NCBI GenBank assembly: GCA_030539285.1
Contig: JAUNSH010000024.1
Coordinates: 1-40,497, forward strand
Length of the DNA stretch: 40,497 nt
From: Eubacteriales bacterium
GTDB taxonomy: Bacteria > Bacillota > Clostridia > Oscillospirales > Oscillospiraceae
Reading direction: 5' to 3'
Shown here: one piece after another, positions 1 through 40,497 of the stretch
Position numbering within the stretch: position 1 is the stretch's first letter
Layout: the number at the start of each line of letters is the position of its first letter
Position numbers and translations under genes: made by a program
Notes under the pieces: model-generated
Told to the model about the DNA's origin: nothing
The model's input: only the letters and a program-made list of their open reading frames with translations
The model's database searches: none

Positions 1-3000
1 GTTTCCTCCGTGACCCTGTCCGTTTTGAAGTCGATGACGGTGATCCCCTCCTGCTCCAGAATGGCGCAGTCCACGACACCCTGCAGCAGCACCTGTTCCC
101 CTTCCAGACCCTCACCGTAATGTCTTCCATCGTCCAGTATGGAGAACTTAAACTCCCGCAGACAGGGCGCGCCGGAACGGAGCTTTTTCCCCGGCTCCGT
201 CTGGAAAAACCGTGCCAGCTTTTCCGGATTTACCAACGCTGCCTGCTCCTGCGTCAGAAATCCTGCCGCGACAAGGCGCTGAACTTCCGCCGATACCGCC
301 GGAACATCTCCGCAGTTTTCGTACTTCAGATATTGCAGGACAGCGTGCATAGCGTTACCATAGCTTCTGCCCTCTGTCTGGGCAGTCAAAAATTCAGGCT
401 GACGCCAGTTTCTCTCCGGTTTTTTGGGCGGTTCCGCGTTTTCCGCCGCTTCCGCGTCCTTGACACGGCCCTTCCGTCCCGTGGCCGTCTGCTTTGAGGG
501 CGTGCAGGTCGCCGGGAGGTGGGAGTATTGAAAAGACAGCGCTTTGCGCAGCTGGGCTTCCAGTCCTGACGGAAGACTGGGCGTTTCCTCCGCGACCGCG
601 GAAGCGGTCTGGATTTCTGTCTGTACCGCCGGGGTTTCGATCTTCCACGGATGGTCGGTCAGCGTGGTTTCCGCCGGTCTGCCGCCCAAGGCGTGCAGGG
701 CACCGGCTTCCCGCCTGCTCATCGCCGCAAGGAGCACCCAGTCGCCCATACAGGTGGCATCCTGGCTCAGCAGGCGGCCGCCGTCAAAGTCATAGCGCTG
801 CGCAATGTCCCGCAAATCCGCACAGAGCGTTTGAGAAGCGTAGGTCATCACCAGGCGGTCCTTTGCCCGGGTCATGGCGACATACAGCACCCGCATTTCC
901 TCGGAGACGCTCTCCGATGCCATCTTCACCCCAATGGCCCGCTTGGCGAGGGAGGGATAGCGGACGCGGTTTTCCGTATCCGCGCTGGACAGGCCCAGGC
1001 CCAACGTTTTGTCGCAGAGGATCTGGGCACGCAGGTCCTCCTGATTGAACCGCCGGGACAGGTTGCAAAGGAACACCACCGGGAATTCCAGGCCCTTGGA
1101 CTTGTGGATGCTCATAATGTTCACGCAGTCTGCTCCGGCAGCGTTTGCCGTTACAAGGCCCCGGTCCTCCATCCTGTCCAGATGCTCAAGGAACTGGGAA
1201 AGCTCCCGCAGAGTTCCCTTCTCAAAGTCACAGGCGTATTGATAGAAGGTCTGAATATTCACCGCCCTGGCTTCTCCACCGGGCATGGCGGCAAAAATGC
1301 TGTCCATACGGGTCAGCAGCATACACTTTTCCATCAAGGCCGTGAGGGTGCTGCGCTTTGCCTCGGAGCGGAGGGTATCCAGCGTCAGAAGAAACGCTTC
1401 CGCTTTCGGGTGTCCGCTGGAAACCAGCGCGTCGTAGAAAGCGCCTTTTTTCTGCTTTGCCCGGGTCTGGGCCAAATCCTCCGCTGTGAAGCCGAACACC
1501 GGGCTTGCCAGCACGCTGATAAGCGGGATGTCCTGCCGGGGATTCATCACCGTTTGCAGCAGGCTGCGGAAAATGCCGATCTCCTGGGTTTGCAGCAGAT
1601 CCGTACCACCGCCGGTGGAACAGTGGATGCCCAGTGCTTCCAGCGCCCGCTGGAAGTAGCCGCCGGCGCTGCCGGGGGACCGCAGAAGGATCACAATATC
1701 CCCCGGCTTCACCGGGCGCAGGGTATCGCCCTCCCGCACCAGTGTGCCGGAGTCCAGCATCTCCCGGATCCGTCCGGCCACAAAGGCCGCTTCTTCCGCG
1801 TAGGTGTCGGTCACGGTTTCCAGCGCGTACAGCTCCACGCCGGGGTCCGGCAGCGGGATGTGGGGTATTCCCTCCCGGAGGGCTTCCGCCTCGGTATAGT
1901 AGAGTCCGCCCACCTTTGGGGTCATGCAGGTAGTAAACACATGGTTGACGCCCTCAATGACCTCCCCGCCGGAGCGGAAATTGTGGCTGAGCAGCACCTT
2001 CCTTCCCTGCCCCGGCTGGGCGTCTTCGGCTGGCGCATAGGTCTCGTACTTTTCAAGGAAAATTCCCGGGTCTGCCAGCCGGAACTGATAGATGGACTGC
2101 TTCACATCGCCCACCAGAAAGCAGTTCTGCTTTTCCCGGCTCAGAACGGAAAAAATCGCGTCCTGTACACCGTTGGAATCCTGATACTCGTCCACCAGGA
2201 TCTCCCGGTATCTGCCGCCGATCTCCGCCGCGGCGGCCGTGGGATTGGTTCGGGACTTGCCCAGCAGCAGATCAAGGGTGTGATGCTCCAAATCGCTGAA
2301 ATCCAGGATCCGTCGGCTGCGCTTGGCGTCGCGGTAGTCTCGGTCGAACTGCTCCACCAGCTTGGCAAGGCCCCGGGCTCCGGAGGCCGACTGGGCCAGA
2401 TCCATGAGGACTTGCGCGGAATCGTCAGAGAAATTTTTCAGCTTTCTCTCCAGTCCCGTTTTACAGGCTTTCCGTGCGGCTTTCACCCGGTCTGCCAGGT
2501 CCAGATCGACATTTTTCTTAGGAAACACCAGCCTGCCGTAGTCAATGGCGCGCTTTTTCACGATCCCATCCCAGGTTTCTTCCTCCCGCAAGGCCTGAAG
2601 TTGGTACAGAGTGTCTCTCAGGTTGATGGACGCTTTCTCCATTCCTTCGCTGGCGGAGAGCTGATTTGCGCAGGCTTCTATCACATGGATCTGGCAGTCC
2701 AGATACGCATGTAGGTCATCGATCAGAAATTTGCCCCACAGGGTCTGCGAGGCATCCGCCGCGTCTTCCGCGTCCAGCAGGGTCAGGCAGGTACCCAGCC
2801 ACTGTTTTGGGTTCAGGTGGCACCGGGCGCTGTCGTAGACCTTTTCAATGATCTGGGGCACCAGCCGGTCATCCCGGCCCAGGCCCTGGGTATCCACAAA
2901 GGCCCGGAAATCCGGGTCATCGCCCTGCGCATAGGCTCTGTCCAGCAAATCGGCAAGCACCTGATCCCGGATCTCCCGGCACTCATTCTCATCCGCTACC

Positions 3001-3374
3001 CGGAAATCCGCCGGAATGTCCAGGCGGTAGGCATATTCCCGGAGAATATCGCCGCAAAAGCCGTGGACGGTGGAGATTTTCGCCAGAAACAGCCGCTGCA
3101 TCTGCTTCTGCAAGTGCTTATTCTCCGGCTCCTCGGCAATCCGCTGGCTCAGCTTCGCAGCGATTTTCCCCCGAAGCTCTGATGCCGCTGCCTTGGTGTA
3201 GGTAATGATCAGAAAATCATCCAGATTGGCAGGATCCTGCCCGTCGGTGAGATAGGTCATCAGACGGTCCACCAGCACCTTGGTTTTTCCGGAGCCTGCG
3301 GCGGCGGAAACCAGCAGCTTTCCGCCCCGGTTATGTACCGCCTGGGCCTGTTGGGGCGTCAGTTTATCTGCCAT
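1..3374 (-). CDS. addA: AddA helicase-nuclease subunit (3' end cut by window)
   Basis: This is the motor and nuclease subunit of the AddAB enzyme, which resects double-strand breaks for RecA-dependent repair. About 1124 codons are present, and the last part of the C-terminal nuclease domain lies beyond base 1. UvrD-family motifs appear in order: Walker A AAAGSGKT near the N-terminus, TYTKAAASELRGKI, STVHGFCGDIL, the Walker B box LVDEYQDSN, VGDVKQSIYQFR, LLSHNFRS, MSIHKSKGLEFPVVFL and LYVAMTRAKDRL. The nuclease motif VIDFKTDRV sits just before the window edge. The ATG at 3374 follows AAGGAGGTG with good spacing and overlaps the end of addB by 11 bases, so the two genes are translationally coupled. 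Nothing suggests inactivation in the visible part. Confidence 0.96.
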   Translation of the reverse strand, partial: MADKLTPQQAQAVHNRGGKLLVSAAAGSGKTKVLVDRLMTYLTDGQDPANLDDFLIITYTKAAASELRGKIAAKLSQRIAEEPENKHLQKQMQRLFLAKISTVHGFCGDILREYAYRLDIPADFRVADENECREIRDQVLADLLDRAYAQGDDPDFRAFVDTQGLGRDDRLVPQIIEKVYDSARCHLNPKQWLGTCLTLLDAEDAADASQTLWGKFLIDDLHAYLDCQIHVIEACANQLSASEGMEKASINLRDTLYQLQALREEETWDGIVKKRAIDYGRLVFPKKNVDLDLADRVKAARKACKTGLERKLKNFSDDSAQVLMDLAQSASGARGLAKLVEQFDRDYRDAKRSRRILDFSDLEHHTLDLLLGKSRTNPTAAAAEIGGRYREILVDEYQDSNGVQDAIFSVLSREKQNCFLVGDVKQSIYQFRLADPGIFLEKYETYAPAEDAQPGQGRKVLLSHNFRSGGEVIEGVNHVFTTCMTPKVGGLYYTEAEALREGIPHIPLPDPGVELYALETVTDTYAEEAAFVAGRIREMLDSGTLVREGDTLRPVKPGDIVILLRSPGSAGGYFQRALEALGIHCSTGGGTDLLQTQEIGIFRSLLQTVMNPRQDIPLISVLASPVFGFTAEDLAQTRAKQKKGAFYDALVSSGHPKAEAFLLTLDTLRSEAKRSTLTALMEKCMLLTRMDSIFAAMPGGEARAVNIQTFYQYACDFEKGTLRELSQFLEHLDRMEDRGLVTANAAGADCVNIMSIHKSKGLEFPVVFLCNLSRRFNQEDLRAQILCDKTLGLGLSSADTENRVRYPSLAKRAIGVKMASESVSEEMRVLYVAMTRAKDRLVMTYASQTLCADLRDIAQRYDFDGGRLLSQDATCMGDWVLLAAMSRREAGALHALGGRPAETTLTDHPWKIETPAVQTEIQTASAVAEETPSLPSGLEAQLRKALSFQYSHLPATCTPSKQTATGRKGRVKDAEAAENAEPPKKPERNWRQPEFLTAQTEGRSYGNAMHAVLQYLKYENCGDVPAVSAEVQRLVAAGFLTQEQAALVNPEKLARFFQTEPGKKLRSGAPCLREFKFSILDDGRHYGEGLEGEQVLLQGVVDCAILEQEGITVIDFKTDRVTEE

Positions 3375-6300
3375 GGTGCTTCACCTCCTTGTCTACTTCC
3401 TCCCAGAACCGCTGGGCACTCATGGCCTTATAGCTGCGCCGTCCGGCGACCTCCGCTTCGTGGCAGATGGGGCCGTAGGGGCAGAAGGCGCAGGCGTTGT
3501 GGCTGGTGCCCCGGGTGTAAGGATTCGGCTCCACATTGCCGGAAGCAATATCCTCCACCATGTTGGACAGGACGCCGAACACAAATTCTTTCAATTTTTT
3601 CAGCTGCTCTCTGTCCGCCAGGTCGCCCGATATGGTGCCATCCTTTTTCCGGGTGTAGCACATACGGCTGGGGTTGTCCCCCGGCTCCATTGCCTGCAGG
3701 ACCGCTTCATCATTCAGGAGCAGGCCCTTCCGCTTCCACTGGGAGACACGCTCCTTCCGGGCAGCTTCCGCATCCAGCTTTCCTTCTGTGCTGAGGTACG
3801 GCGCACGGGCCGGGAAGTATTGGACCCCCGCCGGGATGGGATGTTCGCCCAGCAGTTCATCGCCGTTTTCGCCCAGGGCGAACAGGTACAGAAGCATTTG
3901 CAGTCCCACGCCGTTATAGACGTCGCAGTAGTCAAAGTCTTTCTTTCCGGTTTTGTAATCCACCACCCGGAAATACCGGGAAGCGCCGGAATCCCACACA
4001 TCCACCCGGTCTACAAAGCCCCGCAGCACCGCGTTCATGGCGTGGTTGGGGATGGCGATCGGCGGCAGGGCTTCCCCGGTGCCAAAGCTCAGCTCAAATT
4101 CCACCGGCTGGAAGCCAGAGTCCTTCAGCTCCTGCCACAGCTCCCGCACCACCATGTCCAGCTCCTGCACGTTGCGGCGGAAAAGATAGGTCATGCGCTG
4201 GCTGTCCAGCTGGCTGAACCGTTCGTCAGCATACTCCTGACTGAAGCGGTGGGCAATTTCCAAGGTCTGCTCCAGCGTCACCTTGTGGAAGCCCCCCATG
4301 TCCCGGATGCACCGGGTGGTATTTTCCAGCACCGCATGGACATAGGTTCCAAATTCCGCCGGGTCGATCGCGGCTTCCTTCCGCTCTCTGGCCCGCAGGC
4401 CGTATTTCAGGAAATAGGATAGCCGGCACTCCGCCTGCCGGTCGATCTGGGAAGCGGACAGGTTCAGGGTGCTTCCATAGAGGGCCTGCACGGATCTGCG
4501 CTGTACTTCTCCCAGACAATAGTCCCTTTTTTGGACGGTATCTGCGTAACTGGACAGGACATCCAGTTTTTTTGCCTCTTTTTCCGCGTTCCAGCGGGCA
4601 AGGCAGGCACCTGCCTCATGGCTGTCTGCCCGCCCGTAGCCAACAGAGGTTTCCGCCTGTTCCTCCCGGCCAGCCATCTGAGACAGTCTCCTAAACAGGA
4701 AGGAGGGCTGGTCGCCGGAACAGCAAACGGAAATGCTTTCCTCCGCTCCGCAGAACACACCGTAGATCTCCGCGAATTCCGCCTGAATGCCCTCCACGGA
4801 ACCACCTGTTAAGGGTACGCCCAGCTGGCGCAGGATCACCCGCTCCTGATCTGTCAGTACGCCCGTAGAGCCGCTGTAGCCGGGCAGCTTCCCTTCTTCT
4901 GCCCCCAGCACGATCAGGTGCTTCTGCCGGTGACAGCGCATGGCGCTGACCGTGCCCATCTGCACGGCGTCCAGCACCGGCGGGATGGTACCCACGTCGT
5001 ACTGGCTCAGCAGCAGCCGGAAAAGGCGGGTAAAATGCTCCGGCTCCCAGACGGTATCTCCCAGCACGGCGTACAGCTGCTCCAAAGCGGACAGGAGAAT
5101 TTCCCACAGCTGGTTTAAAATCTGGGCTTCTCTGGGAGCGCCGGTTTCGTCCAGTTCCCGGGCCATCCGGCTCAGCTGATGCTGAAGCTGAATATCCTCC
5201 AGAAAGGCCGTCAGGGCCAGCACCTGCCCCCGCAGATTCTTCGCGTCACGGAAGCCGCTCTGCAGGCGCTGCAGGGGCGAAACCGCCTGATACCGCACCT
5301 CGTTCAGCCATGCCAGCGTCTGTCTGGCAGGATCATCCCATTGGCCGCTGAGGCCATCGGGGTGTCCCGTCCAGCTCTGCGTCCACTTGTTTCCCCGGAT
5401 GCCCCAGATCACTGCGTAGTTTTCCAGCTGGTCACAGGTGTCAGAGTCCACCGGCGACAGGGCCGAACGCAGATAGCGAAGGGTATCTTTTTGATCAAAG
5501 CCGGTGATTGCCGCATCCAAAGCAGTCAAAACCGTGTTGATCACACTGTTTTGCAGAATTTCCTCCGTACCGGAGCGGTAGAGCGGAATATGGAACCGAT
5601 GGAACACCAGATCCATCAGGGGCTGGTAGGCGGGCAGATCCGTGCAGACCACAGTGATGTCCCGATAGCGGCAGCCCTGCTCTACCAGGTCCCTGACCCG
5701 CTGGGCAGCATACATACACTCCTGCCATGGGGATTGCGCCCGCACTGTGTGCAGATCGTTCGGAAGTTCCCCGGTTCGAATGGTGCCCTGAAACAGGCTT
5801 TCCCGCACGGGATTTAACGGCATTTCATAGGGACGGACTTCCTCGATCTGAATTTCCACCCCGGCACAGTTGGCCAAACGGTACAGTTCTCCGGCGGTAT
5901 CTCCCGCCTTCTCAAAGGCCAGCAGACCGGATCGCAGACTGTCGCAGTTCATGCTGATAGTGACCTCCGGAGAGGCCTGCATAAGGTGTTCCAGGATCGC
6001 CAGGTTCTGCCGGGTAAAATCCGGGAAGCCGTCTATGTAGAAAACATGCTCCTGGGCAAAGGGGCCGTCCTCCAGCTGTTCCAGCAGCCACGTCATCTGG
6101 TCTCTGGGGTCCCGCTTGCCCCGCTGGCACAGGCCGTCGTAGCCGTCCATCAGTACGGACAGCTCCTCCAGTTTCTGGGCAAGGCTTCCTTCCGTCTGCC
6201 GGGAAGCTTCCATTAAGTCCTGTGGGGTAATGCAGCAGCGCTTGAATTCATCCACCGCGTCAATGAGGCCTGACAGGAATTCCGGCTTGGTTTCCACAGC

Positions 6301-6624
6301 GGCATAGGCCTTCAATCGGCTGCTGAGCTGTCTGGCAGCCGCCGCCATGGCCACCACCCGACCGCCATTGTCCAGACATTCTGCCGCCGCGCTGCCCATG
6401 GTGTCGGAGACCCGCCGTGCCAAGCGGGTAAAGGACAGCACCTCCGCGTAACGGCTGGCAGTGTCCCCCGCTGCCGCGCACAGGCGGCGCTCTGTTTCAT
6501 GGCTGATCAGTTCCGGGACCATGAGGATCCTGTTTCCTTTTCGTTCCTTTACATCCCGGGCAATTCTTCTCAAAATCTCGTCTGAATTGGCCGTCCAGTC
6601 CCGGCCCAACAACAAACGCACCAT
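3364..6624 (-). CDS. addB: AddB helicase-nuclease subunit
   Basis: This is the partner subunit of AddA, carrying the second nuclease domain and an iron-sulfur staple. It has 1086 residues, slightly shorter than B. subtilis AddB. The C-terminal nuclease shows GFVDRVDVWD followed by FRVVDYKTGKKDF, which supplies the D and D-x-K metal ligands. The four-cysteine Fe-S site is visible as one Cys in QAECRLSYFLKYG and three in CAFCPYGPIC near the C-terminus. The N-terminus starts MVRLLLGRDWTANS. The position that normally holds a Walker A loop (GRxGxGKT) reads GRDWTANS and lacks the Gly-Lys-Thr/Ser, so nucleotide binding by AddB is doubtful. The RBS is weak (AAGGCGAG). The gene is the first of an addB-addA pair. 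Confidence 0.95.
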   Translation of the reverse strand: MVRLLLGRDWTANSDEILRRIARDVKERKGNRILMVPELISHETERRLCAAAGDTASRYAEVLSFTRLARRVSDTMGSAAAECLDNGGRVVAMAAAARQLSSRLKAYAAVETKPEFLSGLIDAVDEFKRCCITPQDLMEASRQTEGSLAQKLEELSVLMDGYDGLCQRGKRDPRDQMTWLLEQLEDGPFAQEHVFYIDGFPDFTRQNLAILEHLMQASPEVTISMNCDSLRSGLLAFEKAGDTAGELYRLANCAGVEIQIEEVRPYEMPLNPVRESLFQGTIRTGELPNDLHTVRAQSPWQECMYAAQRVRDLVEQGCRYRDITVVCTDLPAYQPLMDLVFHRFHIPLYRSGTEEILQNSVINTVLTALDAAITGFDQKDTLRYLRSALSPVDSDTCDQLENYAVIWGIRGNKWTQSWTGHPDGLSGQWDDPARQTLAWLNEVRYQAVSPLQRLQSGFRDAKNLRGQVLALTAFLEDIQLQHQLSRMARELDETGAPREAQILNQLWEILLSALEQLYAVLGDTVWEPEHFTRLFRLLLSQYDVGTIPPVLDAVQMGTVSAMRCHRQKHLIVLGAEEGKLPGYSGSTGVLTDQERVILRQLGVPLTGGSVEGIQAEFAEIYGVFCGAEESISVCCSGDQPSFLFRRLSQMAGREEQAETSVGYGRADSHEAGACLARWNAEKEAKKLDVLSSYADTVQKRDYCLGEVQRRSVQALYGSTLNLSASQIDRQAECRLSYFLKYGLRARERKEAAIDPAEFGTYVHAVLENTTRCIRDMGGFHKVTLEQTLEIAHRFSQEYADERFSQLDSQRMTYLFRRNVQELDMVVRELWQELKDSGFQPVEFELSFGTGEALPPIAIPNHAMNAVLRGFVDRVDVWDSGASRYFRVVDYKTGKKDFDYCDVYNGVGLQMLLYLFALGENGDELLGEHPIPAGVQYFPARAPYLSTEGKLDAEAARKERVSQWKRKGLLLNDEAVLQAMEPGDNPSRMCYTRKKDGTISGDLADREQLKKLKEFVFGVLSNMVEDIASGNVEPNPYTRGTSHNACAFCPYGPICHEAEVAGRRSYKAMSAQRFWEEVDKEVKHHGR

Positions 6625-6651
6625 CGTCTCGCCTTCTCTCTGTTTTTTCGC

Positions 6652-6657
6652 ATTATA
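6652..6657 (-). promoter_or_regulatory. Candidate extended -10 for addBA
   Basis: On the minus strand TGATATAAT (TGn plus a consensus TATAAT) lies about 28 bases upstream of the addB start codon. No good -35 hexamer is visible 16-18 bases further up. An extended -10 promoter would not need one. It lies in the short gap between the spoIIR stop and addB. Confidence 0.45.
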
Positions 6658-6685
6658 TCACAGAATCCGTCCAAAATATAGGGTG

Positions 6686-7300
6686 TCATTTTTCGCGGAA
6701 GCACAAATTTTCCATTCTGCCCAACACGTCCAGCAGGTAAAACCGCAGCTGGTAATCCGGTTCACCAGAGAGGGTCTGCGACAGGGTGTCATCCATTCCG
6801 GCGGTCCGGGCCGCTGCTTCGAATTCTTCCGTCGTGGCGCTCATGCACAGGGTCGGGAAAGCCACGCACCACCAATTATGCCCCTGCCCCTCTCCGATCA
6901 CCACCCGCAGGGATTCGTAGACCCCGGCAGGAAGTGTAAACGTATCGTATTTACGGATATCAAAGGTCTCCTTGCACAATGTAACGGCAGCACGGCTGTC
7001 TACCCCGGCGGCTTCCAGGGTATTGTTGGCTATGGTCTCGATTTTTGACAGGTTCTCCCGCAGATAGGCCTTTGCCGCCTGTACATCCCCGATGTCCGCC
7101 ATGCCCTCAGAAAGGCTTGCCACAATGGCGTCGCGAACCTGAAGCTTGATGCTCTGATCTGCTTCACTGTCGGAATTGGCAACCACGTGCAGCCGGATCA
7201 GCTCCTGATCCAGATACTGCCGGTCCCGCAGCAGCTCCCAGGTCCAGACCGATACCGCCAGCAGAAGGCAAATACCGAGACACTTTGCTTTCTTTCCCAC
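6686..7300 (-). CDS. spoIIR: Stage II sporulation protein R
   Basis: SpoIIR is the forespore-made signal protein that activates the SpoIIGA protease, so that pro-sigma-E is processed in the mother cell. The family signature is clear: RLHVVANSDSEADQ, then KLQVRDAIV, then PAGVYESLRVVIGEGQGHNWWCV and FPTLC. A single hydrophobic segment (CLGICLLLAVSVWTW) at the N-terminus fits a secretion signal or anchor. The frame is open further upstream into ispE, but the family length (about 200-225 residues) and a GGACGGTG ribosome-binding-like sequence six bases upstream favour GTG at 7300 (204 residues). GTG at 7309 is the alternative. The RBS-like sequence lies in the 3' arm of a 12-bp hairpin. No convincing sigma-F promoter was found by eye. 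Confidence 0.9.
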   Translation of the reverse strand: MGKKAKCLGICLLLAVSVWTWELLRDRQYLDQELIRLHVVANSDSEADQSIKLQVRDAIVASLSEGMADIGDVQAAKAYLRENLSKIETIANNTLEAAGVDSRAAVTLCKETFDIRKYDTFTLPAGVYESLRVVIGEGQGHNWWCVAFPTLCMSATTEEFEAAARTAGMDDTLSQTLSGEPDYQLRFYLLDVLGRMENLCFREK

Positions 7301-7341
7301 AAAAAACACCGTCCATACTGAAATACTTCCAGTATGGACGG
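7301..7341 (-). terminator. Hairpin and T-tract between ispE and spoIIR
   Basis: A perfect 12-bp inverted repeat (CCGTCCATACTG / CAGTATGGACGG, 9-base loop) is followed on the minus strand by TG and six T residues (7306-7301). It begins 12 bases after the ispE stop and reads as an intrinsic terminator. Its 3' arm also holds the GGACGG that would serve as the spoIIR ribosome-binding site, so it may block spoIIR translation on readthrough transcripts. Confidence 0.75.
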
Positions 7342-7353
7342 CAAAAGTCAAAA

Positions 7354-8211
7354 TTATACGGGTTTGGCAATAAAAACCTGGGGATAGTTGTCCTTCAGCA
7401 TATTGCACGCCACAGCGGCATATTCAAAGTTCTCCAGGATGGCAAACACCGCGGAACCGGAACCGGTCATCTGCTGGGCCAGGGCGCCGTAGCTGTGGAA
7501 AATAGACTTGATATAGTTCAGTTCCAGATGTTCTGAGGTCACCACCGGATCAAAGACGTTGCAGACATTTTCCGCGATCTTGCCCAAGTCCCCCGCCAGA
7601 AGCGCCGCTTCCATGGCACGGTTGTCGGGTCGGTCGGCAATGGCCACGGTGTCGATCTTCTGGTACAGCTCCGGGGTGGACACGGAGAAATCCGGCTTGC
7701 AGACCACAAACACGCAGTCCGGCATATCCGGCAGCTTCCGCAGCCGCTCTCCCCGGCCCTCAACCATGGCAGTACCGCACAGGACACAGAACGGGACATC
7801 GCTGCCCACTTCCGCGCCCAGCTCCGCAAGGGCCATCACCGACAGCGGCTCGTCGTAGTACCGGTTCAGCGCCCGGAGCACCGCTGCGGCATCGGCGCTT
7901 CCGCCGCCAAGGCCGGCGCCGGAGGGAATGCGCTTATTGATGCGGATTTCCAGACCATCGGGATTCTTTTTCAGAACGTCGCAGAATACCTTCGCGGCCT
8001 TCCAGGCCAGATTTTTTTCATCCGTCGGAATATCTTCCGCCGTGCACAGCAGCTTCCAAGGCTTTCCGGTGCCCACATCGATCTCGATGTCGTCCCGGAT
8101 GGAGATGGCCTGCATGACACTTTGCAGGTCGTGATAGCCGTCCTCCCGCTTGCCCAACACGTCCAAGGTCAGGTTGAGTTTGGCAAAGGCGGCTTCATAC
8201 AGTGTCGTCAT
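7354..8211 (-). CDS. ispE: 4-(cytidine 5'-diphospho)-2-C-methyl-D-erythritol kinase
   Basis: IspE phosphorylates CDP-methylerythritol at the 2-hydroxyl, the fourth step of the MEP isoprenoid pathway, in the cytosol. It has 285 residues, the usual family length. It shows the GHMP-kinase features: N-terminal AFAKLNLTLDVLGKREDGYH, which supplies substrate-binding residues, the ATP-binding glycine-rich loop PSGAGLGGGSADAAA, and a C-terminal MTGSGSAVFAI motif. The ATG at 8211 follows AAGGAAA at good spacing. It has its own promoter and is followed by a hairpin-T-tract, so it looks monocistronic. Confidence 0.97.
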   Translation of the reverse strand: MTTLYEAAFAKLNLTLDVLGKREDGYHDLQSVMQAISIRDDIEIDVGTGKPWKLLCTAEDIPTDEKNLAWKAAKVFCDVLKKNPDGLEIRINKRIPSGAGLGGGSADAAAVLRALNRYYDEPLSVMALAELGAEVGSDVPFCVLCGTAMVEGRGERLRKLPDMPDCVFVVCKPDFSVSTPELYQKIDTVAIADRPDNRAMEAALLAGDLGKIAENVCNVFDPVVTSEHLELNYIKSIFHSYGALAQQMTGSGSAVFAILENFEYAAVACNMLKDNYPQVFIAKPV

Positions 8212-8240
8212 AGCGTTTCCTTCCTTTTTCTTTTTTTGTT

Positions 8241-8269
8241 ATTATAGCGGAAAGCCCCGAACATTTCAA
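8241..8269 (-). promoter_or_regulatory. ispE promoter
   Basis: On the minus strand TTGAAA (8269-8264), a 17-base spacer and a consensus TATAAT (8246-8241) form a good housekeeping promoter. It lies about 30 bases upstream of the ispE start. Confidence 0.8.
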
Positions 8270-8339
8270 TCCATATCCTGATAAAATTACAGATTCTGCG
8301 CAACATATCCCTATCCGTATGAGAAAGGGAGGTTATTTT

Positions 8340-8543
8340 ATGGATACCGTCGCGCTGATCCTGTCCATCATCGGCTGCCTTAACTGGGGACTGGTGGGCA
8401 TTTTTCAGTTTGACCTCGTGGCGTGGCTGTTTGGCGGAGCGGGTTCCCTGTTCAGCCGGGTGGTGTATACCATCGTCGGACTGGCAGGACTGTGGTGCAT
8501 CTCCTTCCTGTTCCGCAGGAAAGACATTGTGGAAGGTGAATAA
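8340..8543 (+). CDS. DUF378 family small membrane protein
   Basis: This is a 67-residue protein of the DUF378 (YuzA-like) family with no known function. It has two hydrophobic segments, the first starting DTVALILSIIGCLNWGLVGI, whose CLNWGL motif is typical of the family, and the second around VVYTIVGLAGLWCISFLF. It ends in a charged cytosolic tail. The ATG at 8340 is chosen over the in-frame ATG at 8319 because AGGGAGGT sits 8 bases upstream of it. It is divergent from ispE and convergent with the zinc-ribbon gene, with a hairpin directly after its stop. No clear promoter was identified. Confidence 0.88.
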   Translation: MDTVALILSIIGCLNWGLVGIFQFDLVAWLFGGAGSLFSRVVYTIVGLAGLWCISFLFRRKDIVEGE

Positions 8544-8548
8544 TGAGC

Positions 8549-8572
8549 GGCAGCTCCCCGAAGGGAGCTGCC
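8549..8572. terminator. Hairpin between convergent genes
   Basis: A perfect 10-bp stem (GGCAGCTCCC / GGGAGCTGCC) has a 4-base loop. On the minus strand the loop is UUCG closed by C-G, an extra-stable tetraloop. It sits between the stops of the DUF378 gene and the zinc-ribbon gene. The T-rich flank is weak on both sides (GAATTCTTT on plus), so it is probably a shared bidirectional terminator. Confidence 0.65.
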
Positions 8573-8580
8573 GGAATTCT

Positions 8581-9666
8581 TTAACTGCACCGGACGATGC
8601 ACTGGACTTCCTGATCACCATAGGTGGCAGTAATGACCGTGGTGCCGGACTTGATCGCCTTGACGACACCGTTTTCGTCCACCGAAGCGATGTAGGGATG
8701 CTCGGAACTCCACTGGACCTCGTTCTGCTCCAGATCGCAGTCCAGCAGGAGCTTGTACTCATAGTACACGCCCAGACGGATATCCGTCTTTTTCAGCTTC
8801 AGCGTTACATTTTTCAGATTGGTCTGGGCGGGAGCGGATGCTTCCGTGGCTTCCACTGCGTCATCAGCTTCCACTGTTGCATCGGCGTCCGCTTCCTCCG
8901 GAACCGTCTCCCCAGCTGCCACAGTCTCAACCGCTTCCGTTGTCGCCTCCGTGGTTTTCTCAACGTATTTCACTGTCACCGGGCATTCCATGACACTGAC
9001 ACCACAGCGAATGGTGATCACCGTCTCACCCTCTGACACCGCGGTGATCCTGCCGTCCTCTGTGACGGTTGCAACGGACTCATCACCAGAGACGAACAAA
9101 ATTTTGTCGGTGGTATTTTCCGGGCTGGCCTTCACATGCAGCAGGAACATCTGTCCCTCCTCATTCAGCTCCACGGTCTTGCCGCTGATGATATACAGCT
9201 CCTGGCAGGGGATGCTCAGTTCTGTGGTTTCTGTGGAAACCATCTCTGTTTCCTGGGTAGTCTGCAGAACAGCATCTGCCTTTCCGCCCATATTCGGCAG
9301 GAAATAACGCACAAAAATGAAGCCGGCAGCCATAAGAAGCAGCGCGATGAGCACTGTCAGGATGATCACGACCAGCGTATTCTGCCGGGGCTCGTCCTCG
9401 TCCTCTTCCTCCTCTTCCTCGTCGTAGTCTGTCTCCGCGTAGGTAACCTCCTCCTCTTCCGGCTCGGCATTCACTTCGTCAAAATCGAAAATCTCCTTGC
9501 GTTTTCTGGGATGATCCGGGGCCTGAGCGCCCTCTTCCGCGGTCTGCTCCAGAAGGTCATCCCCCAGAAAGCTGCCGGCGGCATCCCTGGAACAGCCGCA
9601 GATAGGGCAGCAATCCGCGGTATCCGGGTAGGAAGTTCCGCAAATATCACAAATAATCTTACTCAT
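8581..9666 (-). CDS. Zinc-ribbon, single-pass membrane protein with bacterial Ig-like domains
   Basis: The protein has 361 residues and unknown function. In order it shows: a zinc ribbon with two Cys pairs (ICDICG, then CCPICGC) within the first 25 residues, a very acidic linker (runs of Glu/Asp around residues 70-95), one membrane segment (LVVIILTVLIALLLMAAGFIFV), then an extracytoplasmic part. That part has two Big_2-like Ig folds (SVATVTEDGRITAVSEGETVITI, split here as SVATVTEDGR and ITAVSEGETVITI, and IASVDENGVVKAIKSGTTVI) separated by an Ala/Glu/Thr-rich linker. The ATG at 9666 has GGAGG 7 bases upstream. Zinc ribbon inside and Ig domains outside suggests a surface or signalling protein. 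It is transcribed divergently from the pseudokinase gene, which shares this inside/outside design. Confidence 0.85.
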   Translation of the reverse strand: MSKIICDICGTSYPDTADCCPICGCSRDAAGSFLGDDLLEQTAEEGAQAPDHPRKRKEIFDFDEVNAEPEEEEVTYAETDYDEEEEEEDEDEPRQNTLVVIILTVLIALLLMAAGFIFVRYFLPNMGGKADAVLQTTQETEMVSTETTELSIPCQELYIISGKTVELNEEGQMFLLHVKASPENTTDKILFVSGDESVATVTEDGRITAVSEGETVITIRCGVSVMECPVTVKYVEKTTEATTEAVETVAAGETVPEEADADATVEADDAVEATEASAPAQTNLKNVTLKLKKTDIRLGVYYEYKLLLDCDLEQNEVQWSSEHPYIASVDENGVVKAIKSGTTVITATYGDQEVQCIVRCS

Positions 9667-9713
9667 TTCCATGCCTCCAGTTGTCAAACAACTCTGTGTC
9701 AATACTGCGTGAC

Positions 9714-9742
9714 ATTATACCACGTTTTTCTGGGAATTACAA
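9714..9742 (-). promoter_or_regulatory. Promoter of the zinc-ribbon gene
   Basis: Minus strand: TTGTAA (9742-9737), a 17-base spacer, then TGGTATAAT giving a consensus extended -10 (9719-9714). It is placed back to back with the promoter of the pseudokinase gene, 12 bases apart. Confidence 0.75.
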
Positions 9743-9753
9743 CAACAAAAGTA

Positions 9754-9782
9754 TTGCTTTTTTCCGCCTTTTCCATTATGAT
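9754..9782 (+). promoter_or_regulatory. Promoter of the pseudokinase gene
   Basis: TTGCTT (9754-9759), a 17-base spacer and TATGAT (9777-9782) lie 25 bases upstream of the TTG start codon. AGGAGG follows at 9794-9799. Confidence 0.6.
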
Positions 9783-9807
9783 ATCTGGGTAAGAGGAGGC
9801 GATAGCA

Positions 9808-12800
9808 TTGTCAAAACCCACGTTGATCTCCCCCTTGCTGGACGGCTTTACCATGGGCCAGCCCATCAGCGAGCATGACGGCGTAAGCTGCTGCCCGGCC
9901 ATCAAGGAAGACACAGACAAAAAATACATCGTAAAAATCATCACCATTCCTGCTACGCAGACCCAAATGGATGCTCTGCTGCTGGCAGGCGCGTATAAAG
10001 ATCCCGCCGACGCTATGGAATACTACCGGATGGTGGGCGAGGATGTACAGAAGGAAGCGGAACTGCTGAAGAATCTGTCCGGACAGGAGGGCTTTCTGTC
10101 CTACGAAAGCTGGCAGATGGCTCCCATCACCCGCAAGCGGCTGGGCTACCAGGTCTATCTGGTGGGAAGCTACAAGCGGTCTCTGGAAAAGTATCTGCGC
10201 CGCAGCCCCGTGACCCAGCTGGAAGCCATGAATCTGGGTCTGGACCTGTGTGCCGCGCTGACAGCCTGCCGGCAGGCAGGTTCCCTGTACGTAGCGCTGA
10301 AGCCCACAAACATCTTCGTGTCGGATAAGAAACAGTACCGCATTGGCGATCTCGGCTTTATCTCTCTGGACGCGCTGAGCTATACGGCCCTTCCGAAAAA
10401 GTATCAAAGCCCTTATACGCCGCCGGAGCTGTTTGACCCCATGGCGGCCCTGAATCTGACGGCGGATACTTATGCCGTCGGCATGATCCTGTACCAGCTC
10501 TATAACGACGGCCAGCTTCCCTTCCGGGAAAAGGCGCCCGAGGAAGCCCTGCCCTCGCCGCTCAACGCGGACTATGAATTGGCGGAAATCATTATGAAGG
10601 CCATTGCTCCGGACCCCGGTGAGCGGTGGAATGACCCGGCTGAGCTGGGCAAAGCGCTGGCTTCCTATATGCAGCGCAACGCCGTCAACGATGTGCCCAT
10701 TACCAAGGTCGTTCCGCTGGAGGCTATAGAAGCGGCAGTCCCCGCGGCTGCTCCTGCTGCGGAAGCCACCCAGGCGGAGCCTGCCATAGATACGGAACCA
10801 CAGAATGAGGACATTCCCGCAGTCTCCGTAACGGAGTCGGAAGACACGGTGCCCGTACCGGAAGCTAAGGAACCGGTGCTTTCGGAGGATATCTCCGAGG
10901 AATCGGAAACCGAGGAGGATGGCGAGGCTCTCCCGGAGCCGTGGGAATCCCAGGGATCCCCCGCTGAACCGGAGGAGGTTTCCACAGAATCGGAGGATCT
11001 TTCTTCGGAATTGGAGGAAACACCCCCGGAACCGGCCGTGCCTGATGAGCCTTACGACGATTTCACCGGCATTCTCGCCAAAGCGGAGGATCTGATCGAG
11101 CACGAGACACCCGAGGGAGTGGTGCTGCCGGAGATCCCGGAGGTGCCGGATCCCTTCGCGTTTGTAAAGGAAGATTCCGAGGAGATCGACGATTCGGACA
11201 TTCCTCTTGATCCCGTTATGGAGGATGAGGACGCGTCCGCTCCGAAGAAGAAAAAGAGTCAAAAAAAATACGCTGATCCCAAATACAAGCGCAGGACCAA
11301 GCGGCTGATCGCCACGCTGACCTTCCTGCTGGCTCTGTGTCTTGCGGGGCTTGCCGGATTCTGGTATTACCAGAATATCTATCTGCAGGCCATCAACCGC
11401 ATTCTGATCAACGGCACCCGGGATCAGCTGACGGTAGTGGTGGATACCAACGCCAAGGAAGAGCTGCTGAGTGTTACCTGCTCCGACAATCATGGCAACA
11501 GCCAGAGCCAGCCCCTCAGCAGCGGAACAGCCATTTTTACCGATCTTCAGCCCAGTACATTGTACACCATCCAGCTGGATATTGACGGCTTCCACAAGCT
11601 GGTCGGCAAGACCTCCGATATCTTCACCACGGACGCCACCACCAACATTCTGTCCTTCACCTCTGTGGCCGGCACCGAGGACGGCTCGGTGGTGCTGAAC
11701 TTCGCCGTAGAGGGAGAAGAGCCGGAACAGTGGACGCTCCACTATTCCGCGGAAAACGAGGAAGCCCAGGAGGAAACCTTTGAGGGCCACTCCGTTTCCG
11801 TCTCCGGCCTGACCGTCGGCAAGCTGTACACCTTCACGCTGGATGCCGGCGACGATTTGACGCTGGGCGGAGAAAAAACTCTGCAATTCGTCGCCACGCG
11901 GCTGATCGTCGCGGACAATCTGACCCTTTCTTCCTCCGGTGACAATGAGATCACCGTTCGCTGGGATACCCCCGGTGACGTTCTGGTTGACAGCTGGACG
12001 GTGCGGTGCTACAGCGACAGCGGCTATGACGAAAAGAAAACCGTCACCGATTCCGAGGCCGTTTTTATCGGCATTGATCCCGCCGCCAGCTACACCGTGG
12101 AGGTGGTGGCCTCCGGCATGACGCAGCCCGCGAGAACCAGCATCACAGCCAACCCCATTCGGATCTCCCAGCTGTCTGTGGATGATTCCCAGCCCAAAAA
12201 TCTCACAGTCAATTGGGAGTATACCGGCGAGAAGCCCGAGGGCGGCTGGCTGCTGATCTATACTGTTGACGGCGCCGGTAAGAGCGTGGTCAAATGCGAT
12301 CAGCCCCAGGCGGTGATCGATCCCAGGATTCCCGGCGCCAAGTACGCTATGACCCTTCAGGCGGCGGATGGGACCTCCGTACTGGGCGGCGTGTCCAGCT
12401 ATACCTGCTCGGAGGCCGACTTATTCAATCAGTTTGAGTTCTCCGCTGAAAACGCGGAGGCAAAGCTTCTGAGTACGCCCGATCAGTCCAAGTGGTACTG
12501 CGAAAATGTGGAGGAAAGCGCTTATACAGATACCTTCTTCTCCGGCGAGAGCATTTCCATCGCGATCCGCAACAGCCAGAGCTTCTACCTGCCCGGAACG
12601 GAAGTGGAGATCCTCTACGTCATCCGGGACGCTTACGGCAATGTGCTGCCGGATTATGTATCCACCGAAAAGGTGTATTGGAAGAACATCTGGGCAGGCG
12701 GCGACGCCCGCTGCGGCGAGCTGACCATCCCCGAGGTACCTGATGGGGCCGGCAGTTACGAGCTGAGCCTCTACATTGAGGGCATGAAGATAGCAAGTCT

Positions 12801-12819
12801 GCCCTTTACCATCCAGTAA
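9808..12819 (+). CDS. Membrane Ser/Thr pseudokinase with extracellular fibronectin-III-like domains
   Basis: The protein has 1003 residues and starts at TTG after an ideal AGGAGG. Residues about 20-292 have a protein-kinase fold: YIVKI with the lysine at 43, a helix-C glutamate near 83-85, VALKPTNIF at 162-170, GDLGF at 180-184, TPPELF, and DTYAVGMILYQLYNDGQLPF. Two key features are missing. The glycine loop is absent, and the catalytic Asp of the HRD-x-K-P-x-N motif is Ala163, while Lys165, Asn168 and the DLG Asp181 remain. It is therefore probably a pseudokinase. Residues 300-480 are a Glu/Pro/Ser-rich linker, then a Lys/Arg stretch, a membrane segment at about 500-524, and an extracellular part of about four FN3-like beta domains (540-870) plus a C-terminal beta domain. 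The architecture parallels PrkC/Stk1 sensor kinases, with FN3 replacing PASTA repeats. Confidence 0.85.
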   Translation: MSKPTLISPLLDGFTMGQPISEHDGVSCCPAIKEDTDKKYIVKIITIPATQTQMDALLLAGAYKDPADAMEYYRMVGEDVQKEAELLKNLSGQEGFLSYESWQMAPITRKRLGYQVYLVGSYKRSLEKYLRRSPVTQLEAMNLGLDLCAALTACRQAGSLYVALKPTNIFVSDKKQYRIGDLGFISLDALSYTALPKKYQSPYTPPELFDPMAALNLTADTYAVGMILYQLYNDGQLPFREKAPEEALPSPLNADYELAEIIMKAIAPDPGERWNDPAELGKALASYMQRNAVNDVPITKVVPLEAIEAAVPAAAPAAEATQAEPAIDTEPQNEDIPAVSVTESEDTVPVPEAKEPVLSEDISEESETEEDGEALPEPWESQGSPAEPEEVSTESEDLSSELEETPPEPAVPDEPYDDFTGILAKAEDLIEHETPEGVVLPEIPEVPDPFAFVKEDSEEIDDSDIPLDPVMEDEDASAPKKKKSQKKYADPKYKRRTKRLIATLTFLLALCLAGLAGFWYYQNIYLQAINRILINGTRDQLTVVVDTNAKEELLSVTCSDNHGNSQSQPLSSGTAIFTDLQPSTLYTIQLDIDGFHKLVGKTSDIFTTDATTNILSFTSVAGTEDGSVVLNFAVEGEEPEQWTLHYSAENEEAQEETFEGHSVSVSGLTVGKLYTFTLDAGDDLTLGGEKTLQFVATRLIVADNLTLSSSGDNEITVRWDTPGDVLVDSWTVRCYSDSGYDEKKTVTDSEAVFIGIDPAASYTVEVVASGMTQPARTSITANPIRISQLSVDDSQPKNLTVNWEYTGEKPEGGWLLIYTVDGAGKSVVKCDQPQAVIDPRIPGAKYAMTLQAADGTSVLGGVSSYTCSEADLFNQFEFSAENAEAKLLSTPDQSKWYCENVEESAYTDTFFSGESISIAIRNSQSFYLPGTEVEILYVIRDAYGNVLPDYVSTEKVYWKNIWAGGDARCGELTIPEVPDGAGSYELSLYIEGMKIASLPFTIQ

Positions 12820-12835
12820 TTTCCAAATATGGCGT

Positions 12836-12870
12836 GAAGCCGTCCCGAATTCCGGGGCGGCTTCGTTATT
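12836..12870 (+). terminator. Terminator after the pseudokinase gene
   Basis: A 12-bp stem with one G-T pair (GAAGCCGTCCCG / CGGGGCGGCTTC) and a 5-base loop is followed by GTTATTTG. It starts 16 bases after the stop codon. Confidence 0.75.
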
Positions 12871-12954
12871 TGCCACAAAGTCGGCACATCGAATCACATG
12901 AAAGTTATGACTTTCTATGAAATTCCAAAAAATTCACAATTTCTACGAAAAATA

Positions 12955-12963
12955 TGCTATAAT
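12955..12963 (+). promoter_or_regulatory. Extended -10 of the phospholipase-like gene
   Basis: TGCTATAAT, an extended consensus -10, lies 31 bases upstream of the start codon in an AT-rich stretch. The best -35 match (TTCACA at 12933) has a long 19-base spacer. The rest of the 175-base gap holds only the preceding terminator and a short GAAAGT/ACTTTC inverted repeat at 12900-12915. Confidence 0.55.
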
Positions 12964-12994
12964 TGCCCCATACTAGGATTATAGAGGTATTTAT

Positions 12995-13546
12995 ATGCGC
13001 GGAAAAAGTCACCTTCGCATTGCGCAGTATTTGATCGAAAACTATATGCCGGATGTGCCGAAAAGCTGTCAGACCGCCTTTCGGATCGGCTGCATCGAGC
13101 CGGACCGAAACCCGGCTACATATCTGAAAGGCTCTATCCGCTGCCAGTGGCTGCGGGGGCACAACTATCAGAACGCCCGCCGGTTCATGCGCGCCATTGC
13201 CGCCCGGCTGGAGCGGAAGGAAAAGCTGAATCTGTTTGACTATTACACACTGGGCAAGCTGATCCACTACACCACAGACGCCTTCACCTATGCCCACAAC
13301 GATACCTTCCCTGTCCAGCTCAAGGAACATAAGGCCTACGAGGATGCCTTGCAGGAGCACTTCCTGGGATTCATGGAGTGCAGCCCGCAGGTGGAGATCC
13401 CCTCGGCCCGCACCATTATGGAGGCCATTTCCTCCTATCACGAGGTGTACGAGCGGACGGAGTCCAACATTCACAACGATTCCCGGTTCGCCCTGAACGC
13501 CTGCTGCTGTGTGCTGGCGATTCTGTGCCTGAAGCCCATTTTTTAA
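12995..13546 (+). CDS. Zinc-dependent phospholipase C / S1-P1 nuclease-like protein
   Basis: The protein has 183 residues and no signal peptide. The fold family is suggested by metal-ligand-like residues: His6 in GKSHLRIA, the acidic CIEPD near residue 37, His56 in RGHNY, and the spaced motif HYTTDAFTYAH (His91, Asp95, His101). That motif resembles the HxxxDxxxPxH motif of the phospholipase C/P1 nuclease family. Short cytosolic relatives of this kind are common in Clostridia and their substrate is unknown. The ATG is preceded by GAGGT at good spacing. The VanZ-family gene follows after 14 bases, so the two form an operon. Family placement is fairly safe; the actual reaction is not known. Confidence 0.75.
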   Translation: MRGKSHLRIAQYLIENYMPDVPKSCQTAFRIGCIEPDRNPATYLKGSIRCQWLRGHNYQNARRFMRAIAARLERKEKLNLFDYYTLGKLIHYTTDAFTYAHNDTFPVQLKEHKAYEDALQEHFLGFMECSPQVEIPSARTIMEAISSYHEVYERTESNIHNDSRFALNACCCVLAILCLKPIF

Positions 13547-13560
13547 GTCCGGAGGTAACC

Positions 13561-14154
13561 ATGTATCGCGTGTTTGCCATGTGCCTGGAAGCGGGAATCG
13601 CGGCGGTGATCCTGATCCCGATGTTTTGGGTGCTGAACCGGTACTTCTTCCGCAATTCCCACCGGGCCGCCTGCTATCTGGTAATGTCACTGTACCTTGC
13701 CGCCGTGGACGCGGTGGTGGGACTGCCCAGTTTATTGTATATCCGATTTGACCGAAACATCAATCTGGTGCCCTTTGCGTATATGTTCTCCGACTATCGG
13801 AACAGCCTGCTCAATGTACTGCTGTTTGTGCCTCTGGGCTTTTTTCTTCCGGTGCTGTGGAAGCGGTTCCGCTCCTTCCTCCGGACAACGCTGTTTGGGC
13901 TTGGTTTTTCGCTGACCATTGAGCTTTTGCAGCTGCTGACCTTCCGGGCTACCGATATCAACGACCTGATGACCAACACGGTGGGGACGATCCTCGGCTG
14001 GTGCCTTGGGCGGCTTGTTCTGAAGCTGTTTCCCTCCATCCGGCCCAGCTGGAAGACGAAGGAGCTGGCCGTGATTTTCAGCGTGACCTTCGGAGTAATG
14101 TTTCTGGCCCAGCCTTTTCTTGCGGAAGTTGTGTGGAAACTGGTTCGAAATTGA
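13561..14154 (+). CDS. VanZ family membrane protein
   Basis: A 197-residue integral membrane protein. The VanZ signature is clear: NINLVPF, NVLLFVPLGFFLPVLW, SLTIELLQLL, then RATDINDLMTNTVGTILGW. About five hydrophobic segments are visible. VanZ of enterococci confers low-level teicoplanin resistance, but most chromosomal VanZ-like proteins have no demonstrated role. The ATG at 13561 follows CGGAGGTAACC. The reading frame is open further upstream, but that part overlaps the preceding gene and lacks an RBS. It is second in a two-gene operon and is followed by a strong terminator. Confidence 0.88.
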   Translation: MYRVFAMCLEAGIAAVILIPMFWVLNRYFFRNSHRAACYLVMSLYLAAVDAVVGLPSLLYIRFDRNINLVPFAYMFSDYRNSLLNVLLFVPLGFFLPVLWKRFRSFLRTTLFGLGFSLTIELLQLLTFRATDINDLMTNTVGTILGWCLGRLVLKLFPSIRPSWKTKELAVIFSVTFGVMFLAQPFLAEVVWKLVRN

Positions 14155-14164
14155 CGATCAATTC

Positions 14165-14195
14165 AGCGGCATCCGCAAATGGATGCCGCTTTTTC
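14165..14195 (+). terminator. Terminator after the VanZ gene
   Basis: A perfect 10-bp stem (AGCGGCATCC / GGATGCCGCT) with a 6-base loop is followed directly by TTTTC. It lies between convergent genes; there is no comparable T-tract on the minus side. Confidence 0.85.
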
Positions 14196-16327
14196 TATAG
14201 ATAGCACAGCTTCGCGCCGGGGGCAAAGGTTCGGGGTGTCACGATGGTGTCAAACTGGACGATCACGCCCTCCCGGTCTCTGGGAACGCCAATGACGGTG
14301 CCCTCACCGAAAACCGGGTGGCTCACCCGTTTTCCTGTGGGATCTTCCGATGCCGGTTTTTCCGACAGTTCCGTATGGGAAACCTGCTGCTTCGTTCGCT
14401 CCATCAGCTCAGGATCCATGGGAAGGACATATTCCACATTTTCCGCTTCCGCGTTGAACAGAAATCGGCTGGGGCTGCGGAAGGAGCCGTCGTAATTGCT
14501 GCCGGAGGCGTCGGACAGGAACAGTCTGTCCTCTGCCCGGGTGAAGGCCACATAGCACAGCCGCCGTTCCTCCTCAAGCTTTTCCCGGGTATTGGCCCGT
14601 TTGCCGGGGAAGATCCCCTCGGAAAAGCCGCACAGGAACACCACCGGGAACTCCAGGCCCTTGGCGGCGTGAATGGTCATCAGCTTCACCGCCTGGGCCT
14701 TTTCCGTCTGATCCATGTTGGTGAACAGCGCCGCATGGTCGAGGTAATTACCTAAGGTTACCTCCTCCCCGGCCTTTCCGGCGAAGTCGTAAATCGCCTG
14801 CTTCAGCTCCGCCAGGTTGTCCAGCCGCTCCTCTTCTCCGCTGGCCCGGAGCATATCCTCATAGCCGCTCTCATTTAAGATGCCCGCCAGCAGGTCTGTC
14901 AGATCCATGCCATCGTAGATCGCCCGGTACTTTTCAATCAGGCGCACGTATTCCCGCGCCCGGCTACGGCGGAACAACTCTGTGTCCAGATTGGCGGTCA
15001 AAGCCTCGTACAGGCTGCAGCGGTTCAGCTGGGCGTACTCTTTCAAGGCGGCAATGCGGGTGCGGCCCACGCCCCGGCGCGGCTCGTTCACCGTGCGCAG
15101 GAAACTGATGTCATCACCGCTGTAGATCATGCGAAGATAACACAAAACATCCTTGATCTCCTTACGCTTATAGAACTCCACGCCGGAATAGAGAACGTAG
15201 GGTATCTTATTGCGGATCAGAGATTCCTCCACCGCCCGGGATACGTAGTGTGCCCGGTACAGCACCCCCATGGCCGAATAGGATATTCCGCCTTCATGGA
15301 GGGCACGCATATTCGCCGTGATCCAGTCCGCTTCCAGCTGGCTGGTTTTGCCGTGGAAATACAGGGGTTTTTTCCCGTCTGCCCGGACGGCGGTGAGCTG
15401 TTTTTTCAGGCGATTCCGATTTTTGTCGATAAGGGCATTGGAAGCCGCCAGCACCTGGGGCACGGAACGGTAGTTGGTGTTCAGGTAAATCGTTTTGGAC
15501 TGGGGATGGCGGCTCTCGAATTCCAGGATAAAATTCACGTCGGCTCCCCGCCAGGTGTAGATGGTCTGGTCCGGATCGCCAACGACAAACAGGTTTTTGT
15601 GGTAGCCGGACAGGATCTCCGCAAGGGCGTATTGATCCTTGTCGATATCCTGAAATTCATCCACCATGATGTATTCCAGCCGCCGCTGCCACTTTTCCCG
15701 AACTTCTTTGTCATGCTGCAAAATGTACAGGGCAAAGTACACCAGATCGTCAAAGTCCAGGCCATAGCATTTGCGCTGTTCATAAAAATAGCGGTACAGG
15801 ACTTTATCTTTCAGCATATTGGCAGAATCCGACAAAACCCGCAGCTGTTCCGGGTCACCGATCAGGGTCTTCACATATCCCCTGCCGCCCTTGCGCCAGC
15901 CGATGTGGTCCACCGCCTCCTTGATAGTCATTTCCCGGCTGGTGATGCCCAGATCCTCAAACACCCGGCGCAGAATGGATTCCTTATCCTCTTCGTCCAG
16001 CACAATGAAGGTCGTAGGATACTGGACAACATGGCAGTCCTCTTTCAGAAGTCCCACGCAAAAACCGTGGAACGTAGTGATCCTACCCAGATCCTGATCC
16101 GGCAGCTGGCGGCGGATGCGCTTTTTCATTTCCGCTGCGGCCTTATTGGTAAAGGTCACGCACAGGATATTGGCGGTGGAGATTCCAAGCATTTCTACCA
16201 GATACAGATACCGGGCCGTCAGGGTTTTTGTCTTTCCGGAACCGGCCCCGGCGACAACCCGGATATATCCTTCCGTGGTGATGGCCGCCTCTTTCTGCTG
16301 GGGGTTCAATTCTTCCAGATATGTCAT
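14195..16327 (-). CDS. UvrD/PcrA-type ATP-dependent DNA helicase
   Basis: A 710-residue superfamily 1A 3'-5' helicase. Motifs in order: Q-motif LNPQQKEA, Walker A VAGAGSGKT, TFTNKAAAEM, TFHGFC, LDFDDLVYFA, Walker B VDEFQDID, VGDPDQTIYTWRGAD, NYRS, MTIHAAKGLEFPVVFLCGF, and LCYVAFTRAEDRL. The C-terminal 50 residues (VSHPVFGEGTVIGVPRDREG) resemble the Tudor-like tail with which PcrA contacts RNA polymerase. The ATG at 16327 is chosen because AGGAGG lies 9 bases upstream; the open frame continues upstream without an RBS. It is probably PcrA or a close paralogue, and a gene symbol is withheld because only motifs were compared. Divergent from the aro operon; no clear promoter was found. Confidence 0.93.
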   Translation of the reverse strand: MTYLEELNPQQKEAAITTEGYIRVVAGAGSGKTKTLTARYLYLVEMLGISTANILCVTFTNKAAAEMKKRIRRQLPDQDLGRITTFHGFCVGLLKEDCHVVQYPTTFIVLDEEDKESILRRVFEDLGITSREMTIKEAVDHIGWRKGGRGYVKTLIGDPEQLRVLSDSANMLKDKVLYRYFYEQRKCYGLDFDDLVYFALYILQHDKEVREKWQRRLEYIMVDEFQDIDKDQYALAEILSGYHKNLFVVGDPDQTIYTWRGADVNFILEFESRHPQSKTIYLNTNYRSVPQVLAASNALIDKNRNRLKKQLTAVRADGKKPLYFHGKTSQLEADWITANMRALHEGGISYSAMGVLYRAHYVSRAVEESLIRNKIPYVLYSGVEFYKRKEIKDVLCYLRMIYSGDDISFLRTVNEPRRGVGRTRIAALKEYAQLNRCSLYEALTANLDTELFRRSRAREYVRLIEKYRAIYDGMDLTDLLAGILNESGYEDMLRASGEEERLDNLAELKQAIYDFAGKAGEEVTLGNYLDHAALFTNMDQTEKAQAVKLMTIHAAKGLEFPVVFLCGFSEGIFPGKRANTREKLEEERRLCYVAFTRAEDRLFLSDASGSNYDGSFRSPSRFLFNAEAENVEYVLPMDPELMERTKQQVSHTELSEKPASEDPTGKRVSHPVFGEGTVIGVPRDREGVIVQFDTIVTPRTFAPGAKLCYL

Positions 16328-16432
16328 ATACCCATGCCTCCTTTTGAATGTGAGAATAGCACGGCCGCAGTCCAATAAAACGGGTATGATTGAACCATCT
16401 GTCAAAATCAGCTTTTTCTCAACATTTTTCTC

Positions 16433-16461
16433 TTGCATAATTCCGCGAGTCATGGTATAAT
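16433..16461 (+). promoter_or_regulatory. Promoter of the aro operon
   Basis: TTGCAT (16433-16438), a 17-base spacer and TATAAT (16456-16461), with an extra TGG just before the -10. Expected transcription start is about 16468, giving a leader of roughly 190 bases before aroF. Confidence 0.85.
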
Positions 16462-16493
16462 GTCCGCAGCTAAGGGACTTGGAGGTACTTTCC

Positions 16494-16562
16494 ATGGTTC
16501 AGGTATGTACTGTCAGCGCTTTCTTTTATCGCTACTATTACTTTTTTCATCTGAAAAAGTAA
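16494..16562 (+). CDS. Phe/Tyr-rich leader peptide of the aro operon
   Basis: A 22-codon reading frame with ATG at 16494, GGAGG at 16481-16485 with 8-base spacing, and stop TAA at 16560. The peptide contains the run AFFYRYYYFFH, so 8 of 9 consecutive codons (16521-16547) are Phe or Tyr. This is the hallmark of a ribosome-stalling leader peptide controlling Phe/Tyr synthesis. The Phe/Tyr codons coincide with the 5' arm of the first leader hairpin, and the stop codon lies in that hairpin's 3' arm. Confidence 0.88.
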   Translation: MVQVCTVSAFFYRYYYFFHLKK

Positions 16563-16645
16563 TAGCGATTTGTGCTGCAACGAATCCCAAGGCAAAATCA
16601 AGTATTTGAGCGCCGCACGAATTGCCCGTGCGGCGCTTATTTTTT
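16528..16645 (+). promoter_or_regulatory. Transcription attenuator of the aro operon
   Basis: Three competing structures can be drawn. (1) A protector hairpin at 16528-16569: ATCGCTA and TTACTTTTT, with a 3-base CTA bulge between them, pair with AAAAAGTAA and TAGCGAT. (2) An antiterminator: 16565-16578 pairs with 16612-16625, 13 of 14 positions including two wobbles. (3) A terminator at 16609-16637. Structure 2 excludes both 1 and 3. A ribosome stalled at the Phe/Tyr codons opens structure 1 and frees the antiterminator strand. A ribosome reaching the stop codon covers that strand, so the terminator forms. No T-box motif is present. Confidence 0.85.
16609..16645 (+). terminator. Attenuator terminator
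   Basis: A perfect 11-bp GC-rich stem (AGCGCCGCACG / CGTGCGGCGCT, 7-base loop) runs directly into TTATTTTTT. It ends 15 bases before the aroF start codon and after the leader peptide. Confidence 0.9.
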
Positions 16646-16660
16646 AGGAGATGTAAAATT

Positions 16661-17662
16661 ATGATCGCGATACTGAAACCCGGCACCACCCCTCAACAGA
16701 CCCAGCATCTGGTAAGCTGGCTGAAAACCATGAACCTGGACGTCCACATTTCTCAGGGCGCGGAGGTCACCGTTCTGGGCCTGATCGGGGACACCAGCCG
16801 GGTGGATATGGACCTGCTGAAAAGTCTGGAAATGGTGGAGACGGTCAAGCGGGTCTCTGAACCCTTCAAGCAGGCAAACCGGAAGTTCCATCCCCAGGAC
16901 ACCATCGTTACCGTGGACAATGCCCGGATCGGCGGCGGCTATTTTGCCATGATCGCTGGCCCCTGCTCCGTGGAGTCCGAGGAACAGATCATTGAAGTGG
17001 CTCAGGCAGTCAAAGCTTCCGGTGCCACCATGCTCCGGGGCGGCGCTTTCAAGCCCCGCACCTCTCCCTATGCCTTCCAGGGCATGAAGGGCGAGGGCAT
17101 CCAGCTGCTGCTGAAAGCCAAGGAAGCCACGGGCCTGCCCATCGTGACGGAGCTGATGAACATTTCCACCCTCGACCTGTTCGCGGATGTGGATGTCATT
17201 CAGGTTGGCGCGCGGAATATGCAGAATTTTGACCTTCTGAAGGAGCTGGGCAAAACCAAGAAGCCCATCCTGCTGAAACGAGGACTGGCCAACACCATTC
17301 AGGAGCTGCTCATGAGCGCGGAATACATCATGAGCGAGGGCAATGAAAACGTCATCCTCTGTGAGCGGGGCATCCGCACCTTTGAGACTGCCACCCGCAA
17401 TACTCTTGACCTGTCCGCCGTGGCGGTGCTGCACAATCTGACCCACCTGCCGGTCGTCGTCGATCCCAGCCACGCCACGGGCAGGGCCGATCTGGTAGCC
17501 CCCATGGCCTTCGCCGCCGCTGCGGCCGGTGCCGACGGCATCATGGTGGAGGTGCACAACAATCCCGCCTGCGCCCTGTGCGACGGCGCTCAGTCCCTGA
17601 CCCCGCCCCAGTTCGACGAGCTGAGCCGGAAAGTACAGAAGATTCGTGAGGTTCTGGTATGA
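16661..17662 (+). CDS. aroF: 3-deoxy-7-phosphoheptulonate (DAHP) synthase
   Basis: Condenses phosphoenolpyruvate and erythrose 4-phosphate, the entry step of the shikimate pathway. It has 333 residues. Residues 1-75 form a ferredoxin-like domain ([15 protein letters not shown]...) of the kind found in Thermotoga-type DAHP synthases, where it gives feedback control by aromatic amino acids. The barrel carries [61 protein letters not shown] and [11 protein letters not shown]. The ATG at 16661 has AGGAG 10 bases upstream; the upstream extension of the frame lies inside the attenuator terminator and is not used. First structural gene of the aro operon, overlapping tyrA by ATGA. Confidence 0.97.
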
Positions 17663-18489
17663 ATGTAGGTATTCTGGGTCTTGGTCTGATCGGCGGCTCC
17701 CTTGCCCGAGCCTACGCGCTGGAGGGACACACTGTCTACGCGATTCAAAGAAATGAGGCCATGCTGTCTTTCGCCATGCTGGCAGGCGCGGTGCACGGGA
17801 AATTGGATGAAGAGACCATTCCCAAATGCGACCTGATCCTGCTGGCTATCTATCCTGACGGCAGCGCCTCCTGGCTGGAAAAGAACGCCCACCTGATCTC
17901 CAAAGACGCTTTGGTGCTCGATTGCTGCGGCGTGAAGCAGGAGATCTGCAATCGCTGCTTCCCTGTGGCGGCGCAATACGGCTTCACCTTTGTGGGCGGC
18001 CACCCCATGGCCGGCTCCCAGTTCTCCGGTTTCAAGTACAGCCGGGCCAATCTGTTTGACGGCGCGCCCATGGTGCTGGTGCCCCCGGTATTTGACGATA
18101 TTGCTCTATTACAGCGGGTCAAGGATGCCTTGAAGCCCTGTCATTTCGGCCTCTTCTCCGTAACCACGGCGGAAGAACACGACAAGATGATCGCCTTTAC
18201 CTCCCAGATGCCCCACATTCTGAGCAACGCTTTCATCAAATCCCCCACCGCACTCAAGCACAAGGGCTTCTCGGCGGGCAGCTACAAGGATCTGACCCGG
18301 GTGGCGTGGCTGAATCCCCAGATGTGGGCGGAGCTGTTCCTGGAAAACCGGGATAACGTTCTGTTTGAACTGGACTACTATATCGAGAGCCTGAAGCAGT
18401 ACCAGCAGGCCATCCGGGACAAGGATATGGACAAGCTGGTGGAGCTTCTGGACGAGGGCAAAAAGCGAAAGGAAGAGGTGGACGGATGA
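17659..18489 (+). CDS. tyrA: Prephenate dehydrogenase
   Basis: Oxidatively decarboxylates prephenate to 4-hydroxyphenylpyruvate, the committed step to tyrosine. It has 276 residues: an N-terminal Rossmann domain with GILGLGLIGGSLARAY, then CCGVKQEI, GGHPMAGSQFSGF and the alpha-helical dimerisation domain with AFTSQMPHILSNAF and YKDLTRVA. There is no ACT domain or fused chorismate mutase, so tyrosine feedback probably acts elsewhere (the aroF-product N-terminal domain and the leader attenuator). An arogenate preference cannot be excluded from sequence alone. The start overlaps the aroF stop (ATGA), and its own stop overlaps the aroB start in the same way. Confidence 0.94.
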   Translation: MNVGILGLGLIGGSLARAYALEGHTVYAIQRNEAMLSFAMLAGAVHGKLDEETIPKCDLILLAIYPDGSASWLEKNAHLISKDALVLDCCGVKQEICNRCFPVAAQYGFTFVGGHPMAGSQFSGFKYSRANLFDGAPMVLVPPVFDDIALLQRVKDALKPCHFGLFSVTTAEEHDKMIAFTSQMPHILSNAFIKSPTALKHKGFSAGSYKDLTRVAWLNPQMWAELFLENRDNVLFELDYYIESLKQYQQAIRDKDMDKLVELLDEGKKRKEEVDG

Positions 18490-19520
18490 ATACCGTGACT
18501 GTCAGCGCATCCAAAACCTATGACATTCTCATTGGCAGCGGCCTGCTGCCTGCGCTTGGGGAGCAGGTGAAAAAGCTGGGCAAGGCCCAGAAAATCTGCG
18601 TGGTCAGTGAATCCACCGTGTTTCCCCTGTACGGAAAAGCGGTCACGGAGAGTCTGGAAAGTGCCGGATTTTCTGTGGTGAATTTCGTTTTTCCCGCCGG
18701 TGAGGAAAGTAAAAACGGCTCCGTTTTTCTGGAGCTTCTGAATTTTCTGGCCCAAAGCGGTCTGACCCGCTCCGATCTCATCGTCGCTCTGGGCGGCGGC
18801 GTTACAGGCGACCTGGCCGGGTTCGCGGCGGCCTGCTTCCTGCGGGGCATCCGCTTTGTTCAGGTGCCCACCACCCTGTTGGCTGCGGTGGATTCCTCGG
18901 TGGGCGGCAAAACCGCCATTGACCTGCCCGCAGGCAAAAATCTGGCCGGGGCCTTCTGCCAGCCCAGTCTGGTGCTGTGCGATACCGACACCCTGAATAC
19001 CCTGCCCGCCGATATTTTCCGGGACGGCTGCGCCGAGGTCATCAAGTATGGCATTCTCTACGACCCCGTGCTGTTTGCCCATCTGGAAGAAAAAGGGCTT
19101 TCCTTTGACCGGGAAGCCGTCATTACCCGGTGCGTGGAATTAAAGCGGGATGTGGTCGTGGAAGACGAATTCGATACCGGGGCGCGGATGAAGCTGAATC
19201 TGGGCCACACCATTGGACACGGCGTGGAGGCAAAAAGCAATTTCACCCTGTCCCACGGCAAGTCCGTCGCCATCGGCATGGCCATCGTCAGCCGGGCCTG
19301 CGGCTGTCCCGATACTCCGCGAATTCTGGCAATTTTGCAGCAGTTCGGACTTCCCACCACTACAGATGACACTGCCGATGAGATCCTTTCCTATGCGCTG
19401 TCCGACAAAAAGCGCTCCGGCGATCTGGTGAAGCTGATCCTTCCCAACGCCATTGGCGACTGTGCCATCATGCCAACCCCGGTAGGAAAACTGAAATCCT
19501 TTATTCAGGCAGGACTATAA
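18486..19520 (+). CDS. aroB: 3-dehydroquinate synthase
   Basis: Cyclises DAHP to 3-dehydroquinate using NAD and a divalent metal, the second step of the pathway. It has 344 residues, normal length. Visible motifs: PAGEESKNGS, the NAD-binding ALGGGVTGDLAGFAAA, RGIRFVQVPTTLLAAVDSSVGGKTAIDLPAGKN (given here in two parts: RGIRFVQVPTTLLAAVDSS and VGGKTAIDLPAGKN), the metal ligand Glu in GCAEVIKYG, and the histidines of LNLGHTIGHGVEA and SHGKSVAIGM. ATGA overlap with tyrA. It ends two bases before aroA. Confidence 0.97.
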   Translation: MNTVTVSASKTYDILIGSGLLPALGEQVKKLGKAQKICVVSESTVFPLYGKAVTESLESAGFSVVNFVFPAGEESKNGSVFLELLNFLAQSGLTRSDLIVALGGGVTGDLAGFAAACFLRGIRFVQVPTTLLAAVDSSVGGKTAIDLPAGKNLAGAFCQPSLVLCDTDTLNTLPADIFRDGCAEVIKYGILYDPVLFAHLEEKGLSFDREAVITRCVELKRDVVVEDEFDTGARMKLNLGHTIGHGVEAKSNFTLSHGKSVAIGMAIVSRACGCPDTPRILAILQQFGLPTTTDDTADEILSYALSDKKRSGDLVKLILPNAIGDCAIMPTPVGKLKSFIQAGL

Positions 19521-19522
19521 GT

Positions 19523-20713
19523 ATGGATATTACCATTCACCCCCGGTCTTTGCGGGGAGATGTTACAGTGATTCCTTCCAAATCTCAGGCCCATCGGCTG
19601 CTGATCTGCGCGGCCTTCGCGGATGGAACGACCATTCTGAACTGCCCGGAAACCAACCGGGATATGGACGCCACCGCCGGATGTCTCAATGCGTTAGGAG
19701 CAAATATTGTAAAAACGCAGACAGGCTATACGGTAGCTCCTGTACAGAAGATTCCTGAGAAAGCAGAACTCTATGTTCATGACAGCGGCTCAACCCTGCG
19801 TTTTATGCTGCCTGTCGCTGGGGCACTGGGCGTAGATGCCACGTTCCTGATGGAGGGCAGGCTTCCCCAGCGTCCCCTCTCTCCCATGTGGGAGGAGATG
19901 GAGCGGATGGGCTGCACCCTGACCCGCCCAACCGCCGACACCATTCGCTGTACCGAGAAACTACGTCCAGGGCATTACCGCATTGACGGCAGCGTTTCCA
20001 GCCAGTATATCACCGGCCTGCTGCTGGCTCTTTCCCTGCTGGATTCCCCCAGCAGGCTGGAAATTACCGGGCATGTGGAATCAAGGCCCTATATTCAAAT
20101 GACAAAAGACGCCGTCTCCCAGTTTGGCGCTGACCCGGAGTGCCCCGGCACACGGCGGTTCCATTCCCCGGGAAACCTGACCGTGGAAGGTGATTGGAGC
20201 AACGGCGCATTCTTCCTTGCCGCAAATGCGCTGGGAAGCGATCTCAACATTCGCGGCCTTAGGCAAGATTCTTCTCAGGGAGACCGTGCTGCCGCTGAAC
20301 TCCTGCCAAAGCTGTTAGAGAGTATACAGGTCATCGACGCCGGGGATATTCCCGATCTGGTGCCGATTCTGTCCGTGGCTGCCGCCTGCTGCCATGGTGC
20401 GGAATTTACCAACATCCGCCGGCTGCGGCTGAAGGAATCTGACCGGGTGGCTTCCGTTGTTGCCATGATCACGGCTTTGGGCGGGAAAGCGGAAGCGGAC
20501 GAAAACACCCTTCACATTTTCGGCACCGGCCTGACCGGGGGCACCGTGGACAGCGTCAACGATCACCGCATCGCCATGTCCGCTGCCATTGCCGCCACGG
20601 TCTGCAAAGAGCCGGTGACGATCCTTGGTGCGGATTGTGTCAAAAAATCCTATCCCAAATTCTTTGAGGAATACCGCCGGTTAGGAGGAGACTATGAGCA
20701 GTACCTACGGTGA
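19523..20713 (+). CDS. aroA: 3-phosphoshikimate 1-carboxyvinyltransferase (EPSP synthase)
   Basis: Transfers enolpyruvate from PEP to shikimate 3-phosphate. It has 396 residues, somewhat short for the family (about 420-430). Motifs: IPSKSQAHRLLI, the PEP-loop equivalent DSGSTLRFMLP, GRLPQRPLSP, SSQYITGLLLA, RLKESDRVA, and NDHRIAMSAAIAA. The SGSTLRF loop is the form common in clostridial enzymes, different from the NAGTAMRP of enterobacteria; glyphosate sensitivity cannot be predicted from this alone. The start lies two bases after the aroB stop. The 3' end overlaps aroC by 20 bases, and the aroC ribosome-binding site lies inside it. Confidence 0.96.
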   Translation: MDITIHPRSLRGDVTVIPSKSQAHRLLICAAFADGTTILNCPETNRDMDATAGCLNALGANIVKTQTGYTVAPVQKIPEKAELYVHDSGSTLRFMLPVAGALGVDATFLMEGRLPQRPLSPMWEEMERMGCTLTRPTADTIRCTEKLRPGHYRIDGSVSSQYITGLLLALSLLDSPSRLEITGHVESRPYIQMTKDAVSQFGADPECPGTRRFHSPGNLTVEGDWSNGAFFLAANALGSDLNIRGLRQDSSQGDRAAAELLPKLLESIQVIDAGDIPDLVPILSVAAACCHGAEFTNIRRLRLKESDRVASVVAMITALGGKAEADENTLHIFGTGLTGGTVDSVNDHRIAMSAAIAATVCKEPVTILGADCVKKSYPKFFEEYRRLGGDYEQYLR

Positions 20714-21785
20714 AAATTTAAAATTGACCATTTTTGGGCAGTCCCATGGGGCAGCCATCGGCATGACGCTGGATGGCATTCCGGCGGGGCTTCCTGTGGA
20801 TCTTGAGGAACTACAGACATTTCTGAACCGCCGCGCACCGGGGCAGAACAACTGGTCCACCCCCCGGAAGGAGGAGGACCGCCCGGAATTTCTGGCGGGT
20901 ATTCTGGATGGCTTTACCTGCGGCGCCCCCATTGCCGCTGTGATCCACAACACCAATACCCGCTCCGGGGACTACGCCAACCTGAAGGACTGTCCCCGTC
21001 CGGGTCACGCGGATTACACCGCTCAGATCAAGTACGGCGGCTTTCAGGACGCGGCGGGCGGCGGGCACTTCTCCGGGCGGCTGACAGCTCCCCTGTGCAT
21101 CGCGGGCGGGCTGTGCAAACAGTGGCTGGCGGAACGGGGCATCCGTATTGCGGCAAGAATTGCTGCTATTGCCGGAGTCGCCGATGATTTTGAAGTAGAT
21201 CCCCTGAATCCCCAGTTGGATTTGATTGGTACGGATTTTCCTGTGTTCTCTCTGGATGCCGGGGCGCGGATGCGGGAGAAAATCGCCGAAGCGAGGATGG
21301 AATGTGACAGCGTGGGCGGCATCATCGAATGCTATATCACCGGACTGCCTGCCGGTCTGGGAGAGCCAATATTTGGCGGCGTGGAAAGCCGGATCGCGCA
21401 GATCGTGTATGGTGTCCCCGCTGTGAAATCGGTGGAATTTGGCGTAGGCCGGGAAGGTGCCAGTCTGCGCGGAAGCCAGTGCAACGATGCCTTTACTGTC
21501 GAAAATGGTCACATCTCTACACTGACCAACAATGCCGGCGGTATCTTAGGCGGCATTACCAACGGGATGCCCGTTATTTTCCGGGCTGCCATCAAGCCCA
21601 CGCCGTCCATTTCCCGGCCCCAGCAGAGTGTTTCCCTGAGTAAGGCACAGGAACAGGAATTGATCGTAAAAGGCCGGCACGATCCCTGCATCGTCCCCAG
21701 AGCGGTACCAGTTATCGAGGCAGCGGCAGCCATCGCCCTATTCGACCTGATTTTGGGAAACACCCAGACAGACAGGAGGAAATAA
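20694..21785 (+). CDS. aroC: Chorismate synthase
   Basis: Catalyses the FMNH2-dependent anti-1,4-elimination of phosphate from EPSP to give chorismate, the last step of the common pathway. It has 363 residues. Signatures seen: GQSHGAAIGMTLDGIPAGL, RPGHADYT with KYG following, DAAGGGHFSGRLTAP, AGARMREKI, and the C-terminal GRHDPCIVPRAVPVIEA. The ATG at 20694 has an excellent TTAGGAGGAGACT upstream, inside aroA. The gene ends five bases before pheA, and AGGAGG at its own 3' end serves as the pheA RBS. Confidence 0.97.
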   Translation: MSSTYGENLKLTIFGQSHGAAIGMTLDGIPAGLPVDLEELQTFLNRRAPGQNNWSTPRKEEDRPEFLAGILDGFTCGAPIAAVIHNTNTRSGDYANLKDCPRPGHADYTAQIKYGGFQDAAGGGHFSGRLTAPLCIAGGLCKQWLAERGIRIAARIAAIAGVADDFEVDPLNPQLDLIGTDFPVFSLDAGARMREKIAEARMECDSVGGIIECYITGLPAGLGEPIFGGVESRIAQIVYGVPAVKSVEFGVGREGASLRGSQCNDAFTVENGHISTLTNNAGGILGGITNGMPVIFRAAIKPTPSISRPQQSVSLSKAQEQELIVKGRHDPCIVPRAVPVIEAAAAIALFDLILGNTQTDRRK

Positions 21786-21789
21786 CGTC

Positions 21790-22932
21790 ATGGATTTATC
21801 AGAGATCCGCCAGCAGATCGACGGGATCGATCAGGAGCTGGTACGGCTGTTCTGCCAGCGGATGAATCTGTCCGCGCAGGTGGCCGACTACAAAAAAGCC
21901 AACAATCTGCCGATTTTTGTCCCCGCCCGGGAACGGGCCATCCTGCAGAAGGTGGCGGAAATGGCTGGCCCGGAGATGGAAAACTACACCCGAGTACTGT
22001 ACTCCATGCTCTTTGAGTTGAGCCGCAGCTACCAGAGTAAGCGCAACGGCGAAATGAGCGAATTGTATAAATCCATTTCCAAGGCCATTGAGGAAACACC
22101 CAAGCTGTTCCCCCAGGCCCCTATCGTAGCCTGTCAGGGTGTGGAGGGAGCTTATTCGCAAATTGCGTGCGAAAAAATCTTTAAAAGTCCCTTTATTATG
22201 TATTTTAAGAACTTCGACGGGGTCTTCAACGCCATTGAGCAGGGGATGTGCCAGTATGGCATTCTGCCCATCGAAAACTCCACGGCCGGCTCCGTCACCA
22301 AGGTCTATGATTTGATGATCCGGCACAATTTTTCCATCGTTCGCACCTTCCGGCTGAAGGTTGACCACAATCTGCTGGCCAATCCCGGCGCTTCCCTTGC
22401 CGATATCAAGACTATCTACTCCCACGAGCAGGCCATCAACCAGTGCAGCGACTTTCTTCGCGGTCTGCCCGGTGTGAACGTGGTTGCCGTGGAGAACACT
22501 GCGCTGGCCTCGGAAATGGTGGCAAAGTCCGGGCAGAAGGATGTTGCCGCCCTGTCCAGCCGCTCCTGCGCTGAACTCTACGGTCTGAGCTGTCTTGCTT
22601 CTTCCGTGCAGGACAAGGGCAACAACCGCACCCGGTTTATCTGCATCAGCAAAAATCTGGAAATCTATCCCGGTTCCGACAAAACCAGCATCATGATGGT
22701 CCTGCCCCATAAGCCCGGTGCGCTGTACAAGGTTCTGGCCCGACTGTATACCCTGGGCATCAACGTGACCAAGCTGGAATCCCGGCCCATCCCTGACCGG
22801 GAATTCGAATTCATGTTCTATTTCGATCTGGACACCTCCATCTATTCCGAGGAATATGTCCAGCTCATGTGCGAGCTGGACGAGCTGTGCGAGGAGTTCA
22901 AGTATCTGGGCAGCTATACCGAGGTGATTTGA
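21790..22932 (+). CDS. pheA: Bifunctional chorismate mutase / prephenate dehydratase
   Basis: A P-protein: residues 1-85 form an AroQ-class chorismate mutase (IRQQIDGIDQELVRLFCQR, YKKANNLPIFVPARE). Residues 110-285 form prephenate dehydratase (GVEGAYSQIACEKI, ILPIENSTAGSV, and the catalytic NRTRF). Residues 295-380 form an ACT domain with HKPGAL and LESRPIPDREFEF, the GAL and ESRP elements that bind phenylalanine for feedback inhibition. It has 380 residues. It makes prephenate for both tyrosine and phenylalanine branches, and the tyrA product depends on it because TyrA here has no mutase domain. Its stop TGA shares one base with the next start codon. Confidence 0.96.
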   Translation: MDLSEIRQQIDGIDQELVRLFCQRMNLSAQVADYKKANNLPIFVPARERAILQKVAEMAGPEMENYTRVLYSMLFELSRSYQSKRNGEMSELYKSISKAIEETPKLFPQAPIVACQGVEGAYSQIACEKIFKSPFIMYFKNFDGVFNAIEQGMCQYGILPIENSTAGSVTKVYDLMIRHNFSIVRTFRLKVDHNLLANPGASLADIKTIYSHEQAINQCSDFLRGLPGVNVVAVENTALASEMVAKSGQKDVAALSSRSCAELYGLSCLASSVQDKGNNRTRFICISKNLEIYPGSDKTSIMMVLPHKPGALYKVLARLYTLGINVTKLESRPIPDREFEFMFYFDLDTSIYSEEYVQLMCELDELCEEFKYLGSYTEVI

Positions 22933-24158
22933 TGAAGTGCGGTTTATTGGGGCGAAAGCTTGGTCACAGCTACTCCCCTCAGATTCATGGCCTGCTGGGG
23001 GATTATTCCTACGGGCTTTTTGAAAAAGAGCCGGAGCAGCTGGCTTCCTTTCTGAGAGATGGAGATTTTACCGGCATCAATGTGACCATTCCCTATAAAA
23101 AGGATGTCATTCCCTACCTGGATGAACTGTCCCCTGCCGCGCGGAAAATCGGTTCCGTGAACACCATCGTCCGCAGGGCAGACGGCAGTCTCTTTGGGCA
23201 CAATTCCGATTATTTTGGCTTTGTCTCTCTGGTCAAGCACAGCGGCATCGCCGTGGAGGGGAAAAAGGTTCTGGTGCTGGGCAGCGGCGGCACCTCCAAC
23301 ATGGTCGTGACAGCACTGAAGGATTTAGGAGCCATGCCTGTGGTCATTTCCCGCTCCGGGGAAAACAACTACGGGAATCTGCACCTTCACGCCGACGCGT
23401 CTGTCATTGTCAACGCCACTCCTGTAGGAATGTATCCCAATACCGGCGTCTCCCCCATCGATCTGAGCCGTTTCCCAAAGCTGGAGGGCGTTCTGGACGT
23501 GATCTACAATCCCGCGAAAACCAAGCTGCTGCTGGATGCCGAATCACTAGGGATCCCCCACAAAAACGGACTTTGGATGCTGGTGGCACAGGCGAAGGAA
23601 GCCTCCGAATACTTTACGGGGAAAAAGCTGCCGGATGACTGCATTGGAAAAATACACGGTATCTTGTCGCGGCAGATGAAAAATATCGTCCTCATTGGGA
23701 TGCCGGGCTGCGGGAAAAGCACCATTGGCTCCCTGCTGGCCCAAAAATTGGGGCGACAATTCGTGGATGCCGACGGAGAAATCATTCAGCTGGCCGGGAA
23801 ATCCATTCCTGATATCTTTGCTCAGGATGGTGAAGAAATCTTCCGTCAATGGGAAACAACCGCTCTGGAAAGCTTAGGTAAGCAGTCCGGACTGGTGATT
23901 GCCACCGGCGGCGGCTGCGTGACCCAAGGACGCAACTACCCTGCTCTCCATCAGAACGGAAACATCGTCTGGCTGGAACGGGACCTGTCCCTGCTGCCAA
24001 CAGACGGACGGCCCCTGTCTCAGGCAAACCGCTTGGGGGAAATGTACACAGTTCGGAAGCCTATGTATGAAGCCTTTGCGGATATTCGGGTGGAAAACTC
24101 CGGAAGTCCGGAACAGACTATCAAAGAAATTTTGTCGCAGCTGGAGGAATTGTCATGA
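22932..24158 (+). CDS. aroE: Fused shikimate dehydrogenase / shikimate kinase
   Basis: One 408-residue polypeptide carries two pathway steps. Residues 1-245 are AroE: GLLGRKLGHSYSPQIH (substrate serines), NVTIPYKK with the catalytic lysine at 56, GSVNTIV, HNSDYFGF with Asp93, the NADP loop LGSGGTSNM, and NATPVGMYPN. Residues 250-408 are AroK: Walker A IGMPGCGKST (256-264), FVDADGEI, ATGGGCV, LERDLSLL, and DGRPLSQANR. No stop or frameshift separates the parts; the linker is only a few residues. The ATG at 22932 shares its A with the pheA stop codon. The longer open frame upstream lies inside pheA and is ignored. The kinase half could be named aroK. Confidence 0.95.
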   Translation: MKCGLLGRKLGHSYSPQIHGLLGDYSYGLFEKEPEQLASFLRDGDFTGINVTIPYKKDVIPYLDELSPAARKIGSVNTIVRRADGSLFGHNSDYFGFVSLVKHSGIAVEGKKVLVLGSGGTSNMVVTALKDLGAMPVVISRSGENNYGNLHLHADASVIVNATPVGMYPNTGVSPIDLSRFPKLEGVLDVIYNPAKTKLLLDAESLGIPHKNGLWMLVAQAKEASEYFTGKKLPDDCIGKIHGILSRQMKNIVLIGMPGCGKSTIGSLLAQKLGRQFVDADGEIIQLAGKSIPDIFAQDGEEIFRQWETTALESLGKQSGLVIATGGGCVTQGRNYPALHQNGNIVWLERDLSLLPTDGRPLSQANRLGEMYTVRKPMYEAFADIRVENSGSPEQTIKEILSQLEELS

Positions 24159-24586
24159 AAATTCTGGTGATCAACGGTCCCAATCTGAATATGCTGGGCA
24201 TCCGGGAACCGGGGATCTACGGCAGGAACACCTTTGCCGATCTGCTGGCCCTGCTGGAAGAAACGGGCAAAGAACTGGGCGTAGAGGTCGAGCAGTATCA
24301 GTCCAACCACGAGGGAGATATCGTGGACAAGATCCAGTGGGCATTCGGAAAGATCGATGGAATCGTCATCAACCCCGCCGCCTACACCCACACTTCTGTG
24401 GCTATCTTGGACGCGCTTAAGGCGGTATCCATCCCCGCTGTGGAGGTACACATCTCCGATGTGGACGCACGGGAGCCTTTCCGGCAAATCTCCTACGCCG
24501 GGAAAGCCTGCGTAAAGACCATCAAGGGTCACGGCTTTCAGGGCTACCGGGAAGCCATGCAGTACCTTGTGGAACAATACCGATAA
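24155..24586 (+). CDS. aroQ: 3-dehydroquinate dehydratase, type II
   Basis: Dehydrates 3-dehydroquinate to 3-dehydroshikimate by the type II (dodecameric, enolate) route. It has 143 residues, the family norm. Motifs: ILVINGPNLNMLGIREPGIYG, which includes the catalytic tyrosine, EQYQSNHEGDIVD, INPAAYTHTSVAI, and VEVHISDVDAREPFR. With this gene all seven steps to chorismate are in the operon. Start overlaps the preceding stop as ATGA. It is the last gene before a strong terminator. Confidence 0.97.
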   Translation: MKILVINGPNLNMLGIREPGIYGRNTFADLLALLEETGKELGVEVEQYQSNHEGDIVDKIQWAFGKIDGIVINPAAYTHTSVAILDALKAVSIPAVEVHISDVDAREPFRQISYAGKACVKTIKGHGFQGYREAMQYLVEQYR

Positions 24587-24589
24587 CGT

Positions 24590-24630
24590 AACGGCTATCG
24601 TCTCTCTTGAGACGATAGCCGTTCCTTATT
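24590..24630. terminator. Terminator at the end of the aro operon
   Basis: A perfect 15-bp stem (AACGGCTATCGTCTC / GAGACGATAGCCGTT) with a TCTT loop is followed on plus by CCTTATTATT. It starts four bases after the aroQ stop and ends about six bases from the convergent ABC permease stop, so it may serve both directions. Confidence 0.85.
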
Positions 24631-27600
24631 ATTCGACGGATTTAAGCGCTTCCGCCATATTGATCTTGTCCAATCGGAAATAGAACACAAAGTCCACAAC
24701 CACAGCCGACAGCAATGTCAAACCAATGGACCAAATGTAGGAAATCGGCTCTGTCAGCACTGTGAACCAGACCATATCGATCTTGATCTGGCTCATGACA
24801 AAAGTCAGCAGCAGCTTGCCGAATACCAGGCCCAGCAGGGCGCCCACCACCGTCAGTGCCAGATTTTCCTTGAACACATAGGCCGCTGTTTCCGAGGCGT
24901 TGAAGCCCAAAACCTTGATGGTGGCGATTTCCCGGATACGCTCGTTGATATTGATATTGGTCAGGTTGTACAGGACCGTCACCGCCAGCAGGCCCGCACA
25001 GAAGACGATGACCCAGACCACCAAGTCCAGCGCCTCCATCATTTTGCCAACGGTAGCCGCAAGGTCTTCGCTGACCGACACATTCATCACATAGCTCAGG
25101 TCACTGATCGCTGCGCTCAGGGCATGGACGTCGGCTCCATCCTTCATGCAGACGAAAGCCATCTGGTAGTCCGGCTCCCTGTCCCACTGGCCCACAATAG
25201 TCTCCGGGGAGACAATGGCGTAGTTATCGACATGGTTGTCATAGACACCGGATACCGTCAGACGCAGCTCCTCCAAATCACTGTTGCGAAGGATCACCTC
25301 GTCCCCTTCCCGGATGCCCAGATTCTCGGCGACGCCGGCGGACAGGAGCACCTGATCCTTTCCCGGCAGGGAAAGCTGGGTATCCCCCTCGTGGAAATCA
25401 ATGAAGCCAGTCAGCTCATCTCCGCCGGAGATCAGATAGATCTCCTTCACCCGGTCATCAAATTCCAGCTCCACGCTGCTCTGATGATAGAACATCATGT
25501 CGGCAGCATCCTGCTCTACGGTTTTTCTGAACTTTTCCTGCTGACGCTCCGAGGGTTCCTCCCGGAAGTAGACGGAAATATCATATTTTGTCACATTTTC
25601 AAACTGGTACCCCGCAATATTGGAAATGGAATCCCGCAGGCCAAAGCCCGTCAGCAGCAGGGCCGTACAGCCGCCGATGCCAATGAGCATCATGGCAAGG
25701 CGCTGCTTATAGCGGAAGATATTGCGGATGGTGACCTTATTCAGGAAGCTGATCTTCTTCCAGAAGGGCAGCTTTTCCACAAAAATCTGCTTGCCTGCCT
25801 CCGGCGCTTTGGGGCGGATCAACTCCGCGGGGTTCTCCGCCAGAGTCTTATGGCAGCACCACCAGGTGACAAAGAGCATGACCGCTGAATAGATCACCAG
25901 CACCGCCAGAGAAAGGGGCCAGTTGAAAGTCAGGACCACATTGGGCTGGATGTTCAGCATGATGCAGTAGGCTTTCCAGAGGATCTGGGGAAAAATGGTG
26001 CAGCCTGCCGCGATGCCCAGAGCGCAGCCCAGTACCGCACCGCTGCCGGAATAGACCAGGTATTTGTTCATGATCTCCCGGTCGGTATAGCCCAGGGCTT
26101 TCAGAGTGCCGATCTGGGTGCGTTCCTCGTCGATCATCCGGCTCATGGTAGTGATGCACACCAGCGCCGCGATCAGAATGAAGAACACCGGGAACACCCG
26201 GGAAACGCCCGCCACGATGTCCGAGGAGCTGTCCAGATTGTTGTAGCCCACGTTGCTGTTCCGGTCCAGAATGATCAGTTCCGGCGTGTCCATGGAATCG
26301 ATCTCGTCCCGGGCATCCAGCAGCTCTTCCTCCGCGTCCTTCAGCTCCGCCTCGGCATCCGCCAGCTCTTCTTCGGCCTCTTTCTTTGCCTTTTCGTATT
26401 CCTCCCAGCCTTCTGCCAGCTCGTCACGGCCCTTTGCCCACTCGCCCCAACCGACATTTATTTTCTTTTCGGCGTTATTCAGCTTGATTTCATTTTCCCA
26501 CAGCTTCTGCTCGTTTTGGTCAATCAGGGCCTTAGCGTCAGCGATCTGCTTCTCAGCGGCAGCCTGCTGGCTTTCCAAAGCAGCGTAACCGTTTTGCACG
26601 GCAGCATAAGCATCCGCCACCGCTATCACCTGCATAGAGGTTTCATAGGTACTTCTTCCAGACTCCAGCTCGCCGGAAATCGAAGCGCATTGACTCTGTA
26701 ATTCCGTGATTTGGGACTGAATTTCCGCTTTTTCTCCCTCAGTCTCCGCTGCCGCGTAATCCGCATTCAAATCTTCAAGCTGCCCCTGTTTTTCCTGGAG
26801 CTGGCTGGGAAGCGACTCATAACGGCTGGCATAGCTGCGGGCCTGACTGATCGTTTCATCAGAAGGCTTTTCGGGAAGCTGCGCCTTTTGGGCATCCAGC
26901 TGCTGTCTCGCTGCCGCAAACTGGGCCTGCGCCTCAGACTGCTTCTGAGACAGCTCCTCTCTGGCCTGCTCGATCTTTCCCCGGCCTTCCTCTATCTGCT
27001 CACGGCCGTCCTGAATTTCTTTCTCACCGTCGATCAGCTGCTGCCGGCTCTCTTCCAGCTCCTCTTCGCTGTCTTTCAGCTCCTGCTCCGCGTCGGCCAG
27101 CTCTTTTTCCGCGTCAGCCTTCGCGTCCTCATACTCCTTGACTCCGTCTAAGTACTCCTGATAACCCTCGTTGTATTCTTCCTCCGCTTCCTCCTTCACA
27201 TCAAGGAACCGCTCCTGATTGAGCTGCTCCGCCTGGGGCTTCAGCCGGTCTGATTCCGCATCCAGAAAATCGTTGTATTCTTCAGTGTAGATCCCATAAT
27301 TGCCGTCCAGCCGCAGGTGGATCTCCGTATAGTAGTCGTTGTCCAGCGCCGCCTTGGGCACGTAGAAATAATCCTCCAGAGAACCGCTGCCCACCGAGGT
27401 GGTGCCCCGGTTCATATCCATGTAGAGGGGCGAGGATACATAGCCCACGATCGTAAAGGTCTTCTGAACCACCTTGTCAAGAGAATCTGTGTCGTTGCTG
27501 TCAGAAATGGTGATGGTCGTGCCGAGAACGCTGTTGTCATTATGAAAACCGTCGGCAAGACACTCGTCATCCCTCTCGGGCATTCTTCCGCCCCGGAGGG

Positions 27601-27958
27601 CCACCTTGTCCACGCTGTCCGGAATGGTATAGAAGCGGTAAACCGATTCCTGCGTTTCGCCCTCCCGGTTAGCGATCAGATCAATGTAATATACGCCCTC
27701 CGCGGCTTTTACTCCCTCCAGCTGGGAGAATTCTTCCACATATTCCTCTGTCCAGCCGTAATTTCCGACCATCCGCAGATCGAACATATCCTGCTGATCC
27801 ATAAAGATCTGACCCGTGACCACCATATCCGTTTTGGTCATCAGCAGGCCCACAAACAGTCCGGCGCCCAGGGCGATGATCAGGATGATCGCCAGATACC
27901 GGCCAATGGATTTGACAATGGATTGGCGCAGATTTCTGCGCATGGCGTTCTTGCTCAT
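24629..27958 (-). CDS. FtsX-like ABC transporter permease with large extracellular coiled coil
   Basis: The protein has 1109 residues. Order: an N-terminal membrane helix (residues 20-42), an extracellular MacB-like domain, a very long Glu/Lys/Gln/Ala-rich coiled coil (about residues 247-557, bases 26290-27220), a first FtsX domain with three helices (about 585-705), a linker, another helix (about 757-775), a second extracellular domain, and a final FtsX domain with three helices (about 975-1100). The motifs TIGTLKALGYTDREIM and IATIKVLGFNASE are the cytosolic coupling helices. FtsX-type permeases transmit ATPase motion outward rather than moving solutes through a channel. The ATG at 27958 lies two bases after the ATPase stop, so both genes are one operon. 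Substrate unknown. Confidence 0.88.
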   Translation of the reverse strand: MSKNAMRRNLRQSIVKSIGRYLAIILIIALGAGLFVGLLMTKTDMVVTGQIFMDQQDMFDLRMVGNYGWTEEYVEEFSQLEGVKAAEGVYYIDLIANREGETQESVYRFYTIPDSVDKVALRGGRMPERDDECLADGFHNDNSVLGTTITISDSNDTDSLDKVVQKTFTIVGYVSSPLYMDMNRGTTSVGSGSLEDYFYVPKAALDNDYYTEIHLRLDGNYGIYTEEYNDFLDAESDRLKPQAEQLNQERFLDVKEEAEEEYNEGYQEYLDGVKEYEDAKADAEKELADAEQELKDSEEELEESRQQLIDGEKEIQDGREQIEEGRGKIEQAREELSQKQSEAQAQFAAARQQLDAQKAQLPEKPSDETISQARSYASRYESLPSQLQEKQGQLEDLNADYAAAETEGEKAEIQSQITELQSQCASISGELESGRSTYETSMQVIAVADAYAAVQNGYAALESQQAAAEKQIADAKALIDQNEQKLWENEIKLNNAEKKINVGWGEWAKGRDELAEGWEEYEKAKKEAEEELADAEAELKDAEEELLDARDEIDSMDTPELIILDRNSNVGYNNLDSSSDIVAGVSRVFPVFFILIAALVCITTMSRMIDEERTQIGTLKALGYTDREIMNKYLVYSGSGAVLGCALGIAAGCTIFPQILWKAYCIMLNIQPNVVLTFNWPLSLAVLVIYSAVMLFVTWWCCHKTLAENPAELIRPKAPEAGKQIFVEKLPFWKKISFLNKVTIRNIFRYKQRLAMMLIGIGGCTALLLTGFGLRDSISNIAGYQFENVTKYDISVYFREEPSERQQEKFRKTVEQDAADMMFYHQSSVELEFDDRVKEIYLISGGDELTGFIDFHEGDTQLSLPGKDQVLLSAGVAENLGIREGDEVILRNSDLEELRLTVSGVYDNHVDNYAIVSPETIVGQWDREPDYQMAFVCMKDGADVHALSAAISDLSYVMNVSVSEDLAATVGKMMEALDLVVWVIVFCAGLLAVTVLYNLTNININERIREIATIKVLGFNASETAAYVFKENLALTVVGALLGLVFGKLLLTFVMSQIKIDMVWFTVLTEPISYIWSIGLTLLSAVVVDFVFYFRLDKINMAEALKSVE

Positions 27959-27960
27959 GA

Positions 27961-28662
27961 TTACCACTCAATTTCCGATATATTCTGCGGATGCTCGTTC
28001 TTTGTCACCGAGGCAACCGTGCCGTTCTTCACCCGGATCACCCGATCCGCCATGGCGGTCAGGGCGCCGTTGTGGGTGATGATGATGACGGTCATACCGG
28101 TCTTGCGCCCAGTATCCTGCAATAGCTGTAAAATGGCCTTTCCGGTCTGGTAGTCCAGAGCGCCGGTGGGTTCGTCACACAGCAGAAGCTTGGGATTCTT
28201 CGCCAGCGCCCGGGCAATGGCGACACGCTGCTGCTCACCGCCGGAGAGCTGACTGGGAAAGTTCTTTTTCCGCTCCTCCAGCCCCACTTCCTTCAAAATT
28301 TCCTCGGCATCCAGCGGATTTTTGCAGATCTGATTTGCCAGCTCCACATTTTCCAAAGCCGTCAGATTGCCGATCAGGTTGTAGAACTGAAACACAAAGC
28401 CCACATCATGGCGGCGGTAGTCCGTCAATTCCTTCTTGCTCAGGGAGGAAATCTCACGGCCGTCCAGCATGACCCGGCCGGTAGACAGGGTGTCCATACC
28501 GCCCAGAATATTCAGCAGCGTGGTTTTGCCCGCGCCGGAGGGGCCGACGATCACAACCAGCTCCCCCTTCTCCACCTCGAAGGAGGTATCATGCAGGGCG
28601 TGGATCTCCACCTCTCCCATGTGATAGGTCTTTCCCACATTTTCAAATTCCACAAACGCCAT
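27961..28662 (-). CDS. ABC transporter ATPase (MacB/LolD type)
   Basis: A 233-residue nucleotide-binding subunit that powers the adjacent permease. Motifs: Walker [13 protein letters not shown], the Q-loop at FVFQFYNLI, the signature [15 protein letters not shown], Walker [13 protein letters not shown], and the switch histidine in IIITHN. The ATG at 28662 follows GAGGTG with 6-base spacing; GTG at 28671 is a weaker alternative. Such ATPases pair with FtsX-like permeases in peptide-resistance, lipoprotein-release or cell-wall-hydrolase systems. No histidine kinase or response regulator lies nearby to point to one of these. Confidence 0.93.
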
Positions 28663-28690
28663 AGTCCGCACCTCGATGGATTTTTCTTAG

Positions 28691-28710
28691 ATTATACCAC
28701 AGTTATACCA
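28691..28710 (-). promoter_or_regulatory. Candidate tandem -10 elements of the ABC operon
   Basis: On the minus strand TGGTATAAC and TGGTATAAT occur 11 bases apart, both with the extended TGn element. The downstream one (ATTATA on plus at 28691-28696) is a perfect TATAAT about 30 bases before the ATPase start. No good -35 is visible for either. Confidence 0.5.
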
Positions 28711-28733
28711 GTTTATTTTAACGATTTGTGAAT

Positions 28734-28770
28734 AAAAACCGCAGTTTCGGTCAAAATACCGAAACTGCGG
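28734..28770 (-). terminator. Terminator after the GtrA-family gene
   Basis: A perfect 13-bp stem (CCGCAGTTTCGGT / ACCGAAACTGCGG, 6-base loop) is followed on the minus strand by five T residues. It lies 10 bases after the GtrA stop. Confidence 0.9.
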
Positions 28771-28779
28771 AAACGATCC

Positions 28780-29196
28780 TCATTTCTTTTTGAATACCAG
28801 CAGCTTGCTGCCAACATAATTGATAATGATGACCAGCACCTGGGTCACCAGCTTCCAGATGTTCCCATTCCAATGCAGGCAGTCCACCGTCAGCAGCAGG
28901 ATCAGTGTCTCCAAAACACCGGATGCCAGGCGGCAGCTGATGAACTTCGTCAGCTCGGGAACCACCGTCTTTGCCGACCAGTCATGGCTGTGAAATACAA
29001 AAGGTTTGTTGGTCAGAAATGCAAAAATCACCGCGCCAACCCAGGCGATCATGTTGCTGACCGCGGCAGACAGGCCGCAGAAGTTAAAAACCGGCAGGTA
29101 GATCAGATAGTTGACTACAGTGGTCAGGACACCGAACACCAGATACGACAGAATATCCCAGTACTTTTCTATCAGGGAACGAAGCTTTTGAATCAT
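28780..29196 (-). CDS. GtrA family membrane protein
   Basis: A 138-residue protein with four hydrophobic segments and the GtrA-family pattern: YLVFGVLTTVVNYLIY, then AVIFAFLTNKPFVF, a middle amphipathic part, and VIIINYVGSKLLVFKKK at the C-terminus. GtrA-like proteins are thought to help flip or position polyprenyl-linked sugars for cell-surface glycosylation. No glycosyltransferase is adjacent, so its partner is unknown here. ATG at 29196 with GGAGG 8 bases upstream, own promoter and own terminator: monocistronic. Confidence 0.9.
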   Translation of the reverse strand: MIQKLRSLIEKYWDILSYLVFGVLTTVVNYLIYLPVFNFCGLSAAVSNMIAWVGAVIFAFLTNKPFVFHSHDWSAKTVVPELTKFISCRLASGVLETLILLLTVDCLHWNGNIWKLVTQVLVIIINYVGSKLLVFKKK

Positions 29197-29222
29197 AGTG
29201 TGCCTCCAATCATTTCCGACTG

Positions 29223-29251
29223 ATTATATCAACCTTTTCCAGAATTTGCAA
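29223..29251 (-). promoter_or_regulatory. Promoter of the GtrA-family gene
   Basis: Minus strand TTGCAA (29251-29246), 17-base spacer, consensus TATAAT (29228-29223), 26 bases upstream of the start codon. Confidence 0.8.
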
Positions 29252-29273
29252 CAGAAATTTTACAAAGTTGGTA

Positions 29274-29302
29274 TTGACAAACCGCCTCTATATCAGTATA
29301 AT
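29274..29302 (+). promoter_or_regulatory. Consensus promoter of ldhA
   Basis: TTGACA (29274-29279), a 17-base spacer and TATAAT (29297-29302) match the sigma-A consensus exactly, with AAAAGGAGG at 29315-29323 as a near-perfect RBS. Expression is expected to be strong unless repressed. No convincing Rex operator was seen around it. Confidence 0.93.
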
Positions 29303-29331
29303 ACTATCGATATCAAAAGGAGGATTAAATC

Positions 29332-30321
29332 ATGAAGCTTGCATTTTTTGATACCAAATCTTACGACATTCCCGGCTTTGACCGCTATGCCATCCCTGCG
29401 GGAATTGAGATCAAATACTACGAACCGAACCTGAACCGGGATACTGTTTCCCTCGCCAACGGTTTCGACGCGGTGTGTGTCTTCGTCAACGACACCGTGG
29501 ATGCCGAGGTGGTGGAGAAACTCTATACGATGGGCGTGAAAGCTATCGTTCTGCGCTGCGCCGGTTTTAATAATGTGGACATCAAGGCCTGTGAGGGAAA
29601 GCTGCGGGTGTTCCGGGTGCCTGCCTACTCTCCCCACGCTGTAGCCGAGCACGCTATGGCACTGCTTTTGACCATCAACCGCCGCACCCACAAGGCCTAT
29701 ATCCGTACCCGGGATTTCAATTTCAGCCTGCAGGGGCTGGCAGGCTTCGACCTGTACGGTAAGACTGTCGGCATTATCGGCACCGGAAAGATCGGCCGGG
29801 TGTTCGCCGATATCTGCAAGGGCTTCGGCATGAATGTGCTGGCCTACGACAAATTCCCTGCCGCAAACAGTGGCCTTAACTACGTGGAGCTGCCGGAGCT
29901 GTTTGCAAAATCCGACATTATCTCCCTCCACTGCCCCCTGACGGACGAGACCCGTCACATCATTAACGCCGACTCCATTGCCATGATGAAAAAGGGCGTT
30001 ACCATTATCAACACCTCCCGGGGCGCACTGGTCAATACTGAAGACCTGATCACCGGAATCAAGGACAGAAAAGTCGGCGCCGCCTGCCTGGACGTGTACG
30101 AAGAAGAGGGCGACCTGTTCTATGAAGACTGCTCCGGCCACATTGTGGAGGACGACAAGCTGGTGCGGCTGATCGCCATGCCCAATGTCATCGTCACCTC
30201 TCATCAGGCGTTTTTGACCAACGAAGCCTTGGACAACATCGCCGCCACCACCGTCAACAATCTGACCCGCTTCTTCAGCGGTGATCCCGACACCACCACT
30301 GAGGTCTGCTACCACAAGTAA
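29332..30321 (+). CDS. ldhA: D-lactate dehydrogenase (D-2-hydroxyacid dehydrogenase family)
   Basis: Reduces pyruvate to D-lactate with NADH, a fermentative sink for electrons. It has 329 residues, matching E. coli LdhA. Motifs: RCAGFNNVD, the NAD loop GIIGTGKIGRVFADI, HCPLTDETRHIIN, NTSRGALVNTEDL with the substrate arginine, VYEEEGDLFYED (a family hallmark for D-LDH), and TSHQAFLTNEAL with the catalytic histidine. It is monocistronic, with a consensus promoter and a strong terminator. 2-Hydroxyisocaproate dehydrogenases share this fold, so substrate range is inferred. Confidence 0.93.
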   Translation: MKLAFFDTKSYDIPGFDRYAIPAGIEIKYYEPNLNRDTVSLANGFDAVCVFVNDTVDAEVVEKLYTMGVKAIVLRCAGFNNVDIKACEGKLRVFRVPAYSPHAVAEHAMALLLTINRRTHKAYIRTRDFNFSLQGLAGFDLYGKTVGIIGTGKIGRVFADICKGFGMNVLAYDKFPAANSGLNYVELPELFAKSDIISLHCPLTDETRHIINADSIAMMKKGVTIINTSRGALVNTEDLITGIKDRKVGAACLDVYEEEGDLFYEDCSGHIVEDDKLVRLIAMPNVIVTSHQAFLTNEALDNIAATTVNNLTRFFSGDPDTTTEVCYHK

Positions 30322-30337
30322 GCCAACATACAGGGAA

Positions 30338-30371
30338 CGGCCTGCCGGTTATCCGGCAGGCCGCATTTTTT
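30338..30371 (+). terminator. Terminator of ldhA
   Basis: A perfect 11-bp stem (CGGCCTGCCGG / CCGGCAGGCCG, TTAT loop) is followed by CA and six T residues, ending three bases before the convergent LUD gene stop. Confidence 0.92.
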
Positions 30372-30374
30372 ATA

Positions 30375-31013
30375 TTAGAAGCCCAGCTCCTCCCCTACCA
30401 GAACAAATTTAATGCGTCCGGCAGGGCGGCAGTTGCGGGTAATGAGGATCTGGTTGCAGATGCTTTCCTCGCACTTGCAGTCGCCGCAGGCACCGGTGAC
30501 CTCACAGGGGGTCTTGAATGGGAAGCGCTGCTTATTCATGGGAGCGGCCACGGTTCTGGCACGGGTCATGGCGTCGTCCAGGGTGTCGCATACCTTGTTC
30601 ATTCCCGCAATGACCAGAATCATGTCCGGGCCATAGGCAATGGCAGCCACCCGGTTGCCGGTACCGTCGATGTTGACCATCTGGCCGTCCAAACTCAGAG
30701 CGTTGGCACCGCAGAGGAAAACATTCGCCGTCAGGCACTGTCTCAGGGCCTGGGTGCGTTCCTCGGGGGTTTTGGCAGCGTCACGGTCAATGGCGGCATA
30801 GTTCCCGGCCTTTACCGCGTCGATCAGGCCGATCTGCTGGGCGGACAGCGCGCCGCCCCAGCCCACGCTGGCACCCTCGGGGATCAGTTCCAGCGCTTTT
30901 GAAAGAGCAGAAGCCGCGTCCGGGCAGAAGTAGGCGTCAAAATGGCGGCTTTTCAGATTCTTGACCAGCACCTGCCCCCGCTTTTCATAGTATTTTTTCA
31001 TCTGTTCCGTCAT
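30375..31013 (-). CDS. LUD domain (lactate utilization-type) protein
   Basis: The protein has 212 residues and belongs to the LUD/DUF162 family. It shows NLKSRHFDAYFC, IPEGASVGWGGALSAQQIG, VFLCGANALSLDGQMVNIDGTGNRVAA (given here in two parts: VFLCGANALS and LDGQMVNIDGTGNRVAA), and VIAGMNKV. A cysteine cluster near the C-terminus (CEVTGACGDCKCEESIC) could bind a metal or Fe-S cluster. LutC/LutB proteins use this domain in L-lactate oxidation, but stand-alone clostridial versions are uncharacterised. The ATG at 31013 follows GGAGG placed right at the hemL stop, 15 bases away, so it appears to be the last gene of the B12-riboswitch operon. It is convergent with ldhA. Its role in either pathway is unknown. 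Confidence 0.85.
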   Translation of the reverse strand: MTEQMKKYYEKRGQVLVKNLKSRHFDAYFCPDAASALSKALELIPEGASVGWGGALSAQQIGLIDAVKAGNYAAIDRDAAKTPEERTQALRQCLTANVFLCGANALSLDGQMVNIDGTGNRVAAIAYGPDMILVIAGMNKVCDTLDDAMTRARTVAAPMNKQRFPFKTPCEVTGACGDCKCEESICNQILITRNCRPAGRIKFVLVGEELGF

Positions 31014-31028
31014 AGAAATCCCTCCAAA

Positions 31029-32291
31029 TCAGAATATTTTTCTGGCACACGCCACGATTTTTTCAATTTCCTCGTCGGTGTGGGCATTGCACAGGAACAT
31101 GGCCTCAAACTGGCTGGGAGCGGCGTAGATGCCCTGCTCCAGCAGTCCCAGATACCAGCGGCGGAACTGCTCCAGATCCGAGGAGCGGGCCGCTTCATAA
31201 CCAGTAACGGGCTTATCCGTGAAGAACACAGTCAGCAGGGAACCAACCCGGTTCACCTGCGCTGGAATGCCGGACAGGGCTTCTTTCAGTCCCTTTTCCA
31301 GCATAGCGCCCCTGCGTTCCAGATTTTCGTAGATTTCCGGCGTAGACTTCAGGATCCGCAGCTGGGCAAGGCCAGCCGCCATGGCCACCGGGTTGCCGGA
31401 CAGGGTGCCCGCCTGATAGACAGGACCGAGGGGAGCTACCTGCTCCATCAGCTGAACGCTGCCGCCATAAGCGCCGACAGGCATACCACCGCCGATGATC
31501 TTACCGTAGGTCACCAGATCTGCCCGGACACCGAAATATTCCTGCGCACCGCCGGGAGCCAGACGGAAGCCGGTGATAACCTCGTCGAAAATCAGCAGCG
31601 CACCGCTTTCGTCGCAGAGCCTGCGCAGACCCTGCAAAAAGCCAGGCCGGGGAGGGACAACACCCATATTGGCGGCTACCGGCTCCACGATCACTGCAGC
31701 CACCTGACCGGGATTGGCTCTCAGCAGAGCTTCCACGCTGCTTAAGTCATTGTAATTCGCCGTCAAGGTATCCCCGGCGATTTCAGTAGGGACACCAGCG
31801 GAATCCGGGGCACCGCCGGTCAATGCGCCGGAACCGGCCTTCACCAGCATGGAATCGGAGTGTCCGTGATAGCAGCCCGCGAATTTGATGATCTTGCTTC
31901 TGCCCGTAGCACCGCGGGCCAGCCGCAGAGCGGACATCACCGCCTCGGTGCCGGAATTGACCATGCGCACCATTTCGATGCCGGTCATTTCGCACACCAG
32001 CTGGGCCATGTCCACCTCCGCCGCCGTAGGCGCACCGAAGCTCAGGCCCTTGCGGATGGCTTCGCTGACAGCCTGCTCCACCGCTTCACAGCAGTGGCCC
32101 AGGATCAGCGGACCCCAGGAGCCAATAAGGTCGATGTATTCCTTGCCGTCCACGTCCCAGACGTGGCTTCCAAGGCCCCGGTCCAGAAACCGGGGATAGG
32201 TGCCCACGCTGCGGCAAGCCCGGACGGGAGAGTTCACGCCGCCGGGCATGATCTTCTGAGCCGCTTCAAACAGCTGTTCCGAACGTGTCAT
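31029..32291 (-). CDS. hemL: Glutamate-1-semialdehyde 2,1-aminomutase
   Basis: PLP enzyme that converts glutamate 1-semialdehyde to 5-aminolevulinate in the C5 pathway. It has 420 residues, the normal length. Motifs: MPGGVNSPVRA, NSGTEAVMSALRLAR, FAGCYHGHSDSML, IFDEVITGFR, and the PLP lysine at 264 in YGKIIGGGMPVGA. The ATG at 32291 shares one base with the hemB stop (TAATG). The frame is open further upstream within hemB, without an RBS. It supplies precursor to the other enzymes of the operon. Confidence 0.97.
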   Translation of the reverse strand: MTRSEQLFEAAQKIMPGGVNSPVRACRSVGTYPRFLDRGLGSHVWDVDGKEYIDLIGSWGPLILGHCCEAVEQAVSEAIRKGLSFGAPTAAEVDMAQLVCEMTGIEMVRMVNSGTEAVMSALRLARGATGRSKIIKFAGCYHGHSDSMLVKAGSGALTGGAPDSAGVPTEIAGDTLTANYNDLSSVEALLRANPGQVAAVIVEPVAANMGVVPPRPGFLQGLRRLCDESGALLIFDEVITGFRLAPGGAQEYFGVRADLVTYGKIIGGGMPVGAYGGSVQLMEQVAPLGPVYQAGTLSGNPVAMAAGLAQLRILKSTPEIYENLERRGAMLEKGLKEALSGIPAQVNRVGSLLTVFFTDKPVTGYEAARSSDLEQFRRWYLGLLEQGIYAAPSQFEAMFLCNAHTDEEIEKIVACARKIF

Positions 32292-33274
32292 TAACCCAAC
32301 TCCCCCTGTTTCATGGCCTGGGCCAGCTCCTTGGCGTAATAGGTAATGAGGATGTCCGCGCCCGCCCGGAAAATGGACAGTGCGCTTTCGCACATGACCC
32401 GGTGCTCGTCGATCAGTCCAGCCTTTCCCGCCGCCTTGATCATGGCATACTCGCCGCTGACAGAGTAGGCCGCCATGGGCAGGTCAAAGGCATCGGAGCA
32501 CTCTCGAATAATGTCCAGGTAGCTCAGGGCAGGCTTGACCATCAGAATATCCGCGCCCTCTTCCACATCCAGCGCACACTCCTTCAGAGCCTCCCGGCGG
32601 TTGTGGGGATCCATCTGATAGCCCCGGCGGTCGCCGAAGGCCGGGGCGGAACCGGCAGCGTCCCGGAAAGGACCGTAGAAGGCGGAAGCGTACTTGGCGG
32701 AATAGGACATAATGGGCACATTTTTGAAGCCGTTGTCGTCCAGTTCCCGGCGAATTGCGGCAATTCGGCCATCCATCATATCGGAAGGAGCAACCATATC
32801 GGCCCCCGCCTGAACATGAGACAGAGCAGTCTTTGCCAGCACCCGCAGAGTTTCGTCGTTGTCCACCTCATGGTCGTGCAAGATTCCGCAGTGTCCGTGA
32901 TCGGTGTACTCACACATACACACGTCGGTGATCACATAGCAGTCAGAGTACTTTGCCTTGATGGCCCGGATGCCCTGCTGGACAACGCCGTTGGGGTCCC
33001 AGGCAGAGGAGCCGCAGGCATCCTTATGGGCAGGGATGCCAAACAGCAGCACCCGCTTGACACCGGATGCCATACATTCCTCGATCTCCTCACAGACCCG
33101 GTCGGGAGAATAGCGCCACTGGCCGTCCAGCGAGGGGATGGGCTCCCGGATATTCTCCCCCTCGATGAGAAACAGGGGGTAGATCAGACTGTCCGGGGAT
33201 ACCCGGGTCTCCCGCACCATGCGGCGCAGGGTGTCGCAGGTGCGAAGCCTGCGGGGACGAATGGTTAAATCCAT
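32291..33274 (-). CDS. hemB: Porphobilinogen synthase (5-aminolevulinate dehydratase)
   Basis: Condenses two 5-aminolevulinate molecules to porphobilinogen. It has 327 residues. It is a zinc-type enzyme, with Cys119, Cys121 and Cys129 in DVCMCEYTDHGHCG. The Schiff-base lysines are Lys194 (MSYSAKYASAFYGPF) and Lys247 (MVKPAL). These positions match the E. coli enzyme almost exactly. The start is one base after the cobA/hemD stop, with AAAGGAG upstream. Confidence 0.97.
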   Translation of the reverse strand: MDLTIRPRRLRTCDTLRRMVRETRVSPDSLIYPLFLIEGENIREPIPSLDGQWRYSPDRVCEEIEECMASGVKRVLLFGIPAHKDACGSSAWDPNGVVQQGIRAIKAKYSDCYVITDVCMCEYTDHGHCGILHDHEVDNDETLRVLAKTALSHVQAGADMVAPSDMMDGRIAAIRRELDDNGFKNVPIMSYSAKYASAFYGPFRDAAGSAPAFGDRRGYQMDPHNRREALKECALDVEEGADILMVKPALSYLDIIRECSDAFDLPMAAYSVSGEYAMIKAAGKAGLIDEHRVMCESALSIFRAGADILITYYAKELAQAMKQGELG

Positions 33275-33275
33275 G

Positions 33276-34757
33276 TTAACACACTCCTTTGATGCACTCG
33301 ATCAGGGATTCCATGGTGGCCTTTTCGGCAATTCGAATGGGGATCCCGTATTTTTCGGCTTCTGCCGCGGTCTGTCTGCCAATGCAGCAGCCCAGCATTT
33401 TGGAAAAGTCCGTATCCGGCAGGCTCTTTACAAAGCCCCGAACCGTTGACGCGCTGGTAAAGGTGACGATGGCTCCTGCCTCGACCAGTTCCTTTACTGG
33501 CGTGGAATTGGGCGCTTCATAGACCGTATCATAGCAGGCAATATCCGCAAAGGGAATTCCCTTCGCCGTAAACAGGTTCGGCAGAGCATCGCTGCCCTCA
33601 CTGGCACGGCACAGCAGCACCGGGCCTTCCACCTGAGACATCGCCTGTGCAAGGTGGTCGGAATCATAGGTTTCTGGTATCAAATCCACAAAAATTCCGA
33701 ATTTTTCTAGTTCAGCCGCAGTCTTTGGGCCAATAGCCGCGATTTTCAGATTCGACAAGGCTCTTGCGTCCTTATGCTGCTTCCGAAGATGCCGGAAGAA
33801 AATTTCCGGGCCCGCAGGACTGGTGAATGCCAGCCAGCAATAGTCAGACAGTTTCTCAACCGCTTCATCCAGTTCCGGGTCGTCCTCCCGTTCCACCGTG
33901 CGGATGCAGGGATAGGCGGTGACGCTGGCCCCCAGCGCACTGAGTTTGCCGCACAGGGAGCCGTTCCGCTCCGCCGGGCGGGTGACAATGATCTCCCGGC
34001 CCTTGAGGGGCAGGCTATCAAACCAGTCAAAGCTGGAAGACAGAGCGCACACTTTCCCCACCACAATGATGGCAGGGCTGACGATTTCTGCCTCTTCCGC
34101 CGCTTGCGGCAGTCTTTCGAGGGTGGACACCACCTTGCGCTGACGGGGCAGGGTTCCCCGCTCGATGACAGCGGCAGGCATGTCCCCCTCCATCCCGGCA
34201 TCCAGCAGGCCCTTGCAGATCAGGGGCAGGGCTGTGACGCCCATCAGAAACACCAGTGTACCTCTCGTCCGCCGCAGAGCATCAAAATCAATTTGCAGCT
34301 CCGCCCCGGCCCTGGCGTGTCCTGTGATAATATGGACAGAGGAACAGTAGTCCCGGTGGGTCACCGGGATCCCGGCGTAAGCGGGCACCGACAGAGCTGA
34401 GGTCACACCGGGCACCTCCTGGAAAGGAATTCCATGCTCCTTCAGCAGTTCCAGCTCCTCGCCGCCCCGGCCAAACAGGAAGGGGTCACCGCCCTTCAAG
34501 CGCACGACACGCTTGCCCTCCTGGGCTTTTTCCAGCAGGATCTGATTGATCCGATACTGGGGCACAGGGTGCCTGCTGGCCTGCTTACCAACGTCAATTT
34601 TTTCGGCTTTCTCCGGGATCAGGCTCAGAATTTCCGGGCCGACAAGACGGTCAAAGACCACGACCTCCGCTTGTTTCAGGGCTTCCAGTCCCTTCCGGGT
34701 CAAAAGGCCCGGATCACCAGGGCCTGCGCCTACCAAAATCACATTTCCTGTGCTCAT
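33276..34757 (-). CDS. Fused uroporphyrinogen-III C-methyltransferase / uroporphyrinogen-III synthase
   Basis: One 493-residue protein with two activities (CobA plus HemD). Residues 1-250 form the SAM-dependent methyltransferase: VGAGPGDPGLLTRKGL, VVRLKGGDPFLFGRGGEE, PGVTSALSVPAYAGIPVTHR and MGVTALP. It makes precorrin-2 from uroporphyrinogen III. Residues 255-493 form HemD: GREIIVTRPAERNGSLC, AFTSPAGPEIFF, IAAIGPKTAAELEKFG and VTFTSASTVRGF, which closes hydroxymethylbilane to uroporphyrinogen III. Having both on one chain channels flux toward siroheme and cobalamin. The ATG at 34757 overlaps the hemC stop (ATGA); GTG at 34763 is a less likely start. Confidence 0.95.
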   Translation of the reverse strand: MSTGNVILVGAGPGDPGLLTRKGLEALKQAEVVVFDRLVGPEILSLIPEKAEKIDVGKQASRHPVPQYRINQILLEKAQEGKRVVRLKGGDPFLFGRGGEELELLKEHGIPFQEVPGVTSALSVPAYAGIPVTHRDYCSSVHIITGHARAGAELQIDFDALRRTRGTLVFLMGVTALPLICKGLLDAGMEGDMPAAVIERGTLPRQRKVVSTLERLPQAAEEAEIVSPAIIVVGKVCALSSSFDWFDSLPLKGREIIVTRPAERNGSLCGKLSALGASVTAYPCIRTVEREDDPELDEAVEKLSDYCWLAFTSPAGPEIFFRHLRKQHKDARALSNLKIAAIGPKTAAELEKFGIFVDLIPETYDSDHLAQAMSQVEGPVLLCRASEGSDALPNLFTAKGIPFADIACYDTVYEAPNSTPVKELVEAGAIVTFTSASTVRGFVKSLPDTDFSKMLGCCIGRQTAAEAEKYGIPIRIAEKATMESLIECIKGVC

Positions 34758-35635
34758 TGACACTCCCCCTCTCTCAGCTGCCGGGCCAGGGTCGCGCCTA
34801 GCATTTCCGCTTCCGCCGTGCTGCCGCGGATGCTGCCTTTACGCTGAATCTCCTCGTCAGGGCTGACATAAAAGCCCGTCAGCGTCAGCACATCTCCCTC
34901 CGCGGTGGCATGGGCTGCAACAGGGGAGCTGCATCCGCCGTTCAATGCCCGCACAAAAGCACGCTCCGCCCTGGCGCAGCAGGCCGTTTTCTCCTCGTGC
35001 ACCAGCCGCAGACACGCCGTGTCCATCCCCTTCCGGGTCTGCACCACCAGAATGCCCTGTCCGGCGGCGGGCAGGATCTCTTCTGTCGTAAAATAACGGC
35101 TGATGCGGTTTTCCAGTCCCAGACGTTTCAGACCCGCTGCCGCCAAAACCAGCGCAGAAAACTGCCCCGCTTCCAGTTTCGCAAGCCGGGTCTGGACATT
35201 GCCCCGCACGGGTTCGATATCCATATCCGGGAACAATTTCTTTAACTGCAATTGTCTGCGCCGGGAGGAACAGCCGATGGGTTTCGAGGGATTCAATTCG
35301 GTCGCACCCTCCGGCAGTACCAGCACATCCCGGGGGTCTTCCCGGCCGGAAAAGGCTGTAAGCGGCAGATCCTCCGGCACCTCCATAGGCATGTCTTTCA
35401 GGGAATGAACGGTAAAATCTGCCCGCCCGTCCCGAAGCGCCTGATCCAATTCCCGGACGAACAGACCCTTTCCGCCGATTTTGTCCAAAGTTTTGTCAAG
35501 TATTTTATCGCCGGTGGTCTTCATGGTCACCAGTTCCAGTTCCGCCGCCGGTTCTGCCTTTGCGATCAACTCCATTACCATTTGGCTTTGGATGACAGCC
35601 AGCCGGCTTTCCCGGCTTCCAATGCGCAGCTTCAT
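34754..35635 (-). CDS. hemC: Hydroxymethylbilane synthase (porphobilinogen deaminase)
   Basis: Polymerises four porphobilinogens to hydroxymethylbilane. It has 293 residues. Motifs: IGSRESRLAVIQSQ, HSLKDMP with the catalytic Asp81, GCSSRRRQLQL, RGNVQTRL, and LNGGCSSPVAA with Cys235 that carries the dipyrromethane cofactor. The ATG at 35635 overlaps the hemA/met8 stop (ATGA). The open frame extends upstream within that gene but without an RBS. Confidence 0.97.
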   Translation of the reverse strand: MKLRIGSRESRLAVIQSQMVMELIAKAEPAAELELVTMKTTGDKILDKTLDKIGGKGLFVRELDQALRDGRADFTVHSLKDMPMEVPEDLPLTAFSGREDPRDVLVLPEGATELNPSKPIGCSSRRRQLQLKKLFPDMDIEPVRGNVQTRLAKLEAGQFSALVLAAAGLKRLGLENRISRYFTTEEILPAAGQGILVVQTRKGMDTACLRLVHEEKTACCARAERAFVRALNGGCSSPVAAHATAEGDVLTLTGFYVSPDEEIQRKGSIRGSTAEAEMLGATLARQLREGECQ

Positions 35636-37050
35636 TCCAATTCCTCCAACGTCCGGCGAATGGCCTGAGCGGCCCGGGCAGTCCTGTGATGGTCTTTTCC
35701 GCCGGACACCACGCCGGCGATCAGATTTTCCCCGGTACAGATTGCCGGGAAATAGAAGGTGCATTCCCCTTCACAGTCCGCCACAGACACTGGGATCCCC
35801 AGTTCCCCGGCATCCAGGCAAACCTGATGGTTCACTTCCCGGCTGCTGGTGGCCGCAATGGCCAGATAGGCCCCTTTCAAATCGCCGGGAGCATATTTCC
35901 GCCGCTTCCAGCAAAGTCCCTCCGGGCTGCATTTCAGCTCTGGGGCAATGACCTCGATCTCGCAGCCAAACAGACGCAGCGTAGCGATCCTCCGGGAGGC
36001 AATAGTCCCGCCGCCTACCAAAACTACCTTTTTCCCGGTTAAATCCACAAACAGCGGAAATTTCGGTGCTTTCTTGGCAATTTTCTGCCGTTTCTGCCAC
36101 TGGGCAAATCGTTCCAGCTCCTGCGCCGCGATGGCACCCATGGCTTCCAGCTCCTCCGGGCTGCCAGGTCCGGCAGAACCGAGAGAATCTGTATCATAAC
36201 AGAGAATAATGTCCGCGCAGGCAGGGTCGATGTCCCGGGGGACCGCCAGATCTACCGCCACCCTGGGCGGGTTCTGAACCTGTCTCAACTGCTCGGCAGT
36301 GAGGGTATAGTGCGGGCTGGTGGTCGCGGAAACCAAAGCGTCCATGTTCTCCAGTGCCGTCACCCTGTCTTCATAATTCACGGTACGGCAGCCTGAAGGC
36401 ACCACCGTTTCACCATGGCGGTAAGTCCGCAGAGTCACGCTGACGCTGGCACCGGCCTGCTGTAACAGCTGCGCCGCCAGACGGCCCATCTGCCCGTTTC
36501 CGATAACCAGGATCCTTTTTCCTTCCAGTGTACCCAGTTCCCGGTTCAGGACATCCCGGCAGCGGCTTCCCATGGACGGGTTTCCCCGGCTTACGGATAC
36601 TTCTGTTCTTGCCCGCTTTCCCGCCGTCACCGCGCCGCGAAACAGAGCGGATAAGGTCGGATCGGCAGTTTTGACCTCTTGCGCCAGCTCCATGGCTTTG
36701 CGCACCTGGGTGATGATCTGGTCCTCTCCCAAAATCTGAGAATGCAGGCCGCAGCTCACCTCCATCAGGTGCCGGGCGGCATCCATGCCGCAGCGGGTAG
36801 TAAAATAGGATTCCATTTCCCTTTCGGGTATCCCAGCTCCACGGCACAGCAGCCGCCAGGGCGTCTCCGCGCTGCCGTTGATGTAAAGCTCCGTCCGGTT
36901 ACAGGTGGAAAGAAGCACGCACCCCTCCACACCGGGCTGAGCATGGAGCCAGCGCAGAAATTCCTCCGCTAGGGATTGGGAAAAGGCAAGCCGCTGCCGC
37001 TGATCCAAAGGTGCCCGGTGGCAGTCAAGGCCTGACATCATCAGCGTCAT
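35632..37050 (-). CDS. hemA: Fused glutamyl-tRNA reductase / precorrin-2 dehydrogenase
   Basis: A 472-residue fusion. Residues 1-320 are HemA: STCNRTELY with the catalytic Cys50, GLHSQILGEDQIITQV, and the NADPH loop VIGNGQMGRLAAQLL. The usual C-terminal dimerisation helices stop after the first long helix (AIAAQELERFAQWQKRQK). Residues 331-472 are a Met8/SirC/CysG-N type domain: FPLFVDLTGKKVVLVGGGTI, LAIAATSSREVN, VSVADCEGECTFYFPAI with the conserved Asp, and VVSGGKDHH. It should make glutamate semialdehyde and also oxidise precorrin-2 to sirohydrochlorin. ATG at 37050 overlaps the cbiK/L stop (ATGA); AAAGGGGG lies upstream. Ferrochelatase activity of the second domain is possible but unproven. 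Confidence 0.93.
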   Translation of the reverse strand: MTLMMSGLDCHRAPLDQRQRLAFSQSLAEEFLRWLHAQPGVEGCVLLSTCNRTELYINGSAETPWRLLCRGAGIPEREMESYFTTRCGMDAARHLMEVSCGLHSQILGEDQIITQVRKAMELAQEVKTADPTLSALFRGAVTAGKRARTEVSVSRGNPSMGSRCRDVLNRELGTLEGKRILVIGNGQMGRLAAQLLQQAGASVSVTLRTYRHGETVVPSGCRTVNYEDRVTALENMDALVSATTSPHYTLTAEQLRQVQNPPRVAVDLAVPRDIDPACADIILCYDTDSLGSAGPGSPEELEAMGAIAAQELERFAQWQKRQKIAKKAPKFPLFVDLTGKKVVLVGGGTIASRRIATLRLFGCEIEVIAPELKCSPEGLCWKRRKYAPGDLKGAYLAIAATSSREVNHQVCLDAGELGIPVSVADCEGECTFYFPAICTGENLIAGVVSGGKDHHRTARAAQAIRRTLEELE

Positions 37051-38510
37051 TTCCCATCCCCCTTTACGATCACCAGGGAGAAATAGCCGGAAGGCTCCTT
37101 CAAATCCGCGAAATGGGGGTAGACGTGCTCATTTTCCATGCTGCAATTCTCCACCAGAGACGCTCCCTCCAGAAGGCCCCGGTCTGCCAGCGTCTGCTGC
37201 AGCTCCAAAATGGAACGGCCCGCTTTCATAAAGACCTTATTGCCGGGAACGTCTATCAGATCCTCCTGGTCATGGGAGGCCGGAATGATCACCAGCGGCT
37301 CCCTGCCAAGGCAGAGAGACTGGTTCAGCCGCGCCGCCGCCGCGCAGAAGGAGGGAATACCCGGCACCACCTCCACCGTGTAGCCCCGGCCCAGCACCTT
37401 CTGGTGAATATACATATAGGTCGAATAGACACCGGGATCGCCCAGGGTCAGAAAAGCCACCTGCTTTCCCTGATCCAGCAGAGCGCAGATGGTATCCGCC
37501 GCCTGCTCGTGGGCCGCGTCCATGACCACCTTATCCCGCACCATGGGTGTCTTCACAAACTGAATTTCCTTATCCTTCAGATAGTCCTTCGCAATGTTCA
37601 GCGCTACCTTGTCGCCGCTGCTGGCATCCGGCACGATGACCACATCCGCCTCCCGCAGGACACGGACAGCCTTCACCGTCAGCAGCTCCGGGTCACCGGG
37701 GCCAACGCCCACACCCCAGAGCTTGCCCTGGGTCGCCAGCGTTTCCACCGCCTGACGGCAGTGCTCCACGAACAGCCCCCGAATTGCGGGGCACTCGCCC
37801 AGTCCCTGCAAGATACAACGCACGGGATATCCGGCCTGTTTCAGCTGCCCCGCCCAGGAATCCTCGTCCCCGGACATATCGTTGCGGGCGTGATCTCCGG
37901 CCACCAGCATGAAGGGAGCCAGCATCAGGCGGCGGATCTCCGGGCGCTTGGCAAGCTGCCGCTCCACGCTTTCCAATGTGGGATAGCCCTCTACTGTAGC
38001 AAGGTACACCCAGTCGCAGATCTCTTGCAGCATGTGTTCCATCTGGGCGTAGGCAGAATTGGCAAAATGGGTGGTGCCGTGGCCCATGAGCACCAGCGCC
38101 TCGTCCTCTGCCAGCGCCGGCAGCCAGTTCAGCAGAGCCTGCGCCACAGCGGCGTAATCTTCCTCACCGTGCAGCAGGGGCATTCCCACAGAGATCTTCA
38201 TCCGCAGCCGGAAAGGCTCCAGCTGGGACAGCATTTTCTCATATTCCTCACCGTGCATCACATGAGTGGACTGGACAGCTACATGGGTATAGCCCTCCTC
38301 TTCCAGCCGCTGCATGGCCTGGGTCACGTTCTCGATCTCCACCCCGTCCCGCTCTTTCAGTTTTCGAATGATCATCCCACTGGTGAAGGCCCGTCGGACC
38401 TCCCAGTCCGGGAATGCCTCCGCCAGAGCCTTCTCCGTGGCGGCAATGGTTTTGCGCAGAGTATCGGGATACGAAGTTCCAAAGGATACTGCCAAAATCG
38501 CTTTTTTCAT
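37047..38510 (-). CDS. Fused CbiK cobaltochelatase / CbiL cobalt-factor II C20-methyltransferase
   Basis: A 487-residue fusion and the first gene after the B12 riboswitch. Residues 1-262 are anaerobic CbiK, which inserts cobalt into sirohydrochlorin: AVSFGTSYPDTLRKTI, QSTHVMHGEEY (Glu88/89), VLMGHGTTHF (His144) and VAGDHARNDM (His207). The two histidines and the glutamate fall at nearly the same positions as the metal ligands of Salmonella CbiK. Residues 265-487 are CbiL: GVGVGPGDPELLTVKAVR, FLTLGDPGVYSTYMY, EVVPGIPSFCAAAARL and VFMKAGRS. There is no signal peptide, unlike the periplasmic CbiK of sulfate reducers. The ATG at 38510 follows AGGAGAG; upstream in-frame codons belong to the riboswitch leader. 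Confidence 0.95.
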   Translation of the reverse strand: MKKAILAVSFGTSYPDTLRKTIAATEKALAEAFPDWEVRRAFTSGMIIRKLKERDGVEIENVTQAMQRLEEEGYTHVAVQSTHVMHGEEYEKMLSQLEPFRLRMKISVGMPLLHGEEDYAAVAQALLNWLPALAEDEALVLMGHGTTHFANSAYAQMEHMLQEICDWVYLATVEGYPTLESVERQLAKRPEIRRLMLAPFMLVAGDHARNDMSGDEDSWAGQLKQAGYPVRCILQGLGECPAIRGLFVEHCRQAVETLATQGKLWGVGVGPGDPELLTVKAVRVLREADVVIVPDASSGDKVALNIAKDYLKDKEIQFVKTPMVRDKVVMDAAHEQAADTICALLDQGKQVAFLTLGDPGVYSTYMYIHQKVLGRGYTVEVVPGIPSFCAAAARLNQSLCLGREPLVIIPASHDQEDLIDVPGNKVFMKAGRSILELQQTLADRGLLEGASLVENCSMENEHVYPHFADLKEPSGYFSLVIVKGDGK

Positions 38511-38555
38511 TGTTTTCTCTCCTGTGCGCGCATCCGCGTTATTTTGCGGCTGTCC

Positions 38556-38580
38556 AAAAAAAGACAGCCCAACGGCTGCC
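38556..38580 (-). terminator. Riboswitch expression-platform terminator
   Basis: Minus strand: GGCAGCC, loop GTTG, GGCTGTC (7 bp with one G-U) runs directly into seven T residues (38562-38556), between the riboswitch and cbiK/L. An upstream GGCTGC (38628-38623), just 3' of the aptamer, could pair with the GCAGCC arm as an antiterminator, and a downstream GACAGCC could pair with the other arm. Confidence 0.75.
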
Positions 38581-38638
38581 CGGCAAAAGGACGGTTCGTC
38601 CCATTCCCGGAGACTGATCACCGCAGCCCGGAAAAGTA

Positions 38639-38790
38639 GATTCTGGCAGGTATCCTGACTTCAGATCACAGCTGACACACCTTCTCAGAATCAAATTCCA
38701 ATGGATCTTGTGCTTCGCTCCCTGTTACAGTGACGGGTTCGTTCCGGACTTGCACCGGATTCCCTATTCTCCTTGCGGATACCAGAATCC
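38639..38790 (-). promoter_or_regulatory. Cobalamin (adenosylcobalamin) riboswitch
   Basis: On the minus strand the aptamer is closed by an 8-bp P1 stem (GATTCTGG at 38789-38782, CCAGAATC at 38646-38639). Inside are the conserved GGTGCAAGTCCGGAACG core, the CCCGTCACTGTAA segment, and the 3' B12 box GTCAGGATACCTGCC (38659-38645). Binding of cobalamin is expected to switch off the downstream tetrapyrrole/corrinoid operon, with a terminator visible between the aptamer and cbiK/L. Together with the promoter and dapA hairpins it fills the 387-base gap between the two divergent genes. Confidence 0.95.
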
Positions 38791-38807
38791 TTCCTGTTTC
38801 TTTGTAT

Positions 38808-38836
38808 AGTTTATCCTTTTTTTCACCGTATGTCAA
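38808..38836 (-). promoter_or_regulatory. Promoter of the B12-riboswitch operon
   Basis: Minus strand TTGACA (38836-38831), 17-base spacer, TAAACT (38813-38808). Transcription would start near 38801, ten bases before the riboswitch P1 stem, giving a leader of about 290 bases. Confidence 0.75.
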
Positions 38837-38870
38837 TGCCTTTTCCGGCAGTCAAAATGGTGACTGCGCG

Positions 38871-38900
38871 CATAGACTGGGCTGGAGGTATCAGTCTATG
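38871..38900 (+). promoter_or_regulatory. Hairpin enclosing the dapA RBS and start codon
   Basis: CATAGACTG (38871-38879) and CAGTCTATG (38892-38900) form a perfect 9-bp stem; the last three bases are the dapA ATG and the 12-base loop holds GGAGG (38884-38888). A smaller 6-bp hairpin (GCAGTC/GACTGC, 38848-38867) precedes it by three bases. No recognisable lysine riboswitch fits in this short leader. Confidence 0.6.
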
Positions 38901-39773
38901 AAAAAGCCACTGTTTACAGGCGTATGCACCGCCCTGGTCACCCCGTTTTTGGGCGGAAATGTCAATTATCCCATGATGGACCTGCTGCTGCGGCGGCAAA
39001 TCCAGGCAGGAATCGAAGCCGTGGTACTCTGCGGCACCACCGGGGAGTCCCCTACCCTGTCAGACCTTGAAAAGCTGGAGCTGTTCCGCAGAGGAAAACG
39101 GTATGTGGGAGATTCCTGCAAGATCATTGCCGGGACCGGATCCAACGACACATCTCATGCCATCGCCCTGAGCAAGGCCGCCGAGGAAGCCGGCGCGGAT
39201 GCCCTGCTGGTGGTCAGCCCCTACTATAACAAGGCCACCCCTGACGGGCTGCTGACCCACTATGCCGCCATTGCCGGTGCGGTACATATCCCGGTGATCG
39301 TGTACAACGTCCCCTCCCGCACAGGGGTGGATATTTCCGTCAGCGTCTACCAGAATCTTGCCCGGATCCCCAATATTGCAGGCGTCAAGGAAGCCAGCGG
39401 GGATATTACCAAAATCGCGAAAATTCGTGCCCTGTGCCCGGAGGAATTTGCTGTGTGGAGCGGAAATGACGATCTTGCCGCCGCGGTTATGGCGCTGGGG
39501 GGCAGCGGCGTGATCTCCGTGCTGTCCAATGTGCTGCCAGAGCAGACCCTGTCCATGGCCCGGGCGGCGCTGGATGGGGACTTTGACACGGCGGCGGATC
39601 TACAGATTCGGCTGCTGCCGCTGATCGAGGCCCTGTTCAGTGAGGTCAATCCCATTCCCGTAAAGGCCGCCATGAAGCTGATCGGCTATGACTGCGGAGA
39701 ATGCCGTTTACCGCTGACGCCCATTTCTCAGGAAAATCTGAAAAAACTGAAAAACATACTGCTTCCCAATTAA
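38898..39773 (+). CDS. dapA: 4-hydroxy-tetrahydrodipicolinate synthase
   Basis: Condenses pyruvate and aspartate semialdehyde, the first step unique to lysine, diaminopimelate and, in spore formers, dipicolinate synthesis. It has 291 residues. Motifs: CGTTGESPTL with the proton-relay threonines at 47-48, VVSPYYNKATPDGL, VYNVPSRTGV (Tyr136, Arg141), and the Schiff-base Lys164 in GVKEASGD. The ATG at 38898 is preceded by GGAGG with 9-base spacing; the frame is open further upstream into the riboswitch region without an RBS. It is monocistronic here and divergent from the B12 operon. No clear promoter was identified. Confidence 0.96.
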   Translation: MKKPLFTGVCTALVTPFLGGNVNYPMMDLLLRRQIQAGIEAVVLCGTTGESPTLSDLEKLELFRRGKRYVGDSCKIIAGTGSNDTSHAIALSKAAEEAGADALLVVSPYYNKATPDGLLTHYAAIAGAVHIPVIVYNVPSRTGVDISVSVYQNLARIPNIAGVKEASGDITKIAKIRALCPEEFAVWSGNDDLAAAVMALGGSGVISVLSNVLPEQTLSMARAALDGDFDTAADLQIRLLPLIEALFSEVNPIPVKAAMKLIGYDCGECRLPLTPISQENLKKLKNILLPN

Positions 39774-39780
39774 GAAACAT

Positions 39781-39804
39781 GCGCTCTCCCGGGTGGGAGA
39801 GCGC
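39781..39804. terminator. Terminator between dapA and tyrS
   Basis: A perfect 10-bp stem (GCGCTCTCCC / GGGAGAGCGC, 4-base loop) lies between convergent stops, seven bases after dapA and twelve from tyrS. Flanks are T-rich on both strands (AATTCATCTTATTT on plus, ATGTTTCTTAATT on minus), so it probably serves both. Confidence 0.8.
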
Positions 39805-39816
39805 AATTCATCTTAT

Positions 39817-40497
39817 TTAAGCCAGAACAGCCTTGTGGAAGACCTTTTTCCCCTTGCGGATCTTCACGCCTTCCTTCAGCATTTCCTCAGTCACAGCGAA
39901 CTGGGCGGAGGGTACCTTCTCGTCGTTGACCAGCACGCCGCCCTGCTCTACCAGCTGACGGGCCTGCTTGTTGGAGGGAGCCAGACCGCAGGCCACCATC
40001 AGATTCAGAATGCCGATTTTTCCGTCGGTGAGCTTATCCGCGGAGATTTCGGTGGTGGGCATATTGGCATCGTCACCGCCGCCTACGAACAGAGCCTTGG
40101 CGGCAGCCTTGGCCTTGTCCGCTTCTTCCTTACCGTGGACCAGCTTGGTCAGCTCGTAGGCAAGGATCTCCTTGGCCTCATTGAGCTTGGCGTCCTTCCA
40201 GTCGGACATGGCGTCGATCTCCTCCAGGGGCAGGAAAGTCAGCATCCGAATGCACTTGAGCACGTCCGCGTCCTCAACGTTGCGCCAGTACTGGTAGAAT
40301 TCGAAGGGAGAGGTCTTGTTGGGGTCCAGCCAGACAGCGCCCTTGGCGGTCTTGCCCATCTTCTTGCCCTCGGAGTTGAGGAGCAGAGTGATGGTCATGG
40401 CGTGGGCATCCTTGCCCAGCTTGCGGCGGATCAGCTCGGTGCCGCCCAGCATATTGCTCCACTGGTCGTTGCCGCCGAACTGCATGTTGCAGCCGTA
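39817..40497 (-). CDS. tyrS: Tyrosyl-tRNA synthetase (5' part outside window)
   Basis: The C-terminal 226 residues of TyrRS, which charges tRNA-Tyr. The visible part starts in the catalytic domain at MQFGGNDQWSNMLGG, which contains the tyrosine-binding residues, followed by GTELIRRKLG, the class I KMSKS loop as KMGKT, and LDPNKTSPFEFYQYW. The last 75 residues form the S4 RNA-binding domain (NKQARQLVEQGGVLVNDEKV). The N-terminal Rossmann part with HIGH lies beyond base 40497, so the start and any upstream T-box cannot be judged. No frameshift is seen in the part present. Confidence 0.97.
   Translation of the reverse strand, partial: YGCNMQFGGNDQWSNMLGGTELIRRKLGKDAHAMTITLLLNSEGKKMGKTAKGAVWLDPNKTSPFEFYQYWRNVEDADVLKCIRMLTFLPLEEIDAMSDWKDAKLNEAKEILAYELTKLVHGKEEADKAKAAAKALFVGGGDDANMPTTEISADKLTDGKIGILNLMVACGLAPSNKQARQLVEQGGVLVNDEKVPSAQFAVTEEMLKEGVKIRKGKKVFHKAVLA

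Follow-up and report, generated by a model that had tools for sequence, protein, structure and literature searches.

A probable Phe/Tyr leader-peptide attenuator before the shikimate operon of an Oscillospiraceae bacterium, and similar leaders in other Clostridia

Results

Organization of the Aromatic Operon and Its Leader

The window, that is, the whole stretch of 40,497 nucleotides analysed here, carries an eight-gene operon in which domain families cover all seven steps of the shikimate pathway plus the branch enzymes encoded by tyrA and pheA (Table 1). No Trp-branch genes were found among these eight, and the presence of both Tyr and Phe branch enzymes was counted in favour of an attenuator sensing Phe and Tyr. 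Upstream of aroF, family search identified a gene for a UvrD-like helicase in divergent orientation, and the interval between the two genes contains a promoter and a GGAGG sequence, after which come an ORF of 22 codons, a long hairpin, a terminator with six T behind it, and finally the aroF ribosome site. The Phe/Tyr leader located here by the initial annotation was read directly in the window sequence; its peptide, MVQVCTVSAFFYRYYYFFHLKK, includes no Trp codon, and the ORF stands upstream of the operon with a ribosome site of its own, its translation being predicted from the sequence reading.

The same annotation had claimed a promoter and a set of mutually exclusive structures. These structures were present and conserved in the genus, and the region 16470-16648 folded with a z score of -4.96, with none of 200 shuffled sequences as good. 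The two strands of the antiterminator (strands 2 and 3 in Table 1) pair at 13 of 14 positions, the sole mismatch opposing 16576 and 16614. As for the promoter, a generic scan of the leader region reported none; nevertheless, a TTGCAT-17-TATAAT arrangement is readable there, and 69 of the 75 genus loci have kept this form, the spacer being 17 nt long in 68 and the TG extension present in 67.

At a separate site in the window, a cobalamin riboswitch (38628-38801, minus strand) precedes genes at 31029-38621 on the same strand, encoding, in this order, a fusion of CbiK cobalt chelatase and tetrapyrrole methylase, GlutR, porphobilinogen deaminase, a TP_methylase-HEM4 fusion, ALAD, and a class-III aminotransferase. 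The segment 31029-38801 looks like a B12-controlled tetrapyrrole operon.

Table 1. Position of the leader elements and of the operon genes in the window.
Feature	Position	Strand	Details
Promoter	16433..16461	+	TTGCAT 16433-16438, 17 nt, TATAAT 16456-16461, TG extension (extended -10)
Leader ribosome binding site GGAGG	16481..16485	+	8 nt before ATG; similar sites in alignment of relatives
Leader peptide ORF, 22 codons	16494..16562	+	ATG 16494, stop UAA 16560-16562
Regulatory Phe/Tyr codons (FFYRYYYFF)	16521..16547	+	8 of 9 codons Phe/Tyr
Upper protector hairpin	16528..16569	+	16535-16546 with 16554-16565, extended by 16528-16531 with 16566-16569
Lower protector helix (predicted fold)	16514..16577	+	16514-16519 with 16572-16577; direct competitor of antiterminator
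Strand 2, antiterminator 5' strand, GCGATTTGTGCTGC	16565..16578	+	core GTGYTGY in 75/75 genus loci
Strand 3, antiterminator 3' strand	16612..16625	+	within terminator 5' arm and loop
Intrinsic terminator (predicted)	16607..16645	+	16607-16639 plus T-tract to 16645; -24.4 kcal/mol
aroF, DAHP synthase, first operon gene	16661..17662	+	PF00793, PF18152
tyrA, prephenate dehydrogenase	17659..18489	+	PF02153, PF20463
aroB, 3-dehydroquinate synthase	18486..19520	+	PF01761
aroA, EPSP synthase	19523..20713	+	PF00275
aroC, chorismate synthase	20694..21785	+	PF01264
pheA, chorismate mutase-prephenate dehydratase	21790..22932	+	PF01817, PF00800
aroE-aroK, shikimate dehydrogenase fused to shikimate kinase	22932..24158	+	PF08501 and PF01202, one frame
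aroQ, type II dehydroquinase	24155..24586	+	PF01220

Conservation of the Leader Peptide within the Genus

An aroF match was obtained in 77 genomes of the genus and in the genome under study; one locus at a contig end (L061) was dropped, and two partial ones (G035, G042) were left out. The leader was present in 75 of the 77 readable aroF loci, corresponding to 72 of the genus genomes, the genome under study, and two named MAG records assigned to the genus by 97-98% aroF identity, although these genus sequences are related and the 75 loci are not independent cases. When the 300 nt preceding aroF were scanned for short ORFs with seven or more Phe/Tyr per 12 codons, all 75 loci counted gave one, compared with none of their 75 reverse complements and 0.7% of 1500 shuffled sequences. 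In addition, none of five other amino acid pairs reached six per 12 codons in the genus or order loci.

The two remaining genus loci, L084 and L107, have readable upstream DNA and no Phe/Tyr leader before aroF. A sequence resembling a promoter and a hairpin resembling a terminator stand before aroF in L084 (positions 350-640), without the Phe/Tyr leader, and this locus is perhaps a case of natural loss. The aroF of L107 is only 63% identical, and the ORFs that precede it (L277) are presumably ATP synthase genes.

The run of end-product codons is conserved as codons. At the three codons located 5' of the main protector stem, 62, 66, and 74 of the 75 loci specify Phe or Tyr; the full set of four Phe/Tyr codons is in use at one of these positions and three of the four at each of the remaining two, with interchange between Phe and Tyr. 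The codons flanking the run show no such conservation in these loci. The retention of Phe/Tyr codons in relatives, proposed at the outset as a check on the attenuator, was borne out in this way, with residues kept while the codons vary. Further 3', the codons TAT, TAC, and TTT are near-fixed (75, 74, and 75 of 75 loci), and hairpin pairing also holds them; in one species, a change from Tyr to Ser within this part came with a matching change of the partner base. At least two Phe and at least two Tyr occur in the run of 75/75 genus, 56/63 order, and 22/24 class leaders, and two leaders of the order contain only Phe. The presence of both amino acids in each genus run is as dual sensing predicts.

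The leader stop is UAA in 75/75 genus loci, and the distance from its first base to the antiterminator core is 12 nt in 73 of them, the two exceptions having 16 and 19 nt. This fixed spacing agrees with the proposal of the initial annotation that the stop is placed so that a finishing ribosome would mask strand 2, a placement also backed by the masked folding described below.

Comparative Tests on the RNA Structures

Compensatory changes had been sought in all three stems, and they were found unevenly (alignments A1 and A2; L006 was left out of both and L043 out of A2). The terminator gave the clearest outcome: both partners have changed in 9 of its 11 pairs, and the covariation was 0.329 vs 0.177 in shuffled alignments, none of the 500 being as good. 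Ahead of aroF, an intrinsic terminator was present in 75/75 genus, 62/63 order, and 22/24 class leaders, against 9/225, 11/189, and 3/72 shuffled tails.

Of the eight pairs counted in the antiterminator, seven are present in between 65 and all 73 sequences, and two of these seven show a double change. Its own strands paired at -15.61 vs -14.28 kcal/mol for swapped ones, a mean cost of 1.3 kcal/mol that none of 5000 permutations (61 distinct pairs) matched, whereas a linker used as control gave no signal (2122/5000). By eye, part of the swap signal seems to come from pairing of the terminator loop with the variable 5' half of strand 2. The mismatch (columns 77 and 131 of A2, corresponding to 16576 and 16614) was unpaired in 73/73 aligned relatives, and a mismatch so strictly retained may adjust the antiterminator, keeping it from prevailing by default. 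Pair counts and swap test both indicate a second pairing that excludes the terminator; outside the genus, it was weaker in a simple scan, which at p 0.05 detected it in 67/75 genus, 28/62 order, and 13/22 class leaders, while a 3'-arm control reached that level in 13/75, 3/62, and 2/22, respectively.

The protector yielded the least covariation. The main stem of the upper hairpin is near-invariant, with 99.8% of cells paired over 11 counted pairs and a single compensatory change, and in this sense the upper protector annotated at 16528-16569 is conserved. However, the predicted protector reaches lower, through a helix (16514-16519 with 16572-16577) that overlaps the strand-2 core; for this helix, 250 of 5000 strand swaps were as good as the real set and 98 of 500 shuffles as well paired, so that swapping favours it marginally, while the pair counts speak against treating it as a covarying helix.

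For masked folding, the ribosome was assumed to cover 15 nt upstream and 14 nt downstream of the first codon base. With the polymerase at 16628, the antiterminator formed with a probability of 0.98-1.00 when the ribosome was stalled at any of the eight Phe/Tyr codons and of 0 when it had reached the stop; with no ribosome, the value was 0.48. Once the complete terminator had been transcribed, it won in every state folded, which means that the switch must be kinetic and that the usual kinetic coupling is needed.

Phe/Tyr Leaders outside the Genus

In order-level relatives, leaders with at least six Phe/Tyr per 12 codons were found before aroF in 63 of 94 loci (genome G120 being represented twice), compared with 2.6% of shuffles. 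In a class-level set chosen for diversity, 24 of 40 loci had such leaders; these loci represent 40 of 174 matching genomes outside the order, each family contributing one or two with the closest aroF proteins, so that 24/40 should not be taken as a class average. Altogether, Phe/Tyr leaders precede aroF in 42 of 60 sampled families, the own family counted once. In these distant loci, 420 nt upstream were scanned, and the shuffle rate was obtained on 300 nt; some leaders scoring six (e.g., L227, L088) may be due to chance, since 2.6% of shuffled order loci reach that score. Conversely, a Phe/Tyr ORF at -478 in L082 fell outside the scan and was counted as a miss, as was L225, with 99 upstream bases only.

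A strand-2 core of sequence TGTGYTGC was present in 15 of 87 non-genus leaders vs 15 of 4350 shuffles, and it was found in frames 0, 1, and 2 as well as after the stop. Its independence of the frame points to the RNA level and, as far as the sequences tell, hints at a common descent of the leaders; 72 of the 87 non-genus leaders lack TGTGYTGC, so that a repeated origin may apply instead.

Relatives with aroF but without the leader, named in the initial annotation as grounds for refutation, exist in part: to the two among 77 genus loci are added 47 of the 134 order and class loci, in which no Phe/Tyr leader was detected before aroF. Ten of these 47 belong to a single family (f23), several members of which have weaker ORFs with four or five Phe/Tyr; others come from the class families with the least similar aroF, yet some have a close one (L208, 71%). 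A T-box before aroF was found in one of 20 leaderless loci scanned, a class member (L237, positions 235-502), apparently a swap of the sensing system.

When 149 genomes were searched with an RNA model of the element (R1), the strong matches lay before aroF and came from the genus and from a few members of the order (G134, G100, G105); in the genome under study, at E 0.001, only the aroF site was recovered. Among 13 weaker matches examined, two (L264 and L265) proved to be aromatic leaders upstream of genes other than aroF, and the remaining ones look mostly like unrelated terminators. A five-codon Phe/Tyr pattern alone was useless as a leader finder, with 29 genome matches vs 36 for the reversed pattern.

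The leaders of L264 (533-604) and L265, both order members, contain YWRYFNFTFYGF and precede genes for a PALP-type enzyme and a sodium:solute symporter, gene families that were tested in L264 only; no aroF match was found in either genome. In other Clostridia, a leader encoding MFFYRYYYFFISAID (MFFYRYYYFF...) followed by a terminator lies before pheA-aroB, with no aroF between (L003, 5302-5349), and a similar one precedes a like gene, also with no aroF between (L004, 1026-1073). In the L003 leader, the terminator is present and the antiterminator candidate is weak (-7.9 kcal/mol).

Discussion

Taken from sequence comparisons, our results make it very probable that this element is a ribosome-mediated transcription attenuator sensing the charging of Phe-tRNA and Tyr-tRNA. 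Five of seven features that define an attenuator were found at the locus; the full protector is a candidate, with a conserved upper stem and a weakly backed lower helix, and the response to charging is a prediction. The parts themselves, their conservation, and their mutually exclusive pairings were observed in the sequences, and they suggest the following sequence of stalling, polymerase timing, and two-amino-acid response. RNA polymerase would transcribe the leader with a ribosome following behind. When Phe and Tyr are plentiful, the ribosome would reach the UAA at 16560 and cover the start of strand 2, leaving strand 3 free, so that the terminator would form and transcription would end before aroF. 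When either of them is short, the ribosome would stall in 16521-16547, covering the 5' side of the protector, and strand 2 could pair with strand 3 before the terminator is complete, allowing the operon to be read. Where translation is absent, the protector would partly hold strand 2.

The same features could be read in other ways. A nascent Phe/Tyr-rich peptide might stall the ribosome in the tunnel, for instance by binding a free amino acid, rather than for lack of charged tRNA, and the near-fixed TAT, TAC, and TTT codons (75, 74, and 75 of 75) would fit such an arrest peptide. However, these codons belong to the part paired in the protector, and 5' of them Phe and Tyr interchange and other residues vary; moreover, the order and class leaders share, by eye, no fixed sequence. 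Given this codon variation, an arrest peptide of fixed sequence is unlikely, and we regard the arrest mechanism as a whole as very improbable. Even less probable is that leader and hairpin act on aroF translation or RNA stability, or constitute a constitutive terminator. Once the leader has been transcribed in full, every folded state does favour the terminator, but a terminator with its T-tract stands before the aroF ribosome site, and the second pairing, which excludes that terminator, is conserved and passes the swap test.

Least credible of all is a T-box or another tRNA- or metabolite-binding riboswitch before aroF. Such elements do occur in the same genome, with 12 T-box matches, four of them above the cut-off, and the leaderless relative L237 has one before aroF. 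In the leader, by contrast, no Rfam family reached its gathering score, a covariance-model search with E up to 5 listed 13 matches and no T-box at 16200-16760, and what is conserved are codons, stop position, and terminator instead of an aptamer. On account of these negative searches, a T-box or other Rfam RNA at the leader was rejected. A search of 20 leader-bearing sources against Rfam returned no match except one tRNA.

Turning from these alternatives back to the attenuator, its distribution allows a broader scenario, which we hold to be neither favoured nor disfavoured: a Phe/Tyr attenuator with the strand-2 core TTGTGCTGC could be the ancestral aroF control in Clostridia, inherited class-wide and later lost or replaced (e.g., by a T-box) in some families, with a shortage of either amino acid opening the whole shikimate pathway. 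A two-amino-acid attenuator before aroF in 42 of 60 sampled families would help explain how many Clostridia control the synthesis of Phe and Tyr, and many unannotated short ORFs would gain a function. In addition, codon runs, stop distances, the conserved antiterminator mismatch, and one leaderless species offer natural variants for studies on tuning and replacement.

In textbooks, the control of aromatic amino acid genes in Firmicutes is usually attributed to T-boxes, TRAP, and repressors. The T-box leader (RF00230) senses uncharged tRNA and controls a terminator; in contrast, the leader described here gave no match to it, and its sensing would need a translated ORF. In enterobacteria, the pheA (pheL), trp, and his attenuators combine tandem codons for the product with protector, antiterminator, and terminator, and a stop that lets the ribosome mask strand 2. 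The present leader likewise has tandem codons for its products, antiterminator, terminator, and such a stop placement, together with a candidate protector. Unlike pheL, which is Phe-only and controls pheA, it carries Phe and Tyr codons before a whole shikimate, Tyr, and Phe operon. Attenuation across bacteria was reportedly treated by Lopatovskaya et al. in 2010.

Where the initial annotation saw an unusual switch, it should be added that leader-peptide attenuation already has precedents in Firmicutes and their kin: his, ilv-leu, and Acholeplasma aroF examples have been published. According to the accessible parts of these reports, leader attenuators were predicted for hisS/hisZ in bacilli (PMC2965389) and for his operons in the B. 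cereus group, Peptostreptococcaceae, and Erysipelotrichales (PMC9413887), and a Leu-rich attenuator of ilv-leu in S. aureus is backed by suppressor mutations (PMC5794164). As described there, they share mechanism and phylum with the leader studied here and concern other amino acids and operons. The mechanism is, in consequence, already known, including in Firmicutes, while the Phe plus Tyr specificity and the spread in Clostridia were not found described: in the literature covered, mostly open access, and in Rfam 15, no report of a Phe/Tyr leader before aroF in Clostridia was recognised. For Enterococcus faecium, the available text of another report speaks of a cis element before an aroFBC-tyrA operon (PMC4448216). 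The uORFC-13-1 motif, as presented in the accessible portion of its report, precedes aroF in 24 representatives, restricted to the genus Acholeplasma and environmental sequences, and its control is ascribed to the speed of Phe incorporation (PMC8632094). Compared by that description, both systems place a Phe-coding short ORF and an adjacent intrinsic terminator before aroF; that portion of the report does not list Tyr among the coded residues (PMC8632094), whereas the leader analysed here combines Phe and Tyr, occurs in other taxa, and has an identified antiterminator.
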